Assembly: GCF_021129305.1 (NCBI RefSeq)
Contig: NZ_JAJOMB010000035.1
Span: 1-64,000 of the forward strand
Source: Kineosporia babensis
Lineage (GTDB): Bacteria; Actinomycetota; Actinomycetes; Actinomycetales; Kineosporiaceae
DNA length: 64,000 bases
Reading direction: 5' to 3'
Shown: positions 1 through 64,000 of the stretch, piece after piece
Layout: the number at the start of each line of letters is the position of its first letter
How positions within the stretch are numbered: position 1 is the first letter of the stretch
Notes under the pieces: generated by a model
The model's database searches: none
What the model was told of the DNA's origin: nothing
What the model saw: only the letters and a program-made list of their open reading frames with translations
Position numbers and translations under genes: made by a program

Positions 1-1033
1 CGGATGCCTTGCGCTCTCCTTGGGATAGGCCGACGTAGGTGATCCCCTTGCGTACGGTTCGGGTGATACCCAGGAAGTAGTTGAATGCACCTTGAACTTT
101 CCAGTTCGCGCTCTCCCCGTCGCCGCCCGGGGAAATGAGGTAGAACAGTTCGCCCTTGTAGTAACTCAGTATGTTCTCAGTGACGACATTGGCTCCGGCG
201 CAGTAGTGGAAGATGATCTCGGCACCAGGGTCTCCGTCGATGGGGCCTGCGCCGGCGTAGGGGTCACCGGGCCAGCAGGCAATGGGAACGGTCTTGATCA
301 GCAGGCGATCCCGTGTTCGGACGCGGAACTGGGCGTTGTCTCCTCGCCTTACGACGCCGAGTTGGTCGGCGATCTTGTCTCCGTCGATGTCGATCCGTTT
401 CACTACTCTGCATCCTTGTACGCCCGTGCAGGCTCCAGGGTTCTTCACTTTGACCGCCGTAGCGGCTGACGAGGAAGGTGCCGTGATGGTGGTACCAGCG
501 AAGGAGAAGCGCCAAGATCCGCTGTGGGAAGCGCGAACTCGGGCGGTTAGGGCTCCTTCGGCGCTCGAGCGGAGCGTGGCCACTTTCTTCCAGCGATTGG
601 TGCCGGACGAGCGGAAATCCAGTCGAACCTGCTGTCGCTCTACAGGCGCGCCGTCGAGCAGGCCGCTGAACGTAAGCAGCGCGCCCTTGAGGATGCTGGT
701 GCCTGAAGCGGCGATCGTCAGGTTGGAACTGCCGCGCACCAATGGGTCACGTACGAAAGCCTTCTGGCTGACTTCGTTCCCGTTCGGGTCAAACAGCGTG
801 AGCCCGGCCAATACGACGTAGCGGCCTAATTCCAGGGCCTGGCTCGTGTCATAGGTAGCGCTCCAGACGTCCACGTCGTCCGTGTCCTGGGTCCGGGTCA
901 ACTTGCCTGCCAGGTTCACAACCCCCTGACTGTTGCTGGGAGGTCGCACCGTGAGGTGGAAGGCAGTCCGGTAGCCAGCCTGCTCGCCATCGGTGTAGCC
1001 GTCTTGATGGCGCGGGATGGGTTCCAGCGGCAT
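1..1033 (-). CDS. Secreted Ig-like/VCBS-type protein, partial at both ends
   Basis: An uninterrupted minus-strand frame of about 344 codons runs from about position 1033 off the left edge. The middle part (TSILKGALLTFSGLL ... WRFSFAGT) resembles the Ig-like modules of actinomycete secreted proteins. The later part has FG-GAP/VCBS-like steps (DIDGDKIADQLG, then IDGDPGAEIIF). Paired cysteines in the C-terminal part fit an exported protein. There is no signal peptide, and no ribosome binding site before the first usable ATG at 1033. The frame runs head-on into a recombinase that is also truncated at its 5' end, so the N-terminus was probably lost at a junction near 1030-1045. Function is unknown; surface or extracellular location is inferred. 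Confidence 0.6.
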   Translation of the reverse strand, partial: MPLEPIPRHQDGYTDGEQAGYRTAFHLTVRPPSNSQGVVNLAGKLTRTQDTDDVDVWSATYDTSQALELGRYVVLAGLTLFDPNGNEVSQKAFVRDPLVRGSSNLTIAASGTSILKGALLTFSGLLDGAPVERQQVRLDFRSSGTNRWKKVATLRSSAEGALTARVRASHSGSWRFSFAGTTITAPSSSAATAVKVKNPGACTGVQGCRVVKRIDIDGDKIADQLGVVRRGDNAQFRVRTRDRLLIKTVPIACWPGDPYAGAGPIDGDPGAEIIFHYCAGANVVTENILSYYKGELFYLISPGGDGESANWKVQGAFNYFLGITRTVRKGITYVGLSQGERKAS

Positions 1034-1643
1034 GTTGGCGAATGTGCTCGAGGGACAGTGGCTGGATGTCCTGCAGGTGGCTCGTGGCCTGTCTGCACGG
1101 AATCGGTTGATGTTGGCGTTGGCTTACGACGCCGCGTTGCGTCGGGAGGAGCTGTGCTCGCTGCGGACCGATGATCTGGATCCGGCTCATCGCACGCTGC
1201 GCGTTCGGGCGCAGACGACAAAGAACCGCTTGGAGCGGGTGGTTCCGTACTCGGCATCGACCGGCGTGTTGATGTCGGCATACCTGGAGCATCGGGCCAC
1301 GCTGACCCGGGCTCGAGGCGCTCTGTTCGTGTCAGAGTCGCGGCGTAATCCGGGTCAGCCTCTGAGTTTGTGGACGTGGTCGAAAGTTGTTCGCCAGATT
1401 GCTATCACGGCTGGAGCTGAACGGTTCTCAACGCACACGACCCGACATCTGTGTCTGACTGACCTGGCCCGGATGGGCTGGGAGCTGCACGCGATCGCAA
1501 CGTTCGCCGGGCACAGGAACACCGATTCCACTTTGCGTTACATTCATTTGTCTGGCCGGGACCTGGCCGACAAGCTGGCCCGGGCATGGACCACGTCCAC
1601 GCCTGGCGAATTCAGGCGCTCACTGCGGAATCTGTCGTCGTGA
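1017..1643 (+). pseudogene. Tyrosine recombinase, catalytic domain only (5'-truncated)
   Basis: This 208-residue frame holds the catalytic half of a phage-type integrase: Arg in ALRREEL (about 42/43), Lys in TTKNR (69), HTTR (140-143), GHRN (His 166) and the nucleophile Tyr 175 in LRYIH. Full-length relatives have another 100-200 N-terminal residues (SAM-like core-binding domain), absent here. No good ribosome binding site precedes 1017, and an antisense truncated gene meets it at this point. It is followed after 13 bp by a second, larger recombinase, the tandem arrangement of Tn554-like transposons, which use two or three recombinases together. Probably inactive. Confidence 0.7.
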
Positions 1644-1656
1644 CGGGCGGGCAAAG

Positions 1657-3913
1657 GTGAGCGCTTCACCGACGTCCGCCGGAGGTGTCGCTGACGGAGC
1701 CGGACGCTGGGCGTGGCCGGTCGAGGTGGACCGTTATGACCGGTCCGCTGCCCTGCGGCCGGCCGAGGTAAGGGGCGTAGAGGACCTCGGGGTGCACAAT
1801 CTGCGGCGCCTGCAGCACCACGACCCGCACGCACCCGACTGGCGAAAGATCGCTCGCCTGCTGGCACCGCTGGAGGCAGTCAACGCTGCCCTGGACTCGC
1901 CAGCGACCACGCACCGACGTCGAGCCATGCTCGACACGGTCGCTCTTCTGCTGACTCACTGCGCCGAGACCGGCCGCACCTTCTGGGCCTGGACCGGCGA
2001 GGAGTGGATCCATCTGCTCGGCCGCGACCAGATCCAGTTCCACCGGCATTCACCCGCGTGGGCGGGCGACGAGGTTCGGCCCTATCTCGCCGCTCATGCC
2101 TACCTGCTGGGCTCTTTCACTGATTTCCACAAACTGGGCAGCTTCCAACGCCTAACCTTGTCCCGGCGGATCTTCGGACGTGCCCGAGTAGACGAGGAGA
2201 TAACCCGCATCCGCGCCGTTCTCGGCGCCTGGGGATACCAATTGGGCCGCCCCGAGGACACCTTGCTGCCGATGGTCGCCTGCCAGGTGTTCCTCCTCAA
2301 TCGCAGCCCATACTGCGAGGATCTCGATACGGATCTGTTCGACCGCATCCGCGAGAACCGCATGCTGCAGGGGCCTCAACTCAACACTCTCCATGCGCTG
2401 CAGCGGGCCGTTGCCGATCTCGGGTTCTGCGATCCTCCTCAGCAGCGCACCGGCCGCCAGAATGCCCGGGCCAGTGGCGGAGCCAGGGTCTGGGAACAAT
2501 GGGTCGATCGCTGGCACGACACCTCCACACTCACCCCGGGCGTTCGTGGCGACTTCCGCTGCACCCTGCTGCGAGTGGGCCGGTGGATCGCGGCCGAACA
2601 TCCCGAAGCCGGGGACCCAAGCGACTGGACCCGCCAGACCTGCGCGACCTGGATCGCCGCGCTCGACCGGATGAACGTCGGCGACTACGTCCAGCGCACC
2701 GTCGGGCTCAAGGACCGTCTGGGCAAACCTCTGGAAGCTGCCACGAAGGCCGGTCAGATCACCGCGCTGCGCACGTTCTTCCGTGACTGTCAGGAATGGG
2801 ATTGGCTGCCGCAACGTTTCGATCCTCAACGCGCCCTTGCCGTTCCCCGCACCATCGCGGCATTACTTGGCCCCGACCCGCGGATCATCGCCGACGAGAT
2901 CTGGGCGAAACTCCTGTGGGCCGGTCTGAACCTCAGCGCTGAGGATCTCCCGCAGACCCAGGCCGGACACTTCTACCCCTTCGAACTGGTCCGTGCACTC
3001 ACCCTTACCTGGCTGTTCTCAGGCCAGAGAAGCAACGAGATCTCCCGCCTGAGAACGGGCTGCATCCGCTGGCAGCATCAGGACGCCACCATCGATAGCA
3101 CCTCGGATCATCCTCGGCCAGGCCATCGACGCATGGCAGTCCCTGCGACCGGCCCAGCCGAAGTTCACCGATCGCCGAACCGGGGAACGCGTAGATCTGC
3201 TGTTCGCCGTTCGTGCCCAGCGTGTTTCGACCAGCTACATCAACAATACGGTCATCCCGATGCTCTGCCGCAAGGCGGGAGTCCCGCCCGCCGATATTCG
3301 TGGCAGCATCACCAGCCACCGCGCCCGCTCAACCATCGCCAGCCAGCTCTACAACGCCAAGGAACCGATGACCTTGTTCGAGCTTCAGGCGTGGCTCGGG
3401 CACCGATCGCCGCAGTCCTCCCAGTACTACGCGAAGATCACCCCGAACACACTCTCCAAAGCCTACAGCGAAGCAGGGTATTTCGAGCGGAACGTTCGCA
3501 CCGTCGAAGTCCTCATCGATCGCGACAAGGTCGCCTCGGGCGCCGCTGCCGACGGTGACCCCTGGCAGCACTACGACCTCGGCCACGGATACTGCACCTA
3601 CACCTTCTTCGAACAGTGCCAGCACCGTATGGCCTGCGCCCGCTGCGACTTCTACACCCCGAAAGAATCAACGAAAGCCCAACTCCTGGAAGCCAAAGGA
3701 AATCTCCAGAGGATGGCCGTCTCGATCTCGCTGACTGATGACGAGCACGCGGCCGTCACCGACGGACAGAGCGCGCTCGATCGTCTCCTGACCAGACTCG
3801 CCGATATCCCCACCCCGGCCGGCCCCACTCCGAGCCAGTTGAGCCAGACACCGAGCACGGCTCGGCTCTTACCGATCGCCGCAGTCCGACAGGGCAAAGC
3901 GGCACACACTTGA
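1657..3913 (+). pseudogene. Large Tn554-type tyrosine recombinase, frameshifted
   Basis: The N-terminal frame begins at GTG 1657 and is collinear with a large site-specific recombinase up to about 3100, including the first catalytic Arg context (FSGQRSNEISRLRTG). The frame then shifts: the expected continuation (ILGQAIDAWQSLRP...) is in the next frame, with the HRAR box, the LGHRS box, the Tyr in SQYYAKI and a Cys-rich tail (YCTYTFFEQCQHRMACARC) ending at 3913. Related proteins have residues between these parts that are missing here, so a small deletion plus frameshift near 3095-3115 is likely. The Cys-rich tail is typical of the third recombinase of Tn554-like elements. Probably non-functional. 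Confidence 0.7.
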
Positions 3914-5475
3914 CAATCGAGATTCCACAGATTGATGCGGGTGTTGTGGCCTTCGACAGGGCCGCTGGAGTAGGGCAGGGACAGTCCTGCGCGCACGGCG
4001 TCGTAGTCGGTGAGCAGGCCACGGGCGAAGGACTTCAGCTCGGGTTGATCGGTGGTGACGTTCACCTGCGCGAGCCAGGTGTTCAGATTTCGGTCGCCGG
4101 TGCGTCTGGTCATCATCTCGGCGAAGCCGCGGACATGCTGGGCCAGGGGTAGGCAGTTCTCCAAGAGGTGATTCAGGCCGACTTTTTCGTCAGCGTCGAG
4201 GTCATCGGGGCGAGTGCACAACCGCCGAGTCAGTTCGCGCACGGTCAATGGTTTGCGGGCTGGACTGGCGGACGGTGTCTCGATGCGCCAGGGCTGGAGA
4301 TACTTGCGCAGGGCGTTGCCTTGTCCTCGGTAGCCTCGTGCGCGGAGCAGGCCCAGGAGGACGGCGGCGTTCGTGATGCCCGAAGTCCATTGCTGGCGGA
4401 GGAAGTCACGGTGCTGGTCGAGTTCTCGTCCACGGCCGGCTCGGTGACCGCGATACAGCTCCTCAGGTCGGGCGGCTCGCGCGAACACCCTGACCGTGCC
4501 CCGCGACAGGCCGGTACGGCGCATGATCTCCCGGAGCGAGAGCTTCTGATCCAGAAGGTCATGCACGACGTGCCACCGTTCTTGATGGCGCGCATCGAGA
4601 CCGGTCACGGGGCCTGCATTGACGACATTGAGCGTTGTTGGCTCACCGGGCTCCGCTGGGTATGCCCCGGGCTCATCAACGCCCTGCTCATGTGGAAGGT
4701 GTTCTTCTGAAATGTGTTTCCAGGAACTGCGCAGCCGTTTGACCGCCTTCTCGACGTGGCCAGCGAGGTTGTGCCAAAGGTGCCACCGGTCAGCCACCTG
4801 TACTGCGTCGGGGATCGCATCCCGCGTGGCCTGGGCATATGCACCGGCACGATCGCGACAGACGACGTGAACGTCGTTGCCGTGCTCGTGCAACCAGGTG
4901 GTGAGCGTCTCGGAGTCTCGGCCGGCGGGGAGATCGAGCGGGCGACGCGTGTCGAGGTCGATCAGGACAGTGCCGTAGTTGTGCCCTCGGCGCAGCGCGA
5001 AGTCGTCTACTCCCAAGATGCGTAAACCCCTTTCGGGAGAATCCGGGTCGGGCAGCCGTCGAACGATGCGCACCAGCGTGTCCCGCTCGACGGGCAACCC
5101 GAGACCGCTGGCCAGGCGGGCTCCTGCCCGGCCGGCCAGGACCAGGGCGATCTGAGCCAGCATGGCTCCGGCCAGGACCGTTCGGCGCGCGTGGCGGTGA
5201 GTCACCTCGGGGATCTGCTCGCTGAACGTGGCCTGCGGACAAGAAACGTTCTCACAGCGGAATCGGCGCACCTGCAGCCTGATGGTCGCCGTCCGGCCGG
5301 ACATCGGAGCATCCATCAGTGTCCGCCGGTAGCGGCCGTGGACGCGGACTGAACTGGCTCCGCAGCGATGACAGACGGCCTCACAAGTGCGGCTTTCGGC
5401 TCGCAGGGTCACGCTCGAACTGGCGGAACTGGCTACAGTCAGACGCAACTGAGTCAGGTGGGCGGAACCTGTCAA
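3652..5475 (-). pseudogene. ISL3-family transposase, damaged at both ends
   Basis: The frame encodes an ISL3 transposase: an N-terminal zinc-finger-like region (CHRCG ... FRCENVSCPQ), a DDE core (GVDDFALRRG, VVCRDRAGAY, YSSGPVEGHNTRI) and an inserted helix-turn-helix (LSLREIMRRTGLSRGTV). After NTRI, near 3935, the expected C-terminus is replaced by readthrough antisense to the neighbouring recombinase, so the true 3' end and terminal repeat are lost. At the 5' end only a TTG start is available at 5475, and the first few residues normally before LTQLRL are missing next to the IS3-family element. An inactive remnant is likely. Confidence 0.75.
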
Positions 5476-5488
5476 CCTGTTTGAGACA

Positions 5489-6499
5489 CTACGCTGCCGA
5501 GGTCTTATGTAGATCCTGGTCGGATTCGATGGTCGATGGTGGCTTGTTGATCCAGGTCTTGGCCGGGAGGCCTGGTGCGGTGGGCCGACGGCGGAAACGC
5601 TCAGGGTGCTGGTCGTAGGCTTGGTTGAGGATCTTCTGACGGTGGTCGCGGGCGTCTTTCCAGGTGCCGTCGTGGACGGAGGCGGGCGTGTAGAGACCGA
5701 TGCCGGAGTGGCGGTGCTCGTTGTTGTAGTAGCGGAAGAAGATGGTGAGGAAGATCTGAGCGTCGCCGAGGCCTGTGAAGAACTCGGGAAACGCCGGGCA
5801 ATACTTCAGGGTCTTGAAAGCTGATTCGCTGTAGGGATTGTCGTTCGACGTGTGGGGTCGGGACAACGACCGGTTGACGCGTAGATCGGCCAGGAGGTCC
5901 GCGACGTCCTTGCTGGTCATCGAGGTCCCGTTGTCGGAGTGCACGGTGTGTGGCATCACCCCGCCGTTGCGCTCGATCGCATGGTTGATGAATTCTGCTG
6001 CCAAGGGTCTGGTTTCGGTTGAATGGACCTCCCAGTGGATGACCTTGCGTGAGTAGATGTCGAGAACGACGTACAGGTCGAGGTAAACGCCCTTGGTAGC
6101 CGTCTTGAGTTTCGTGATGTCCCAGGACCAGACCTGGTCTGGTCCTGTGGCCACGAGCTCGGGCCTGGTCCGGGGTGGATGGCGCGCCTGGGCTCGGCGT
6201 TCGATGACCTGGTCGGCGTCGCGCAGGACGCGGTAGAACGTGGAAATGCTTCCGAGATAGGTTCCTTCGTCGATGAGGACGGCCCATGCCTGGGAGGCGG
6301 ACTTGTCGGCGAACCGGTCGCTGTCGAGTTCATGAAGGATCCGGGCTCGTTCCCCGTCGCTCAGCGCGGCCGGCTGGACGCCTCCTCCGGGCGCACGGGG
6401 CGGCCCCAGGACCGGCGGGCGCTGGCGCCGGTAGTGCGTGGCCCGGGCCACGCCCAGGAGCCGGCAGGCCGCCTGGGTCGAAGAGTTCGCCGCGACCAC
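5489..6499 (-). CDS. IS3-family transposase OrfB (DDE catalytic subunit)
   Basis: This 336-residue protein has an N-terminal HTH-like IS3 region (QAACRLLGVARATHYRR) followed by an rve integrase core. The catalytic acids are visible as Asp in WSWDITKLKT, Asp in HSDNGTSMT and Glu in NPYSESAFKTLKY. The frame is open upstream of the GTG at 6499 and overlaps the end of orfA, the usual IS3 arrangement in which programmed frameshifting makes the OrfAB transposase. The length is normal for the family and no internal break is seen, so it could be active. Confidence 0.88.
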   Translation of the reverse strand: MVAANSSTQAACRLLGVARATHYRRQRPPVLGPPRAPGGGVQPAALSDGERARILHELDSDRFADKSASQAWAVLIDEGTYLGSISTFYRVLRDADQVIERRAQARHPPRTRPELVATGPDQVWSWDITKLKTATKGVYLDLYVVLDIYSRKVIHWEVHSTETRPLAAEFINHAIERNGGVMPHTVHSDNGTSMTSKDVADLLADLRVNRSLSRPHTSNDNPYSESAFKTLKYCPAFPEFFTGLGDAQIFLTIFFRYYNNEHRHSGIGLYTPASVHDGTWKDARDHRQKILNQAYDQHPERFRRRPTAPGLPAKTWINKPPSTIESDQDLHKTSAA

Positions 6500-6525
6500 A
6501 GCGAACGTCTGCCTGGTGATCGCTG

Positions 6526-6963
6526 CTACTTCTGCTGAGTGTCCGCGCTCTCGGAGAGCGTCTCCAAGAGCGCGACCATTTTTCCCATGGCCTCCGTGAC
6601 CGCCTTGCTGCGGGCCAGTTCCGCCTGCAGGCGCGCGTTTTCCTTCCGGAGCTTGCGGTTCTCCGCCGATTCCGTGCTGGTCTTGGCCGGACCGGCCGAA
6701 GGGGCCAGGGCGGCGTGGGCGCCCTCGGCGGCGGCCTTGCGCCAGTTCTGGATGTGAGAGTGGTAGAGGCCTTCCCTGCGTAGCAGGGCGCCCCGGTCCC
6801 CGGCAGCTTCCAACTGGTCGTACTCGGCCAGGATCCTGGCCTTGTACGCCGCTGGGAACGTGCGGCGCTTACGCTGCCCGGCCCGCGGCCCTGGCCTGCC
6901 CTTGGGCGGCTCCTGTGGCCGGTCGGGGCCCTGCGACGTCATGTCTGCCACTGTCAATGTCAC
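6526..6963 (-). CDS. IS3-family transposase OrfA (DNA-binding subunit)
   Basis: This 145-residue protein has an HTH_Tnp_1-type domain (RRTFPAAYKARILAEYDQ ... HIQNWRKAA). Its C-terminal half is a heptad-patterned coiled coil (ENRKLRKENARLQAELARSK) of the kind that mediates IS3 OrfA/OrfAB dimerisation. GTG 6963 is the longest start; the ATG at 6942 is an alternative. It ends 26 bp before the orfB start, and the orfB frame is open across the overlap. Confidence 0.82.
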   Translation of the reverse strand: MTLTVADMTSQGPDRPQEPPKGRPGPRAGQRKRRTFPAAYKARILAEYDQLEAAGDRGALLRREGLYHSHIQNWRKAAAEGAHAALAPSAGPAKTSTESAENRKLRKENARLQAELARSKAVTEAMGKMVALLETLSESADTQQK

Positions 6964-6990
6964 CGTTCATGATCCACATCTCGCCCTGCT

Positions 6991-7507
6991 TGCTACAGAT
7001 GAGAGTACGTCCTTCATGTCTCACACAAGGCTGGCAGAGAGGGGGGGAAGAAGTGCCTCATCGAGATCACACTTTCGATCATGGCCATTACAACACCCGA
7101 GGTCAGCGCGCCACGCCGCAAACCATCACATAAAGTGCGCCAGAACCACTTTTCAGGAAGCTGCGACAAGCCCTGCGTTGCGGAGCCGAGAGGGGCCGCG
7201 CGTGCAGGTGACTCGGCGGATGAAAGCTGACCCTACATACCAACGACATCTCGATCCACCAGCCAATCGGGCGATCCAGACGGTGGAACTTCGCTCCACA
7301 TCGGTCCTGGACGATCGATGGCGCTGCTCCGTTCGGTCGACCGGTTGATTCGTTACTCTCGGGTTTACCGGCCAAGATCAACAAGTGGAGCCAGAACTCG
7401 CTAAAACGCGGGACCAGACGAGGGATGTTATGGCCAGACGGCCCGACGTCTGGTCTCGGCCAGCAGTACAGAACTTGTCTGCAGCTCCTGTCGAGCGTGC
7501 GGAAGGC
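6991..7507. other. Intergenic stretch with a dispersed repeat
   Basis: No convincing gene is seen between the IS3-family element and the membrane operon. The notable content is a copy of a dispersed repeat near 7337-7401 (listed separately). Open frames here have no homology-like features or good ribosome binding sites. Confidence 0.5.
7337..7401 (+). repeat. Dispersed repeat, copy 1
   Basis: About 62 bp match, with scattered mismatches, the reverse complement of 24953-25016. Shared words include GTTGATTCG (imperfect here), AAGATC, ACAAGTGGAGCCA and AACTC. It lies in a non-coding region and is probably the end of a decayed mobile or repetitive element. Confidence 0.55.
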
Positions 7508-7538
7508 CTGGTCAGAGGGCACTAGAACAAGTTGTGGA
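7508..7538 (+). promoter_or_regulatory. Conserved upstream motif, copy 1 (GGTCAG...CACTAGAACAA)
   Basis: GGTCAG, then after five bases CACTAGAACAA, then TGGA, lies upstream of the 7.7 kb membrane operon. The same spaced motif occurs at 30425-30455 upstream of the paralogous gene at 30517. Conservation in front of two paralogues but not in the flanks suggests a shared promoter or operator. The binding factor is unknown. Confidence 0.5.
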
Positions 7539-7595
7539 CGTAATAGCAGCTGTCCTTGCTGGCGTATCAAGTTGTGCGAGGAGAGGACACCGCTC

Positions 7596-7721
7596 ATGCG
7601 CTTTCCAGATCTGCCCAATCGACCGCCGGGAAGCTGCTTTCTGCGGTCCCGAACGTTCCAGATCCCTGTCTGCCAGGCATGGCCGGCGGAGCGGGGTACC
7701 TGTTGTGGCGGTGAGCAGTGA
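7596..7721 (+). CDS. Small upstream ORF (41 aa), coupled to the membrane operon
   Basis: A 41-codon frame starts at ATG 7596 after a purine-rich GAGGAGAGG stretch. It ends in TGA that overlaps the ATG of the next gene (TGATG). The peptide has several Pro and four Cys and matches no family I recognise. The one-base overlap and the good ribosome binding site suggest either a real small protein or a leader that couples translation of the downstream gene. The paralogous gene at 30517 lacks such a frame, which weakens the case. Confidence 0.35.
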   Translation: MRFPDLPNRPPGSCFLRSRTFQIPVCQAWPAERGTCCGGEQ

Positions 7722-8722
7722 TGCTGTACCGCCCGGGCGGCGGGTCCTCGCCCCGGCGTGCAGCGCTGCCGCAGCGCTGGCTCGCGTTCTTAGGCGTCGC
7801 GCTCGCGGTCTGCATCGTCATCATGATCCTGGCGAAGGGGATCGCCTCCAACTCCGATTCAGACAATGAACAGCTGTCGGGCAGTTCCCCGGTAAACGAG
7901 TCACAGGACTCGACCTTGACGGCGGAGGACGGTCTACCGGCAACTGACACCACGCAGTGGTCGATGGATGCGAGCAGTACCGCAGCGTCGGTATTGGTCG
8001 GCCCTGAGGTTCAGAGAGCTCGTGATGAAGTTGCCGCACGGGCGATGCCGGAGGCCGGTACCGGTCGCGCGTACGGCCGGGCGGAACCACCCACGGTGGC
8101 GATCCCACCCTCGATCGACCTGCCGCAAGCCCAGGATGTGGACGAGGTGGGCGTGGCCACGGGTTTCCCAGCCACGCAGGAGGGCGCCGTGGCACAGTTG
8201 GCGGCCATCGCGAGCGCCGCCGCAGACTCCTCTTCGCTGCCAGGGGTGGAGCGAGTTCGGCAGGGATGGGTGGCATCGGGTGGCCCGGGTGTAGGGGAGT
8301 GGACCTGGAGGTCCACGATGGCGCACCTTCTGACCACCATGGATGCGCCACTCGTGGGCTCGCCGGGTGTGAGAGTGAGCGGGCGTCCGGTGATGGGGCT
8401 GGTGAAGGACACCGGGGGACAGGAGGTCGGTGCGGGGTGGGCTGTGGTGTGTGTGAACGTCGCGCTGCACGTGCAGGTGAACGGTGCCGGCCATGATGGG
8501 GTGGTGGCTGACTGTCAGCGGATGCTGTGGGACGGTCGGCGGTGGCTGATCGGGCCGGGCGCTGTTCCTGCGCAGTTGGTGTCTCAGCCGGAGCCGGGCA
8601 CGGATGCTGCGTATGCGGCGGGCTTTCGTGATCTAACGGCGGAACCCCATACTGCCGGGCGCAGTTCGGGTTCTGCTGGAACCGAACTCCAGGGAGCGGC
8701 TCCGGAGCGGGGAAAGTCATGA
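7721..8722 (+). CDS. Single-pass membrane protein, paralogue of the 30517 gene
   Basis: The protein has a short cytoplasmic N-terminus, one TM helix at about residues 17-39 (LAFLGVALAVCIVIMILA), a Ser/Thr-rich linker and an extracytoplasmic domain. The domain has a GVATGFPATQEGAVAQLAAI block and a closing AAYAAGFRDL block. Both recur in the protein at 30517-31347 (GVATGYPQSPEGAVAQLAAI, AYAAGYRML), so the two are paralogues. It overlaps the next gene by 4 bp (ATGA), indicating an operon with the LysM-BTAD and DUF2637 proteins. GTG 7718 is an alternative start. The role is unknown; association with a Tad-like or conjugation-like envelope apparatus is inferred from the paralogue's location. Confidence 0.75.
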   Translation: MLYRPGGGSSPRRAALPQRWLAFLGVALAVCIVIMILAKGIASNSDSDNEQLSGSSPVNESQDSTLTAEDGLPATDTTQWSMDASSTAASVLVGPEVQRARDEVAARAMPEAGTGRAYGRAEPPTVAIPPSIDLPQAQDVDEVGVATGFPATQEGAVAQLAAIASAAADSSSLPGVERVRQGWVASGGPGVGEWTWRSTMAHLLTTMDAPLVGSPGVRVSGRPVMGLVKDTGGQEVGAGWAVVCVNVALHVQVNGAGHDGVVADCQRMLWDGRRWLIGPGAVPAQLVSQPEPGTDAAYAAGFRDLTAEPHTAGRSSGSAGTELQGAAPERGKS

Positions 8723-11604
8723 GTCCCGTCCCCAGCGGCTTGCACAGGCCCTCACCGCGCTACGGGCAGCCATCCTCAGGGCTTCCGCAAGCCCAGACGA
8801 TCATGCTGCATGCCAGGGCAGCGGGCGCCGGGCTCATCCTGCTGGCCATCGTGGCCGGAATCCCTACCATTCTGATCGTTTTCGGTGCCGGTCCTGTCCA
8901 CACACTGACCTATGTCCGGGATGTTGTCGCAGGCGGACAGTACGTGTGGTTGCTCCTGGCCGCTCCGAGCATGCTGGTGTGGCTCTGGTGGATGTGGGCC
9001 GTCGCAGCCATCGTTCGGGAAATCAGGCGCATGCGGGGCCAACTCATCCAAGGACGGCAGTCCAAGCGTCCACCGGAAGGACCCGCATCGGTCAGCGACG
9101 GGCAGGACACAGGACCAGGACGCTGGTGGATCCGTCTCTTGGTCACCACCGTCGCCCTCGCCCCGATCAGTCTCCCGGCCACAGCGCTCGCCGCTCCGAG
9201 CGCCAGCACCGCTCCCGCCGTCGTCGAGTCGTCCTCCACACCGGCAACCACCGAAATGGCATCGGCACCGTCGCGGTCCGCAGACACCAACCCTCCGCCA
9301 TCGACCTCCCCGGCTTCCCGCGAGGCGCTGACCGGATCTGAAGAAGAGAAAGAGCTGCCTGCAGTGCGGGCCGTCGTCGTGCAACCACGCGGGTCCGGCA
9401 CCACGTTGTGGGGACTGGCCAGCACCTACCTGGGAGACGGCACGCGCTGGAACGAGATCTGGGCCTTGAACGAGGGACGCCGGCAGAACGACGGAACCAC
9501 CATGCAGACCCCGTCCTTCCTGCGACCGGGCTGGACGATCCTGATCCCCGGCCCTGATCAGCAGATCCCCGCCCGCACAAAGACCGATTCCCCACACCCG
9601 GAACAGGACCCCACCGCCCATCGGGTGCGCTACACCATCGCCGCCGGTGACCGCCTCGCGGACATCGCCGACCGTTTCCTCGGCGACCCTCACACCTACC
9701 CGCGCCTGCACGCCCTCAACCAGGGCGAGGTCACGGACGCCGACCACATCGAGACCGGCGCCACGATCTGGCTCCCCGAACAGACCCACGACCGCGGCAC
9801 CCGCCGCCACGCCCGCGGAATCGCGTCACCGCAGGTCGAGGACGAGACGTCACGCACGACCACCTCCGATCGGAAGAACCGACACGGCGAGCGAGGTGAT
9901 GACGTGACGACGTCGCCGCAACGACCCCGGCCGTCTACCGAGGCGAGCGCACCCCGCCCGCAACCGGTCACGCCATCGCCGAGCACCTCGTCCTCTGCTC
10001 CTGACACCCGACCTGGCCCCACCAGCCCACCCGCAACCCCGACACCCGAGCGCAGCGCACCAGCCAGCAGCACGACCAGCACCGGTGGCTCGTGGCAATG
10101 GATCCTCGGACTCGGCGGAGGGATACTTGCGATCCTTCTCCTGCGACGCAGCCGGACCCGCCGCAACGACTGGACCCGCAACCGCCCGCCGCATCAGCGC
10201 CGCGGCACGGGCAGCGATGAAGGCCAGTCGATCACCGAGCCCGAGGGCGACCACGAACTCGACACTGTCCAGACCCTCGGAAGCCTCACATCCGTTCAGC
10301 AGGAACAGCTCTCGACCGACAGCGCGAACGACCTACGACGCCCGGCGATCGACCAGGCGCGCGTCGCCATCCATCGGATGGCGCAGGAAACCTTCGCATC
10401 CAGAACAACTCCCAGCAGTCCCGACCACCAGACAGAGCTTGCCCCCAACCCTGCCGCTGGTCAGCTCATACCCGAACGCGAACCGGACGTGCCCGCTGCC
10501 ACCCACCACCAAGGTCAGGCCGAGCCTGCATTACACCCCAGCCCATCCCGCGCAACCCCGCCGCTGCCTGCAGTCGCCAGCACGGCGGCACCCTCCCAGG
10601 AACCGCTACGCGTTCCTCACCTCCTGCCCCTTCCCGACAACCACCAGGATCATCCCCAGATCCTGAGCCGGCCCACCTCGGTCAACGGCACCCATCGGCG
10701 AGCACGACACCGAGCAGAACCACCCACTGAGCACCCCACCCCCCAGGTTCGCGCCGCCTCACCGCCGCAACCAGACCGCGATAGACCACCTGGCACGCTC
10801 GAGCACGCCGCACCCGGCGCGGTCGGCCAACCACAGCCCGCGGTCAGCAACAGTCTCACCGCAGCAGCCAGTGAGCCCCAGCGCGCTCTGGCCGCCCCCG
10901 AAACGCACGAAGAGAACTGGGAGAGCAGACCACCGAAGGACCAGACGAGCGCGCTGCCGTTGCAGTCTGCGCAAATCCGTCTCTTCGGCACCCCCGCCGT
11001 CCTCGACAGCACCGGCGCACCCGTCACCGGGCTACGCCGACAAGCCCTCGCCCTGCTCCTGTACCTGGTCCTGCACCCCGACGGCGGTGCCACCGACCAA
11101 CTCCAAGAAGCCCTCTGGCCCGACGCCACCCTCGCCAGCGCCAAAAAACGATTCTCGACCGAACTGTCCAACCTACGACGGACCATGCGCACCGCCGCCG
11201 GCGTCCACGACCAAAGCTTCGACGCGGTCCCCGCCGACCGAGGCCACTACCGACTCCTGCCCAGCCTCGACATCGACGTCTGGACCTTCACCCGCGAACT
11301 CGCCCTCGCCCGCACCGACCCCGAGCACCGCGAACAACACCTGCGTCGCGCCCTCACCGCCCAGAACGGACACCTCGCCGACGACGGCACCACCGGCTAC
11401 CCCTGGCTCACCCCACACCGCAACCATTTCCGCCGCGAACGAGCCCGCGCCAAACGTGCGCTCGCCGACCTCATCCAGGCCGAACACCCCCACGAAGCCC
11501 GCGCCCTCATCACCCAAGCCGAACAAGCCGAAACCGGCCTACCCCCAGCCGCCCACACCAAGATCACGCCAGTCAGCCCCACCGGCCCAAGGACCACCCC
11601 ATGA
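8719..11604 (+). CDS. Multi-pass membrane protein with two LysM domains and a C-terminal BTAD regulator domain
   Basis: This 961-residue protein has TM helices near residues 34-57, 75-100 and 136-160. Two LysM-like peptidoglycan-binding segments follow (about 224-285, TTLWGLASTYLGDGTRWNEI; and 300-350, RYTIAAGDRLADIADRFLG). A further TM helix lies at about 458-478 (WILGLGGGILAILLL), then a long Pro/Ser-rich linker. The C-terminal part (about 753-935) is a winged-helix plus BTAD-like region (IRLFGTPAVLD ... LTGLRRQALALLLYL is similar to SARP/AfsR output domains). The layout suggests wall-binding outside and a DNA- or protein-binding output inside, so a transmembrane sensor or regulator is plausible. 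It overlaps both neighbours by 4 bp. The 865-residue protein at 39713 shares the TM-linker-BTAD plan. Confidence 0.8.
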   Translation: MSPVPSGLHRPSPRYGQPSSGLPQAQTIMLHARAAGAGLILLAIVAGIPTILIVFGAGPVHTLTYVRDVVAGGQYVWLLLAAPSMLVWLWWMWAVAAIVREIRRMRGQLIQGRQSKRPPEGPASVSDGQDTGPGRWWIRLLVTTVALAPISLPATALAAPSASTAPAVVESSSTPATTEMASAPSRSADTNPPPSTSPASREALTGSEEEKELPAVRAVVVQPRGSGTTLWGLASTYLGDGTRWNEIWALNEGRRQNDGTTMQTPSFLRPGWTILIPGPDQQIPARTKTDSPHPEQDPTAHRVRYTIAAGDRLADIADRFLGDPHTYPRLHALNQGEVTDADHIETGATIWLPEQTHDRGTRRHARGIASPQVEDETSRTTTSDRKNRHGERGDDVTTSPQRPRPSTEASAPRPQPVTPSPSTSSSAPDTRPGPTSPPATPTPERSAPASSTTSTGGSWQWILGLGGGILAILLLRRSRTRRNDWTRNRPPHQRRGTGSDEGQSITEPEGDHELDTVQTLGSLTSVQQEQLSTDSANDLRRPAIDQARVAIHRMAQETFASRTTPSSPDHQTELAPNPAAGQLIPEREPDVPAATHHQGQAEPALHPSPSRATPPLPAVASTAAPSQEPLRVPHLLPLPDNHQDHPQILSRPTSVNGTHRRARHRAEPPTEHPTPQVRAASPPQPDRDRPPGTLEHAAPGAVGQPQPAVSNSLTAAASEPQRALAAPETHEENWESRPPKDQTSALPLQSAQIRLFGTPAVLDSTGAPVTGLRRQALALLLYLVLHPDGGATDQLQEALWPDATLASAKKRFSTELSNLRRTMRTAAGVHDQSFDAVPADRGHYRLLPSLDIDVWTFTRELALARTDPEHREQHLRRALTAQNGHLADDGTTGYPWLTPHRNHFRRERARAKRALADLIQAEHPHEARALITQAEQAETGLPPAAHTKITPVSPTGPRTTP

Positions 11605-12380
11605 CCGGCCACACCCCGCCCGCACCCACCCGGACCCTCACCCAGAAACTGCACCACCACATCCGCAACGACCCCGACAGCCTCTTCGCCGCCACCGTCT
11701 GCCTCATCCTCGGATCCATCGCCTTCGCCGGCTCCGCCACCCACATCCTCCACGTCGGCGCCTACCCCCACGTCAACGTCACCGGCTGGCTCGTCTGGAG
11801 CGTCGCCGGAAGCCTCGAAGCACTCGCCGCCTACGCCGCCTGGGAAGCCCGACGACGCCACGGATGGAACCGGGTCATCCCCATCCTGGTCCTGCTGGCC
11901 TCACTGGCCTTCATCGTCCTGGCCAACCTCGCGGCCGCCGACGCGCACGCGTGGGCCGCACGGCTGCCCTGGGCTGATGCGTTCGCGGTCGTCCCGCCGC
12001 TGGCTTTCCTGTCGGTTGCTGCCATCGCAGAAAGCAGATCCTGGAAACGAGCGGGATCACCACGAGCAGCGAAAACACCGCGGGCAGGGAAACCGTCGGC
12101 GGAGCCGAGGAAACCAAAACAGGAAGGAGACAGCCAGAATGCTGGGCAGAAGAAGCAGATAACCGGTGGCGCGCCTTCGGAAGGCACCAGTCTGAGGCAA
12201 CCTACGGTGCTGCCGGGAGAAGATCGAGCTGCCGCAGTGGAACGGTGGCTGCGGGAAGGACATCGCTGGAAGGCGATGATCGGCGCCGGTATGGAGCACT
12301 TCGCTGTCGGCCAGACCGCCATGAAGAACGAGATTCGCCGCGCCCGCACACGCACGGCCCCAGAAGTAGCGGGCAGCTGA
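11601..12380 (+). CDS. DUF2637 membrane protein
   Basis: This 259-residue protein has about four TM helices in residues 30-140 (LILGSIAFAGSATHIL, GWLVWSVAGSLEALAAYAAW, VIPILVLLASLAFIVLANLA, FAVVPPLAFLSVAAIAES). This is the pattern of DUF2637 proteins, which are common on actinobacterial plasmids and integrative elements and are often annotated as transfer or spread-related. The C-terminal 100 residues are basic and end in an HTH-like helix pair. The ATG overlaps the previous stop (ATGA), so it is the third gene of the operon. A direct role in transfer is inferred only. Confidence 0.78.
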   Translation: MTGHTPPAPTRTLTQKLHHHIRNDPDSLFAATVCLILGSIAFAGSATHILHVGAYPHVNVTGWLVWSVAGSLEALAAYAAWEARRRHGWNRVIPILVLLASLAFIVLANLAAADAHAWAARLPWADAFAVVPPLAFLSVAAIAESRSWKRAGSPRAAKTPRAGKPSAEPRKPKQEGDSQNAGQKKQITGGAPSEGTSLRQPTVLPGEDRAAAVERWLREGHRWKAMIGAGMEHFAVGQTAMKNEIRRARTRTAPEVAGS

Positions 12381-12824
12381 TCGTGCCACATGCCATCTGG
12401 CTGTCGGTTCCGCCTGAAGACTCCTGGCCCACTTCTTCCGGGTGAAACGTGAACCACCTCGCTTAGATGGGCGACCGGTTCTTCGAGTCTTTTGGCGGTG
12501 CCTGTCGGCGATTTAACGGCTCAGAGCATCAGGCGTGTATTCCGTCCCGTTCAAGGGAGAGGCCGGTTCAGGATCGCGCTGTTCAGTCTGTTCAGGGTTG
12601 GTTCAAGCGCAGCACGCCACACGCCCGCGTTCCACAGGGACCGCTGGTTGGCCGCTTTCGTCTTGGCGTACCACCAAGTGGCTAAGCTGGCACGGAGTTC
12701 TGCGACTGATGGCATCATCTGCGATGTCCGGCACCTCAGCGCACCAGCCGATGGCGCTGAAGAGCCGGCACGCACATGAACGGGGTGGGCCCGTTGTCGG
12801 GCCGGAACGATCGGGGAAACGGGG
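12381..12824. other. Intergenic region before the XRE regulator
   Basis: No gene is supported in these 444 bp. The region contains five GTTCA words in a short stretch (listed separately) and GC-rich sequence leading to the regulator's ribosome binding site. Short frames here lack family features. Confidence 0.5.
12549..12605 (+). promoter_or_regulatory. Cluster of five direct GTTCA repeats
   Basis: GTTCA starts at 12549, 12566, 12581, 12590 and 12601, all in the same orientation within 57 bp. The cluster is 220 bp upstream of the XRE regulator gene. Such direct repeats can be regulator sites; the uneven spacing makes plasmid iterons unlikely. Significance was not computed. Confidence 0.3.
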
Positions 12825-14042
12825 ATGGGACAACGACCGGCGGATCTGGACCCGTCACTGTCCAGCGCTGCCTACTTCGGCGCGCAGTTGCGCCAGCTTC
12901 GGACACAACGAGGGCTGTCCCTCTCCAAGCTGGGCCAGTTGGTGCACACCGGTGGCGACTTGCTGGGCAAGATCGAGAAGGCTCAGCGCCGGGCAACGCC
13001 GGAGCTCATCGAAGCCTTGGACGCCGAACTGGGGGCGGACGGATCGCTGATCCTCGCTGCGCCCGCCACTCGGCTGTCGAAAGGTACTTCACCGCCCTTG
13101 GACTTCCTGAAGCTCATGCCTGGAGGGCGTGTCGCCATGGACCCGGCCATTGCAGGTCTGCGGGAGATGCTGCGGGGTTTGCGCCAGGTCGACCACGCTC
13201 TCGGGTCGGGACCGGCCTTGGCCATTGTGCGTGCTCAGCTCCACGTGGCTGACGCCATTCTGCTGGCCGCCAGCAACGAAGCTGAAAGACGTTCTGCGCT
13301 CGCTGTAGTCGCTGAACTCCACCAACTAGCTGGCTGGATGCACTTCGACCGCGGTGAGCTTGCCCCGGCCGAATCTGCTCTTACCCGGGCACGGAGTATG
13401 GCCGAGGAGGCAGGCCAGGCTGATCTGGCTGCCTACGTTCTTGGCCCCAGTCACGGCTTTATGACCGCCAATCACGGCCACCTACCGGTCGGCAGAGAGC
13501 TCTGCGCGCAGGCGCTCGCGCAGGCGCAGCGCAGCGGCAACCGCCGCCTGACAGCGTTCGTGGTGACCATCGCTGCCCGGATCGAGGCCAAGCTCGGTGA
13601 GGAGAAGGCCTGCAGAATGATGCTGGACCTCGCAGCCGCTGAACTGGAGCTGGCTCGCTCAGGAGCCTCGAGCAGTCCTGACCCGGACTGGCTGTCCGTC
13701 TTTGACGAGGCCGCGCTGGCTGGCCACGCTGGCAGTTGCCTGCTGGATCTCGGCTCTCATGGAGCGGCCATCACCGCACTGACTCAGCAAGACGAAACAG
13801 CCAGCGACCTGTTCGTACGCAACCGCGTCATCTGGCAGCTCGACCGCAGCGATGCCCACCTCGCGCAGGGCGAAGTCGCGCCCGCCTGTGACGATCTCTA
13901 CGCGGCCTGGCAAGCAGCAGCCGGGACCACCTCCGCGCGCCTGACCCATCGCCTGGCAATCAGCCTCAACAACCTCACTCCTTGGCAAAGCACCGCAGAG
14001 GTCAAGGAACTTCGGGCACGCGTCCTGGCAGGTGCAGGCTGA
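12825..14042 (+). CDS. XRE-family regulator with TPR-like C-terminal region
   Basis: This 405-residue protein has an XRE helix-turn-helix at about residues 18-70 (FGAQLRQLRTQRGLSLSKLGQLVHT ... LGKIEKAQRRATPELI). It is followed by a long, mostly helical TPR-like region (for example ALAVVAELHQLAGWMHFDRGE, AESALTRARSMAEEAG). Such proteins are common actinomycete regulators whose TPR part senses a peptide or partner. ATG 12825 follows a G-rich ribosome binding region. It lies next to the serine hydrolase and 2 kb from the FxLD cluster, so it may regulate that cluster; this is inferred from location only. Confidence 0.8.
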   Translation: MGQRPADLDPSLSSAAYFGAQLRQLRTQRGLSLSKLGQLVHTGGDLLGKIEKAQRRATPELIEALDAELGADGSLILAAPATRLSKGTSPPLDFLKLMPGGRVAMDPAIAGLREMLRGLRQVDHALGSGPALAIVRAQLHVADAILLAASNEAERRSALAVVAELHQLAGWMHFDRGELAPAESALTRARSMAEEAGQADLAAYVLGPSHGFMTANHGHLPVGRELCAQALAQAQRSGNRRLTAFVVTIAARIEAKLGEEKACRMMLDLAAAELELARSGASSSPDPDWLSVFDEAALAGHAGSCLLDLGSHGAAITALTQQDETASDLFVRNRVIWQLDRSDAHLAQGEVAPACDDLYAAWQAAAGTTSARLTHRLAISLNNLTPWQSTAEVKELRARVLAGAG

Positions 14043-14067
14043 CGTCGCGGTATCTCCAGGCTGACAG

Positions 14068-15390
14068 CTACTGGGGTTCTCGGCTGTAGGGGTAGGTGGC
14101 CCATTCCAGAGCTTTAACGCCTCCGTCGGCGTCACGTCGGACGAACATCCGTTCGCCCTTCATCCGTCCCGATGCAGCGCGGAACGAGTCGCTCGTCACG
14201 CGGTCGAAACGTGTAGCGGACGATGCGGCAGCTTCGGCCAGATGGGCGTGCAGGGTCCCGTCAGACCAGGTGAAGACGGTCTCCTCGGATTCAGACCACC
14301 AGCGGCCTAGGACGCCCACCAGTTCTGGGGGGCAGGGGGCCGTGTCGGTCTTCGGCACCGCAACGGTCGGCGTCATGCTCTGCGGGACGGGGATGAGCTC
14401 TTCCAGGATCTCCGTGGTCAGGTTTCCGAGCCGCACCCCTCGGGTGACGTTGGTCAGAGCGACTACGACTGTTCCGCTGCGACGCTCCAAGGTCATGGAG
14501 GCCAAGAATCCAGGCATGGCGCCCGTGTGTCCGGATAGCACCCCGCGCTCGCGACGGTTCAGCATGAGGCCTAGTCCCCAGCCCTGAGTCCAAGCCTGCT
14601 GGTCGACTATGATCTGGGGTCGATGCATGGCCTCGACCACGCTGGCCGGGACGATGTCCGGTGCGCCGCCGAGCAACGCATTTCCCCAGGTCAGGAGATC
14701 GGTTGTGGTGCTCCAGAGTTGGCCACCGACACCGATCACGCCTTGATCCATCACCGGCTCGGGAATGAAGCAATCGTTGTAGGGATCCGGCCGATATCCC
14801 GTCACAGCCTGGTCAGTGGGCTGCCACATCGTGCTGTTCAGCGCCAGCGGCTTCAGCAATTCCCGATCGATCAGGTCTTCACACGTCTGACCGGACACCG
14901 TGGCGATGACCTGACCCAGCACTGCATACCCCAGGTTCGAGTACGCCCATCTCACGCCAGGCTCGTCGACGAACTCCACCTGGGCGAGGAGTTCCATGAA
15001 CTCTGCGCTGTCTGGGCCCTGCATGGAGGCCCACATCGGATGCGGAGCTTCACGCTGGAGGCCGCTGCTGTGGGCCAGAAGTTGACGGACGAGCGGCCTA
15101 CCGGCGGAGGTTCCGGGAAGGTACGCCTCAACCGGTTCGTCCAAGCTCAACAGCCCGCGTTCGACCAGCAGCAGGGTGAGCGCAGCGGTGAACGTCTTGG
15201 TGATCGAACCGATCCGGAACGCGGTATCAGCATCCACCAGTCGCCTGGTCGATGTCTCGGCGTAGCCGGCCTGGACTAGATGCCGTTCAGCCTCGGATCG
15301 ACTGACTCCCACGGCCAAGGCCGGCAGCCGTTGCGCCCGGAGCGTCTGAGTAACGCGCAGGTGCAGGACCTCATCGACGGACGCGGTCAT
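14068..15390 (-). CDS. Beta-lactamase/DD-peptidase-like serine hydrolase
   Basis: This 440-residue protein belongs to the class C beta-lactamase/esterase/DD-peptidase superfamily. The motifs in order are SxxK (SITK, catalytic Ser-Lys), YSN (YAYSNLGYAVLG context) and HTG (GHTGAMPG), so the active site looks complete. ATG 15390 is chosen over 15501 because GGAG lies 9 bp upstream. No signal peptide is seen, so it may be cytoplasmic. The extra C-terminal domain (about residues 340-440) matches the small lipocalin-like tail of many family members. It is divergent from the FxLD methyltransferase; serine hydrolases of this family can act on peptides, so a role in lanthipeptide maturation or immunity is possible but unproven. 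Confidence 0.85.
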   Translation of the reverse strand: MTASVDEVLHLRVTQTLRAQRLPALAVGVSRSEAERHLVQAGYAETSTRRLVDADTAFRIGSITKTFTAALTLLLVERGLLSLDEPVEAYLPGTSAGRPLVRQLLAHSSGLQREAPHPMWASMQGPDSAEFMELLAQVEFVDEPGVRWAYSNLGYAVLGQVIATVSGQTCEDLIDRELLKPLALNSTMWQPTDQAVTGYRPDPYNDCFIPEPVMDQGVIGVGGQLWSTTTDLLTWGNALLGGAPDIVPASVVEAMHRPQIIVDQQAWTQGWGLGLMLNRRERGVLSGHTGAMPGFLASMTLERRSGTVVVALTNVTRGVRLGNLTTEILEELIPVPQSMTPTVAVPKTDTAPCPPELVGVLGRWWSESEETVFTWSDGTLHAHLAEAAASSATRFDRVTSDSFRAASGRMKGERMFVRRDADGGVKALEWATYPYSREPQ

Positions 15391-16039
15391 TCCTGATCTC
15401 CGGCGGTCATAGTCCCAGCCTGCCAGTCCGATCGCCAACCCGTCACGCTCCAGGAACTTGCACGCTGGTTGCGGCATGCAGACAGCAGCGATCGTCCGCA
15501 TCCACCGTCTTGTTCGGCTCGGCTGATACCCATCAAATGGTCTTCAACAAATTGCTTTCCGGATAGGAGAACGGAAGGAGCGTTGCGCGGCCTGAAGACC
15601 GGAATTACACGACGCATGCGACCGTCGCCAAGACGCTCCCAGAGAAGCGCTGGGACGGGTGACAGCCACCCGCCGACACCCTCCACCCGTCTCGGCGCCA
15701 GGCCGCCTGCTATCGCACTGATCATGAGAAGAATCGCGGCGTGAAGTCCAGCGATGGCCTTCGTTGGGTGGCATCTCCCCGAACAGCACTGAGCACAAAT
15801 GACCACCGCGTATCCCGCTGATGTGAGCGCCGTCCCGTTCCGGGAAGTCACTCAAGGTTGTCCTTGTGAGAGAGTGTGGTGAAACGCAATTGGATGATCC
15901 GGTAATGAAACTTATTCTTATGAATGTTATTTCATTAGATTCGGGTCGTATGTGACGGAAGCCGTGCTGCGGCTGTAGCGTTCGTCGCCGCTCGCCTTTC
16001 ATCAACCATCAGCTATCAATGAATTCTCGAGGAGAACCT
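15391..16039. other. Divergent intergenic region upstream of the FxLD cluster
   Basis: About 650 bp separate the serine hydrolase and methyltransferase genes. The right third is strikingly AT-rich for this DNA and contains a 35-bp dyad (listed separately). A minus-strand frame covering 15387-15851 has no recognisable domain and overlaps the hydrolase start, so it is not called. Promoters for both divergent units should lie here. Confidence 0.5.
15903..15937. promoter_or_regulatory. AT-rich inverted repeat upstream of the FxLD methyltransferase
   Basis: Perfect 8-bp arms TAATGAAA and TTTCATTA flank a 19-bp AT-rich spacer that itself contains ATTC...GAAT. It lies about 100 bp upstream of the methyltransferase start in otherwise high-GC DNA. 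It is a good candidate for the operator or promoter controlling the lanthipeptide cluster. Confidence 0.45.
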
Positions 16040-17257
16040 GTGGTTGCTACCGCCTCAGCATCAACTAACCCCAGTGCCGATGAACTACGTGCGGAGATGG
16101 TCTCTGTCATGGTGGACAAGGGACTGGCACGCTCGCCCGAGGTCATCGAGGCGTTGAAGGCGGTCCCGCGGCATCTGGTGAAGGGCGTGGACCCCGAGCT
16201 CGTCTATGACCCCTACAAGGCAGCGGTGACGAAGCCCGGTCGGGACGGCGTTAACCTCAGCTCGGTCTCAGCGGCCTACATCCAGGCGACGCAGTTGGAA
16301 CAGGCGCAGGTCGAGAAGGGGCATCGCGTTCTCGAAATCGGATCGGGTGGCGTCAACGCCGCCTACCTCGCAGAGTTGGTGGGTCCAGCCGGTCAGGTAG
16401 TGACGATGGACATCGACTCGGACGTGACCACCCGGGCCACGGAGTTCCTTAAGAGCAACGGCTATGAGCAAGTGACCGTGCTGACAGGCGACGCTGGTTT
16501 CGGAGCCCAGGAGTTTGCTCCGTTCGACCGCATCGTGGTCACGGTTGAGACCACCGATATTGCCGAGGCGTGGTGGGATCAACTCAGCGATGACGGCATC
16601 ATCGTGGCGCCGATGCGGTGGCAGAGTCAGCGCCGAAGCGTGGCGCTTGTCCGCCAGACGAAGGACACGCTCGTCGCGGACAACATCGCGCAGGCCGGCT
16701 TCGTACCGCTGCAGGGGATCGGCGAGGAACGAGAGACCGTCATCGCCTTGCTCGACGACGCCCAGCAGCGGGCCACTCTACGCGTCGAGGACAGCACCCT
16801 CGTCGATGCTGAGGCCCTGACCCAAGCTATCCAGTCGGACGCTACCCATGTCTGGACCGGAGTAAACCTTCCGCAGGAACCGCGGTTCGCGCCACTGGAC
16901 CTATGGCTGGCCACTCTCCTGAACACCGTCGTCCTGACGGGCACCGCCGGGGCGCACGAGGCCCCCGATATTCCTCAGCCGTCGCCGATCGGCAGGCCCA
17001 CGCTGGTCGAGGGCTCCAGCATGGCTTATAGGACCCTGCGTCCCAACGGCTCCGAGTGGGAACTCGGCGTCATTGGGTACGGGCCGGCCGCCTCGGACCT
17101 GGCCGAGCGCTACGCGGAAGCGATCCGATCGTGGAGCCCACAGCGCCGGCCCCAGCTGACCGTTACCCGTAACCCGTCGCCGACGCCTGTTACGACCGGG
17201 CTCGCGAGCCGCAGCGTGCAGCGGCGCAACAGCACGCTCACGATCGCCTGGTCGTAG
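16040..17257 (+). CDS. FxLD-system methyltransferase (PIMT-like, SAM-dependent)
   Basis: The protein resembles protein L-isoaspartate O-methyltransferases. Near residue 97 it has the SAM-binding motif VLEIGSGGVNAAYLAELVG, then the acidic motif VTMDIDS and a post-motif VLTGDAGFG. A further ~180 C-terminal residues are typical of the methyltransferases of FxLD lanthipeptide clusters. GTG 16040 is chosen (405 aa) because AGGAG sits 5 bp upstream; the ATG at 16019 has no ribosome binding site. The precursor gene starts 66 bp downstream. PIMT homologues in RiPP clusters methylate an Asp side chain, giving aspartimide or isoaspartate; the Asp26-Gly27 step of the precursor is the likely target here. 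Confidence 0.85.
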   Translation: MVATASASTNPSADELRAEMVSVMVDKGLARSPEVIEALKAVPRHLVKGVDPELVYDPYKAAVTKPGRDGVNLSSVSAAYIQATQLEQAQVEKGHRVLEIGSGGVNAAYLAELVGPAGQVVTMDIDSDVTTRATEFLKSNGYEQVTVLTGDAGFGAQEFAPFDRIVVTVETTDIAEAWWDQLSDDGIIVAPMRWQSQRRSVALVRQTKDTLVADNIAQAGFVPLQGIGEERETVIALLDDAQQRATLRVEDSTLVDAEALTQAIQSDATHVWTGVNLPQEPRFAPLDLWLATLLNTVVLTGTAGAHEAPDIPQPSPIGRPTLVEGSSMAYRTLRPNGSEWELGVIGYGPAASDLAERYAEAIRSWSPQRRPQLTVTRNPSPTPVTTGLASRSVQRRNSTLTIAWS

Positions 17258-17274
17258 ACCCTCGGGGGTCTACG
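17253..17274 (+). terminator. Hairpin at the methyltransferase stop codon
   Basis: A perfect 9-bp stem (CGTAGACCC / GGGTCTACG) with a 4-base loop overlaps the TAG stop of the methyltransferase. No U-tract follows. It could be a weak terminator or an RNA processing or stability element that sets precursor mRNA level apart from the enzyme mRNA. Confidence 0.5.
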
Positions 17275-17323
17275 AGCAGGAGCACCAAAGAAAACAGATC
17301 CCAACCATCAGGAGGTACACACC

Positions 17324-17449
17324 ATGGAGGACTTCGACCTCGACATCACCACCGTCGCGTCCGCGCCGCGGTCGCCGGACCTGCTCAACAGCACCGACGA
17401 CGGTTGCGGGGAGACCCCCGACCCGGCCGGTGTGAACGGCCTGCTCTGA
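17324..17449 (+). CDS. FxLD-family lanthipeptide precursor (41 aa)
   Basis: This small gene encodes 41 residues starting at ATG 17324, with GGAGG 8 bp upstream. The leader has the defining FDLD motif at residues 4-7. The core region (about 20-41) contains the segment TDDGCGET at 24-31. Possible modification residues are Ser23, Thr24 and Thr31, with Cys28 as the only cysteine, so at most one (methyl)lanthionine ring can form. Asp26-Gly27 is a likely site for the PIMT-like methyltransferase. Other members of the family that I know of usually have more cysteines, so this core looks minimal. It sits between the methyltransferase and LanB genes, each side bounded by a hairpin. Confidence 0.85.
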   Translation: MEDFDLDITTVASAPRSPDLLNSTDDGCGETPDPAGVNGLL

Positions 17450-17458
17450 TCTGAACAC

Positions 17459-17492
17459 GCCGGGGCCACGGGCTCACGCTCGTGGCCCCGGC
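17459..17492 (+). terminator. Strong hairpin (attenuator) between precursor and LanB genes
   Basis: A perfect 12-bp GC-rich stem (GCCGGGGCCACG / CGTGGCCCCGGC) with a 10-base loop starts 9 bp after the precursor stop and ends 18 bp before the LanB start. Partial terminators at this position are usual in lanthipeptide operons, where they keep precursor mRNA in excess of enzyme mRNA. No U-run follows, so the efficiency is uncertain. Confidence 0.75.
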
Positions 17493-17510
17493 CGGGCAGA
17501 AGGATGCGCC

Positions 17511-20500
17511 ATGACATATCTCTGCACAGGATTAGGGCAACTGCGATCGGCGAGAATGCCTCTGTCCGAGCCGTTCCCGGTGCCCCCTTCCGAGGACGCC
17601 GACACGAGGGCCTGGCTGCGGTGGTTGGATGGCCTGTGGCGTGTGCCCCTGCTGGCCGAAGCCATTGGTGCGGCCAGCCCGGATCTCACCCGTGCCATCG
17701 AAGGTCTGCTGAGTAATGATCGGCCCTCCCTCCAGGAAACCCGGCGGGTGAGCAGCGCGGCCCTGCACTATGCGCTGCGTGCGTGGTATCGGGCGACGCC
17801 CTTCGGGCTGTTCTCCGCGACGGGCCCGCTCGCGGTGGGGGAGACGTGCTCCACCCCTTCGGACGTCACCGAGACGGTGGTGGCTCGCGCTGACGCTCGA
17901 TGGCTGGCCGCTTGCATGGACCGGCTGCATGCCAATCCCGATGTTCTCGAGGGTCTCATCGTGGTGGCGGAGCCCACGCACCAGATCAGCCAGGGGCAGG
18001 TCCGGGTTCCCTACCGGCCCGGCGCCGTCGGACCTCACCAGGTCACGGCGACCGCCACGGCCGCGCTCGGCGAGTTGTTGGCCACGGCTGCTCGCCCGAT
18101 ACCGGTAGCCCAGGTGACGAACCAGCTTCTGGCCCTGCATCCTGATGTCCCCCGTGACCGGGTGCTGGCGCTCATCTCTGCCGCACTCCGCAACGGCTTT
18201 CTGCATTCCAACCTGCGTCCCTCCAGCCTGATCGGCTTCCCCCTGACGCACATCCGCACAGTTCTAGAAAGAACAACCGCGGGATCCCGGAACCAGGACC
18301 CGACAGCGCTCGGGCTGATCAAGATCGACAAGGCCCTGACCCGGGCCCGCCAGTCACCGCCGCGGGAACGGCTGGCAGGCTTCGCTCACAGTGCTGGCCC
18401 CACGGCCGAGCTGGTTGACGTGGGTGTTCCTCCTCTGATGTTCGACGTCCGCCAACAGGAACCGGTCGTCGTTCCCCACCGGCTGATTCAGGACGTCGCT
18501 GAAGCCTTGGACATCATGGCCCGAACCAGCGCACACCCGCAGGGCCCGCCGGCGTGGAAGGACTACCGGACCAGATTCTTCGAAAAGTTTTCTCTCGGGC
18601 AGCTGGTCCCGATCCGCGACGTTATCGACCCGGTGATCGGCCTCGGGTACCCGGCCGGATTCCTCGGCTCTACGTGGGTCGCTCGAGACGAGACATTGAC
18701 CGCACGGGACGCCTACCTGCTCGGTCGCGCCCAGCGCCTGATGATCGCAAGATCGGGAGAGCTCGCGCTGACCAGCGACGACATCGCAGCACTCGATCAC
18801 CAATGCCAGGGGCACATCTTGCCCGGGACAGATGTGACGGTGGCGGTCCAAGCCGAAAGCGCCCGAGATGTCGAGCAGGGCAAGTATGACGTGGTCATCG
18901 AAGGGATCGGATCGGCAGCCGGTGCTCTGTCCGGCCGGTTCCTTCCACTCGGCAATCAGAGCGAGCGCGAACAAGCTGCCGCCATGCACCGTGCCATGCC
19001 TACCCTGGACGACGAGGCGGTTCGGGTGCAGCTGTGCTCGCCCCCACTGCGGTGGCGGGCCCAAAACGTCGCCCGCACAGTGCACCTCGTTCCTGAAGTA
19101 CTGGCCCTCGGCGAGCACACCGAGCACACAACCATGTGGCTTGACGAGATCGCCGTGGCCGCTACCCCCGATCAGCTGTACCTCGTGCATCTGCCCAGTC
19201 AGCGCCGCATCGAACCGTTCATGCCTCACTCGGTCGATCTGAAGGACGCGACAGACCCTCTCGCCCGATTCCTTGTCGAACTGCCCCGCTCGCATGTGCC
19301 GGTCCTGAACCCGTTCGACTGGGGCGCGGCCTTCAACCTGCCGTATCTACCCCGTGTTCGGACTGGCCGCGTCATCCTGCGACCATCACGCTGGCGTCTT
19401 ACCGCTGCCGACCTTGCGGGCGAATATGACCCGGATCAGACGATTCAGAGGTGGCGCCAGCAGTGGCGAGTCCCGGCCGTCGTTCAAGCCGGTGAAACAG
19501 ACCGCCGCTTACGCCTGGATCTTGAACAGCCCGCCTTCCGGCGGGAGCTGGCCACCCTGGTTCGCCAGCGCGGCTCAATCCATGTTCAGGAAGCTGCGCC
19601 CGACACTGCCCATGGATGGCTTGGCCGAGTTGGGCAGCTCACTCTGCCGTTTGCCGCGCAGCAGCCACATTCACCGCGACGCAACCGTCCGCCAGCGCCC
19701 GTGCTCAGGCGGGCCACCGATGCCCAACGACCCGGTACAGCTCGTACTGTTCTGCTGAGGGTTGAAACAGGCATCAGCCCCGCCATCGACGTTCTCACCG
19801 CCGGCCTGAGAGACCTGCTCGACGGCGACTCCCGGGTTGAGCGCTGGTGGTTTACTCGCTACCGCGATCCCCGCCAGCACCTGCGCATCAGGATCACTCT
19901 GACCGCAGCGCATCACTTCGGCCAGATCGCCACGCTGATCGCGACCTGGGCGGCTCGCGCACACCACGAGCGACTGGTCGGTGATATCTCATGGCATACC
20001 GACCAGCCCGAGACAGGCCGGTACGGAAGCGGTGACACCCTGCAGGCGGCCGAAGCCTTCTTCGCGGCCGACTCCCGTGCCGCCCTTGCCCAGAACACCC
20101 CAGGACACGACCCCCACGAACGCCAAGCCCTGCTGATGGCCAGCCTGCTCGACATCACCCACCACCTCGTCGGTGACTACTCCCAGGCGATACGTCTCTG
20201 GGAGGACGGCGGGCTCCGAGGCGTCGCAGGCGGAATCGATCGCAAGACCCGGACTCTCGCCTTAAAACTTGGATCCCCGGAACAGGAGCAGCGCTTCGGC
20301 GCTCTGATCGGCGCCCCCAACCTGACCCGCAGCTGGAACCAGCGGGAAGGCGCCCTGAAGGGTTACCGCACGGCCCTTCGCAGCGCTGGCCGCCTCCCCG
20401 AGCACGTGCTGCCGGCACTCGTGCACCTGCACCACGTGCGGGCCTACGGCCTGGACTCCGCTCATGAGGACCACACCCAGCGTTGCGCCCGCGAGATCGC

Positions 20501-20543
20501 ACATTCTCTGCTGGCCCGAGCCCGAAAGACGGTGACAGCATGA
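17511..20543 (+). CDS. lanB: Full-length lantibiotic dehydratase LanB
   Basis: This 1010-residue cytoplasmic enzyme has the length and both domains of class I LanB proteins. The N-terminal glutamylation domain carries the RATPFGLFSATG signature near residues 94-106; the family uses glutamyl-tRNA to activate Ser/Thr. The C-terminal elimination (SpaB_C) domain begins near residue 744 (RVETGISPAIDVL ... WWFTRYRDPRQHLRIR) and forms dehydroalanine or dehydrobutyrine. The ATG has GAAGGA upstream. The 3' end overlaps LanC by 4 bp. The substrate is inferred to be the adjacent 41-residue precursor. Confidence 0.92.
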   Translation: MTYLCTGLGQLRSARMPLSEPFPVPPSEDADTRAWLRWLDGLWRVPLLAEAIGAASPDLTRAIEGLLSNDRPSLQETRRVSSAALHYALRAWYRATPFGLFSATGPLAVGETCSTPSDVTETVVARADARWLAACMDRLHANPDVLEGLIVVAEPTHQISQGQVRVPYRPGAVGPHQVTATATAALGELLATAARPIPVAQVTNQLLALHPDVPRDRVLALISAALRNGFLHSNLRPSSLIGFPLTHIRTVLERTTAGSRNQDPTALGLIKIDKALTRARQSPPRERLAGFAHSAGPTAELVDVGVPPLMFDVRQQEPVVVPHRLIQDVAEALDIMARTSAHPQGPPAWKDYRTRFFEKFSLGQLVPIRDVIDPVIGLGYPAGFLGSTWVARDETLTARDAYLLGRAQRLMIARSGELALTSDDIAALDHQCQGHILPGTDVTVAVQAESARDVEQGKYDVVIEGIGSAAGALSGRFLPLGNQSEREQAAAMHRAMPTLDDEAVRVQLCSPPLRWRAQNVARTVHLVPEVLALGEHTEHTTMWLDEIAVAATPDQLYLVHLPSQRRIEPFMPHSVDLKDATDPLARFLVELPRSHVPVLNPFDWGAAFNLPYLPRVRTGRVILRPSRWRLTAADLAGEYDPDQTIQRWRQQWRVPAVVQAGETDRRLRLDLEQPAFRRELATLVRQRGSIHVQEAAPDTAHGWLGRVGQLTLPFAAQQPHSPRRNRPPAPVLRRATDAQRPGTARTVLLRVETGISPAIDVLTAGLRDLLDGDSRVERWWFTRYRDPRQHLRIRITLTAAHHFGQIATLIATWAARAHHERLVGDISWHTDQPETGRYGSGDTLQAAEAFFAADSRAALAQNTPGHDPHERQALLMASLLDITHHLVGDYSQAIRLWEDGGLRGVAGGIDRKTRTLALKLGSPEQEQRFGALIGAPNLTRSWNQREGALKGYRTALRSAGRLPEHVLPALVHLHHVRAYGLDSAHEDHTQRCAREIAHSLLARARKTVTA

Positions 20544-21616
20544 GCAGCGCCACCTGGCCGAGCCACCCGCAGTCCCTGGCACGGGGAGACCTCGGTGCCG
20601 CGCTCACCCTGGCGATCGAAGCGCACGCCGATCCCGCGGCCCGCCGGAAGCTGCACCACCATCTGAACCGTTTGGGACCGGTCGTAGATGGTGAAGACGC
20701 CGGACTCTTCTACGGCGCCCCCGCCCTCGCATTCGTGCTGCACATGGCCCAAGGCGCCTATCAGAACGCGATCAAGCATCTGGACGAGGTCAACGAACGA
20801 GTGACCCGAACGCGTCTTGCGGCAGCGCACCGGCGCATCGACCGCGGCGAACTGGCGGCCTTTACCGAGTACGACGTGTTCCGTGGACTGGCCGGCCTGG
20901 CCCTCCTGTGGCTCCAGCGGGGCTCCCGGCCAACCCTCCTTGAGGAGATCCTGACCTACCTCGTACGTCTGACCCAACCGGCCGCGGACGGCCAGACCGG
21001 TTGGCGCGTCTGGCATCGCCGAGATGCCTTCACCACGTTCGGCCCTCACACGAACAACGGCCTTGCACACGGCATCTGCGGCCCCTTGGCAGTATTGGCC
21101 TTGGCTTGGATCAAAGGAATCAAGGTAACGGGCCACGAAGACGCCATCGCACGTATCATGGAACATCTCGACGCCGTGCAACAGACCAACGGTGTGACCT
21201 GTTGGTGGGACCGGTGGGACACCGAATGCCGTACGTCGCCACCTCCGCTTTCATGGTGCTACGGCACCCCGGGGATCGCCCGCGCGCAACAGTTGGCTGG
21301 CCTGGCGCTCGACGACTGCGGCCGGCGCAGCACGGTGGAACAGGCAATTCTGCAGCAGATCTCTGCGCCGAACCCCGCAGGGACCGGAGGCTCCACGATT
21401 TGCCACGGAACCGCCGGCGTCTTGAGGGCCTGCGAGCACATTGCGCATGACGCAGCGAACCCTGACCTGTTCCGTGACCATATCGACGCTCTGCGCAGCC
21501 GGCTCGCTGTCCTCCCCGTCCCGGCGGTGCCCGGGCTTATTGACGGAAGCGCTGGCGTTCGACTTGCGACCCAAGGCAAAGCGCTGCCGTGGGACGCCTG
21601 TCTGGCCCTGGTCTGA
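20540..21616 (+). CDS. lanC: Lanthionine synthetase C (cyclase)
   Basis: This 358-residue LanC-type cyclase has the family's Gly-rich repeats (NGLAHGICGPLAVLAL near 173, WCYGTPGIARAQQLAG near 239, CHGTAGVLRACEHI near 288). The three zinc ligands are visible as Cys240, Cys288 and His289, so it should be active in adding Cys28 of the precursor to a dehydrated Ser/Thr. ATG 20540 overlaps the LanB stop (ATGA), indicating translational coupling; the longer frame from 20483 has no support. Confidence 0.92.
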   Translation: MSSATWPSHPQSLARGDLGAALTLAIEAHADPAARRKLHHHLNRLGPVVDGEDAGLFYGAPALAFVLHMAQGAYQNAIKHLDEVNERVTRTRLAAAHRRIDRGELAAFTEYDVFRGLAGLALLWLQRGSRPTLLEEILTYLVRLTQPAADGQTGWRVWHRRDAFTTFGPHTNNGLAHGICGPLAVLALAWIKGIKVTGHEDAIARIMEHLDAVQQTNGVTCWWDRWDTECRTSPPPLSWCYGTPGIARAQQLAGLALDDCGRRSTVEQAILQQISAPNPAGTGGSTICHGTAGVLRACEHIAHDAANPDLFRDHIDALRSRLAVLPVPAVPGLIDGSAGVRLATQGKALPWDACLALV

Positions 21617-21623
21617 TCGGGAG

Positions 21624-22472
21624 ATGGCGATGGACGGCAATGACCTTGACGAAGCGCAGATCGCTGCTGTGGAGGCGCCTTCCACAACCTGGCTGCAGCT
21701 GAACATCGAGTTTGCCCAGAGCTCGCGGGCCGACGAGATCGCCGCCCAGCATCTATTGCCTGTGCTCCAGCAGGCTCACCAGCGTGGTGATCTGACATGG
21801 TGGTTCATGCGCAAGCCGCCGGGATGGCGAGTGCGGATGCTCCGGGTGTCTTCCGAGCTGGAGGAGTTCGTCGCGGTGCGGACCGCACTGGAGCGAGCAC
21901 GCACCAACGGTGTGGTCTCACGCTGGTGGCTGTCGATCTATGAAGAGGAGACCACGGCGTTCGGCGGGCCGCTCGGCATGACCCTTGCACACGACGTGTT
22001 CGTCGCCGACAGCACCGGGATCGCCCATCTGCTCACCGAGCGGCCCTTCGGAAAAGATGTACCCGATCGGCGCCTACTGTCGTTGATCTTGATGACGCAC
22101 CTACAGCGCGCTGCAGGACTGGACCGATATGAACGAGGCGACGTCTGGGCCAAGGTGGCAGCGCAGCGCCCTACCCCCGACTTGGCACCCGAGACACGGA
22201 AAACGCTTATAGAGAAAGCCCGGGCACTACTCACCACCGACACAGCCGCCGTCACCTGTGAGAGTGGTCCGTTCAGTGCTGTCTCTGGCTGGGCTCAAGA
22301 TCTTGCGGCCGTAGGCGCCGAACTCGGGGCGAGCGCCCAGCAGGGGTCAATGGCGCGCGGGCTGCGCTCTGTACTAGCTCTGCACGTACTGTTCCACTGG
22401 AATCGGATCGGAATAAGCGTTAACCAGCAGTCAGTTTGGGCGACCGTCTCCAGAGATGCGCTCATTGGCTGA
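21624..22472 (+). CDS. Thiopeptide-type bacteriocin biosynthesis protein (stand-alone SpaB_C)
   Basis: This 282-residue protein belongs to the SpaB_C/thiopeptide-type family. The conserved block WLQLNIEFAQSSRADEIAAQ is followed by WWFMRKPPGWRVRMLR and later LLSLILMTHLQRAAGLDRYERGDVW. It starts 7 bp after the LanC stop at ATG 21624. In FxLD clusters this extra elimination-type protein accompanies a LanB that already has its own C-terminal elimination domain, so its separate role is unclear; a second elimination or a partner function is inferred. It is the last gene before a terminator. Confidence 0.85.
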   Translation: MAMDGNDLDEAQIAAVEAPSTTWLQLNIEFAQSSRADEIAAQHLLPVLQQAHQRGDLTWWFMRKPPGWRVRMLRVSSELEEFVAVRTALERARTNGVVSRWWLSIYEEETTAFGGPLGMTLAHDVFVADSTGIAHLLTERPFGKDVPDRRLLSLILMTHLQRAAGLDRYERGDVWAKVAAQRPTPDLAPETRKTLIEKARALLTTDTAAVTCESGPFSAVSGWAQDLAAVGAELGASAQQGSMARGLRSVLALHVLFHWNRIGISVNQQSVWATVSRDALIG

Positions 22473-22503
22473 TGACCTTGAGCCGGGACGGGTGGAGGGT
22501 GTC

Positions 22504-22524
22504 GGCGGGTGACTGTCACCCGCC
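22504..22524 (+). terminator. Terminator of the FxLD operon
   Basis: The 8-bp perfect stem GGCGGGTG / CACCCGCC with a 5-base loop lies 31 bp after the last biosynthetic gene and is followed by CCGGCTTTCT. It closes the operon. Confidence 0.75.
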
Positions 22525-22585
22525 CCGGCTTTCTAGGTCAGAGGTTTCACGATCGATCGCGGACCTCTCAACTGACTCCGATCAA

Positions 22586-22948
22586 TCAGACCGAAGTCAA
22601 ACTGTCGGTGCTCGAGCAGTAGGAGGCGTCATGGCAACCGTCCACGGGTTCGTACCCGTCCCGGTCGTAGGCGCCCTCATCGACGCCCATGATGAATTGG
22701 CCCCACTCCTGACGGGAGCAGATGAGAACTGGGCCTTCGGCTGTCTGCCTGTTGGACATCAGCACCACGCCGCCGGGATACTGGCGAATCATTACCGCAC
22801 AGTCATCTTCGAGCTTTCGTTCCTTGGTGGCAGCGACGAAGTCGCACCACTCCGAGAACGAGAAACGCAGGCGCGGCCCTTTAGGATCCTTCCCATGACG
22901 GACCAGCGTTGCGCCCGCAGGCTCGTGGAAAACTTCGAGTGTAGGCAT
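22586..22948 (-). CDS. DUF397-like protein with two half-domains
   Basis: This 120-residue protein contains the DUF397 signature near residues 65-93 (TAEGPVLICSRQEWGQFIMG) and a weaker, similar block near 15-45 (PKGPRLRFSFSEWCDFVAAT), as if the domain were tandemly duplicated. DUF397 proteins are small actinomycete partners of XRE/DUF5753 regulators. GGAGGG lies 9 bp before the ATG. It is 32 bp downstream of the HTH gene at 22981 on the same strand, so the two form a unit convergent with the FxLD operon. Confidence 0.7.
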   Translation of the reverse strand: MPTLEVFHEPAGATLVRHGKDPKGPRLRFSFSEWCDFVAATKERKLEDDCAVMIRQYPGGVVLMSNRQTAEGPVLICSRQEWGQFIMGVDEGAYDRDGYEPVDGCHDASYCSSTDSLTSV

Positions 22949-22980
22949 TACTTCGTTCCCTCCAGGACATGCGCCGGTGG

Positions 22981-23379
22981 TCAGTCGGTCTGGGATCGCG
23001 GTGCAGTATCCGATGTGTCATCGCGAGCTTCGTCTTTGACGTAAGTCAGAATCACCAGAGGTACCTCATCGTGGCAGAGGGCAATGAACCTGTTTCGTTC
23101 ATCCTCTGAGGATCTTTCAAGAGCGGCGTCGAGGATGCTCTGGAACGGAAGGGTCAAGACGACCTGATCACCGCGGGACGCCCACTTCGAAACCGTCCGC
23201 GGTGAAACGCCTAGATAGCGTGCGAAATCTACGATCGGTCGACGCAAGGCGTAGCGAAGTGCCTCGGTCATCTTGCCGTTCCACCGCACCACCGTCACGG
23301 CGCCATTGATCGTCAGATCGCTGGGGAGGGCCTCTGGTAAGGGGCCGATGGAGTGCTGTGTCTTGACCGATGTTTCCAT
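22981..23379 (-). CDS. Small HTH DNA-binding protein
   Basis: This 132-residue protein has a helix-turn-helix near residues 40-70 (EALRYALRRPIVDFARYLGVSPRTVSKWASRG), close to XRE-type domains. The C-terminal 50 residues are helical with no known domain. It is probably a transcription regulator paired with the downstream DUF397-like protein. A dyad lies 25 bp upstream of the start (TTCACT / AGTGAA), consistent with autoregulation. Confidence in DNA binding is moderate; the target is unknown. Confidence 0.68.
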   Translation of the reverse strand: METSVKTQHSIGPLPEALPSDLTINGAVTVVRWNGKMTEALRYALRRPIVDFARYLGVSPRTVSKWASRGDQVVLTLPFQSILDAALERSSEDERNRFIALCHDEVPLVILTYVKDEARDDTSDTAPRSQTD

Positions 23380-23403
23380 TAAGTTCCGACCTTCATCTGA
23401 GTT

Positions 23404-23418
23404 TTCACTTCTAGTGAA
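23404..23418. promoter_or_regulatory. 6-3-6 dyad upstream of the HTH gene
   Basis: Perfect inverted repeat TTCACT-TCT-AGTGAA, 25 bp upstream of the HTH gene at 22981-23379, in the divergent intergenic region. It is a candidate autoregulatory operator. Confidence 0.35.
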
Positions 23419-23634
23419 CCTTTCAGAGTGGAGATCGAACCCTCTCGGTCTCCGTGGAGGCCCCGGGCTGCGGTGGTGTCGAAACTCGCCGTAGCCCGGG
23501 GCGGTCAGTGAATTGCTGCTGGACAGTTCTGGTGCTGAGCCAGACAGGCGGTGGGATTGGGGTCAAAAAGGGTTTCTGGTCAGCGGCGTTGGGGTAGGTC
23601 AATAGATTGTTCCCTTTCAATCATTCTGTTAAGA

Positions 23635-23676
23635 GTCCACTTTGGACCCCGCAATGTGGACCGGTAGGAGTGGACC
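23635..23676. promoter_or_regulatory. GTCCAC/GTGGACC motif cluster upstream of the DUF5753 regulator
   Basis: GTCCAC (23635), GTGGACC (23656) and GTGGACC (23670) form an inverted pair plus a direct repeat about 90-130 bp upstream of the leaderless regulator gene at 23765. It is a candidate operator within the 385-bp divergent intergenic region 23380-23764, which otherwise shows no gene. Confidence 0.35.
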
Positions 23677-23751
23677 GCCCTGCGTGAACCGTGCGCTGTG
23701 AACCCGTTCAATCCGAACCGGATCACCCTGGCTCTGTCCGAAACGACCCCA

Positions 23752-23764
23752 TACAATTAGTTTT
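23752..23764 (+). promoter_or_regulatory. -10 element of a leaderless promoter
   Basis: TACAAT at 23752-23757 is 7 bp before ATG 23765, and no ribosome binding site is present. This spacing predicts transcription starting at or beside the ATG, that is a leaderless mRNA, common for actinobacterial regulators. A -35 element is not obvious. Confidence 0.5.
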
Positions 23765-24604
23765 ATGGGGGATAAGCCGCAATCCAAACGGAGTGTTCGA
23801 CGTTCGCTGGCCCGTCAGGTCCGCGCACTGCGAGAGGCCGCCGGCCTCTCGCACAGGGATCTCGCCGATGCTGGCGCTGGGTCCGTATCGAAATGGAAGA
23901 GAATCGAAAAGGCTGAGACACGGCCCAGCCCCGGAGACATCCTGCACCTGTGTCGCATCATCGGTGCCGACGAAGAGACGACGGCGAACCTCGAAGCCAT
24001 GGCCAAGCAGGATGAGCAGGTCACATGGTACGTCGACCTGGCCAAGGGCCTACCCAACGATCGGGCCTTCTTCACTCTGCTCGAGCTCGAAGCGTTCGCC
24101 ACCAGCATCGACATCTTCGGTCCAATGCTAGTTCCCGGGTTGGTCCAGTCTCACCGCTACCAGGTCGCGCAGTTCCAGACCGCGCCGGACGGGTTCGACG
24201 AGGAGACCATCAACAGGCAGGTGGCTGTTCGCACCAGGCGCCAAGAAGCGATGGCTTCGGCCGACCTGTGCGTTGTCGTCGGAGAAGAAGTGCTCCACCG
24301 GCAGGTGGGCGGGCCAGAAGGTATGGAAGAGCAGATCGCCTACCTACGCCAACTGAACGCACTCCCGAATGTCGACATCCGAGTGCTGCCGTTCTCGGTC
24401 GGTGCGCACCCCGGTGGCAAGGGCGAGTTCGCTCTGCTGGGCTTCTCGGAAGAGTCGCAAGAGCCGGACGTGCTGCATACGGACGGGTACCTGGCGGCGC
24501 AATACTCTGCGGACACCGAGCCGGTGCGGAACGCGCGCCGTCGGTTCGCCATCATCAAGGCGAAGTCCGTACCGATTGAGGAGCATCTGCAATGCGTGAC
24601 ATGA
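23765..24604 (+). CDS. XRE regulator with DUF5753 domain
   Basis: This 279-residue protein has an N-terminal XRE domain (about 12-65; RSLARQVRALREAAGLSHRDLAD has the usual helix pattern) and a C-terminal DUF5753 domain (about 95-270; MLVPGLVQSHRYQ, VAVRTRRQEAM, LPNVDIRVLPFSVGAHPG, VLHTDGYL). These proteins are paired with DUF397 proteins in actinomycetes and have been discussed as regulator or toxin-antitoxin-like pairs. The downstream DUF397 gene overlaps by 13 bp. A leaderless promoter is likely. Confidence 0.88.
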   Translation: MGDKPQSKRSVRRSLARQVRALREAAGLSHRDLADAGAGSVSKWKRIEKAETRPSPGDILHLCRIIGADEETTANLEAMAKQDEQVTWYVDLAKGLPNDRAFFTLLELEAFATSIDIFGPMLVPGLVQSHRYQVAQFQTAPDGFDEETINRQVAVRTRRQEAMASADLCVVVGEEVLHRQVGGPEGMEEQIAYLRQLNALPNVDIRVLPFSVGAHPGGKGEFALLGFSEESQEPDVLHTDGYLAAQYSADTEPVRNARRRFAIIKAKSVPIEEHLQCVT

Positions 24605-24801
24605 AGATCGACTTCGTGAAGGCATCCGCCAGTGCGGATACCAATCAATGCGTGGAGATGGGGCTGACCAGGGACGACACCGTCTTGGTGCGCGACTCCA
24701 AGCAGCACGGGCGGGGCCCTGTTCTAGAAGTCGCCCAGGGTGGGATCGGTGTCTGGGTAGCGGGGGCGAAGAACGGCGAGTTCGACGCTTTGCTCGACTG
24801 A
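24592..24801 (+). CDS. DUF397 protein
   Basis: This 69-residue protein has the DUF397 layout: an N-terminal FVKASAS block, NQCVEMG, then VLVRDSKQHGRGPVLEVAQG and a terminal GAKNGEFDAL. It overlaps the DUF5753 regulator by 13 bp in another frame, so the two are co-translated. Small acidic partner of the regulator; its biochemical role is unknown. Confidence 0.85.
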   Translation: MRDMKIDFVKASASADTNQCVEMGLTRDDTVLVRDSKQHGRGPVLEVAQGGIGVWVAGAKNGEFDALLD

Positions 24802-24825
24802 GCGGATTTCTGGCACTGCTACGGG

Positions 24826-24859
24826 GCGCCTCGGCTATCGCCATCGATAGCCGAGGCGC
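24826..24859 (+). terminator. Terminator after the DUF5753-DUF397 pair
   Basis: A perfect 15-bp stem (GCGCCTCGGCTATCG / CGATAGCCGAGGCGC) with a 4-base loop starts 25 bp after the DUF397 stop. It is very stable, with a short T-containing tail. Confidence 0.8.
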
Positions 24860-24929
24860 TTGACGTTCGGCACAGCTCTGAATGCCTACTGCACGTCGAT
24901 GAGAGCGAAAAGCGCCGCGGTTGGTCGTA

Positions 24930-25016
24930 ACAGCTTGATCTGGCCCAAGTGAGTTTTGGCTCCACTTGTGGATCTTGAACGGCCGGCCCGGCGGGAGCGA
25001 ATCAACCGTTCGGTCA
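24930..25016 (-). repeat. Dispersed repeat, copy 2 (longest)
   Basis: Read on the minus strand, this copy combines the words seen in the other two: GTTGATTCG, AAGATC, ACAAGTGGAGCCA and AACTC (as at 7337-7401), followed by CAGATC and AGCTGTTAC (as at about 45285-45315). It lies in a non-coding stretch before a decayed DUF5753 gene. It may be the end of a lost mobile element. Confidence 0.55.
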
Positions 25017-25102
25017 TGTGGCGTGTCGAGTGCCCTCGGCCGGTGAAGATCCCTGGAGGGATGCCGGTCGGGCGGTAGATCGTAGCGCTCTCGACCGCTA
25101 AC

Positions 25103-25567
25103 CAGCGCTGATTGCCTGGCGGCGGGCCGAATCACCGGAAGCCCGACGGAGACGCCAGGACGTTCTGTACCGGGAGACGGGACCTCCCCGGTACGAGGTA
25201 GTGATCGATGAACTGGCGATCCGTCGGTACGCCGCTCAGGCCGAGGTGGTCGGCAAGCAGATCGATCACCTGTTGCTCCTTGGTCATGAGCGTACGAACA
25301 TCATCATTCGGGCGCTGCCCTTCACCGCCCGGATTGATGCCCAGATGGTTCCCCGGTCCGCGTTCTCCATCTACAGCTACCGTGACCCCGACGACCCCGT
25401 GGTCTTTGCGGTGGACATCATCACCTCCGACCTTGGTCATCACGCAGAACGACCAGGTGAACTACTACCGCCAACTGCATCGCGACCTCGCTGAGGCTGC
25501 ACTGACCACGGCCGACAGCCTCGACTTCCTCGCCACTGTGGCGGAGAACTTGCACAGGACAGGATGA
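25103..25567 (+). pseudogene. Decayed DUF5753 regulator (no HTH, frameshifted)
   Basis: From about 25103 an open frame encodes only the middle and C-terminal DUF5753 region (SPEARRRRQDVLYRE, YEVVIDELAIRRY, IIIRALPFTARIDAQM, IYSYRDPDDPVVF). It then needs a one-base shift near 25434 to continue as VITQNDQVNYYRQLHRDL and end at 25567. The HTH domain and the first part of DUF5753 are absent. The end overlaps the next DUF397 gene by 4 bp (ATGA), the normal pair architecture, so this is a degraded copy of the same module as at 23765. Confidence 0.78.
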
Positions 25568-25773
25568 CCATCGTGACTGACACCCCCACTTTCCTCACCT
25601 GGCGGAAGTCCAGCCACAGCGGAGGCGGTGACAACTGCGTCGAGGTGTCGTTCGACGCTGAGGGCTACGTCGGGGTTCGCGACTCCAAGAACGCCCACGG
25701 CGGACACCTGACCTTCTCCACCCAGGAGTGGGAGGCGTTCCACGCCGGAGTCCGGGATGGCGAGTTCTCCTGA
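25564..25773 (+). CDS. DUF397 protein
   Basis: This 69-residue DUF397 protein has all the family blocks: FLTWRKSSHSGGGDNCVEVSF, GVRDSKNAHGGHLTFSTQEW and a terminal FHAGVRDGEFS. It is intact although its DUF5753 partner just upstream is decayed, so it may be an orphan or may pair with another regulator in the window. Confidence 0.85.
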   Translation: MTIVTDTPTFLTWRKSSHSGGGDNCVEVSFDAEGYVGVRDSKNAHGGHLTFSTQEWEAFHAGVRDGEFS

Positions 25774-25842
25774 CCTGCGGTTTCCTCGGTAGCTGCTCCC
25801 CAGGGGCTCGCCCTGGAGGGCAGGACAGCAGAAAATGGGCCT

Positions 25843-27180
25843 ATGTCCGATCGGGATGAAGAATCTGGCAGAGTGCCAAACCAGCGGCTCATCCAGGCTC
25901 GCCGGCGTCTGTCCTCGCCCAGCGGTTCCGGCCAGGAGATGTCTCCTCAGGAACTCGCTGAGGCGATTAACGCTTACGTGTGGGAGCACCATAAACGTCA
26001 GGCGAATCTCGACCGGTCGTACATCAACAAGCTCGAGAACGGCACGCATCGCTGGCCCAATCCCCAGTACGGGGAGGCCTTCCGACACATTCTCGGCGTC
26101 CCCACCGACGCAGCCCTCGGCTTCTACGGGCGGCGAAATCGATCAGCGAAACCCTCCGGGCAAGCTGCCCATCAGGAAACAGACGCCACAACGCCTCCCG
26201 CCAATGCTCCAGCCCATCTACTCTCGGAACGGGTGCGTTGCAGCATCGTTGCAGGTGAACCCATCGACGCGAACGCACCTAAAACAGATCACCTCCAACT
26301 TAGGGCGCTTGTCACGCAGATGAACGGTGCCTATCAAGGTGCGGACTACGAACGGGCCCTGGCCCTCGTCCCAGCTGTGATGAACGCCGTTGCGATCAGG
26401 GCGACTTCGCCATCGGGCGATCCACGATCCGCCAGCGCCGCCGCTGCCTTAGCCCATCTGGCGCTGTCGAAACTGATGCTCAAGCTCGGCGACATTCACC
26501 TCGCCTGGATCACCGCCGACCGCGCTCGCGCCCATGCCCGCGCTGCCGAAGACCCCACGCTGGAGACAGCCACACACTTTTCCATCGGCTGCGCTCTCTA
26601 CGAACTGCCCGACCGACAGGACGAAGCCCGCCACCTGGTCGAACGAGGTCTCGCCACCGCCAGGTCAGGCACCATCAACGATCCAGCACGCATCTCCGTG
26701 GTAGGGGCGCTGACGCTCCTGGCGGCCGTCCTCGCATCCCGTAGGCACGATCTGCCTCAGGCCGAGCAGCACCTTCAGGCTGCCCGCGTCCTCGCCGATC
26801 AACTCGGTGGTGACCGCAACGAGCTGTGGACCGGATTCGGGCCCACCAACGTCCTGATCCACCAGGTCGGCATCACCACCGAGACGGACCCTCAGCGCGC
26901 CATCGACCTGGGCGAACGGCTCGACACCTCGCGCATGCCGGTCTCGCTGGTCAGCCGCCGGACGCAGGTGCACCTAGACCTCGCCACAGCCTTCAGCCAG
27001 CGACCCGAAGGCGACCCCTCAGCCCTGCTTCACCTGCTCCAGGCTGAAGTGATGGCACCCCAGCTGCTGCGTGTTCATCCACCAGCTCGTTCGCTGATCA
27101 TGGGCCTGTTGACCAGGGAGCGACGAACGAGCACCCCAGGGCTACGCGCTCTCGCAGCCCGCGCCAAGGTGGAAGTCTGA
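25843..27180 (+). CDS. XRE-TPR regulator, paralogue 1
   Basis: This 445-residue protein starts with an XRE-like domain (about 15-90; SPQELAEAINAYVWEHH, LDRSYINKLENGTHRWPN) and continues as a TPR-like helical region (ALVTQMNGAYQGADYERALALVPA; AEQHLQAARVLADQLGG). The first 90 residues closely match those of the protein at 27724-29223, so the two are paralogues. The flavoprotein gene starts 4 bp after its stop; a single operon of regulator, flavoprotein and regulator is likely. The ligand and targets are unknown. Confidence 0.83.
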   Translation: MSDRDEESGRVPNQRLIQARRRLSSPSGSGQEMSPQELAEAINAYVWEHHKRQANLDRSYINKLENGTHRWPNPQYGEAFRHILGVPTDAALGFYGRRNRSAKPSGQAAHQETDATTPPANAPAHLLSERVRCSIVAGEPIDANAPKTDHLQLRALVTQMNGAYQGADYERALALVPAVMNAVAIRATSPSGDPRSASAAAALAHLALSKLMLKLGDIHLAWITADRARAHARAAEDPTLETATHFSIGCALYELPDRQDEARHLVERGLATARSGTINDPARISVVGALTLLAAVLASRRHDLPQAEQHLQAARVLADQLGGDRNELWTGFGPTNVLIHQVGITTETDPQRAIDLGERLDTSRMPVSLVSRRTQVHLDLATAFSQRPEGDPSALLHLLQAEVMAPQLLRVHPPARSLIMGLLTRERRTSTPGLRALAARAKVEV

Positions 27181-27184
27181 GCCG

Positions 27185-27721
27185 ATGAGCAACCGCGTTC
27201 TCTACCTCATCGTCTGCGCTGCACCCCCAGCGCGGAGCATCACCGAGCTGATCGACCTCCTCCACGCCGACAGCTGGAATGTCCACGTCATCGCGACCCC
27301 GAGCGCAATGGAGTGGATCCCCGTCAGCACGGTCGAAGCGCAGACCGGCCACCCTGTCTCCCACCGACCGCGCCGTCCCGATGAAGCTCGCAGCCTCCCG
27401 AAGGCTGACGCCGTCGTGGTGGCGCCGGCGACGTTCAACACCATCAACCAGTGGGCCAACGGCACTAACGACACCCTGGCCCTCGGGATCCTCAACGAAG
27501 TGCTCGGGATTCGTCTGCCGGTCATCGCGACTGTCTACGCAAAGCCCAGCCTGACATCGCACCCCGCGTTCGCGACACACATCGGCCTTCTCACCGGCGC
27601 CGGCGTGATCTTCACCGAAACCGAATCCTTGCGGCCGACAGACCCCAGCCACCCCTTCGAGTGGCGTACCGTCACCGAACTTCTCGCATCGTTCGCCGAC
27701 CCGGGGGCCAGGGAGCACTGA
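27185..27721 (+). CDS. Flavoprotein (HFCD/PPC-decarboxylase-like)
   Basis: This 178-residue protein belongs to the flavoprotein superfamily that includes phosphopantothenoylcysteine decarboxylase and the LanD enzymes EpiD/MrsD. The Rossmann start (VLYLIVCAAPPARSITELID) and the conserved block VVVAPATFNTINQWANGTNDTLALGIL are visible; the latter corresponds to the PxxxNT...K-A-G..D region of HFCD enzymes. The classical active-site His is not clear. In actinomycetes this type of gene often sits beside XRE-TPR regulators, as here. A role in the FxLD pathway is not suggested, because the precursor lacks a C-terminal cysteine. Confidence 0.82.
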   Translation: MSNRVLYLIVCAAPPARSITELIDLLHADSWNVHVIATPSAMEWIPVSTVEAQTGHPVSHRPRRPDEARSLPKADAVVVAPATFNTINQWANGTNDTLALGILNEVLGIRLPVIATVYAKPSLTSHPAFATHIGLLTGAGVIFTETESLRPTDPSHPFEWRTVTELLASFADPGAREH

Positions 27722-27723
27722 CC

Positions 27724-29223
27724 ATGGCTGAACGGAGCGATGCGACCGGGAGAACGCCGAACGAGCGGCTCACCCGGGCGCGCCGATCTGTGAGGTCTCC
27801 CAGCGGGTCAGGGCAGGAGATGTCTCCGCAGGAACTTGCCGAAGCCATCAATGCCTACGTGTGGAAACACTACGACCGGCTGGTCAACCTTGACCGTTCG
27901 TACATCAGCAAGCTGGAGCTCGGCAAGCATCACTGGCCAAATGCCCAGTATCGCGCAGCACTTCGAAGTATCCTGCCAGCGCCCGACGACGCATCCCTGG
28001 GCTTCTACCCCAGGCAGAGAAGCCAACCCCAACGACCCTCGGGCGACCACCATGGTGCGGAGCATGAGGAGCGGACCGGGTCAGTGGCATCAGCGGCTGG
28101 GAACAGTAGCAAGGCGCTGAGGGCAGCCGAGAGAACCATCGAAAGTATCGACCTTTCCGACTCGCCATGGACGCCTGACCGTATCCATGAGCTAGCTGGT
28201 TTCATTGCTAGCGGAGGCGAATTGGGCCCACAGACGGCCCGAGAGGTCTCTCAAGCATGGCGAACAACGCAGCCCCCGCAGATTCTCGAACTTCGCTCCG
28301 GCCGACGCATCGGGCAGCGACTGGCCGACTTGGTGATCGAGCGCACCGAGACGCTACGCCGGATGGACGATTTCCTCGGTGGCGCCGACATGCATGACCT
28401 TGTTCGGCAAGAGCTAACGACGACCCTGACCATGATCGATGACGCTTCCTATACCGAGCCCATCGGGCGCCAGATCCTCGCGTCAGTAGGTGAACTCGCG
28501 CAACTGGCCGGATGGGTGGCCGACGACGCCGGCCTGCGTCAGCAGGCCGAACGCTATTACCTAGCTGGGGTAAGCGCGGCGCACGCAGCTCGGGACGAAC
28601 CCTTGGCCGCGAACCTGCTCTCGACATTGTCCTACCAGTACGCCAACATCGGAGACCCCCGCGAAGCCGTGCTCTTGGCAACCACAGCCGCGAACGGCGT
28701 TCCGCCGCACACCACCGGAACAACACGAGCTCTGCTGATGGAACGTGTGGCTTGGGCCAACGCTCGCCTCGGTGATGCTCGTGCCACAGAACGAGCGCTC
28801 GGGGCCGTGGACGACTTGTTCACCGAAACCAAATACGCAGAGCCTGAGCCCAACTTCACCTACTGGCTCACCCGAGACGAGATCGCCGTCATGGCGGGTC
28901 GTTGTTACGTCCAACTTCAGCGACCAGAACCAGCGATCACCCTTCTAACCGGGGCCGTCGATCGCTACGACGACTCCCACCAGCGCGAGACGTCCCTCTA
29001 CCTGTCCTATCTTGCCGAGGCCCACCTGCAGGCGAAGGACGTGGAAGCCTCGGTAACCGTGGCCCTCCGCGCACTGGAAGCCGCGATGGGTGTCGCCAGC
29101 GCCCGGAGCAGTGGTCGCATCAATCACTTGCTGCACCTCCTGGCCCCCTCCAAGACCAACGAACGAGTTCGAGAGTTCTCCGAGGCCCTGCTCGCCTCCC
29201 GACCACACGCCTGGCCAACCTGA
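27724..29223 (+). CDS. XRE-TPR regulator, paralogue 2
   Basis: This 499-residue protein shares its N-terminal 90 residues with the 25843 gene product (SPSGSGQEMSPQELAEAINA, then LDRSYISKLELGKHHWPN). It carries a longer C-terminal region with TPR-like repeats (AGWVADDAGLRQQAERYYLAG, EAVLLATTAANG, EASVTVALRALEAA). ATG 27724 lies 3 bp after the flavoprotein stop, so the three genes are one unit. Confidence 0.82.
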   Translation: MAERSDATGRTPNERLTRARRSVRSPSGSGQEMSPQELAEAINAYVWKHYDRLVNLDRSYISKLELGKHHWPNAQYRAALRSILPAPDDASLGFYPRQRSQPQRPSGDHHGAEHEERTGSVASAAGNSSKALRAAERTIESIDLSDSPWTPDRIHELAGFIASGGELGPQTAREVSQAWRTTQPPQILELRSGRRIGQRLADLVIERTETLRRMDDFLGGADMHDLVRQELTTTLTMIDDASYTEPIGRQILASVGELAQLAGWVADDAGLRQQAERYYLAGVSAAHAARDEPLAANLLSTLSYQYANIGDPREAVLLATTAANGVPPHTTGTTRALLMERVAWANARLGDARATERALGAVDDLFTETKYAEPEPNFTYWLTRDEIAVMAGRCYVQLQRPEPAITLLTGAVDRYDDSHQRETSLYLSYLAEAHLQAKDVEASVTVALRALEAAMGVASARSSGRINHLLHLLAPSKTNERVREFSEALLASRPHAWPT

Positions 29224-29614
29224 AAACTGTCTGATCGCGACAGGCCACGCACAGGAGCACCGTAGCCTTAGCTTCGGGCACCCACCGGTAGGTCATCATC
29301 TCCTATACCTCTCTCTACATCGACCGCACCGCGCGGCTCGCAGGGCGAGAACAGCAGGTTGCTCAACTGCCCGATAGCCACGCGAGGGGAGCTGCTCCCT
29401 GAGGGCCCGCAAGGCAGCCGTCGAGCCAGTCGTGCAGGATCTCTGACGGTGGCCAGGACCGATTTTCCCCGTGGACGGCCAGCTAGATTCCCCGCCCGCA
29501 GAACACTCTCGGTAAGCTGATGGCGCTCAGGTGAACGTCCCCAGAGTTGCTCGGCAGATTCCAGCGAGCGCCATCAAAGCTTCGTCGCGGCTGTGGGAGG
29601 ACGGGGGTAGCGGT
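29224..29614. other. Intergenic region with possible coding remnant
   Basis: No gene is supported in 391 bp. One frame near 29293-29402 is open for about 36 codons with coding-like composition but no start or recognisable domain; it may be a remnant. Confidence 0.4.
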
Positions 29615-30157
29615 ATGGCTCGGACGTGGTTGTCGATCCGGGTCGACCTGGTCTCAGGACATGGGGGCGACCTCTGGCCTCGACCTGGCCGGATCCTGGC
29701 AGCGGCCCGGTCGCACACCTTCGCTCAGTTCGCGGAGTCGATCGACGATGCCTTCGCTCGCTGGGACCACGCCCATCTGCACCTGTTCACCTTGGCCGAT
29801 GGCACCCCGGTCACCCCGCTTGACTGGTGGGACGGGGAACACCCCGATGATGCTCTGGACGGGCGAACGACCAAGCTCAGCCGCCTACAGCCGGGCGAGC
29901 AGTTCGCTTATGTCTTCGATCTGGGCGACTGCTGGGCGCACCTGTGCACCGTGGCTGAAGCCCGGATCGATCCGCAGGAAGAACTCGGCATCATCCCTGA
30001 CCGGCCGCTACCCACCTGGGGATGGGGACAGATCCCCGACCAGTACGCCCGCGCCTGGGACAGCGACGACGGCGAGTCCCCAGCGCCGAGGCGACCTCGG
30101 CCGGCGCTGGGCGACCTGCCGCCCATCCTTCCCGAATGGGGCACCCGACAGAGCTGA
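29615..30157 (+). CDS. pRiA4b ORF-3-like protein
   Basis: This 180-residue protein matches the PRiA4_ORF3 family: an N-terminal strand block (TWLSIRVDLVSG), the helix TFAQFAESIDDAFARWDHAHLHLF, and the family signature YVFDLGDCWAHLCTV. ATG 29615 is chosen because a GGGAGGACGGGGG stretch lies just upstream. Proteins of this family are common on plasmids and mobile elements and have no defined function. A long hairpin follows about 125 bp after the stop. Confidence 0.78.
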   Translation: MARTWLSIRVDLVSGHGGDLWPRPGRILAAARSHTFAQFAESIDDAFARWDHAHLHLFTLADGTPVTPLDWWDGEHPDDALDGRTTKLSRLQPGEQFAYVFDLGDCWAHLCTVAEARIDPQEELGIIPDRPLPTWGWGQIPDQYARAWDSDDGESPAPRRPRPALGDLPPILPEWGTRQS

Positions 30158-30281
30158 CCGTAGCTCCGGCTGTCGTCACTCTCCGCATGTTCGTGGCCGG
30201 CAGTGGGGCGCCCATCTGGCCGTGGCGGGGACCGTAACTCGCCGCCAGCGGGAAATTCTCACTGACCACTGTCAGATCTTC

Positions 30282-30319
30282 TTCCCGGGTAAGCGCTCGT
30301 GATAGCGCTCATTTACCCG
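30282..30319 (+). terminator. Terminator downstream of the pRiA4b ORF-3-like gene
   Basis: The perfect outer stem CCCGGGTAA / TTACCCGGG encloses two AGCGCT words that can pair with each other. It lies in the 359-bp gap 30158-30516 before the Tad-like operon; the rest of that gap holds a conserved upstream motif. Confidence 0.65.
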
Positions 30320-30424
30320 GGGGAGCACCGTCGCCTGCCGTCTGAAGGCTCGGCTTTGAGGCTTGCGAGCACGCCAAGACGTTCTGGTCGTCATCGGCCA
30401 CATGCTGGAGAGCGCATAAAAGTC

Positions 30425-30455
30425 CAGGTCAGGGACCACTAGAACAAATACTGGA
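30425..30455 (+). promoter_or_regulatory. Conserved upstream motif, copy 2 (GGTCAG...CACTAGAACAA)
   Basis: The same spaced words as at 7508-7538 (GGTCAG, five bases, CACTAGAACAA, then TGGA) occur about 62 bp upstream of the 30517 gene. It probably is a shared promoter or operator for the two paralogous envelope operons. Confidence 0.5.
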
Positions 30456-30516
30456 ACAAGTCTTCTGTCTCCTGTGAGGCGTCGTCACCAGCGAACCCTT
30501 CCGGCAGGAGACACTG

Positions 30517-31347
30517 ATGCTTCACCACCGACCAACTGGCGCGCCTGGCCGCCTGACCCACCGAACAGGGGTGCCCCGGCGCCGACTGCTCGCTCTCGTC
30601 GTGGGAGCTGGCGGGATTCTCATCATCCTGATCACCGGTCTCGTTCTGTCCGTTGCTGCTGTACTGGGAACGGGGCCCTCCAACGAACAGCACGACTCGC
30701 AGCACGAGGGTCTCTCGGTGACCGATGGCAATCGGTCCGAGCCCGCAATCGGCACGTTCTCGAACGACCACGATGCCGCTGCCCATCCACCATCGGCAGC
30801 CACGTCGAGCACGACGCCGGCGCCCCTCGTCCTCCCAGCATCCGCGGTCACCGGGATCCACGGCGTCGCTACCGGGTATCCGCAGTCGCCCGAAGGTGCT
30901 GTCGCGCAGTTGGCCGCCATCGACGTCGCAGTTTTAAGCCAGCCATTCAAGGTCGCTGAGCGATCTCTGCGCGCCTGGTCCAACAGCGAAACGGTCCGTT
31001 CGCCACAGTGGACCATCGAGGCGCTTATCGATGACGTACGCGACCGTCCGATCAAGAACCTGCGGGTGATTCCCGTGATGGCCCGCGTCGACAAGAGCGC
31101 CACGCAAGATCGGCACAACGTCTGCCTCTTGCTGCGCGTGCAGATCCCCGAGCAGAAGCAGACGGCCGACCACTCGAACTCAGAGTTCTTCGCGCACTGT
31201 GAGGCGATGATCTGGACCGGCCGACACTGGCTCATTCAGCACGGACAGAGTGCCGCTTCTGAGCCGATCCAGAGGCCCGGAAGCGGGCCAGCGTACGCAG
31301 CGGGCTACCGAATGCTCCAAGGAGCGGCCGCGCCGGACCAAAGGTGA
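30517..31347 (+). CDS. Single-pass membrane protein, paralogue of the 7721 gene
   Basis: This 276-residue protein has a TM helix at about residues 26-50 (LALVVGAGGILIILITGLVLSV) and a large extracytoplasmic domain. The conserved GVATGYPQSPEGAVAQLAAI and AYAAGYRML blocks are shared with the 7721-8722 protein. GGCAGGAGACACTG precedes the ATG. It is the first gene of the Tad-like operon region, with a 148-bp gap to the next gene. Function is unknown; a part of the same envelope machine is inferred. Confidence 0.75.
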   Translation: MLHHRPTGAPGRLTHRTGVPRRRLLALVVGAGGILIILITGLVLSVAAVLGTGPSNEQHDSQHEGLSVTDGNRSEPAIGTFSNDHDAAAHPPSAATSSTTPAPLVLPASAVTGIHGVATGYPQSPEGAVAQLAAIDVAVLSQPFKVAERSLRAWSNSETVRSPQWTIEALIDDVRDRPIKNLRVIPVMARVDKSATQDRHNVCLLLRVQIPEQKQTADHSNSEFFAHCEAMIWTGRHWLIQHGQSAASEPIQRPGSGPAYAAGYRMLQGAAAPDQR

Positions 31348-31495
31348 AGGGTGCAGGCCAGAGAGGTATTCGGGATTTCGGCGAAACAAGAACCAGTTAC
31401 ATATGTCCGTAATGTGTTGACATTGATTGGTGACGGACGGTAGACGAATGGTTGCACTGACAGTGCAGTGCGCAGGCGGCTACGGGAGACCACAG

Positions 31496-32092
31496 GTGAA
31501 CAGGCGAATCCACGCCATTGTCATGGCGGGCGTGGCGCTCGCCGCGCTAGTCGCATGCTCGGATGATGAAGGCGGTTCGTTAGCAGATCCGTCTCCTCCT
31601 GTGACTGCCAGTTCGTCGGCTCCGTCGCCCGCCCTGGATCCAGAGGTCCAGCAGGCGGTCGCGGCTTACGAGTCTTATGTGCGGGCCCGTGACAGTGTTC
31701 TGCGGAATCCCGTTGGCAAGGGCGAGACATGGCCAGAAGGGGCTGAATTCAAGCGTTGGGCCTACGATCCTGCTCGATCGGAAACCATCGTCTTCATGTA
31801 CGTGCTTGACTCCTATGACGCCGAGTTCCGGGGCGATGCGGCAAAGTCCAACGTGTCGGTCGTCGAGGCCAAGCTGAATGCGAAACCGTACCCGCTCGTA
31901 CGACTCGCCGATTGTCAAGTTCCGCAGGGGCGGTTCGCGCCGTACAACCGCGAGACCGATAAAGCGTTGGATCTGGTCGACGACGAACATCTCGATGAGC
32001 CGTTCCTTTCGAACATTGCCCTGATCTCCGTCGACGGGCGCTGGGGTGTCCAGGAGGCCGAAGCGAAGCAAGGAGGTTCATGCGAGCCCTAA
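31496..32092 (+). CDS. Lipoprotein of unknown function
   Basis: This 198-residue protein has a type II signal peptide (VMAGVALAALVACS, lipobox cysteine near residue 21) followed by a Ser/Pro-rich linker and a conserved-looking domain (AVAAYESYVRARDSV). GTG 31496 is chosen for the GGGAG 8 bp upstream; an ATG at 31448 is possible. It overlaps the next gene by 13 bp, placing it in the Tad-like operon. Proteins of this shape occur in actinomycete Tad-like loci, but the role is not known. Confidence 0.72.
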   Translation: MNRRIHAIVMAGVALAALVACSDDEGGSLADPSPPVTASSSAPSPALDPEVQQAVAAYESYVRARDSVLRNPVGKGETWPEGAEFKRWAYDPARSETIVFMYVLDSYDAEFRGDAAKSNVSVVEAKLNAKPYPLVRLADCQVPQGRFAPYNRETDKALDLVDDEHLDEPFLSNIALISVDGRWGVQEAEAKQGGSCEP

Positions 32093-32991
32093 GCGCGAAC
32101 CTACTGATGCCGTTCGGAGCGATCGCAGCGACATGGCTGGTAGCGACGAGCGCTTGGGCTACAACGGATCCTGAAGGTGAGGTTGGGGCAACGTGCTATT
32201 CCGGTCTCGGCATGTGCGTCGCTGAGGCGCAATCGCTTGAGGTGGTGCCCGATCGGCCAAACTCGCAGAAGTCGGAGCGGACAATACGGACCGCTAAAGA
32301 GAGCTCTGCCGGACCAGACAGGAACAGCAAGGGAGATCTCTGCGTGGTTTTGCCCATGGCCCCGCAGCCTCCTGTTTCGGATCCCGTATGGAAAGGCAAC
32401 ACGGACGGCACCATTTACACAAGGACCTGCCCCATGACTAGGTACGTGGAACCGGTGGTCAACACCTATTGGGCGCCGACGGGCGCGGAGGCCGAGGCCG
32501 TCGGCGTGGATCCTATCGTCCTGGCCCAGCAGGCGAAGGAGGGTCTCCGGCTGCCGAAGCCAAGGTTGGCTCGATCGCCGTCGGGTTCGGGATGGGTCAA
32601 CGAGTACTTGTGGGTGTGGCTTGAAAGTTCCTGGGAGGAGAAGGAAGCGACCGCGAGTACAGGTGGCGGGGCTGGTGGAGGTCTGGGTGCTCAGTGGGCG
32701 ACGGTCACGGCCCGGCCGCGGGAGATGGTTATTCGTGTGGGTTCGGAGAGCGTGAGTTGCGCGGGGCCGGGGAGGGCTTGGCGGCTGGCGGATGGTGCGG
32801 GTGTTCCCGACGGTGATGGGTGCGCGGTGATGGTGTCGGAATCAGGGCGGAGGGTTGAGGTGTCGGTGGAGGTGCCTTACGAGGTGTCGTGGACTGGATC
32901 GGGCGGTTCCGGTGGTGATCTGGGTGTGCTGACGGCCAGCGCGAATCAGACGATCACGGTGCTGGAGTCGGTGACGGCGGGCGTGCGGTGA
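32080..32991 (+). CDS. Secreted protein of the Tad-like operon
   Basis: This 303-residue protein has a Sec signal peptide (LMPFGAIAATWLVATSAWA). The mature part has Cys pairs and, toward the C-terminus, a Gly-rich all-beta region (ATVTARPREMVIRVG, VSWTGSGGSGGDLGVL). AAGGAGG lies just before the ATG. It overlaps the lipoprotein gene upstream and the SAF-domain gene downstream. No family recognised. Confidence 0.72.
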   Translation: MRALSANLLMPFGAIAATWLVATSAWATTDPEGEVGATCYSGLGMCVAEAQSLEVVPDRPNSQKSERTIRTAKESSAGPDRNSKGDLCVVLPMAPQPPVSDPVWKGNTDGTIYTRTCPMTRYVEPVVNTYWAPTGAEAEAVGVDPIVLAQQAKEGLRLPKPRLARSPSGSGWVNEYLWVWLESSWEEKEATASTGGGAGGGLGAQWATVTARPREMVIRVGSESVSCAGPGRAWRLADGAGVPDGDGCAVMVSESGRRVEVSVEVPYEVSWTGSGGSGGDLGVLTASANQTITVLESVTAGVR

Positions 32992-33647
32992 GTACCGGGC
33001 CGTTCAGGTTGGCGGCGCCTGCCCGGGAGCGTGTACTGGTGCGTCGTCGCAGTCCGGCGCGGATTGTGCTGACGTTGGTGCTGTTTCTGGTCGTGATGTT
33101 CTTCGTTGCGATGGTGATTGAGCGTGCTGGTACGAAGGCGCAGGTGCTGGTGTTGGCGCAGCGGGTGGTGCAGGCGCAGGAGATCACGCGGGCGGATCTG
33201 ACGAGTACGGATGTGGCCGGGAATGTTTCGGTGATGTCGGTGGATCAGCTGGATCAGGTTGTTGGGCAGCGGGCGGCTTTCACGCTGGAGGCGGGCACGA
33301 TTCTTCAGCCGACCTCGGTGATGGCGCCGGCGGCATCGGACGCCGGTCAGGCCAGCCTGGGGGTCAGTATTCGCTCGGGCATGGTGCCGCACGGTCTGCA
33401 GGCTGGGGACACGGTCCGGGTGGCGCTCATTCCGGACCCGGACGGTTCCTCGAACGACAATAGTACGAGTGATCTTTCGTCGGGTTCAGTGCTGGTGGAC
33501 GGCGCGCTGGTGGCTGACGTGTCGGAAGAATCCTCGAGTTCCGGGGATCTGAAGGTGACGCTGCGGGTGGCGTCGGACTCAGCGATGCCGTTGTTGGTGG
33601 CGGCCAGCCGTGAGCAGATCGGGCTGATCCGGGTCGGGGGTAGCTGA
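32988..33647 (+). CDS. SAF-domain protein, CpaB/RcpC-like
   Basis: This 219-residue protein has one TM helix (about 26-46; IVLTLVLFLVVMFFVAMVI) and then a SAF domain (about 55-110; VLVLAQRVVQAQEITRADL ... GQRAAFTLEAGTILQ). CpaB/RcpC proteins of Tad pili have this layout and help in pilus biogenesis. GTG 32988 overlaps the preceding TGA by 4 bp. It lies directly before the CpaF ATPase gene, as in other Tad-like loci. Confidence 0.82.
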   Translation: MSTGPFRLAAPARERVLVRRRSPARIVLTLVLFLVVMFFVAMVIERAGTKAQVLVLAQRVVQAQEITRADLTSTDVAGNVSVMSVDQLDQVVGQRAAFTLEAGTILQPTSVMAPAASDAGQASLGVSIRSGMVPHGLQAGDTVRVALIPDPDGSSNDNSTSDLSSGSVLVDGALVADVSEESSSSGDLKVTLRVASDSAMPLLVAASREQIGLIRVGGS

Positions 33648-33769
33648 CAGCGTCGTTGAACTGCACGGGTCGGGGAGCGCGCTGTGGCTGCGTGAATCCC
33701 GCTCAACGTCGAGGTTTTCGCGAAGGATCCGGTCTGCCGGGGGCAGGGCGAGGGGAGAGGCGAGCGAGG

Positions 33770-36166
33770 GTGACGGCTGTAGATTTCGCGTTGGTCAGGG
33801 AATTGCGTGCTCAGGTGGCTCAGCGGTTGACAGGTGCTCAGAGTCAACGGGCGCGGGCCGGGCAGAGTCCGTTGAGCCGGGACGAGAATCGTCAGTTGGC
33901 GTTGTCGTTGATCGCGGATGCGGTGAGCGATCTGGTGTCCGTGCATGTGGCGCAGGGACGGGCCGCTCCGGAGGGTGCGCGTGACGGTGCGCTGGAGTGG
34001 GCTGTCGAGGCAGCGATGTTCGGGGCCGGCCCGTTGCAGCCGCTGCTGGAGGACGAGGATCTGGAGAACCTCGACCTCAACGGGTGCGACGAGGTGTGGG
34101 CGACGTACGCGTCTCGGGGGCGGGTGCAGTTGCCGCCGGTGGCTGACTCCGATGAGGAACTGGTCGACATTCTCCGGGCACTGGCCAGTTATGCCGGCCC
34201 GGTTGCGCGGCCGTGGAGCACGGTGCATCCGCAATTGGATCTGGGTCTGCCGGGCGGGGTTCGAGTCTCGGGGCTGCTGGCGGCCTCAGAACGTCCGCAG
34301 GTCTCGATCCGTCGTGACCGGCTGGGCCCGCAGGCTTTCCTGGATGTGCCTCCGCGCCGGTATCCGGATGCGATCTCGCTGGTGGAGTTGGGGACGCTGG
34401 ATCCGCAGTGCGCGGCGTTTCTGGCGGCAGCGGTGCGTGCCCGGGCGAACGTGCTCATCGTTGGGGCGACGAATGCTGGTAAGACCACGTTGTTGCGGGC
34501 GATGGCGAACGAGGTCCCGGTCACAGAACGGATCATCAGCATCGAGCAGGCCCGCGAACTGCGGCTGGGCCGGGACGCGTCACTGCACTCTGACGTCGTG
34601 GAACTGGAGACGGTGCTGGCGTCCCCTGATGGCGCCGGCGGCCTGGACGGGGCAGACCTGGTGCGCCGTTCTAAGCGGATGAATCCCGACCGGCTCATTT
34701 TCGGCGAGGTCCTGGCGGGCGCGGAGGCCCGAGCCATGCTGGAGGCGATGCTGCAGGGCGGCGACGGGTCGATGTCGACCATCCACGCCCGCCACGCCTA
34801 CGGCGCGATCGCCCGCCTGATCATCGGCCTGGGCTCGTTGAGGGAACCGATCCAGCCCGCGACGGCCGCAGCACTGATCGGGCAGGCCATCGACTTCGTG
34901 GTACACGTCCGGCGGCGCGTGGTGACGGAGGTCCTGGAGATCTCGGGGCACCAAGGCGAAACCGTTTCCCACGCGACGATCTTCGCAGCTCCCGAAATCG
35001 ACGAGACCTTCGTTGCTGAGTTTGCTGCAGGAGAAGAAGCGCCCCGGCCGGGACGGGAGGGGTCGACCGTCGCAGCAGGGGTCGCGGCGCAGTATGACCA
35101 GACGGTGCTGGCGCGCCGAGACACGCGGATCCCCTTGAAACGTGCTGCGCTGCTGGCCCGTCACGGGTACACCGACGAGATGGGGGAGCGGCTGAACGCC
35201 GACCGTTCCCGTGTGAGCCGAGGCCGTCAGGTTCCTGCTGGCAGTTCCAGTAACTCGTCCAGTAGTTCCAGCCCGCAGGCCACCGCTCGTGCTTCTCGTC
35301 CGGCTGATCCGGAACGACCGGCCTGGATGGACATCATGCCGCTCGGCCGCAGCTCGAGCGCGGGCGAGAGTGAGCCAACTGCGATGGCAGCGCAGTCGGA
35401 TGCTGCCTCCGGCGGCGCGACCGGGTTCGTCGAGGACATCCCTGGTCACCGTGACCCTGCCGGGATTCCGGAGCCCCTCCTGAACGGCTCCTGGACCGGT
35501 CAGGGTTCCGATGTCACGGGCCGGAGCCCTGACGCTTTCGCTGGTGATGCGGGCGTGCCGGAGGAGGTCGTGCGGGCCCGACTGGGTCTTCCGGCGGACG
35601 GGCGCAGCCCGGATGAACCGATCATCCACCGCCGGCGGCCCGAACCCCTGGCCCTGGACACGTTCGGGGCCCCGGGTACGGGCAAGCCGACGGTCGTGGG
35701 ACACGGCGTGGACGATGATCCGTTCGCGGATCCGCCCCGGGATGCGGGAACCTGGAGCAGCGGGCGTAACGCCGAGGGCCCGATCATTGACATGGGCGCC
35801 CGCCGTCCTGCAGCGGGTTCGGAAACGTCGGCGTCTGGGTCGAGGACGGGATGGCCTGGGCTGGAGGGTCAGGGCGAGGGAACCTCTCGGACCGGGGAGG
35901 CTGTCCACCAGCCGGCAGCGCCTTTGCACACGGTCGACTCTGGCGCTGCGCTGATGGGTCCGCATCCTGGTCGTCGTAGCCGGCGTGAGCGAGCGTCTAC
36001 CTCGGTCTACAGCCCTGACGCAGGCGCGCAGTCCGATGCCGCAGGGACTCCCGCCTCAGGCCTCGGGTTTCCGCTGACGCCCACCATCGCTGCAGACCCG
36101 ACGCCGGGCGAGGACTCACGTGAGCCTGAACGGAAGCTGAGCAGTTGGCCTCGGAGCCAGTCATGA
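33770..36166 (+). CDS. CpaF/TadA-type secretion ATPase with long C-terminal tail
   Basis: This is a hexameric type II/IV secretion ATPase of the CpaF class. The Walker A motif is GATNAGKTT (about 231-239), followed by an Asp box (ERIISIEQARELRLG), a Walker B region (PDRLIFGEVLAGAE) and a His box (STIHARHAYGAI). GTG 33770 is preferred over 33656 because of the GAGAGGCGAGCGAGG context; this gives 798 residues. The ATPase is complete by about residue 440. The remaining ~350 residues are Ser/Pro/Gly-rich and probably disordered, which is unusual for the family. It overlaps TadB by 4 bp. Confidence 0.88.
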   Translation: MTAVDFALVRELRAQVAQRLTGAQSQRARAGQSPLSRDENRQLALSLIADAVSDLVSVHVAQGRAAPEGARDGALEWAVEAAMFGAGPLQPLLEDEDLENLDLNGCDEVWATYASRGRVQLPPVADSDEELVDILRALASYAGPVARPWSTVHPQLDLGLPGGVRVSGLLAASERPQVSIRRDRLGPQAFLDVPPRRYPDAISLVELGTLDPQCAAFLAAAVRARANVLIVGATNAGKTTLLRAMANEVPVTERIISIEQARELRLGRDASLHSDVVELETVLASPDGAGGLDGADLVRRSKRMNPDRLIFGEVLAGAEARAMLEAMLQGGDGSMSTIHARHAYGAIARLIIGLGSLREPIQPATAAALIGQAIDFVVHVRRRVVTEVLEISGHQGETVSHATIFAAPEIDETFVAEFAAGEEAPRPGREGSTVAAGVAAQYDQTVLARRDTRIPLKRAALLARHGYTDEMGERLNADRSRVSRGRQVPAGSSSNSSSSSSPQATARASRPADPERPAWMDIMPLGRSSSAGESEPTAMAAQSDAASGGATGFVEDIPGHRDPAGIPEPLLNGSWTGQGSDVTGRSPDAFAGDAGVPEEVVRARLGLPADGRSPDEPIIHRRRPEPLALDTFGAPGTGKPTVVGHGVDDDPFADPPRDAGTWSSGRNAEGPIIDMGARRPAAGSETSASGSRTGWPGLEGQGEGTSRTGEAVHQPAAPLHTVDSGAALMGPHPGRRSRRERASTSVYSPDAGAQSDAAGTPASGLGFPLTPTIAADPTPGEDSREPERKLSSWPRSQS

Positions 36167-37209
36167 CGTTCGAGCCCTACACGCTCCTGACCAGCGCTCT
36201 CTTAGCCTTTTCGCTGGTCGCGGTCGTGAACCTTCTGGTGAACGAGTTGCGGGGTCACCTCGCCCCGGCTTCCTCTGAGCAGCAACGTGATCTCGCGGGA
36301 AGAACTGGTTTCAGGGAACCGGGAGTTGGCCGGGCCTGGGTTCCGCTGGTGGTGCGGATAGTGGCGGCTGTTGCGGTTGCAGCTCTGGTGGGTTGGTTCA
36401 CCGGGTGGCCGGTCGCGGCATTGGCGTGTGCGGTCGCGGTGATGGCGTGGCCGGTGCTCGGAGGAGGACGCCGCGGCGAACGCCACGACATCGAGGTGCT
36501 GGAGGCCATTGTCGTGTGGACCCAGGGCCTGCGGGACACGGTGGCCGGGGGAGCGAGCCTGGAACAGGCCATAGGAGTCAGCGTTGAAGGGGCTCCTGAG
36601 GTTCTGCGTCCCAGCCTGCAGGAGGTCCGCAGTCGCATGCTGGTGCGCCAGACCTTGGATCACGCTCTACGTCCGCTGCAGGCTGTCCCCGGTGCCGACT
36701 TCGTGGTGGCCGCGTTGATCCTGGCGGCTCGCCGCCGTGGTGACCGATTGCCGGATGTGCTGTCCGGGATCGTGACCACCAGCGCCCACGAAGTGGCACA
36801 GCGGCGGCAGATTCTGGCTGCCCGGGCCGGAATTCACCGCAGTGTGCAGATCATCATCGGGGTCACGGTGGCGATCCTGGTCTGGATGGCGACCGTCGGT
36901 GCCGCCTACATGGCCCCCTACGACAGTTGGTCCGGGCAGGGCGTTCTGGCAATCGTCATGGCGGTCCTGGCCGCTGGCTTCATCTGGCTGATACGTCTGG
37001 ACACCACCAGCACCATCGCCGGGTTTTTGGCCGACAAGCGCCTCAGCGCCCGTGAGCATCAAATTGTCATGACGCTTGCCCGGCGCCCCGTCCAGCCGGT
37101 CCGCTCGGTTCCCCTGGCCCGGAACACCGGGAAGGGGACAACAGGTCCAGCTGGTCATGGTGTCGCTGGTGCAGGGGCCGACGAGAATGGGAGGACACAT
37201 CCGTGGTGA
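36163..37209 (+). CDS. TadB-like inner membrane protein (T2SSF)
   Basis: This 348-residue type II secretion F-domain protein has N-terminal TM helices (LLTSALLAFSLVAVVNLLVN, VRIVAAVAVAALVGWFTG), a cytoplasmic region typical of T2SSF (LEAIVVWTQGLRDTVAGGA) and C-terminal TM helices (IIIGVTVAILVWMATVGA, IVMAVLAAGFIWLI). ATG 36163 overlaps the CpaF stop. It would form the membrane platform driven by CpaF. Confidence 0.85.
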   Translation: MTFEPYTLLTSALLAFSLVAVVNLLVNELRGHLAPASSEQQRDLAGRTGFREPGVGRAWVPLVVRIVAAVAVAALVGWFTGWPVAALACAVAVMAWPVLGGGRRGERHDIEVLEAIVVWTQGLRDTVAGGASLEQAIGVSVEGAPEVLRPSLQEVRSRMLVRQTLDHALRPLQAVPGADFVVAALILAARRRGDRLPDVLSGIVTTSAHEVAQRRQILAARAGIHRSVQIIIGVTVAILVWMATVGAAYMAPYDSWSGQGVLAIVMAVLAAGFIWLIRLDTTSTIAGFLADKRLSAREHQIVMTLARRPVQPVRSVPLARNTGKGTTGPAGHGVAGAGADENGRTHPW

Positions 37210-38180
37210 TCACCGTTGCCGTGTCCATCGCCGCGGGCCTGGCGGTGGTGGCCCTGGCGAATGCGCTCTGGCCTCCTCTCCAGGCGGACAACAGCTCAGC
37301 CGTGAGCGCTGGTTCGGCCGGACACGAGGGTTCCTCGACTCGCGAGGACCCGGATACCGGGGCAGATGGGAGAACAGATCCTGGCCCGATAGTGGATGCG
37401 AATCATCGCTTGCTGGCCGTCGTTTTCGGTGCGGCTGCTGCGTCCGGTCTTCACTATCCACGTGGTTTGGGCGCGTGGGCGGCGCGACACGGCGTCGGTA
37501 TCCGGGTTTCGGCGCAGGATCTGGCGATCAGCGGGTTCGACCACGACAACGTCCTGACTGCCAAGATCCTCACCACGTGCGCCAGCAGCCTGACCGCTTC
37601 AGGCGGCGGGATCGTTCTCAATCGTGTCTGGGGTTTGGCACTTCCCGGCGTTGGGGTGGTAGCGCTGGCCCTGTTGTTCGGGGCAGCCACCTATTTTCTG
37701 CCGGATGCGTTCGTGCGACGTCAGGCCCGGGCTCGCCGGCGGGAGTTCGAGCGAGCGCTTCCGGTGTGGTGTGATCTGGTTGCCTTGGAGATGGCTGGAA
37801 CGGCCGCCCCGCAGGAGGCTTTGGTGACGGCGGCCGAGGCTGGCACCACGTGGCCGATGCAGGTCGTGCGGGACACGCTCTATCGGGCTGTCACCGCTCG
37901 TGAGCCGCATTGGCCGGCCCTTTCGGCCCTTGGTGAGCGCATCGGCGTGGATGATCTGGCCCAGCTCGGGCGCCTGTCGCAGTTGGTCAGCCATGAAGGA
38001 GCTCAGGTCCGGGACACCCTCATCGAGCGGGCTGAGGGAATGCGTCGCCGTTTTCTGGCCGCGTCGCTGGGACAGGCGGGGCAGCGGGATGAATCCATGC
38101 GCCTGGCTGTCCTGGTCATCGCAGCCGGGGTCATTCTGCTGCTTCTGTACCCGGGCGTCATCGCCGTGACCCAGTTGTGA
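37206..38180 (+). CDS. TadC-like inner membrane protein (T2SSF)
   Basis: This ~325-residue second T2SSF protein has TM helices at the N-terminus (VAVSIAAGLAVVALANALW), the middle (GVVALALLFGAATYFLPDAF) and the C-terminus (LAVLVIAAGVILLLLYPGVIAV). The block CDLVALEMAGTAAPQEALVTA is characteristic. The start is GTG 37203 or 37206; the latter overlaps the TadB stop. TadB plus TadC is the usual platform pair. Confidence 0.83.
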   Translation: MITVAVSIAAGLAVVALANALWPPLQADNSSAVSAGSAGHEGSSTREDPDTGADGRTDPGPIVDANHRLLAVVFGAAAASGLHYPRGLGAWAARHGVGIRVSAQDLAISGFDHDNVLTAKILTTCASSLTASGGGIVLNRVWGLALPGVGVVALALLFGAATYFLPDAFVRRQARARRREFERALPVWCDLVALEMAGTAAPQEALVTAAEAGTTWPMQVVRDTLYRAVTAREPHWPALSALGERIGVDDLAQLGRLSQLVSHEGAQVRDTLIERAEGMRRRFLAASLGQAGQRDESMRLAVLVIAAGVILLLLYPGVIAVTQL

Positions 38181-38692
38181 ACGCCATGACGACCGCGAGA
38201 ACCTTTCGGGGACAGCGCTACCCGGAAGGAACGGCTCAACGCGCGGCGCGAGACGCGACGCGCGCTCGAGCAGAGGACATCGAAATCCCATCGGGCGCGG
38301 GCCTAGTGCGGCCCACTGGTGATGCCGGGGCGAGCACGGTGGAGCTGCTGGTCTGGTTTCCTGGACTGCTGTTGATCGTGGTGCTCGTCCTGCAGGTTTT
38401 TGAGTACACGTGGGCCAAGGAAGCCGCCCAGGGCGCGGCCCGGTACGGGGCTCATCACGCCGCTTTGTACGGCGCTGGTGACGCCGATGGGATCCGGGAG
38501 GCGAACGCCTACCTGGCCGAGGTCGCGGGCCCTCTGATCGAAGACCCGAGCGTCGCGGTCGTTCGCACCCAGGAAAGCGTGAGCGTCACGATCACCGCCA
38601 GGCCCCGACAGATCCCACTACCAGCGTTGACCCTGAAGACGTTCACCGTGCAGGCGCACGGGCCGATCGAGCAGTTCGCGGCCGGCCGATGA
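38177..38692 (+). CDS. TadE-like pilus assembly protein
   Basis: This 171-residue protein has a basic N-terminus, then the TadE-type block GASTVELLVWFPGLLLIVVLV with the conserved Glu next to the hydrophobic helix, and an extracytoplasmic C-terminal half. TadE/TadG proteins are pseudopilin-like parts of Tad systems. It overlaps both neighbours by 4 bp. Confidence 0.82.
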   Translation: MNAMTTARTFRGQRYPEGTAQRAARDATRARAEDIEIPSGAGLVRPTGDAGASTVELLVWFPGLLLIVVLVLQVFEYTWAKEAAQGAARYGAHHAALYGAGDADGIREANAYLAEVAGPLIEDPSVAVVRTQESVSVTITARPRQIPLPALTLKTFTVQAHGPIEQFAAGR

Positions 38693-39141
38693 ACCGCCCC
38701 CACGCGAGCCGCCGAACAAGGCCTGGTGTATTCGCCGAGCAGGGATCCCTGAGCGTGGAGATGGTCATCTTGGCGGCGGTCGCCGTGACCGCCCTGTGCC
38801 TGGGCATCGGCGCCGGGACGCTCGTGCTGGCCAACGGACGCATCGACGCTGCCGCCGCCGCGGCAGCCCGTGCCGCGAGCCTGCAGTACAGCCCTCGCCA
38901 GGCGGCTTCTGCGGCCCGCGACACCGCAGAACAGGTCCTTACCGACAGCGGCACCACCTGCCGTCCTGACGTCAAGGTCGACACCGGACGGTTCGGTCCT
39001 GGCGGGCAGGTCGACGTCCACGTCTCGTGCCGGGTCAACCTGGCCCCGGTCAGCATCGCCGGGTTCCCGAGCCACCGCGACGTGGACGCCAGCGCCAGTG
39101 CGCCGCTGGAGCGACGCCGCTTGTACCAGGACCGCTCATGA
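38689..39141 (+). CDS. TadE/TadF-like protein
   Basis: This 150-residue protein has the same plan as its neighbour: after a short basic N-terminus, GSLSVEMVILAAVAVTALCL with the conserved Glu at the helix start. The rest has one cysteine pair and a strand-rich C-terminus. It overlaps the upstream and downstream genes by 4 bp. Confidence 0.8.
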   Translation: MNRPHASRRTRPGVFAEQGSLSVEMVILAAVAVTALCLGIGAGTLVLANGRIDAAAAAAARAASLQYSPRQAASAARDTAEQVLTDSGTTCRPDVKVDTGRFGPGGQVDVHVSCRVNLAPVSIAGFPSHRDVDASASAPLERRRLYQDRS

Positions 39142-39716
39142 CGCCTATCTGCCGACCTCAGAACCGGGCGCGGACACAGACCGCTCACCGTGCTCGAGGA
39201 GACGACGAAAACTGTTTCTGCAGGTTGTGTTCTGACTCCCAGAAGGATGCAGGCCAGGCGAGCATCTTCATCATCTCCCTGGTGGCCCTGGCATTCCTGC
39301 TGACCGCGTTCTTCGTCGACATCAGCCGTTCCCTCCAAGCACACGGCGACTCACTGGAAGTCGCCTCCCAAGCGGCCCGGGCGGCCGCCGACCAGGTCAC
39401 CCAGGAATCCCTGCGGTCCGGCGACCCGGCCCAGGTGCGCATCGACCCGGCCGCCGCCCGCACCGCTGGTCAGGACTGGCTCACCCAGGCCGGCGCCACC
39501 GGCCAGGTCGACGTCGAGGCCGGAAACACCGTCGTCACCGTGACCGCCCGCGTTCCCTGCCGAGCCACCCTGCTGGCTGTGCTCGGCTACGGTGACCTGT
39601 CCCGGCCCGCCACCGCCAGCGCGACGCTGCTGTACGGCACCCCCGGCAGCGACGGCCAACCCATCGCAACCGGCGCCCTGCCGCGTGCCTCCGCGCCCGC
39701 AGGAGCCCGCTCGTGA
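39138..39716 (+). CDS. TadG-like protein
   Basis: This 192-residue protein has a TadG-type N-terminal segment (DAGQASIFIISLVALAFLLT) followed by a coiled region rich in Ala (EVASQAARAAADQVTQESL) and a strand-rich tail. ATG 39138 overlaps the previous stop. It is the third pseudopilin-like gene of the operon. No classical Flp major pilin is seen. Confidence 0.78.
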   Translation: MTPICRPQNRARTQTAHRARGDDENCFCRLCSDSQKDAGQASIFIISLVALAFLLTAFFVDISRSLQAHGDSLEVASQAARAAADQVTQESLRSGDPAQVRIDPAAARTAGQDWLTQAGATGQVDVEAGNTVVTVTARVPCRATLLAVLGYGDLSRPATASATLLYGTPGSDGQPIATGALPRASAPAGARS

Positions 39717-42310
39717 GGGCGCTGAGGCTGTACCTCCGAGCGCTGGGCGCGGCCGCCATCCTGGCCGCGGTGCTGTTCGGCCTGCCCATCGTGCTGTGGG
39801 CTGCCATCGGCAATCCACTGCCGGACTGGGATGCCCTGCAGGTCGGTGACTTCTCCGACGACGTGCTCCTGCACATGCTGGCCACCCTCCTCTGGCTGGC
39901 CTGGGCCTCATTCGTCCTGACCGTCACCGTCGAGGCCCGCGCACAGAGCCTGGAACGCCCGGCACCCACCCTGCCGGTCCTGCCCGGCCAGCAGAACATC
40001 ACCCGGTCCCTGATCACCGCTCTGGTCCTGGCCGCTCCCGCCCTGGCCGTCAGCGCCAGCGGCGTCCACCAGGCCGGAACAGCCCCCGACACCATCGACC
40101 CAGCACACCCCGGCACCACGACCGGGCAAACCCTGAACCTGGCCTCGACCGCCGAGGAAGCACCCCGCACCGCACCCATCAGCCAGCACACCCCGGTGCC
40201 CGACAGCGCTCCTGCGCACACGCCTGAAGGACAACCCCTCGAACCGGCCGGCTCGTCCTCGGCCCAGACGTATCTGCTCGGGACGGCCTCCGGCATCGGC
40301 GTCAGCCTGGCGGCAGCAGGCCTCCATGCCGTCGTCGTGCGACGCCGACGCCATCAAAACGCGGGCCGCCACTTCGGCCACCTACCCGAGCAACCCTCAC
40401 CCGAAGCCGTCCGCGTGGAACGTCACCTGGTGACCAGCGCCTCGCTCGCTCAAGCACTGCGGGAGCGTCTTCACACCGCTCTGCAGCACCTCGCTGCCGC
40501 CCTCGAAGCTGAAGGCCGGCATCCCGTCCGGTTCCTTGCCGCCCGCCTCGACGCCGAGCGAACTGAACTCGTCCCCCAACACACTCCGTCCGCGCCCCCG
40601 CCTCCACCGTGGGACCTCGACCAGGCCAGCGGACACTGGATCCTCAAAGACGGCGCTGTCCTCGACGCACACATCCATCGTGCGGTCTCGAGCGCACCGG
40701 ACGATGCACCCCACCGGTGGGCCTGGATCGGCTCCAGCACGCTCACCCCCGAACAGCAGCGCTCCACCGCACCGGACGAGGGTGACGTGTGGCTGCTCAA
40801 CCTCACAGCGGCCCGCAGCATCCGCATCTTCGGTGACCCCGACCACACTGCCGACCTGACCCGCGCCATCCTGCTGTCCCAGACACCAAGTTCCCGCCCA
40901 CCAGCCTCACCAGAACCGGCCCACCGGGTGCAGGTCCATAGCGACGCTCACGATCTGGCTGAACTGGCCCACCTCGTGGGAACCGAACCAATCCCCGCCG
41001 ACGTCCAACTCGGTCCTACCGACATCGACCTGCTGCTCGTCGTCGATGAACGCGGCCACCACGATACGAGGCTTCGCACCGACGATGGATCCGCATCCGG
41101 CCGCTCCACCATCGTGTTGACCGACGACCTGAGCGCCATCCACAGCGACAACGTGCGCCTGGTCATCGATACGACCGGACGATTACACCTGAGCTTCGCC
41201 GAGCAACCCATTACAGCGGCTCTGCTCACCCGCAGCGACATCAACTGGATCAGCCCTCTGCTGATGGCCGTCCGCAACACCACACAACGACCAGCGCCCT
41301 GGGCCGCCGGCGCCACAGCCACCAACGACAGTCCGCACGCCCAATCCGGTACCACGTCAACAGGTTCCCTCCCAAGTCCGTACAACCTGGACCCGAGCCC
41401 GGCGGACGATGAACCAACTGGGGCACAGCCCCGCCGACCTGAAGAGCCAGCAACACCACCCGCCAGCCACCCGGACGACGCGACCCTCGATGCGGACCTC
41501 CAGGACTGGTACGCCGAGAACACCGCCCGTCCCCGCCTTCGACTCCTCGGCCCTCTCGACGTCCGATCCACCGGAACGCCCCGCCCGGGAGACCGCATCC
41601 CCTGGCAGACCGAGATCGTCGTCCTTCTCTACGCGCACCCCCAGGGGTTGACCCACGACCAGTTCACCGAGTGCATGTGGCCCCACGACTCCGGCCGAAA
41701 AGCCGCCTCAGCCATGCCCCGACAAGCCATCGGTCGAGTCCGCCACTGGCTCGGAACCGACCCCGGCACCGGGGAGGACTACCTACCCAAACTCCCCACC
41801 CGAGACGTCGATGCCCGCTACCGCATCCATCATCTCCTCACCGACGCCGACCTGGCCCGTCGTCTCTACCAGCGAGCCACCAGCACGCCGGAACCCAGCA
41901 TCCGAGACCTGCAAGCAGCCCTTGACCTGATCACCGGTCCCGTCCTCGACGGGCGCAGGCCCACGGGATACCTCTGGCTGCTTGACACCCTCCTGGAGAC
42001 CGAGCTAACCGCCCTGGCCGCCGACATTGCTCACGCCCTGGCCAGTCACTGGCTGTCCCATGGAGAACCGGACCGGGCCATGAGCTCGTCGAAAGTTGCT
42101 GTAGAAGCTGGAAGTGGCGACGACATGACCTATCTGGACCTGATCGCGGCAGCCGACGCATCAGGCCGGACGAGCCAGGCTGATTACTGGTTGCGGCAAC
42201 TGCTGCAAGTCCACGACGCCACGACGCCGCGAGCGTTGCCGCCGCAGACAGCCAAGCGTCTGGCGGTGCTTCGCCCAGAGCTGCGAGCTACCAGAGGGAG
42301 GTCACGATAG
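39713..42310 (+). CDS. Multi-pass membrane protein with C-terminal BTAD domain
   Basis: This 865-residue protein has TM helices near residues 13-33, 50-75, 100-118 and 187-210, then a long Pro/Ala-rich linker and middle region. The C-terminus (about 605-850) is winged-helix plus BTAD-like (RLRLLGPLDVRSTG ... PQGLTHDQFTECMWPHDS). This is the same plan as the 961-residue protein at 8719, but without LysM segments. It overlaps the TadG-like gene by 4 bp and ends the operon. A membrane-anchored regulator or scaffold is inferred. Confidence 0.78.
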   Translation: MRALRLYLRALGAAAILAAVLFGLPIVLWAAIGNPLPDWDALQVGDFSDDVLLHMLATLLWLAWASFVLTVTVEARAQSLERPAPTLPVLPGQQNITRSLITALVLAAPALAVSASGVHQAGTAPDTIDPAHPGTTTGQTLNLASTAEEAPRTAPISQHTPVPDSAPAHTPEGQPLEPAGSSSAQTYLLGTASGIGVSLAAAGLHAVVVRRRRHQNAGRHFGHLPEQPSPEAVRVERHLVTSASLAQALRERLHTALQHLAAALEAEGRHPVRFLAARLDAERTELVPQHTPSAPPPPPWDLDQASGHWILKDGAVLDAHIHRAVSSAPDDAPHRWAWIGSSTLTPEQQRSTAPDEGDVWLLNLTAARSIRIFGDPDHTADLTRAILLSQTPSSRPPASPEPAHRVQVHSDAHDLAELAHLVGTEPIPADVQLGPTDIDLLLVVDERGHHDTRLRTDDGSASGRSTIVLTDDLSAIHSDNVRLVIDTTGRLHLSFAEQPITAALLTRSDINWISPLLMAVRNTTQRPAPWAAGATATNDSPHAQSGTTSTGSLPSPYNLDPSPADDEPTGAQPRRPEEPATPPASHPDDATLDADLQDWYAENTARPRLRLLGPLDVRSTGTPRPGDRIPWQTEIVVLLYAHPQGLTHDQFTECMWPHDSGRKAASAMPRQAIGRVRHWLGTDPGTGEDYLPKLPTRDVDARYRIHHLLTDADLARRLYQRATSTPEPSIRDLQAALDLITGPVLDGRRPTGYLWLLDTLLETELTALAADIAHALASHWLSHGEPDRAMSSSKVAVEAGSGDDMTYLDLIAAADASGRTSQADYWLRQLLQVHDATTPRALPPQTAKRLAVLRPELRATRGRSR

Positions 42311-42334
42311 GGATTACAGGACCTTTTAATGAGT

Positions 42335-42368
42335 AGCAGTTCTCGTGCTTCTCCTGCCGAGAACTGCT
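42335..42368 (+). terminator. Terminator of the Tad-like operon
   Basis: A perfect 11-bp stem (AGCAGTTCTCG / CGAGAACTGCT) with a 12-base loop starts 25 bp after the BTAD gene stop and is followed by TCTGTT. Confidence 0.75.
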
Positions 42369-42570
42369 TCTGTTAGTGATGGGTCGTTGGCTCCTGCCTA
42401 GATCCTGTTCATTGAGAAAATGATTCGGCATTTTTCCAGATCTGGACCGGTCGGGCTCTCTATCCCCAAGCAGGAGTGCCTTGGGGAAACTTACACGCTC
42501 TGCACGTTCTCCGGAGGCGCTGACACCGCGAGCTATCTAGGAACGTGTACACGAGGAGGATTGGTTAGCG

Positions 42571-43395
42571 ATGGTCTGGTTCCTGGTGGACGACGGACTC
42601 GGAGAACACCCCAAGGTCCTTGCAATACCCAGAGGTATCCGCGTCAGCGCGATAGGCGTATGGACGATGGCTGGCGTCTGGTCCAGCGGGCAGCTTACCG
42701 ACGGCCGCATCTCCTCCGCCTTGGTCATCGAAAAAGGAGGCCGCAGTAGCCAGATTTCCGCCCTCATTGCTGCTGGCATGTGGCACGACACCGACTCACC
42801 ATGTCCACACAGCAGCAACCACTGCCCAGGAACCCCGGCACCAGGCGAACTGGTGTTCCACGACTGGTTCGATTGGCAGCGCTCGCGAGAACGAATTCTG
42901 CACGACCGTGAGCGGAAGGCGTCAGCCGGCCGTGCCGGCGGCAGAGCATCCGGGGCCAGCCGTCGTGAAGGCTCCCGAAGCAGCCGCGAAGCACATGCTT
43001 CGTCGTTGGTTGAACCCCTAGTCCATCACCCAGACCCTAACCCACAATTGATTGACTTGGTCTGTCGTCGTCTGTTTGGTAACGCGAGACACGATGTGGA
43101 CGTCAGTGAACAGGCAGCGCTGTGGAAGGCTGCGGCCGGACAGGCCGACCTAGGGACGGAATTGCGCAACTTCCTGATCCGCAACGCCGACACAGTCCTA
43201 AATGACCCGCCCGCAGCGCTTTTGGGCTGGCTGTCGCGAGCGGCGGAGCGAGCCGCTACCGCAACGCCGAAACCAATCCTGGGATGCGCTCTCTGCACGG
43301 TCGGATGGCTGCCCGACGATCCTGAAACCGGGATGCCGAGGCCATGCCCGACGTGCAAACCACACCGATACGCCGACCGTGCAGGAACGCTGTAA
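42571..43395 (+). CDS. Replication-initiator-like or mobile-element protein
   Basis: This 274-residue protein starts MVWFLVDDGLGEHPKV and contains a winged-helix-like N-terminal half (SAIGVWTMAGVWSSGQLTDGRI). The C-terminal half has a possible zinc site (CALCTVGW ... CPTCKPH). N-termini of this kind are found in proteins annotated on actinobacterial plasmids and prophages as replication or DNA-binding proteins. A RBS-like GAGGA is upstream. The call is uncertain. Confidence 0.55.
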   Translation: MVWFLVDDGLGEHPKVLAIPRGIRVSAIGVWTMAGVWSSGQLTDGRISSALVIEKGGRSSQISALIAAGMWHDTDSPCPHSSNHCPGTPAPGELVFHDWFDWQRSRERILHDRERKASAGRAGGRASGASRREGSRSSREAHASSLVEPLVHHPDPNPQLIDLVCRRLFGNARHDVDVSEQAALWKAAAGQADLGTELRNFLIRNADTVLNDPPAALLGWLSRAAERAATATPKPILGCALCTVGWLPDDPETGMPRPCPTCKPHRYADRAGTL

Positions 43396-43508
43396 TCGTC
43401 GTCGAACATCGGATCGTCCGGCCGGGGCCAGAGGCCAGAAGTCTAGCCAGCACGTAGAGGCTCGCTGCACACAGAAGCGCGTAGGGGAGTTACCCCAGAT
43501 CAGCAGCG

Positions 43509-43808
43509 ATGCCCTTGACCGTCGCGCCCGGCGTGGACCGGAACAAATCCACTGCACTCTGGCGAAACCGCGGCTACCCCCGTGCTGTGAACAACCTCGC
43601 CGTCCAGGCCCTCACCGCGACCTACGCCGCCAGCAAAGCCATCGTGGACGAAACGCCGTCTGCACCGCTGTCACCGAAACCACCGCCGACTAACCAACCG
43701 GCTTGGTCGGTACCACCACCAAGCCGACCAAGCCGTCACCAGGCCGACCAAAGAACCCCGCCGCGTCCCGCGGTGGGGTTCTTCACACCTCGATCCTCGG
43801 CATCCTGA
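43509..43808 (+). CDS. Hypothetical small protein
   Basis: A 99-codon frame of which about the first 45 residues look protein-like (AVNNLAVQALTATYAASKAI) and the rest is Pro-rich, antisense to a strong hairpin. An internal GTG at 43587 is an alternative start. No ribosome binding site is obvious. Low confidence that it is translated. Confidence 0.3.
   Translation: MPLTVAPGVDRNKSTALWRNRGYPRAVNNLAVQALTATYAASKAIVDETPSAPLSPKPPPTNQPAWSVPPPSRPSRHQADQRTPPRPAVGFFTPRSSAS
43751..43783. terminator. Bidirectional hairpin terminator
   Basis: AAGAACCCC / GGGGTTCTT arms (9 bp, perfect) extended by GC-rich pairs form a very stable hairpin flanked by A/T on both sides. It separates the replication-like region from the membrane protein gene at 43938. 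Confidence 0.7.
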
Positions 43809-43937
43809 ACGACGTTGACATCGGCATGTTCAGCGGCGTCGAACAGTCACCCACGTTCGTGTAAACGCTGGATCGTCAAAGTCGAAGCTCAGCCCCGCCC
43901 ACTGCAGCACCGCTCCCAAGCGCTGCGCGGTGCCATC

Positions 43938-44756
43938 ATGACCGTGATGACCACCCGCGCAAAGACCCCGCTTCCGTGGACGGTGCCGGCCCACCTGACA
44001 CCCTCCTGGCGGCGCCTGCCCCGCCTGGCCTGGATCGCCGCCACCGGCGTCGCACCCGACCTTGGCCGCGCCCAGATCCTGGCCGTCGCCCCCTTCATCC
44101 CACTCCTGCTGCCTCTGCTGACCGCGGCCCGCGCCACTGGCCAACTCGCCGCCCACCCCCGCGCCCTGGTCATCGTCGCCCACCGCCGCCACGCACCCAT
44201 CACCCTGGCCGGCCTGTGCCTGACCCAGATCATCCTGATCCTGGCCATCACCTCAGCCGCCCTCGTGATCGCCGTCCCACCAGCCTGGTGGACCTGGCTC
44301 AACTCCCTCCTGTTTACCGGTCTAGTCATCGCAGGCCTGCAGTTCGCGGTCACTTGCGTCCCCACCGTCCTGGTTTCCCTGCGCTCACACAGGCGGCCAG
44401 CCCTCGACCACACCCCGTCCCTGGCACCGGTCCTGATCCCGGCCCACGCCATCCACCTCACCTGCGCCGCCGCCTGGCCACGACGCCACGGACACGGCGC
44501 CCGCCTGTGGAACGATCTCGCCGCAGCCCAACAGCCCACTGACCGGCCCGTCGTGGCCCGCGCCGCCACGCCGGCTCTGGCCCGTCGTTACGCCACCGCC
44601 ACCACACCACCCGGCATCGTCCACGACCGCACCGTCGTCTGGCGCGCCCCAGGACCTGAACGGGCAAGAGGCACAACCGAACACGCTCAGTACGGTGCGG
44701 TCCATGAGTCAGGACAGCGACCTCCACCAGTCGCACCGGCGAGCGCTGATCCCTGA
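43938..44756 (+). CDS. Multi-pass membrane protein
   Basis: This 272-residue protein has about four TM helices (ILAVAPFIPLLLPLLTAA; LTQIILILAITSAALVIAV; LNSLLFTGLVIAGLQFAVT; a weaker one near LAPVLIPAHAIHLTCAAA) and a charged C-terminal tail. ATG 43938 is chosen because the first 41 codons of the longer frame look non-coding. The next frame overlaps it. No family recognised. Confidence 0.6.
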   Translation: MTVMTTRAKTPLPWTVPAHLTPSWRRLPRLAWIAATGVAPDLGRAQILAVAPFIPLLLPLLTAARATGQLAAHPRALVIVAHRRHAPITLAGLCLTQIILILAITSAALVIAVPPAWWTWLNSLLFTGLVIAGLQFAVTCVPTVLVSLRSHRRPALDHTPSLAPVLIPAHAIHLTCAAAWPRRHGHGARLWNDLAAAQQPTDRPVVARAATPALARRYATATTPPGIVHDRTVVWRAPGPERARGTTEHAQYGAVHESGQRPPPVAPASADP

Positions 44757-45159
44757 CCTCGAAGGAGCATCACTGGCCACCCTGCGCGGCTTCGAAGAAG
44801 CCCTGCTCATGCTCGACGACTGGGACGTCGTACCCGACGACCCTGACCCCCATCTAGCTACCTGCCACGATTGCCGGGGGAGTCGGCCTCGACGTCGTCG
44901 TGCGCCTGCAAAGCAGGCTGTACCCGACCAGGAGCACACCGCCGAGACCCACGGACGTCTCCTGGCGCCCCTGGGCCGCGCCCGCGGCCGCCACACCGGT
45001 CCCGGGCGCTACGAATATGCCCCTGACCGAGATCCTCGTCGTGTCCAGCGACGTGAACGCAGGGGGCGCTATTGGGCCCAGGCTCTCGGCCACCCAGGCC
45101 TGGATCCCGCGATCAGCCAGGCCACCGAGCACCTTGCTGGCAGCGCCGTCTATTCTTGA
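44704..45159 (+). CDS. Hypothetical protein (uncertain frame)
   Basis: A 151-codon frame overlapping the membrane protein gene by 53 bp. The N-terminus (DLEGASLATLRGFEEALLMLDDWDVV) looks coding; the middle is very Arg-rich and may reflect a frameshift. The C-terminus (RRERRGRYWAQALGHPGLDP) looks coding again. It may be real, or two fragments joined by error. Confidence 0.4.
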   Translation: MSQDSDLHQSHRRALIPDLEGASLATLRGFEEALLMLDDWDVVPDDPDPHLATCHDCRGSRPRRRRAPAKQAVPDQEHTAETHGRLLAPLGRARGRHTGPGRYEYAPDRDPRRVQRRERRGRYWAQALGHPGLDPAISQATEHLAGSAVYS

Positions 45160-45284
45160 ACATCCCTGTCGAGCAGATCGCGCGTCTGGCCGGCCTGCTC
45201 AACCTCACTTGGACTCGCCGCCGACCTCCTCGTCTCTGGATAGCCTGGCGGATTGCGTGAGCGGAGGGCCCGCTCGGACGACTG

Positions 45285-45318
45285 GTTGTAACAGCTCGAT
45301 CTGGCCCCAAGTTCCCAG
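45285..45318 (-). repeat. Dispersed repeat, copy 3 (part)
   Basis: On the minus strand this copy has AACTTGGGGCCAGATC followed by AGCTGTTACAACCA, matching the second half of the copy at 24930-25016. The first half is absent. Confidence 0.5.
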
Positions 45319-45373
45319 GACGACATTGCACGCTGCCCGCTAGAACTCCTCGTTAGTCAGCGATTTAGTCGGC

Positions 45374-45435
45374 CCCGAGCACCGAGCACCGAGCACCGAG
45401 CACCGAGCACCGAGCCCCGAGCCCCGAGCCCCGAG
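45374..45435. repeat. Heptameric tandem repeat (ACCGAGC/CCCGAGC)
   Basis: Nearly nine head-to-tail copies of a 7-bp unit: one CCCGAGC, five ACCGAGC, then two and a partial CCCGAGC. It lies in the 406-bp non-coding gap 45160-45565. Such arrays vary in copy number by slippage. The gap otherwise contains a dispersed repeat and no gene. Confidence 0.85.
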
Positions 45436-45565
45436 TGGCGACGATTGTGCTGACGAGGCCAAACCTCTGAATGCTGCCCTGAGGTGCATCGTGGGTGCAT
45501 CTTAGATGGTGCAGGAACATCGCACCGGCCAGTCGGCAGGGGGCTGCGGATCCGAGAATGCCTGT

Positions 45566-46087
45566 ATGGACATTGCCTCGCTCGTGTCGGCCGTGGCGGC
45601 GACGACCGGTGCGGCGCTGGCCGGTGTCAGCGTGTACATCTCCGGACGCCGGGACGAGTCGAAATGGCGCCGGGAGGTGCTGCTGGAGACCTGTGAGGCG
45701 TTCCTGAACGCCAGCTTCGAGACGGCAAGGGCGGGCCGGCAGTTGGCGGGCTTTCCCGCGCCCCGAGACGCTGTCACCAGGGACGAGCCCGAGTTGCGCA
45801 TCAGCATGGCCTATCGGGCCAAGATGGACCTCATGACCAGGCTCCGAATCCTGGCTGACGAGAACGTCATTACGGCGGCAGAAGACGTTCACCTGGCTGA
45901 CATGCGCTTCCTTGATGCAGTTTCGGGCTGGAACACAGCACCGAGCATCGAGGAATTTGACGCGGTGAGAGCCCACGTTCAGGACGAGCAAGGCAGGTTC
46001 ATCACGGCCACGCGATCGCTTCTGCACATCAAGGGCCGTACGGTCAGAGTGCGGAACATCTCCCGACCACGACCTATTACGAGTTGA
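45566..46087 (+). CDS. Membrane-anchored hypothetical protein
   Basis: This 173-residue protein has an N-terminal TM helix (IASLVSAVAATTGAALAGVSVYI) followed by a helical cytoplasmic domain (KWRREVLLETCEAFLNASFETARAG; YRAKMDLMTRLRILADENVITAAEDVHL). ATG 45566 is preferred because it starts the membrane segment; a longer start at 45506 adds unlikely residues. No family assigned. Confidence 0.6.
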   Translation: MDIASLVSAVAATTGAALAGVSVYISGRRDESKWRREVLLETCEAFLNASFETARAGRQLAGFPAPRDAVTRDEPELRISMAYRAKMDLMTRLRILADENVITAAEDVHLADMRFLDAVSGWNTAPSIEEFDAVRAHVQDEQGRFITATRSLLHIKGRTVRVRNISRPRPITS

Positions 46088-46196
46088 CCGGGCCGCGGGC
46101 CCGACGGGCAGGCGGATACCTCGCTGAGGCAGCCGACTTCCTTGGCCTGCACGCGCCTAACCACCAGGCGTTGACGAATCCAACAGGCCCTGAACG

Positions 46197-46460
46197 GTGG
46201 ATTCAGATAGGCGCAAGCTCGCCGAGTATGACGCCATGATGGAGAAGTTGGAGGGGTACAAGCTGTGGCTGGTGACCAGCCTCCCGGACCCTACTCCCGA
46301 ACAGCTCCTGGAAATCCGGCGCGCGAAGTACGAGGAGTACCGGCGCGAGGGTGGAACGGGAACCTGGGAGTCGTACGACCACTACTTCAGTACGAATCCC
46401 GAGGCGCGGGAGGCTATGAAAGATGAGGCGGCTATGGCTCAGGCCAGGTCTCAGCAGTGA
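46197..46460 (+). pseudogene. 5' part of a gene split by the IS21 element
   Basis: An 87-codon acidic, helical frame (KLAEYDAMMEKLEGYKLWLV; EQLLEIRRAKYEEYRREGGTG) whose stop TGA is the first codon of the IS21 element at 46458. Removing the element and one 6-bp target copy joins it in frame to 49090-49872, giving 347 residues. It is called pseudogene for that reason; if the join is fortuitous, it is simply a small hypothetical gene. No family recognised. Confidence 0.6.
46452..46457 (+). repeat. Target-site duplication, left copy
   Basis: CAGCAG directly flanks the left end of the IS21 element and is repeated at 49084-49089 on the right. It matches the 4-8 bp duplications of IS21 elements. 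Confidence 0.75.
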
Positions 46461-46587
46461 CGGCGGCCATGCCAAGCTCCCCGTAGGCGGCCATTTACCG
46501 CCCCACTGATGGCCAGGGTTCTCCCCGCGGATGGCCAGATACCTCCCCACTGGCTGGGTCCGATCGCCGGTCGGCAAGGGTCGTCCG

Positions 46588-48141
46588 GTGAAGAACAGCA
46601 GGGAGATCATGGAGATCCTCGAGGCGTATGACCTCACGGGTAGTTACCGCGCCGCCGCGGAACTGGCCGGGTGTGACCATCACACGGTGGCCCGTTATGT
46701 GAAGATGCGGGCGGCGGGCCTTCACCCGGACAAGCGCCAGCACCGGGCGCGGTCGATCGATGAGTTCCTGCCCAAGATCGAAGAACTGGTGGTCCGTTCT
46801 CACGGGAAGGTCCGCGCGGACGTGGTCCACCGGCGGATCCTCGCGATGGGCTTCACCGGCGGTGAACGCACGACCCGCCGCACGGTCGCGGAGGCCAAGT
46901 CGCAGTGGCGGGCCGGGCGCCGGCGGGTCTATCGGCCGTGGGTCGTCGAGCCGGGCCTGTGGTTGCAGTACGACTACGGGCACGGCCCGATCGTCGGTGG
47001 CCGGCAGACCGTGCTGTGGTGCGCGTGGCTGGCCTGGTCACGGTTTCGGGTGGTGATCCCGATCTGGGACAAGACCGTCCCGACCGTGACAGCGTGCCTT
47101 GATGCGACGTTCCGGCGGATCGGCGGGGTCCCTGCCTACGTCCTGACGGACAACGAGAAGACCGTCACCACAGACCATGTCGCCGGGATCGCCATCCGCA
47201 ACCCGGAGATCGTGGAAGTCGCCCGGCACTACGGGACCACGATCCGCACCTGCGTGCCGGCCGACCCGGAGACCAAGGGCGGTTCGGAGGCCACGGTCCG
47301 GATCGCGAAGGCCGATCTGGTGCCCACCGAAGCGAACCTGCTGGGCGACTACCGAACTTTCGGGGAGCTCGAGGCCGCCTGCCGCGTCTTCTGCGAAGAG
47401 GTCAACGGCCGGGTTCACCGCGAGAGCCGGGCCCGCCCGGTTGATCGGCTGGCCGAGGAGCAGCAGCGGCTGCATCCGCAGCCGGGAAAGCCGTTCACGG
47501 CGGCGTTCGGCACGACCCGGAGAGTGAACTGGGACGGCACGATCTCGGTGGAGGCAGTGCGTTACTCGGTTCCGCACCAGTTGATCGACACCCGGGTCTG
47601 GGCCCGTTTCCACGGCGAGGAACTCATCGTGACCGCGGTGGACGAGCAGGGCCAGACCAGCGAGGTTGCCCGCCACCAGCGGGGAACCCCCGGCAACCCG
47701 GTCCTTGACGAAACCCACTACCCACCGAGGGAAGACAAGAATGCTGACCGGACTCCGCGGGCTCGCACGAGCGCCGAGGCCGAGTTTCTGGCCCTGGGAC
47801 CGGGTGCTGCGGCCTGGCTGGTCGAGGCCGGCGCGGCGGGCGCCAGGCGTGTTCCGGCGAAGATGGCCGAGGCCGTGGCGCTGGCGAAGCTCTACTCGCC
47901 CGGGCAGGTTGACCGGGCCCTGGGAACCGCGGCGGTCACGGCGCGGTTCGCCGAGCCCGATCTGCTCTCGATCCTGGACTACCAGAGCGTCCATGACCAG
48001 GCCGAGCCCACCCGCCGCAGCGAAACACACTCCCTGCAGCCAGGAACCGCGGCCTGGTCCACCTTCGGCCGCCCCACCCAGCACCTCGAGCTGACCGAGA
48101 CATCCGACCTGATCGAGCCTGACGAAAGTGATCACAGCTGA
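46588..48141 (+). CDS. istA: IS21-family transposase IstA
   Basis: This 517-residue transposase has an HTH region (SREIMEILEAYDLTGSYRAAA) and an rve DDE core with Asp in LQYDYGHGP, Asp in VLTDNEKTV and Glu in KGGSEATVRI. GTG 46588 is preferred to ATG 46531 because AAGGG precedes it and the earlier codons lie in the terminal-repeat zone. It overlaps istB by one base (TGATG). Confidence 0.92.
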   Translation: MKNSREIMEILEAYDLTGSYRAAAELAGCDHHTVARYVKMRAAGLHPDKRQHRARSIDEFLPKIEELVVRSHGKVRADVVHRRILAMGFTGGERTTRRTVAEAKSQWRAGRRRVYRPWVVEPGLWLQYDYGHGPIVGGRQTVLWCAWLAWSRFRVVIPIWDKTVPTVTACLDATFRRIGGVPAYVLTDNEKTVTTDHVAGIAIRNPEIVEVARHYGTTIRTCVPADPETKGGSEATVRIAKADLVPTEANLLGDYRTFGELEAACRVFCEEVNGRVHRESRARPVDRLAEEQQRLHPQPGKPFTAAFGTTRRVNWDGTISVEAVRYSVPHQLIDTRVWARFHGEELIVTAVDEQGQTSEVARHQRGTPGNPVLDETHYPPREDKNADRTPRARTSAEAEFLALGPGAAAWLVEAGAAGARRVPAKMAEAVALAKLYSPGQVDRALGTAAVTARFAEPDLLSILDYQSVHDQAEPTRRSETHSLQPGTAAWSTFGRPTQHLELTETSDLIEPDESDHS

Positions 48142-48971
48142 TGAGTGCGTCTTCCTTGAGCACGTCCCGTTCCGGTCCTCTCGCGGCAGGGCTGCGGACC
48201 GTTCCCGGCAGCGGGCCCGACCCGCTGGAAGAAGCCCTGGCCCTGACCCGCCGGCTGAAACTGCCTCACATCCGCCGGGCCCTGGCCGATGTCGTGCCCA
48301 CCGCCAAGGCCCAGCGCTGGGACCCCGCCGAGGTCGTGCGTGTCCTACTGGCCGAGGAAGCCGCCGGCCGTGACCGGGCCAACCTCCACACCCGCCGCAA
48401 ACGCGCGGCGTTCCCCACCGGCAAGACGTTCGGGGACTGGGACGAGGCCAAATCGTCCATCCCCCGAGCCACCCAGGACGCGCTCAAGGCCCTCGAATGG
48501 ATCGGGCGCCGCGAGAACCTTTCCATCTGCGGGCCTTCCGGAACGGGCAAGTCCCACTTCAGTGAAGCCATCGGCCAAGCCGCGATCGAGGCTGGGATGA
48601 GCGTTGCCTGGTTCACCATCGAAGACCTCGGCGTCCTGGTCCGCCGCCACCGCGCCGACGACTCCATTGCCCGCGCCCTGAACCGGATCATCCGCTCCGA
48701 CCTCATCATCGTCGATGACATCGGCCTGCTCCCGGTCTCACCCGACGCCGCCGAAGGCTTCTACCGACTTGTCGATGCCGCCTACGAACGCCGGTCCGTG
48801 GCCGTCAGCAGCAACCTGCACCCCTCGGGCTTCGACGAGATCATGCCCAAAACCCTCGCCACCGCCACCGTTGACCGGCTCCTGCACCACGCCCACATCG
48901 TCGTCACCGACGGTGACAGCTACCGGCTCGCCCAGGCCACCACCGGCCAAGGCGTCAAGCCCTTCAGCTAA
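48141..48971 (+). CDS. istB: IS21-family helper ATPase IstB
   Basis: This 276-residue AAA+ ATPase has a Walker A motif (CGPSGTGKSHFSEAIG), Walker B (LIIVDDIGLLPVS) and a sensor-like block (SVAVSSNLHPSGFDEI). IstB proteins assemble on DNA and stimulate IstA transposition and target choice. Translationally coupled to istA. No damage seen. Confidence 0.92.
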   Translation: MSASSLSTSRSGPLAAGLRTVPGSGPDPLEEALALTRRLKLPHIRRALADVVPTAKAQRWDPAEVVRVLLAEEAAGRDRANLHTRRKRAAFPTGKTFGDWDEAKSSIPRATQDALKALEWIGRRENLSICGPSGTGKSHFSEAIGQAAIEAGMSVAWFTIEDLGVLVRRHRADDSIARALNRIIRSDLIIVDDIGLLPVSPDAAEGFYRLVDAAYERRSVAVSSNLHPSGFDEIMPKTLATATVDRLLHHAHIVVTDGDSYRLAQATTGQGVKPFS

Positions 48972-49083
48972 CCCAACCCACCCCAGGCCGGGGAGATATC
49001 TGGCCACCGTTGGGGAGAACTACCTGGCCGCCAGTGGGGAGGAAAACTGGCCGCCTGCGGGGACAAACGCTTGGCCGTTGACA

Positions 49084-49089
49084 CAGCAG
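49084..49089 (+). repeat. Target-site duplication, right copy
   Basis: CAGCAG directly after the right end of the IS21 element, identical to 46452-46457. Confidence 0.75.
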
Positions 49090-49872
49090 CTAGAGGTCAA
49101 CACTTTCATGTTCAGGCACGAGGACGAACGGGGCTCCTTCCAGGTGGACGGCGAAAGCCTGGGCCTTTCGGTCACCCCGCAGTGGCTCGAGGACAACCCG
49201 GAGGGCCTGCGTGGCCTGTTCGATCAGCCCTTGCCGGTCATGGTGTGGACGACTCGCCAGGGCGGCGAGCACAACTACTGGTGCTTCGAGGATCAGCTCT
49301 ACCGCACCGAGGACACATCGGTGGACGAGTACGAGGCAGGCGAGCAAATCGCCGAGCTTCTCGGCGCAGAGTCTCCCGCCGTCGATGCCGTGCCGGTGCC
49401 TGAGCAAGCTCCCCAGTTTCGCCAGCAGCCGACCACGACCGTTCACTCCAAGGTCTCCTGGCTGGCCGGTGAAGTCCGGATCCATCTCAGCGAGGACCTG
49501 CTGATCGTCAAAGAGGCGGTCTCCCCCGGATCGCAGGTGGCCGTCTACCAGAGCTCGCTGGTCGAGGATCTGGCGCAGAAGATCCTAGCCCTCAACCAGC
49601 GCGCGATTCCCGTCGTGCTGGAGCCAGAAGCTGTCTTCAGCAACGGAGAGATCCTTGCCGCAAGGCTCCCCGAGCAGCGCAGTCCCGGGCCGTCGACGCC
49701 ACGTTGGCGACCAGGCTGTCACCTGGTCTGGTACGGGCCGAACAACTGGTGGGTGGACGAGAACGCCGCTCTGGGGCAGGCTATCGCCGAGATCGACCGG
49801 CGTTTCACCCCCTACCAGGCCGAGCCCCAGCCCGGGATCGGTGGCCGGACGGGGACGGCCTTGTTCACGTAG
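49090..49872 (+). pseudogene. 3' part of a gene split by the IS21 element
   Basis: A 260-codon frame runs from the IS21 target site to 49872. It continues in frame with 46197-46457 once the element and one target copy are removed. It has WLEDNPEGLRGLFDQPLPVMVW, an acidic middle part and a C-terminal block (HLVWYGPNNWWVDENAALGQAI). No family recognised. It could restart at ATG 49109 (a GAGG lies 11 bp upstream), so expression as a shorter protein is possible. Confidence 0.6.
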
Positions 49873-50188
49873 GGTCGGCCGCTGCATAGCTGGAGGCATG
49901 TCGCCTTAGCTGTCCTTGTTCGCACTGTTCCTCGGCCACCTGGGCAATGCGGGCCTTCACGTCGGGCCCCAGCCGGGTCCAGCCGAAGACCCGGGCAACC
50001 ACCTCGATCAGGGCGTCCAGGTCGACCCCGCCGGCGTCTCGCACCAGGTTCACCACCGCGATGGTCAGTTCGGAATCGTGCACCTGGTCCACCTTGCGCA
50101 GGCAGTCCTCGACCGGCGTCCGCACGGTATTGATGTACGAGCCCGTCGTCGCCGCTGAAAAAGCCGATGAAATCAGGGGTACAGTCAC
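49865..50188 (-). CDS. Small hypothetical protein, possible helicase-tail fragment
   Basis: A 107-residue minus-strand frame starting at GTG 50188. Its middle (LVRDAGGVDLDALIEVVARVFGWTRLG) resembles the small C-terminal winged domain (DUF3320-like) found at the end of large AAA/helicase proteins in defence-type loci. It is too short for such an enzyme, so it would be an isolated or truncated domain. The resemblance is by eye only. Confidence 0.4.
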   Translation of the reverse strand: MTVPLISSAFSAATTGSYINTVRTPVEDCLRKVDQVHDSELTIAVVNLVRDAGGVDLDALIEVVARVFGWTRLGPDVKARIAQVAEEQCEQGQLRRHASSYAAADPT

Positions 50189-50362
50189 TAAGAGCGCTCC
50201 CCGAACGTGCTTCTAACTCCATAGACAAGATCAGAATGTCACTGTCGGACGGGCAGTCTCACCATTTTGCGGACATCACCTCATCAGGCTTCCTGCAAGA
50301 CCAGGGCTAAATAGCGGCCGTTAAATCTGGCCCCGTCTTCCTCTGCCTGGACAGGAGGCTGG

Positions 50363-53137
50363 CTACAGCTCGCGAGCCAACTTTCGCCATCCGCCCATGA
50401 CTTGGACGCTGTCCTTATCGGGCATGGCCATTGCACGGACGACGGCCCACACCCGCTGCTGGTCATCCAGTTCGTCTGGCAGTGGTAGGTCTCGCCAGTT
50501 CGCCCGCGGCGGCAGCCCGGACACCGAGAAGAACAGGCGCATGGCCTGCGTTGCTTGGGCGGGGTCGGAGAGGCTGACGCCCCAACTGGCCTGACCCGCG
50601 CAGTCACCGCAGAACCAGTCCGCTCCGAGGACGGAGACGTTGCGGGCATCCAATTGGTCGGTCCGGAAACGCGCCATGCAGATCGGGCACTGGGCCATCG
50701 CCTGTACCTGCCAGGCCGCATGGCGACGCATGCGACCGAAGGTGAGGGCGGCAACGGGGCCACCGTGATGCCAGGTACCGAAGCGTGAGTAGATCGTTCC
50801 TTCCAGCTCCGGTAGGGACGCCGATCGTTCCAGCTCCGGAAAGAGGGTCTTGGCTCGCAAGGCGAAACAGGAGGGTGCGTGCCCGCCCGCGCGCTGTAGA
50901 AGGAGATGGCACAGGTCGTCTGCCTGCGCCGGCCACACGTGGTCCAATTGCTCGGACAGTCGGCTGAGGTCCGGCCCGTCCTGGTCGATCCCGGCGGGTT
51001 CGAAGCTGTCCCAATACCAGAAGTCAGGCTCGCCGCCGGATTCATCGTCGTCGTACTCATCGCGATCGTCGGAGTCGTCGCCGTGGTCGGAGCTGTCGGA
51101 GCGATCCAGCAGCCCGATCTCGACGGGCAACTGCGTTCGCGGAAGCGGTTTCACGGTGTGTTTGAGCGTGGGAACGACAGGCGTGGCAGCCTGCGCGGCC
51201 AGGTGGATGAGTTCGTCCACCTGGTAAAGGCCTTCGGCTGCACGTTCCAGCGCCGAGTTCAGGGCCTCCACGTCGGCCCGGGCGCGCAGTGCGCGGATGC
51301 CGTCCGGGTGCGTAACGACCAGCTTGCTGCGCAGACGTCGCCATTCCCCCCGCCGTTCGTAGCCTGCATGTTCCACGTAGCAGTACCCGGAGGGGACCAC
51401 CGGACAGGAAAAGAAACGGGAGTCACCGCCCAACGTCATGGTGGCCTCGAACCCGAAAATGGCCTCCTCGTCGTCCTCGTCCTCAGTGTCACCGGCACCC
51501 TCGAATTCTTCGCCGTCGGCGTCAGAGCTCAGGCGGAAGCTAAAGGACTGCACACGCAGCGAGGCGGGTTCGTAGCGTTCCCAGCCGCACGCCTGGGCAG
51601 CCAGGGTCGCCTGGGCTCGTGCCGCTTCGACGTCCTGAGCGGCCAGGAGGTGCCCGACCCGCTCCCACTCCTGGTTCAGCTCGCGGGTCATCACCGGCGG
51701 CAGGGCAGCGAAGCTCAGGGCATCGAGTTGGTCCTGCGTCAGCCAGTGGATGCCGCTGGGCACGTCCAGGATGTCGTTGCTCAGTGAGCCCTCGCGGTCG
51801 CCCTGGAACAACCCCCAGGTCTCCTGGTTCACCAGGACCCGGCCGTCCTCGGCCACGACGAAGCAGCCGTCGGGAATGTGCTTGTTCTCGAAGACCCCGG
51901 CTTCGTCGGCGATGAAGTAGCGGTGCCAACCGGTCTCGGCCACGGCTGCGCAGACCAAGGGCCAGGCCTGCGGATCGCCCTGCTTGATGGCTTTCTTGGC
52001 AGACTTCCAGGCACTTTTCATCGTCTTGGTCAACTTGCCGACGGGGGCCTGCGCCTCCCGCATGAAGGCTTGCACGCGTTCGTGATCACGCCGTTGAGCG
52101 GGTGTCTGTGGCCAGTTCGGCGGTGGGTCCCAGATGATGCTGCCGTCGTAACCCATGGAACGGTAGGCGCGATCGACTGCTTCGTCCGGGGCGACGACGC
52201 CCAGGCGACGCAGGACGTTCTCTGCGGTGTCGCGCAGGCAATCGTCCACCACGACCAAACGGCGGTCGGAGAAGTAGAAGCGCCCGACTTCCTCGTAGGC
52301 GGCCACCAGCCGCACGTATCCCTCCAGCGGATAGGTCGCCCAGGGATGAAACGCCCTGGGCTCCTGAGCATCCAGGCTGCCGGCCACGTCGAGTCCTTCC
52401 GCGGTCAGGTGCGCGCGCATCTGATCCCGCAGACGTTCGTCGCAGCAGTGCAGGAGACTCTTCTCCAGTTCGAGGAAGCCCACATACTCCTTGGCGCCCG
52501 GCACGCGCAGGTACCGCCGGGTCGTGTTGGCGAGCCCGGTCCTGCCCGCACGACCGTAGGACTCCAGGACCAGATGTGGGACAGCCTCCTCGGCTCCGTC
52601 GCTGGCTTCGTCGTCGTCGACCTCCTGCATTCTCTGGAGCGCGTTCGCGTAGGCACGATCGGACGCCTCCTGCGCCAGGTCCTCAAAGACGGCTGTATCC
52701 GCGTCGAACGTGCCCGTCCGCAGCTGCGACAGCAGACTGTTGCAGTCCCGAAGATCGCTGTACACCTCATGGACCCAGTCAGCTGCTGCTGCGGGCATGG
52801 CGTCCATGCTCGTTGTTTGTTGCGCCGTGTGCAGGCCAGAGAACGTCGAGAAGCTCATGAGGAGGGTCTGGGCTCGCTCGTGCAGCAGGGCGACCGCATC
52901 CGCGTCGTCCAGGCCCTCGATGTCCAGTCGATCCGCCAGACGCGAGCGCAGTTCCACGGGCAGAGAGTGGAGGTGTTCGGCCAGGAGACCCGTAGTGATG
53001 CTTGAGGCCGGGGAGAAGCCTTCGGGGCGGTCGAGGTCGAACAGATCGTGCAGCGCATCCACCCGGTTGCCCAGAAGAGACTCCTGATGACGTAGTTCGT
53101 CGATGAAGCGGTCCATGGCGATGTCGGTCTCGAACAC
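50363..53137 (-). CDS. Large protein of unknown function with C-terminal zinc ribbon
   Basis: This 924-residue protein begins at GTG 53137, immediately after the stop of the upstream gene, with AAGGAG 5 bp before the start. It is mostly helical. Two strongly acidic low-complexity patches lie near residues 545-565 and 690-715. A four-cysteine knuckle near 815-850 (CPICMARFR ... WFCGDCAGQ) should bind zinc. I recognise no catalytic domain or family. Direct coupling to the 597-residue gene upstream suggests the two proteins work together. There is no signal peptide, so it is cytoplasmic. Confidence 0.75.
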   Translation of the reverse strand: MFETDIAMDRFIDELRHQESLLGNRVDALHDLFDLDRPEGFSPASSITTGLLAEHLHSLPVELRSRLADRLDIEGLDDADAVALLHERAQTLLMSFSTFSGLHTAQQTTSMDAMPAAAADWVHEVYSDLRDCNSLLSQLRTGTFDADTAVFEDLAQEASDRAYANALQRMQEVDDDEASDGAEEAVPHLVLESYGRAGRTGLANTTRRYLRVPGAKEYVGFLELEKSLLHCCDERLRDQMRAHLTAEGLDVAGSLDAQEPRAFHPWATYPLEGYVRLVAAYEEVGRFYFSDRRLVVVDDCLRDTAENVLRRLGVVAPDEAVDRAYRSMGYDGSIIWDPPPNWPQTPAQRRDHERVQAFMREAQAPVGKLTKTMKSAWKSAKKAIKQGDPQAWPLVCAAVAETGWHRYFIADEAGVFENKHIPDGCFVVAEDGRVLVNQETWGLFQGDREGSLSNDILDVPSGIHWLTQDQLDALSFAALPPVMTRELNQEWERVGHLLAAQDVEAARAQATLAAQACGWERYEPASLRVQSFSFRLSSDADGEEFEGAGDTEDEDDEEAIFGFEATMTLGGDSRFFSCPVVPSGYCYVEHAGYERRGEWRRLRSKLVVTHPDGIRALRARADVEALNSALERAAEGLYQVDELIHLAAQAATPVVPTLKHTVKPLPRTQLPVEIGLLDRSDSSDHGDDSDDRDEYDDDESGGEPDFWYWDSFEPAGIDQDGPDLSRLSEQLDHVWPAQADDLCHLLLQRAGGHAPSCFALRAKTLFPELERSASLPELEGTIYSRFGTWHHGGPVAALTFGRMRRHAAWQVQAMAQCPICMARFRTDQLDARNVSVLGADWFCGDCAGQASWGVSLSDPAQATQAMRLFFSVSGLPPRANWRDLPLPDELDDQQRVWAVVRAMAMPDKDSVQVMGGWRKLAREL

Positions 53138-54931
53138 CTACGCTCCTTGGCCGAGGACGTGGAGGATCCGCTGAACGGTGCGCTCCCCGATCTGTGCCAG
53201 ACCGGCGGCGTCCACGGCGGACATCAGCGCATCCGGTGGGTCGTGCGGGGCGACGGCCGTGATGATCCTGTCGAAAAAGGTTGCCAGCATGCTCAGCAGT
53301 TCCAGCGAGGAGGCGATGGCAGAGTCGAGGTCACGGCCGCCCGAGGTCAAGGCTAGAGCGGCCATGCTCAACAGGGCGATCAGTGTCTCCTCGGCCTGCC
53401 GACGCAGCGCGGGCGGATCGAAGCCCTCCAGTTCGCTGTGCGCATTGCCGTGAGTGGTGCGCTGCAACAGCCAGGAATCCAGGTCGGGGCTCAGCTCATT
53501 AAAAAGGGGCGCGCACAGACCGAAGAGCACCTGCTGGGAAGTAAATCGACGTTCCTGCCGGCTGATCTGTTCATCGGGGTCTGCGACGGCGAACCAGGCC
53601 AGTACCAGTCGGCGGACGGCCATGTAGATGTCAATGACGTGGTCCTGCTGGCGGATCTGTTGGCGCTGCCCGTGGGCCTCTGAGACGGATGGTAAGGCGT
53701 TGATGTGGTCGCGCACCATCTCGGTGATCGGCGAGGGGAGGGCCGCCCTTTCCAGGTCGTGCAGCACAGCGGCCTTGCAGTCGGCGAACCGTTGCCGCAA
53801 GGCGAACGTTGACGGGGTTGCGCTGACGGCGGCCATGAGGGCGTCCAGGCAGGTATCGAGGCACGACGACAGCCTGGCCGTCATACCGGCCATGGCGCGG
53901 GGATGTGCGACCTCGGCGCTGCCGATCAGTCGGGTGGCTTCCAGGAGCACATGAAGGTCGGGGTCGGATGCTTGATCGGCGAGGCGTTGTAGATCACGGG
54001 GCGACCACAGCAGGGAACGATCAGGGCTGAACGGGGCTCGCCCGAAGACACTCGCGGCTGCCAACGTGTTGGGGTCCAGGGTGGCTGTGACGATGAGGTT
54101 GAGACAACACCCGAGGACGACGGCGCTGGCCGTTGCCGTCCAGTCCTTGTCGAGGTTCTCGTGCTCGGCGCGGGCGTTCATGCCATCGCCGAGTGCGTCG
54201 ACGAGGTCCATGACCGGTCTCCACAGCGGATGGTCACCGTGGCGCTGGAGGCACAGGGACATGGCAGGCTGCCACACCGGCGCCGTGGGCGTGGCCTGGT
54301 CCTGAAGGGAGTATCCGTGACGTTCCAGGACACCGGCCAGGCTGTGCTGCAACGCCTCGATGCGGTCCTGATGCTCGTCCACGGATGTGTGCCCCAGGCC
54401 GCGGACTACGTGAGCCAGATGGACCAGGGCCCGGGCCACCGCTCCGGCGTGATCGGACTGGCGGTGGATCGACTGGGCCTCGGCCAGCAGGTTCAGCACG
54501 GTGCACAGCTGCTGGATCATGTCGCTCTGGGCATGGCCAGAGGCAAAGTCGTCGTCGGTCACGGTGTACTCGGCGGAGAACCGGTGCAAGGTCAGCGCCC
54601 AACGGCTTCGAGCGGCAGCCTGGTAAGCCAGACGCTGGGGGAGGGTGTGCCCAGGAAGCGACATGAACTGATGCGACAGGACCCAGGTGGTCTGTAGGCC
54701 CATGTGCAGCCCGGATGCCACGGAGCGGGGGTCTGAGGTCACCGCTTCCAGCACCTGCGGGGTCTGGGTGATCAGGGTTTCCCAGGCCGGGACCAGGTAA
54801 TCCAGGACGCCGTCGATGGCCTGCAGGAGATCTTGAACATCCTTGTCGTCGGCGTCGGTCGCTGCAGGCTCCCAGGTCACGTCTGCGTAAGTGCTCACCT
54901 TGTGGCGGCCATCCGCCGCGCCGTCGTGCAT
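53138..54931 (-). CDS. Large all-helical protein of unknown function
   Basis: This 597-residue protein is almost entirely helical, with no recognised domain. Conserved-looking blocks are DVQDLLQAIDGVLDYLVPAW near the N-terminus and QQDHVIDIYMAVRRLVLAWF around residue 440. ATG 54931 is chosen because GGGGG lies 5-9 bp upstream; GTG 54994 would add 21 residues. Its TAG stop touches the GTG of the 924-residue gene, so the two form a tightly coupled pair. Composition fits a cytoplasmic protein. Confidence 0.72.
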   Translation of the reverse strand: MHDGAADGRHKVSTYADVTWEPAATDADDKDVQDLLQAIDGVLDYLVPAWETLITQTPQVLEAVTSDPRSVASGLHMGLQTTWVLSHQFMSLPGHTLPQRLAYQAAARSRWALTLHRFSAEYTVTDDDFASGHAQSDMIQQLCTVLNLLAEAQSIHRQSDHAGAVARALVHLAHVVRGLGHTSVDEHQDRIEALQHSLAGVLERHGYSLQDQATPTAPVWQPAMSLCLQRHGDHPLWRPVMDLVDALGDGMNARAEHENLDKDWTATASAVVLGCCLNLIVTATLDPNTLAAASVFGRAPFSPDRSLLWSPRDLQRLADQASDPDLHVLLEATRLIGSAEVAHPRAMAGMTARLSSCLDTCLDALMAAVSATPSTFALRQRFADCKAAVLHDLERAALPSPITEMVRDHINALPSVSEAHGQRQQIRQQDHVIDIYMAVRRLVLAWFAVADPDEQISRQERRFTSQQVLFGLCAPLFNELSPDLDSWLLQRTTHGNAHSELEGFDPPALRRQAEETLIALLSMAALALTSGGRDLDSAIASSLELLSMLATFFDRIITAVAPHDPPDALMSAVDAAGLAQIGERTVQRILHVLGQGA

Positions 54932-55075
54932 GGCATCCCCCCACTGGCGCGTCCGGTAAAGACGAGCAGCGGGGATGATCGGCCATGGGGGCACCCAACT
55001 TGAGCCGGACCGGCCCGTGGGCCTGCGCGGTTGGCTCTGTGGCCGGTGATTCCGGTCCCAGGGACAGGCCTCCTC

Positions 55076-55572
55076 TCACCGGGCCGGGACGGTCTGGTTG
55101 TTGCGCAGGTAGAAGCACGTTCCGTGCTGCAGAGCGTTCAGTAGCCGCGAGAATGTGACAGCTTGGGCCTGCCCCACCAGGTCGGGCCATTCCTTCGCCG
55201 AGGTCATCTGCCACTGGTCATGTTCGACCGATAGCTGGGGCTGCACGCGTGCTGCGTCGAGACGGGGGCCGGTGAAGTAGTACTGCGTGTAGGGATCGGT
55301 GCCCGCCGGCTGGCGCCAGTCGACGCCGAGCAGCTGGGGCGGGCCCACAAGGTCGAGTCCGGTTTCTTCCTGCAGTTCACGCAGAGCGGCCTCCCAGGGG
55401 TCCTGCCTGTGCTCGACCGTTCCGCCGGGCTGCTTGGCGGTTGCGGTCGTCGAGGGCGGGGCGGGCGAGGACCTGGTCGATGGTTACCAGGGCGGGTGTT
55501 CCAGGGCGGCGTCGTGGATCTGGAAGTGGTGGGCTCACCCAGGACCTGCGCGGCACCGATCGCCACAAGCAT
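55076..55572 (-). pseudogene. Decayed Nudix hydrolase
   Basis: The C-terminal part is a clear Nudix region in one frame (QPGGTVEHRQDPWEAALREL, then QEETGLDLVGPPQLLGVDW), matching the Nudix box GX5EX7REUXEEXGU. The N-terminal part (MLVAIGAAQVLGEP) is in a different frame, and the expected residues before the box are interrupted by a stop (TAA). At least two frame breaks are needed. An intact Nudix gene lies just upstream on the same strand. Confidence 0.68.
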
Positions 55573-55615
55573 CCCTTCCGTCGGACGCAGGTGCTGAACG
55601 CCGCCGGTGCAGGAG

Positions 55616-56092
55616 CTATACCGCGTCGGTGAGCATCAGGTTCTGGTGCTCGAACGCCAGGCCTGGAGTGTCGTGCAGGGGGATCCAGGCTGCCTCGAGG
55701 CTCTCGTCGTTCATCTGCGGCTGGGCATCCTTGTCGGCCAGGTTAGCCAGGTAGTAGACGTTCAGGGTGGAATGGGTCTCGCCCTGCCACGGATAATGCC
55801 CGAGGTAGAGGCCGATCAGCGGCCTGAGGTAGATCTTCAGGCCGGTTTCCTGGGCGGTCTCGCGCACAGCGGTATCGCCGGGATGCTCATCGGCGTCGCA
55901 GAAGCCGCCGGGCAGGTCCCACCTGCCGAGGGCCGGCGCTTGAGCCCAGTGCAGCGCGAGGAAGGCGTCCCCACGGGCGATGACGGCGCTGCCGGAGGGC
56001 TTGGCGTTTAGGTAGGTCCAGGGCTGGCAGGCAGGTGCGGGGCATCGCACCGGGGGCGCTCCGGGAAGGCCGCTCCCACAGTAGCGAGCCAT
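55616..56092 (-). CDS. Nudix hydrolase with zinc-ribbon N-terminus
   Basis: This 158-residue enzyme has an N-terminal Cys cluster (YCGSG ... [19 protein letters not shown]), as in zinc-ribbon Nudix proteins of the NudC-like kind. It is followed by the Nudix box [17 protein letters not shown] then TAQETG, in which the usual EE pair is QE. The substrate is unknown; family members hydrolyse nucleoside diphosphates linked to other groups. The start at ATG 56092 is uncertain; TTG 56131 is an alternative. It is on the same strand as the two-gene unknown operon. Confidence 0.78.
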
Positions 56093-56245
56093 TCGCGCAG
56101 GGTAGTGAGATGCTGGGGCTCGGCCGGACAAGAACCCCGGGCAGATATCGGTGCCCCCAGAGAAGCGCCGGTCCAGGAAACCGCTGACCGAGGCCTCTCG
56201 TATGACCCTGTCCAGCTTGGCTCGGCAAGAGTCGACATCTGGACC

Positions 56246-56563
56246 GTGAGTATTTTCAGAGAAGGCTGGGGCAAGCGACTCTCATGGCGCACCAGGCGCA
56301 ACGCCGATGCTGCGAGAGGCTCCTTGGTCATGCTGGCCCGGGAACTGAACGGCAGCTACAGGCTCGTCGGATATCTCAGGGCGCTGGCCTCGATCTCCTT
56401 GTTTCTCGGTCTCATCATCGCCCTGAACGTGGGAGGTGAGGTCGGAGGCGCTGCAGGCTTCGCCGCCGCGATCTCTGCCTTGATCGCCTACTTCTGGATT
56501 CGTTGGCTGGCCACCATCCTGTATCTCTTGACTGGTCTCCTACGCAAGCTTCACGATCTGTAA
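56246..56563 (+). CDS. Small two-TM membrane protein
   Basis: This 105-residue protein starts at GTG 56246. It has a basic amphipathic N-terminus ([19 protein letters not shown]) and two TM helices ([18 protein letters not shown] and [19 protein letters not shown]). No family assigned; a GTG start without strong ribosome binding site leaves the 5' end open to doubt. Confidence 0.5.
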
Positions 56564-56785
56564 GTTGCTGAACAGCGAAGCCTTTCAGTCATGAGCTGTC
56601 GCCTGGCTGGTGCCTGGTTCTCCCGTGGCCGCGGCGCTTCACCGGAGTCCACCCCGGCGTGGCGAGATCGTGAGGCTGAAGGTTGGTGCCCCTCTGGTTG
56701 GGTCGCAGAGCCGAGGACGTTGCATGGCGGGTTCGTCGACAGCAGGCTCCTGGTCTCGCCTACCACGGACGGTGCTCCGGTGGGC

Positions 56786-56932
56786 TTAAGGGTGCGCACC
56801 CTGGAGTGCTTCGGCCACGTACACGCAGCCGAGCAGCATCAGGACAAGGGCGATCGCCGCGGTGACGGCCAGGGCGGTCTCGATGTGGATGATTCCCAGG
56901 ATCCCTAGGACGAGCAGCAGCATGTTCGACAT
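56786..56932 (-). CDS. 48-residue membrane peptide, divergent from the PadR gene
   Basis: A short minus-strand gene with an excellent ribosome binding site (GAGGAGG, 5 bp before ATG 56932). The peptide is almost wholly hydrophobic, with one or two TM helices (MLLLVLGILGIIHIETALAV; AAIALVLMLLGCVYVAEAL). It lies opposite the PadR regulator, with a 28-bp dyad between the two starts, so it is probably the PadR target. PadR-type regulators often control membrane transport or stress proteins. Function unknown. Confidence 0.7.
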   Translation of the reverse strand: MSNMLLLVLGILGIIHIETALAVTAAIALVLMLLGCVYVAEALQGAHP

Positions 56933-56980
56933 GACGGCCTCCTCGGCAGGTTCTTCCCACATTCATCGCAGGGTATGCCA

Positions 56981-57008
56981 TAACTCTACATAGGGCTAGA
57001 TAGAATTA
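56981..57008. promoter_or_regulatory. 28-bp dyad, likely PadR operator
   Basis: The AT-rich palindrome TAAnTCTAnnTAG..CTAnnTAGAnTTA (half-sites TAA-TCTA and TAGA-TTA match perfectly) lies between the divergent 48-residue peptide and PadR genes. Location, symmetry and AT-richness in high-GC DNA suggest an operator for PadR autoregulation and control of the peptide gene. Confidence 0.6.
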
Positions 57009-57017
57009 CGACGTAGG

Positions 57018-57353
57018 ATGCACGCTGGGTGCGTGAGACGACGCCGTGCCTTGTCCCTGGCAGCGGTCAAGATCCTGGGGCTGATGCTGCAGGACGAGAC
57101 CGCGGAGTACTACGGCCTGGATCTGTGCCAGCGTGCCGGCCTGCTCACGGGCACTGTGTATCCGCTGCTGCAGCGGCTCGAGGACCAGCAGTGGCTGGAG
57201 TCCCGGCGTGAGGACATCGACCCCGGCAGCAGCGGCCGGCCTGCCCGGCGGCTGTACCGGCTGACCGGCCTGGGCGCCCGGGAAGCACGCCGGGAGATCA
57301 CTGCCCTGCAGGCGACGTGGCAGCCACTCACCCCTCACCCCGGGACCCCATGA
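57018..57353 (+). CDS. PadR-family transcriptional regulator
   Basis: This ~111-residue winged-helix protein has the PadR plan: KILGLMLQDETAEYYGLDL, then TGTVYPLLQRLEDQQWLES with the recognition helix, a wing (RPARRLYRLTGLG) and a C-terminal helix. ATG 57018 or GTG 57033 could be the start; neither has a strong ribosome binding site and the mRNA may be nearly leaderless. It overlaps the HD-domain gene by 4 bp (ATGA). Confidence 0.8.
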   Translation: MHAGCVRRRRALSLAAVKILGLMLQDETAEYYGLDLCQRAGLLTGTVYPLLQRLEDQQWLESRREDIDPGSSGRPARRLYRLTGLGAREARREITALQATWQPLTPHPGTP

Positions 57354-58209
57354 TGCCCGAAACCCTGCTGAGCGCGCTGCTTCTGGCCGCCAGTCGCCGT
57401 CACGGCCAGCTCACCGATGAGCAGGTCACCAGCCTCAGCACCGCCTACGCCATCGCTGAGGGCGCTCACGCCGGGCAGCGACGCAAGAGCGGGCATCCGT
57501 ACATCACCCACCCGGTGCAGGTCGCCGAGATCGCCGCCGGCTGGGACCTTCCGTTCGCCGTGCTTCCGGCAGCTCTCCTGCACGACGTCGCCGACCCAGA
57601 CTGCACAGCGCCGGTCCTGACCGAGGACCTACACGATCACGTCAGCGACGACGTGATCGCGATCCTGCACCTACAGCACGACCTGAAGTCACACCACGAC
57701 CTTTCGCTCTCCTGGCCCGCTCGGCCTGCGCGCCACCGCCGGACGGCCAGATACCAGAGAATCTGGCCGCGAGCGCGGTGGCCCTGCGGATCGCCGACCG
57801 GCTGCACAACGCCCGCACCTGGCAGTTCGTGGAGCCCGAGAACGCGCGTGCTCGCGGCCAGGAAACCCTCGAGTTTGTCGCGCCCCTGGCCGCGGCGGTG
57901 GCCCTGCCGGCGGCCCGGGACGAACTGCTGCACTTGTCGCTGCGCACCTTGCGCCGCACCCGCCCCACAGGCCGCAGGGGTCGTAGCCGTCTCGGCGCAG
58001 AAGAGCGCGATCGGTCGCTGCGTAGCGAGCACCTGACTCATACGCTCCTGCACCGTGCCCTGGATGCCTTGCCGGAGCGGTTGAGGGAACGCTACGCCGA
58101 GGAATGGTCCGCTGATCTTGCGACCCTGACCGGCACGCTACAGCGGATACGGTTCGCTGCGGGGCTGCAGTACTCCGCGCGTCAACTCTCGAGCACCCCG
58201 CGCTCTTGA
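57350..58209 (+). pseudogene. RelA/SpoT-type HD-domain protein, frameshifted
   Basis: The N-terminal frame (from ATG 57350) encodes an HD phosphohydrolase block as in RelA/SpoT: AYAIAEGAHAGQRRKSGHPY, THPVQVAEIA and the HD pair AALLHDVADPD. At about 57690-57705 the reading frame must shift to continue as AASAVALRIADRLHNARTW (the RelA-like ADRLHN motif) and run to 58209. The two halves together (about 286 residues) look like a small HD hydrolase without a synthetase domain. It may be a true frameshift or a sequencing error. It is coupled to PadR upstream. Confidence 0.68.
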
Positions 58210-58461
58210 GCATGTGTCAGGCTTCGCTCAGGAAGCCGATGAACGAGCGCTGCGGCGTTGTTGAGGATGCCGATCTCGGCGGGCTGGGTGGGTGGGGTTG
58301 ATCTTCTTCGTCGGCACCGTCACCGTGACGATGTCTGGACGTAGTGACGGCCCTCCCGCTAACACTTGGCGGTGTCGGGAGGGCGACCGGAATCCGGTCA
58401 CACCGTGACCCGCCTGCCTGCCAACCAGAAAGACCAGAGTCACGCGACACTGACGACCGTC
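58210..58461. other. Intergenic region
   Basis: About 250 bp with no supported gene. GC-rich inverted words around 58350-58390 (CCCTCCCG / CGGGAGGG) may form a weak hairpin between the convergent units. Confidence 0.35.
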
Positions 58462-58815
58462 TCACTGCGTCCAGCCCACGACCCAGACCCAGGACTTGTA
58501 GTTGGCCCAGCCGACCTCAACCCCATCGAGGTCGCCTCCAGAGGCGAACGTAACCTCCACTTCTGCACCGGGCGCCTTACAAGCCCTGTACTTACGCACC
58601 TCATTGGTGTATCCGTGTCCATCCGGGCCCAGCGACACTCGTTTGCCGTTGGTTCCAAAAATCTTGGCAGCCTTGGCCTTCGACATGCCGAGCTTGATCT
58701 TGCCGAACTCGGTGACGGTGACACACGGCTTGTTCTTCGGAGCCGCCTCAGCGCTACCTGCGCCTGCGAGCATCAGCGCGGCAGAAGCTCCAAGACAGAT
58801 CATGATGCGACGCAT
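58462..58815 (-). CDS. Small secreted protein (SmpA/BLIP-like fold likely)
   Basis: This 117-residue protein has a Sec signal peptide (MICLGASAALMLAGAGSAEA, cleavage near AEA-AP) and a mature domain beginning VTVTEFGKIKLGMSKAKAAK, the motif pattern of SmpA/BLIP-like small domains. ATG 58815 has GAAGGGA upstream; the longer frame to 58950 has no support. One cysteine pair is present. Extracellular role unknown. Confidence 0.72.
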   Translation of the reverse strand: MRRIMICLGASAALMLAGAGSAEAAPKNKPCVTVTEFGKIKLGMSKAKAAKIFGTNGKRVSLGPDGHGYTNEVRKYRACKAPGAEVEVTFASGGDLDGVEVGWANYKSWVWVVGWTQ

Positions 58816-59238
58816 AGCGGTCCCTTCGTAGCCGGGAACTGCTCGACTATCGGCGGCCGCTCGGCCTCTCTGACGAGGCAGGACGGGTGAGCCCCGCAAT
58901 GCTCTGGTCTGGCTCCGACACAAGGACCTCGTCAGAGCTGCGATCGGCACTCTGGCCTACCCGCACCGCCTGGTCCTCTGCCAGCCCGACATGCACTGCC
59001 CGTCCGGATCACCAGGACCAACGATCCCTGTCCGTCGGTCGCATTTGATTCGGTACCTACCACACGCGGCGCAGATCGTTCCAACAGCGTCAGGTGCGCT
59101 CAGGTGTGCTATCCCCGGTTCCGTGCGTCGGAACCAGGCGAGCACACGCCCGTCTGAGTGGTTCGCCGAGACCAAACCAGGACCGCCAAGAGATCGTGGT
59201 CGCCATCACAAGTCCCCGTTTCCCTCTGGGAGCGAGAG
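58816..59238. other. Divergent intergenic region
   Basis: About 420 bp between a leftward secreted-protein gene and a rightward lipoprotein gene. Open frames here are shadows or lack starts and domains. Promoters for both genes should lie here. Confidence 0.4.
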
Positions 59239-59862
59239 ATGTCGAGAATCGCTGGTGTTGGCCCCGGTCTCATCGTGGCAGCCACCTGCACACTTCTGCT
59301 GGCGGGCTGCTCTGCAGCTTCCAGCCCGGACGCAAGCCCGCAGGCTTCGGCCTCGCAGCTCGCCACGGGACCGGCTACCGGTGAAAGTACCGGCCGATCT
59401 GGTGGTGCCGACACAGCAGACGTCACCCCTTCCGGCTCTGAGTCGTCCGAGACAATGTCAGAACAGGCTGAGCGCTCAACGGCCAAGCCTTCCTCGGCAG
59501 AGCCATCACAGTCTGCGCGCGCCGAGCCGGAGGAACAGGCGGAGAACACCGCGGACGAGAAGGTGGACCCTGCGGTCGAGGAGTGCTTCAACCGCAAGGG
59601 AAATAAGGGCGAGATCCTGGTACGCATGATCGTCGGCGAGGACGGACCCCCTACCGTTATGCGTCTTGGTGAAGGATTCACCTGGCTGCATGGCTCCAAG
59701 ATCTGCGTCGACACCGTTGAGTACGCGATCAGGGGCGACTCCAACTGGCCCGGCTACTGCACTCAGGTAGCGAAGGTACGGGACAACCCTGGCTATGACG
59801 AGAATGAGGTACCGGCGCCACGCCTGAAACGGGTCATCGCTCAGGCCGGCGACTGCGGATGA
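59239..59862 (+). CDS. Lipoprotein with Ser/Pro-rich linker
   Basis: This 207-residue protein has a lipoprotein signal peptide (VAATCTLLLAGCSAASS, lipobox LAGC), a Ser/Glu-rich linker and a C-terminal domain with four cysteines (EECFNRKGNKGEILVRMIVG; CVDTVEYAIRGDSNWPGYC). GAGCGAGAG precedes ATG 59239. Membrane-anchored extracellular domain of unknown function. Confidence 0.72.
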   Translation: MSRIAGVGPGLIVAATCTLLLAGCSAASSPDASPQASASQLATGPATGESTGRSGGADTADVTPSGSESSETMSEQAERSTAKPSSAEPSQSARAEPEEQAENTADEKVDPAVEECFNRKGNKGEILVRMIVGEDGPPTVMRLGEGFTWLHGSKICVDTVEYAIRGDSNWPGYCTQVAKVRDNPGYDENEVPAPRLKRVIAQAGDCG

Positions 59863-60557
59863 ACCAGGTCCCTGCACAGGGGCGGACAGGACGGGCTGTC
59901 GGCATTCGCGACGAGGCAGAGGGTTCGCCGACCGCCCGCTCGGCCCTGCTGAGGCTGCTTAGCCGGTCCCAGTCCGAACGACCCCGTCGCGCAGCACCGT
60001 GGGCGGCGGCGCCCGGTACACCGTCAACGGCGACGCCCGCACCTACCACAGCGAACTCCCCGAAGTCGACGCCATTTGGGCTGACGACCCCGACTGGAGC
60101 ACCAAGAAGAAACATCGGCCCGATCATCGAACGAGGACTCGACTCTGCTGACACCCGAGCAACCAGCAGGTCATGCCCCACCCCGGCCATTGCCATTGCC
60201 TCCAACCTGCGTGAGGAAACGACGGTGTCCAAAGGAGCGTCCATCGATCATCGGCCCAGCCGTATCGGCCTCCTATAGGCACAAAAGTTGAAGTCTGCCG
60301 AGGGGGCAGATGTAGCCGAATATCTAAGAATAATCAAAGTCCACGGAATTCTTCAACGCGCCAAATTTACAGTCAAGGGCGAATGGCTCAAAGCGAAAGA
60401 ATGCAGTCAAAGGACCATGGAGCACCTCGGGGCGGATTCTGGCGTAAGCGGGAAGGCTTGGAGGACCGATGATGCCTGCCTCCGGCTATCTTTCACCAAG
60501 ATTCGTTACATCCAAGTGGGATAAGGAAGGGTCTTTATCGGGTGGAAAGGATCGACC
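59863..60557. other. Region with gene remnants
   Basis: About 690 bp hold no convincing intact gene. A frame near 60000-60152 (GGGARYTVNGDARTY ... VDAIWADDPDW) looks coding but has no start. From about 60290 the base composition drops markedly in GC. A short frame at 60288-60524 has no recognised domain. Likely decayed or foreign DNA. Confidence 0.4.
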
Positions 60558-60914
60558 ATGAAGAAGCTGGCGAAGGTTGCAGTAGCTGGGGCTGTCGGCC
60601 TGATGGGGTTAGTGGGAATGGGTACTATGATCGAAAGCGCGAACGAGGGTCCTGAATCTTTGTATACCTCTTCGGTGACGGTGATGGACAGTTCTGGTAC
60701 GGCAAGAGTGATTGCACCTTTCGACATTGAAGGCATTTGCGAAAAGATGAAGATGCCGGATAATTCTGGCCTAAGTGAGTACGATGGTGCAATCTGCCAA
60801 GAAAAGCTGAAAGAAACGGCCGAGTGGCTCGGTGGCTTGTACGGTGTTGAGGGTTACAACGACCCGTTTGTAGTCAACCAGGTCATGCCGACCTGCAAGA
60901 ACTTAAAGAAGTAG
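60558..60914 (+). CDS. Small exported or membrane-anchored protein, low GC
   Basis: This 118-residue protein has an N-terminal signal or TM segment (MKKLAKVAVAGAVGLMGLVGM) and a mature part with three or four cysteines. GGAAAGGA lies 9 bp before the ATG. Its codon use (many A/T third positions) differs from the surrounding genes, suggesting recent transfer. No family recognised. Confidence 0.6.
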   Translation: MKKLAKVAVAGAVGLMGLVGMGTMIESANEGPESLYTSSVTVMDSSGTARVIAPFDIEGICEKMKMPDNSGLSEYDGAICQEKLKETAEWLGGLYGVEGYNDPFVVNQVMPTCKNLKK

Positions 60915-61148
60915 CGGGTAAACTTAGCTGCCTTAGCTTCTTCAGTATCAGATAAAGAACTCTCCCGCATTGATGGCGCTTTCGAGATCGCCGAGGTGAA
61001 GCAATCTGAGTTCGCTCGTGCCGCCAAAAGAGATGATGGGGAAGCACACACCATCGCGGTCAAGGTCCTCGACTACGGGACGGATGCCAGTTCGGCCCTG
61101 TGCCTGGTGATGGCCTCGGCCATCGTCCACTGGCACAAGTTCGACTGA
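60915..61148 (+). pseudogene. Coding-like frame without a start codon
   Basis: Directly after the stop of the gene at 60558, and in the same frame, 77 open codons follow. They end at TGA 61146 and read like a protein (AEVKQSEFARAAKRDDGEAH; VLDYGTDASSALCLV; SAIVHWHKFD). No ATG/GTG with a ribosome binding site exists except a possible GTG near 61000. It may be a truncated gene or a readthrough extension. Confidence 0.35.
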
Positions 61149-61202
61149 AGATAGGGGACCTATGTCCGGCCGGGGCCGGTTGGTGCTGGGTATCGTCGGT
61201 TC

Positions 61203-61733
61203 GTGGCCGAGCACGAGAACGGTCCTGATTCGGCCCTGCTTGCCTATCTGGCGGGTCTGGTCCGGGTGAGAGCTGCCGCTGGTGTCGTCGTGCGCAACGA
61301 GGACGGGCACGTGCTGGTGCTCCACCCGACGTACAAGACCGAGGCAGAACTACCCGGGGGATCGCTGGAGGCAGACGAGTCACCCCTGCAGGCCTGCCGG
61401 CGCGAACCGGAGGAAGAGCTCGGGTTCGTCCCGCCGGTGGCAGGGCTGCTGTGTGTGGACTGGGTGCCCCCCCGGATCATGAACGTGTGGGCTCGTCAGG
61501 AATGGCACATCGAGAACCGCCTTCACTGGGTCCGCGACATGACACTGCGTGAAGACGAGCAGCGAGCCAGGACTGGCCGAGGGCCCGCTGTTTTCGCTGT
61601 CCTGCGGAACACCGCGATCGGCTACCACCGCACCGAAGGAGAACCCAACATCGCCCGAGCCACCCGACGCGCCTCACGCCGCCCAGAAGCCCTGATTCAG
61701 GCCCTGACCAGCAGCGGAGCTACTACGCAATGA
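61203..61733 (+). pseudogene. Nudix hydrolase fused to an ISAs1-type transposase tail
   Basis: The N-terminal ~95 residues are a Nudix domain with a good box (GGSLEADESPLQACRRE, then PEEELGF) after a GTG start at 61203. From about residue 98 the sequence changes to the C-terminus of an ISAs1-family transposase (ARQEWHIENRLHWVRDMTL; GPAVFAVLRNTAIGYHR; NIARATRRASRRPEAL). No Nudix protein normally ends this way, so a deletion or insertion fused two genes. The Nudix catalytic box is intact but its C-terminal half is lost. Confidence 0.75.
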
Positions 61734-61742
61734 CCCTGAGGA

Positions 61743-61765
61743 AGCCCCCGACAAGCAAGGGGGCT
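61743..61765 (+). terminator. Hairpin after the chimeric gene
   Basis: AGCCCCC / GGGGGCT arms (7 bp) with a 9-base loop, 9 bp after the stop codon of the chimeric gene. Tail is weak. Confidence 0.45.
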
Positions 61766-61970
61766 GCCTGCTTCACTCACCGAACGCCCAGCACAAGCCC
61801 TCTCACACCACGGAACCAAGGGCCAGGAGCAAGCCAGCACCGGGGCCAGCCAGCTGGTGATGCCAGGCTGCCACGGCAACCTCATCGATGTGGTCCCGGA
61901 GGACGCTCAGCAAGCGATGCCTGGGTGTGGCATCCACCCGGCCGCCACCACCGCTGACACCGTCATCACC

Positions 61971-62606
61971 ATGATCAGAAGGACCAGCCTGGCCACCGTG
62001 CCGCTGCTGGCAGTCGCCGCCCTGCTGGCCTCATGCTCCTCCAACACCCAGAACACGCCCCTTGACCCGGCGACCTCCAGCGCCGCCACGGCGACCGCGC
62101 AGCCCCCGACCTCCTCACTACCGGCCACCAGCGAGAACGGACCGGCAGGAACAGACCAAGCCTGGAACGGCGCCGACGACGTCGTGCACGCCGGCACCGC
62201 TCCAGCCTTCCCCGAGGACCTGGCCGGGTGGAGCCTCGAGCAGGAGTGGACCGAGACCCCGCGCGCTTTCGAGGACCAATGGAGTTCGCTGTGCGGGCCG
62301 AACCGGTGCTCGGGATACCCCGCCACCATGAACGGCTGCGGTACCCACCGCTTCCTGTTCCGCTGGCGCAGCCTGGGCCTACCCGTCGTCAGCTCCTCAT
62401 CCTGGGCCAGCACCAGCGACCTCGACACCACCGACAGCCAACCTCTCCTGAACACCGAACTCGGGCAGACACCCGCCGCGACGTCAGGATGGGCCGAACT
62501 GAACGGCTGCAGCCAGCTGACCTTCACCCTTCCCACACAACCAGAAGGACAAAGCACCCTCGTCGACGTCGCCGTCAGCATCCAGGAATGGATCCCGGCC
62601 CCCTGA
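61971..62606 (+). CDS. Lipoprotein
   Basis: This 211-residue protein has a lipoprotein signal (LATVPLLAVAALLASCSS, lipobox LLASC) followed by a Thr/Pro-rich linker and a domain with six cysteines (SSLCGPNRCSGYPATMNGCG). ATG 61971 is chosen because it starts the signal peptide. No family assigned; probably exposed on the cell surface. Confidence 0.7.
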   Translation: MIRRTSLATVPLLAVAALLASCSSNTQNTPLDPATSSAATATAQPPTSSLPATSENGPAGTDQAWNGADDVVHAGTAPAFPEDLAGWSLEQEWTETPRAFEDQWSSLCGPNRCSGYPATMNGCGTHRFLFRWRSLGLPVVSSSSWASTSDLDTTDSQPLLNTELGQTPAATSGWAELNGCSQLTFTLPTQPEGQSTLVDVAVSIQEWIPAP

Positions 62607-62883
62607 ACCACACCAAAGCCGTCCGAACCTATCAGCCCGGAGGTCCCAGCCGGGCCGGCCCCGGACCCGGCGGCACCGGCCCGACGGTCGGGCCGCCAGC
62701 ACGCCCTGGTATCAGCGAGAGGAGATGAAGATCGACAATCCGACAGGTCACACCCGGACGAGCTTCGCCCCTCCGGGCAAGATCAGGGATAGTGCGCCAA
62801 TGCCGTGCGGCGCCTCGACCTCACTCCGCGAGGTCGAACAGTAAGCCGCGTCCTACTGATATCTTCCGATGTAATTAGATTAC
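62607..62883. other. Convergent intergenic region
   Basis: About 275 bp without a gene between convergent genes. GC-rich inverted words (GGCACCGGCCCGACG / CGGTCGGGCCG) near 62665-62695 may act as a terminator. Confidence 0.4.
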
Positions 62884-63369
62884 TCAACAGGAATGGCGAT
62901 AAAAGTCCAGAGCTGGATATGCGATAGCCCCTGCGTTAAGTGGCACCCTCGCCTTAAGGCATTTTCCTTCACGGACGGCAGCATCGGCGTTGTTTTTGGC
63001 GTCGGAATATTTCGAAGCAATCAGTGCAGTGCATGCCACTCTCCCTGCAGTGTTCGGAATCAGTGAACACACTGCGCCAGCAGCGACGCCTACACCGCCA
63101 TCCGCCAAGGCGCTCTGAATTGATCGAGTTTCTGCCTTGGTCCACTGAACATAAATCACCGGAACCGGGCCCCACCATCCGGTATCGGTAATTGACGCCT
63201 TAGGCATGGCGCTCCTTGTCGGTGAGGCGGCCATCTTGCCGGGAACCCTTTGCTTGGCAGCTTGCTCTTCCCGCCCTGGCAGGTCGCGTCGAGGAGCGGC
63301 TTGAGCGGGAGTTGTCACTCCCACTATTACCGCAGATGCCACCAGGAATCCAAACAGAATTTTCTTCAC
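62884..63369 (-). CDS. Secreted protein of unknown function
   Basis: This 161-residue protein starts with a Sec signal peptide (ILFGFLVASAVIVGVTTPAQA, cleavage near AQA-AP) from GTG 63369, with AAGGGG upstream. The mature domain has a Trp/Pro-rich start (DTGWWGPVPVIYVQWTK) and a Gly-rich helix (GGVGVAAGAVCSLIPNTAG), and cysteines near the end. No family recognised. Confidence 0.7.
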   Translation of the reverse strand: MKKILFGFLVASAVIVGVTTPAQAAPRRDLPGREEQAAKQRVPGKMAASPTRSAMPKASITDTGWWGPVPVIYVQWTKAETRSIQSALADGGVGVAAGAVCSLIPNTAGRVACTALIASKYSDAKNNADAAVREGKCLKARVPLNAGAIAYPALDFYRHSC

Positions 63370-64000
63370 GGCGGTCCCCTTGTAGATGGTTGATATCGGC
63401 TTATCTCAAGTTTTGGCGTGAGACATTGGTACGGTATCCCGCCACTCGAAGCAGCGAGATGAGAACTTCCAAGTAACGTATTGATCGGTGAAATTGGTGT
63501 AGCCGTCTGGGTGTGATGTCAACGTCTGGTTCGAAACGTGGGCGACCGCCCGATCGATATGCAGGCCGCCTCGAAGATCAATGCGGCCATCCGCCACGAT
63601 CCGACGTGGTTGCGGGGCCTCGGTGGGGCAGTGGCCTGGCAGTGCACTCGGGCCGACACGGTCACGGGGCCGCGTCGTGATCAGGTGACTGCCAGCCTCT
63701 GGGGTCCGCTGCGGGGTGGGGGCATGATGCAGACGTCATCCGCAAGCGGTCGAGGCCTGCATCGTGCCGGTGTCCCACGCCGTACCGGAGGCACGCCCGG
63801 GTACAGGTGAGTGCAGGAGAACCCGCCTGTACTCCAGACCCTATGACGAAACGCCGCACTGCGGCCGTCTGGTCCACTTACCGGCCGGATGATTGAGAGA
63901 GCCTTTTGGTCGTGAGCGGCTGGGCCGGTGCGCCGGGCCAGCTCTCAGCGCGAAGAGCTTCCAGGTATCGGGCGTGTCGGGAGTTACCGGCGGGTCATTT
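63370..64000. other. Right edge of the window
   Basis: No gene is clearly supported in 630 bp. A minus-strand frame at 63406-63597 (YVTWKFSSRCFEWRDTVPM) and a plus-strand frame near 63538-63810 (ASKINAAIRHDPTWLRGLGG) look partly coding but lack good starts or domains. They may be remnants. Confidence 0.35.

Follow-up and report, generated by a model that had tools for sequence, protein, structure and literature searches.

The single cysteine of the FxLD lanthipeptide precursor encoded in the window, the 64,000 nt stretch of Kineosporia babensis DNA analysed here, raises the question of what a lanthionine-forming pathway makes from such a substrate, and of how it came to have it. The initial annotation described a methyltransferase, a 41-residue precursor, LanB, LanC and a stand-alone SpaB_C protein as contiguous and intact, and all five genes indeed occur complete at the positions given in Table 1. 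Assignment to the FxLD type likewise holds, with both precursor and methyltransferase passing the cut-offs of their respective models. The lanC ATG, at 20540, overlaps the lanB stop codon, and the precursor gene is preceded by an AGGAGG ribosome site. The gap between the precursor gene and lanB (17450–17510) folds strongly (MFE -41.7, z -5.0 versus 40 shuffles) and contains a hairpin that is a putative processing or attenuation signal; z was below -2 in 56 of the 65 such gaps that were folded, that of K. babensis included.

Table 1. Features of the K. babensis FxLD cluster and adjoining genes (coordinates in the window).
Feature	Coordinates	Strand	Evidence or remark
FxLD-system methyltransferase (LanSA / PIMT-type), 405 aa, GTG start	16040..17257	+	TIGR04364 381.4 bits (cut-off 320); PF01135
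FxLD lanthipeptide precursor, 41 aa, one Cys (Cys28): MEDFDLDITTVASAPRSPDLLNSTDDGCGETPDPAGVNGLL	17324..17449	+	TIGR04363 38.1 bits (cut-off 30)
FDLD leader motif	17333..17344	+	
T24-D-D-G-C28, predicted single methyllanthionine ring with target Asp26	17393..17407	+	
Tail GETPDPAGVNGLL, ring B-D region, all three Cys replaced	17408..17446	+	Column table versus 36 sisters
Strong hairpin, precursor stop to lanB start	17459..17492	+	15-bp stem
LanB, full-length class I dehydratase, 1010 aa	17511..20543	+	PF04738 498 bits; PF14028 115 bits
LanC cyclase, 358 aa	20540..21616	+	PF05147 123.9 bits
Stand-alone SpaB_C (thiopeptide-type) protein, start 21624 or 21630	21624..22472	+	TIGR03891 175.3 bits; PF14028 97.2 bits
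XRE/DUF5753 regulator adjoining the cluster, membership uncertain	23765..24604	+	
DUF397 partner of the XRE regulator	24592..24801	+	

The enzymes retain the residues conserved among their relatives. In the methyltransferase, Ser74, Ser77, Glu99 and Gly101 are identical in 79/79 relatives. LanB has Lant_dehydr_N and _C, which we take to be its glutamylation and elimination domains, and matches MibB (5ehk, E 8e-52) and NisB (E 5e-17); its residues R90, R94 and R837 align with those of NisB and are shared by 64/68 (R90), 64/68 (R94) and 66/68 (R837) relatives, with gaps at these positions in the remainder. The WCYG and CHG motifs of LanC, presumably its zinc-site motifs, align with NisC, with Cys240 identical in 65/68 relatives and Cys288-His289 in 64/68, again with gaps in the others. 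At gene level the cluster therefore has what defines a class I lanthipeptide, a full LanB and a LanC with zinc-site motifs. A tblastn match to SpaB_C was found at 65 of 79 methyltransferase loci.

Cys28 is the only cysteine in the precursor, as read directly from its sequence, and at most one internal thioether ring is possible, both as first noted. All other FxLD places compared contained two to five cysteines (239/239; 110/110 plus 129/129 further), a count that keeps about eight weak or short matches, probably not precursors (L110, L111, L253–L258), and leaves out three matches with E values of 0.02–0.09 (L003–L005); the earlier remark that other FxLD cores usually have more cysteines is therefore confirmed. 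The usual FxLD trait of at least two core cysteines, which is no stated condition of TIGR04363, is absent from the K. babensis precursor, whose alignment covers model positions 1–30 of 37, its C-terminal part having no match. No second genome with a one-ring precursor was found among the best 80 of 449 methyltransferase relatives. Several lookalikes with one or no cysteine appeared among the corresponding 79 loci, none being an intact single-cysteine TxDGC precursor: an apparent precursor with zero or one cysteine is cut by the contig end (L298), two extra matches come from a damaged second copy read in overlapping frames (L300), a cysteine-free precursor lacks both TxDGC and LanB (L341), and a one-cysteine match with an E value of 0.0015 has neither (L331). 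A single-cysteine FxLD core was nowhere mentioned in the literature that we consulted on FxLD lanthipeptides, single lanthionines or lanthimiditides, including the accessible portions of PMC7268733, PMC13001092 and PMC10787088, and the literature search returned no paper naming both Kineosporia and lanthipeptide.

These relatives come from a contig scan with a five-row methyltransferase alignment; an earlier scan with the K. babensis methyltransferase alone as query confirmed nothing. The methyltransferase tree places K. babensis in a 42-row clade (SH-aLRT 100), in which its Kineosporia group lies beside Myceligenerans indicum (SH-aLRT 99). Gene order in the sister clade, comprising Myceligenerans, Streptomyces and kin, is as in K. 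babensis; for instance, the clusters from the Streptomyces globosus plasmid NZ_CP030864.1 and from M. indicum share with it the order methyltransferase-precursor-LanB-LanC-SpaB_C, the FxLD leader, the TxD[GN]C motif and the strong hairpin between precursor and lanB. However, the other 36 readable precursors of the clade all contain four cysteines, with a C-x3-C-x3-C-x4-C pattern following TxD[GN]C in every one, as opposed to one cysteine in K. babensis. The T, D and C of TxD[GN]C are identical in 36/36 sisters, as are F, D and L of the leader motif, whose last D occurs in 14/36 and through which LanB probably recognizes the precursor.

Leader, ring A and tail of the K. babensis precursor can all be aligned gaplessly with those of its four-cysteine sisters. 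In the tail, however, other residues stand in place of every one of the three downstream cysteines and of three of the four invariant Ser/Thr. Mean identity to the 36 sisters is 64% for leader plus ring A and 26% for the tail (62% and 23% to Myceligenerans), whereas Myceligenerans versus the other 35 sisters gives 60% and 81%. Likewise, of the columns invariant in the sisters K. babensis keeps 8/8 up to Cys28 and 3/9 after it (hypergeometric p ~0.007), although this contrast between leader and tail is partly a selection effect, since it was the leader and ring A that led to the precursor, and the boundary at Cys28 was chosen with the alignment in view. Since the tail is gapless with its Cys and Ser/Thr replaced, and leader and ring A are conserved, rings B–D appear to have been lost by substitution, residue by residue, on a conserved leader, with the Asp-bearing ring A being kept. 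A point that the initial annotation missed is that the surviving ring would be precisely the T-x-D-G-C ring carrying the expected target Asp of the methyltransferase. Its description of the product as an unusually small lanthipeptide, by contrast, is not borne out in that form: the tail is as long as that of the four-cysteine sisters up to their last Cys, the length of the product would depend on where the leader is cleaved, and a peptide with fewer rings is not necessarily a shorter one.

A known system for comparison is the OlvA/OlvSA lanthimiditide of Streptomyces olivaceus, reportedly the work of Acedo and colleagues in 2019. OlvA(BC) is multiply cyclised, whereas the K. babensis precursor allows one ring only. 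According to the accessible text of PMC13001092 and PMC7268733, the Streptomyces system likewise joins class I LanB/LanC to a LanSA methyltransferase, with the Asp in the N-terminal MeLan ring. As far as the accessible parts of PMC13001092 and PMC10787088 go, the N-terminal MeLan ring on which LanSA enzymes act contains the Asp, and TXDGC is the core motif of LanSA-type lanthipeptides; OlvSA reportedly needs a cyclised substrate (PMC13001092, accessible part). Both sequence marks of a lanthimiditide, the TXDGC core motif and a PIMT homologue, are present in K. babensis, and the cluster is best read as probably specifying a one-ring class I lanthimiditide, the one-ring state being what is new.

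We consider it probable, at roughly two chances in three, that the class I (FxLD) lanthipeptide pathway still works and has been cut back to a single ring. An ancestral four-cysteine peptide would have lost rings B–D by substitution in the K. babensis lineage. LanB would bind the FDLD leader and dehydrate Thr24, and LanC would add Cys28 to the dehydrated residue, so that T24-D-D-G-C28 forms a single methyllanthionine ring. Within it, Asp26 would then be methylated by LanSA; the ester would collapse to an aspartimide with Gly27, which could hydrolyse mostly to isoaspartate. This chemistry, its order and the continued action of all the enzymes on the precursor are modelled on characterised relatives.

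Other explanations of the single cysteine have to be weighed against this one. The cluster might be dying, its precursor core decaying and its enzymes yet to follow, which we regard as unlikely: other Kineosporia genomes do retain at most a methyltransferase, K. babensis has a second, disrupted methyltransferase copy on contig C10 of its genome, and decayed FxLD precursors do occur elsewhere, as in the cysteine-free case at L341 without TxDGC, but decay should also strike the leader and ring A, where the invariant columns are kept (8/8 versus 3/9 in the tail, with the selection effect given above). Moreover, the precursor retains its reading frame and tail length, LanB, LanC, methyltransferase and SpaB_C are full-length with their motifs, and the decayed example at L341 has lost its motif and is without LanB. 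The genome is a draft with one copy to go by, and a sequencing or assembly error could also hide a normal four-cysteine core; this is barely credible, with 10 of 13 tail residues differing from Myceligenerans (3/13 identical), far beyond error level. The idea that a normal core had been frameshifted or truncated was rejected separately, as the two other frames have no Cys-rich continuation and the in-frame tail is gapless versus the sisters.

With only one cysteine the sequence does not force an internal ring, and Cys28 might instead end in a disulfide dimer or in a thioether to another peptide. We hold this to be improbable, as the T-x-D-G-C spacing is a motif conserved in 36/36 sisters, LanC keeps its zinc-site motifs and the genome has no other FxLD peptide at E ≤ 0.1. 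The last point also answers the initial annotation, which would have given way to a better-fitting precursor elsewhere: an FxLD-type search of the 9.4 Mb assembly returned a single TIGR04363 match, also at E ≤ 0.1. A non-FxLD precursor located elsewhere could be the real substrate and the FxLD peptide a relic, and the genome does hold a second class I LanB-LanC pair (contig C18) and a more distant FxLD-type methyltransferase with 36% identity (contig C23). Nevertheless, the precursor occupies the position that it has in the sister clusters, between methyltransferase and lanB, and in the stretches inspected near the C18 and C23 genes FxL[DNES] and a ribosome site never came together in a small ORF, which makes a relic very improbable.

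Related methyltransferases without LanB occur in two other Kineosporia genomes (G002 and G004), a more distant one in G005 and a fragment in G001, with none in G003. The closest methyltransferases, from two other Kineosporia genomes, are intact, with dN/dS ~0.3, and neither LanB nor FxLD precursor was found in those two genomes. At L360, L361 and L362, where a methyltransferase stands without LanB, the small ORFs that combine a ribosome site with either an FxL[DN] or a DG motif include no convincing precursor; a similar search for FxL[DNES] together with a ribosome site gave nothing at L364, L367 and L368 and one ORF of 98 aa, likewise unconvincing, at L363. Pathway loss in the genus is a real possibility, because in its other genomes no LanB was found and only methyltransferases are left. 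Imiditides and pamtides, as presented in the accessible parts of PMC13001092 and PMC10787088, consist of a PIMT homologue and a precursor without other ring-forming enzymes, and there, too, aspartimide is the expected modification, as predicted for the K. babensis peptide. The K. babensis cluster differs from them in having LanB, LanC and SpaB_C. Methyltransferases found without LanB in Kineosporia may belong to the imiditide or pamtide sort, although, unlike in those clusters, no precursor was recognised beside three of them.

A broader and rather doubtful scenario is that the Kineosporia lanthipeptide pathway is being pared down around the methyltransferase. K. babensis would have been left with a peptide whose single ring is the one presenting Asp to the enzyme, whereas other Kineosporia lineages would have lost lanthionine enzymes and precursor alike and kept a methyltransferase under selection on another substrate. 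If true, lanthipeptides could in this way have given rise naturally to methyltransferase-only (imiditide-like) chemistry, and selection would have favoured the aspartimide or isoaspartate rather than the rings. The one-ring precursor suggests that selection in the large, functionally unexplained FxLD family keeps the leader and the aspartimide ring. Because this natural precursor has only the Asp-bearing ring, it offers a way to test LanSA recognition that requires no mutation of a four-ring peptide, and a one-ring, 41-residue substrate would be a handy minimal tool for installing aspartimide or isoaspartate.

As a side observation, the XRE/DUF5753 regulator adjoining the cluster is 85% identical to one adjoining a LanB-less methyltransferase in a congeneric genome, and its DUF397 partner is 69% identical to the counterpart at locus L362.

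The five candidate biosynthetic genes follow one another in tandem on the plus strand, in the order methyltransferase-precursor-LanB-LanC-SpaB_C. The LanB matched MibB (5ehk) and NisB, and the LanC matched NisC, with its WCYG and CHG motifs aligned. The LanB and LanC motifs, which we take to be catalytic or zinc-binding after NisB and NisC, are common to 64 to 66 of 68 homologs from related clusters, the remainder being gapped at the motif. Both stand-alone elimination-domain proteins and methyltransferases of this kind have been described from class I clusters (PMC7268733). A very stable hairpin is found at 17459–17492, between the precursor stop and the lanB start, as in the same gap of sister clusters; folding of this gap in the window and sister clusters gave z < -2 in 56 of 65 cases. 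The hairpin perhaps results in more precursor than enzyme being made.

Genes of the FxLD cluster and LanB-less methyltransferases from Kineosporia
Feature	Location	Coordinates	Strand	Assignment
Methyltransferase	window	16040-17257	+	TIGR04364 'methyltransferase, FxLD system', 381.4 bits (cut-off 320)
Precursor	window	17324-17449	+	TIGR04363 'FxLD family lanthipeptide', 38.1 bits (cut-off 30), model positions 1-30 of 37
LanB	window	17511-20543	+	both Pfam dehydratase domains
LanC	window	20540-21616	+	LanC Pfam domain
Stand-alone SpaB_C	window	21624 or 21630 to 22472	+	SpaB_C Pfam domain
LanB-less methyltransferases	L360, L361 and L362 (two other Kineosporia genomes)	8947-10158; 8754-9977; 8057-9262	+ (strand on which the methyltransferase reads)	

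The initial annotation held that other FxLD cores usually have more than the single cysteine of this precursor, and this was borne out: none of 239 other places, about eight of which are weak or short matches and probably not precursors, has only one. In a first count of 110 places (all 108 others listed across 394 genomes of the class, and a further two), the number of cysteines after the leader motif was two in 19, three in 29, four in 59 and five in 3, with no one-cysteine precursor; likewise, there was none among 129 further places (128 new to the count, from 391 genomes of another order, plus one more), with two in 7, three in 51, four in 69 and five in 2. Additionally, a scan of the genomes of 84,980 species, by pattern and with an alignment of the methyltransferase, retrieved 449 relatives; a search of the 79 loci holding the best 80 of these, with our own model from 207 sequences (E < 1e-3), returned 78 precursor-like matches, with four cysteines in 62, three in 11, two in 1, one in 2 and none in 2. 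The low-cysteine match at locus L298 is cut by a contig end, the two at L300 are overlapping frames of a damaged duplicate, and that at L341 is a precursor lacking the TxDGC motif.

Among the best 80 of the 449 relatives, Kineosporia mesophila has the closest methyltransferase from any named genome, at 60% identity. A same-genus genome, G002, gave a methyltransferase row identical to it in the tree, and the window is very probably from Kineosporia. In a quick tree, supported by SH-aLRT only and with a long-branch warning on the window, the window enzyme grouped with those from Kineosporia (SH-aLRT 100) and then with that from Myceligenerans indicum (99), all within a clade of 42 rows (100); apart from that of the window, the precursors readable in this clade, 36 in number, have four cysteines each. 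We deemed this tree sufficient to regard the one-cysteine state as derived.

The sister precursors (36 of 36, leaving out the truncated L298) show a C-x3-C-x3-C-x4-C pattern after TxD[GN]C. The window tail aligns with them without gaps, but has Pro, Gly and Leu in place of cysteines 2, 3 and 4; of the four invariant tail Ser/Thr, one is kept as Thr, whereas Pro, Gly and Leu again replace the other three. The invariant Ala and Asn are kept as well. Mean identity to the sisters is 64% (54–73%) up to Cys28 and 26% (23–31%) after it, with values of 62% and 23% against Myceligenerans, whereas Myceligenerans compared to the other sisters shows 60% up to the equivalent boundary and 81% after it. Of the columns invariant in the sisters, the window keeps all 8 on the leader side of the boundary but 3 of 9 on the tail side (p about 0.007 by a hypergeometric estimate). 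This contrast carries two caveats, in that it was the leader that led to the peptide and that the boundary was picked once the alignment had been seen.

Which ring has survived does not look arbitrary. Class I lanthipeptides with an associated methyltransferase are reported to have TXDGC as their core motif (PMC10787088, PMC13001092). For OlvA, it is described that the methyltransferase acts only after OlvB and OlvC, that the Asp lies inside the N-terminal loop made by the methyllanthionine ring, and that the ester gives an aspartimide and then mostly isoAsp (PMC13001092). From this motif and the OlvA chemistry, LanB would dehydrate Thr24, LanC would close T24-C28 and LanSA would methylate Asp26, with an aspartimide then forming with Gly27. 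No transporter or protease was annotated, in an incomplete gene table, within the 7 kb flanks of the three closest Streptomyces plasmid relatives; of two further relatives, one is accompanied by a nearby amino acid permease and the other has none. A one-ring lanthimiditide keeping its leader and an aspartimide ring fits best, the main rival being decay of the cluster. The appearance of a decaying FxLD cluster is exemplified by L341 (9284 onward), which lacks LanB; its methyltransferase is closely related to that of L337, also from Actinopolyspora, where the precursor is a normal four-cysteine one.

The window's own assembly, of 9.4 Mb in 89 contigs (completeness 99.3%, contamination 3.1%), contains a single TIGR04363 match, also at E <= 0.1, and three LanC-like loci, counting that of the window. 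Its contig C18 holds a second LanB, 31% identical to that of the window, in a second class I LanC-LanB pair (L367, about 7769–12162), near which no FxLD precursor was recognized; likewise, the stretches examined around C18 and another contig, C23, showed no small ORF that combines FxL[DNES] with a ribosome site. Contig C10 carries another copy of the window's methyltransferase type, disrupted and in two pieces with 67% and 47% identity (L363, about 8755–9469).

With regard to LanB-less METHYLTRANSFERASES, a related methyltransferase occurs in 6 of 13 genomes of the family, but a LanB match in only 2 of them, G008 and that of the window itself. Relatives with 59–61% identity number one in G002 and two in G004, which are genomes of the same genus and lack LanB; G001 has a fragment only, G005 a more distant enzyme (38%) and G003 no related methyltransferase. 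The L360, L361 and L362 reading frames are open and intact, with pairwise dN/dS of about 0.28–0.33 (dN 0.085–0.156, dS 0.288–0.520), and L362 neighbors a counterpart of the window's XRE/DUF5753-DUF397 regulator pair (85% and 69% identity). No FxLD precursor was found with TIGR04363 (E <= 0.1) in any of the five other genomes of the genus, and none was recognized beside these three genes. The three intact FxLD-type enzymes apparently act on some substrate: either a methyltransferase took on a new role while the pathway around it decayed, or the TIGR04363 model misses the substrate that it now has. Lone enzymes as such are already known, since 70.2% are reported without an obvious RiPP partner (PMC10787088).

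Downstream of the cluster, at a distance of about 4.7 kb, an HFCD-type flavoprotein (27185–27721; PF02441, CoaBC-like) adjoins an HTH protein. LanD enzymes act on a Cys at the C-terminus, and since the precursor has none there, a link of this flavoprotein to the cluster is unlikely. Upstream, at 3652–6499, there are ISL3-type transposase and integrase-core genes, and the cluster may lie within a mobile or accessory stretch.
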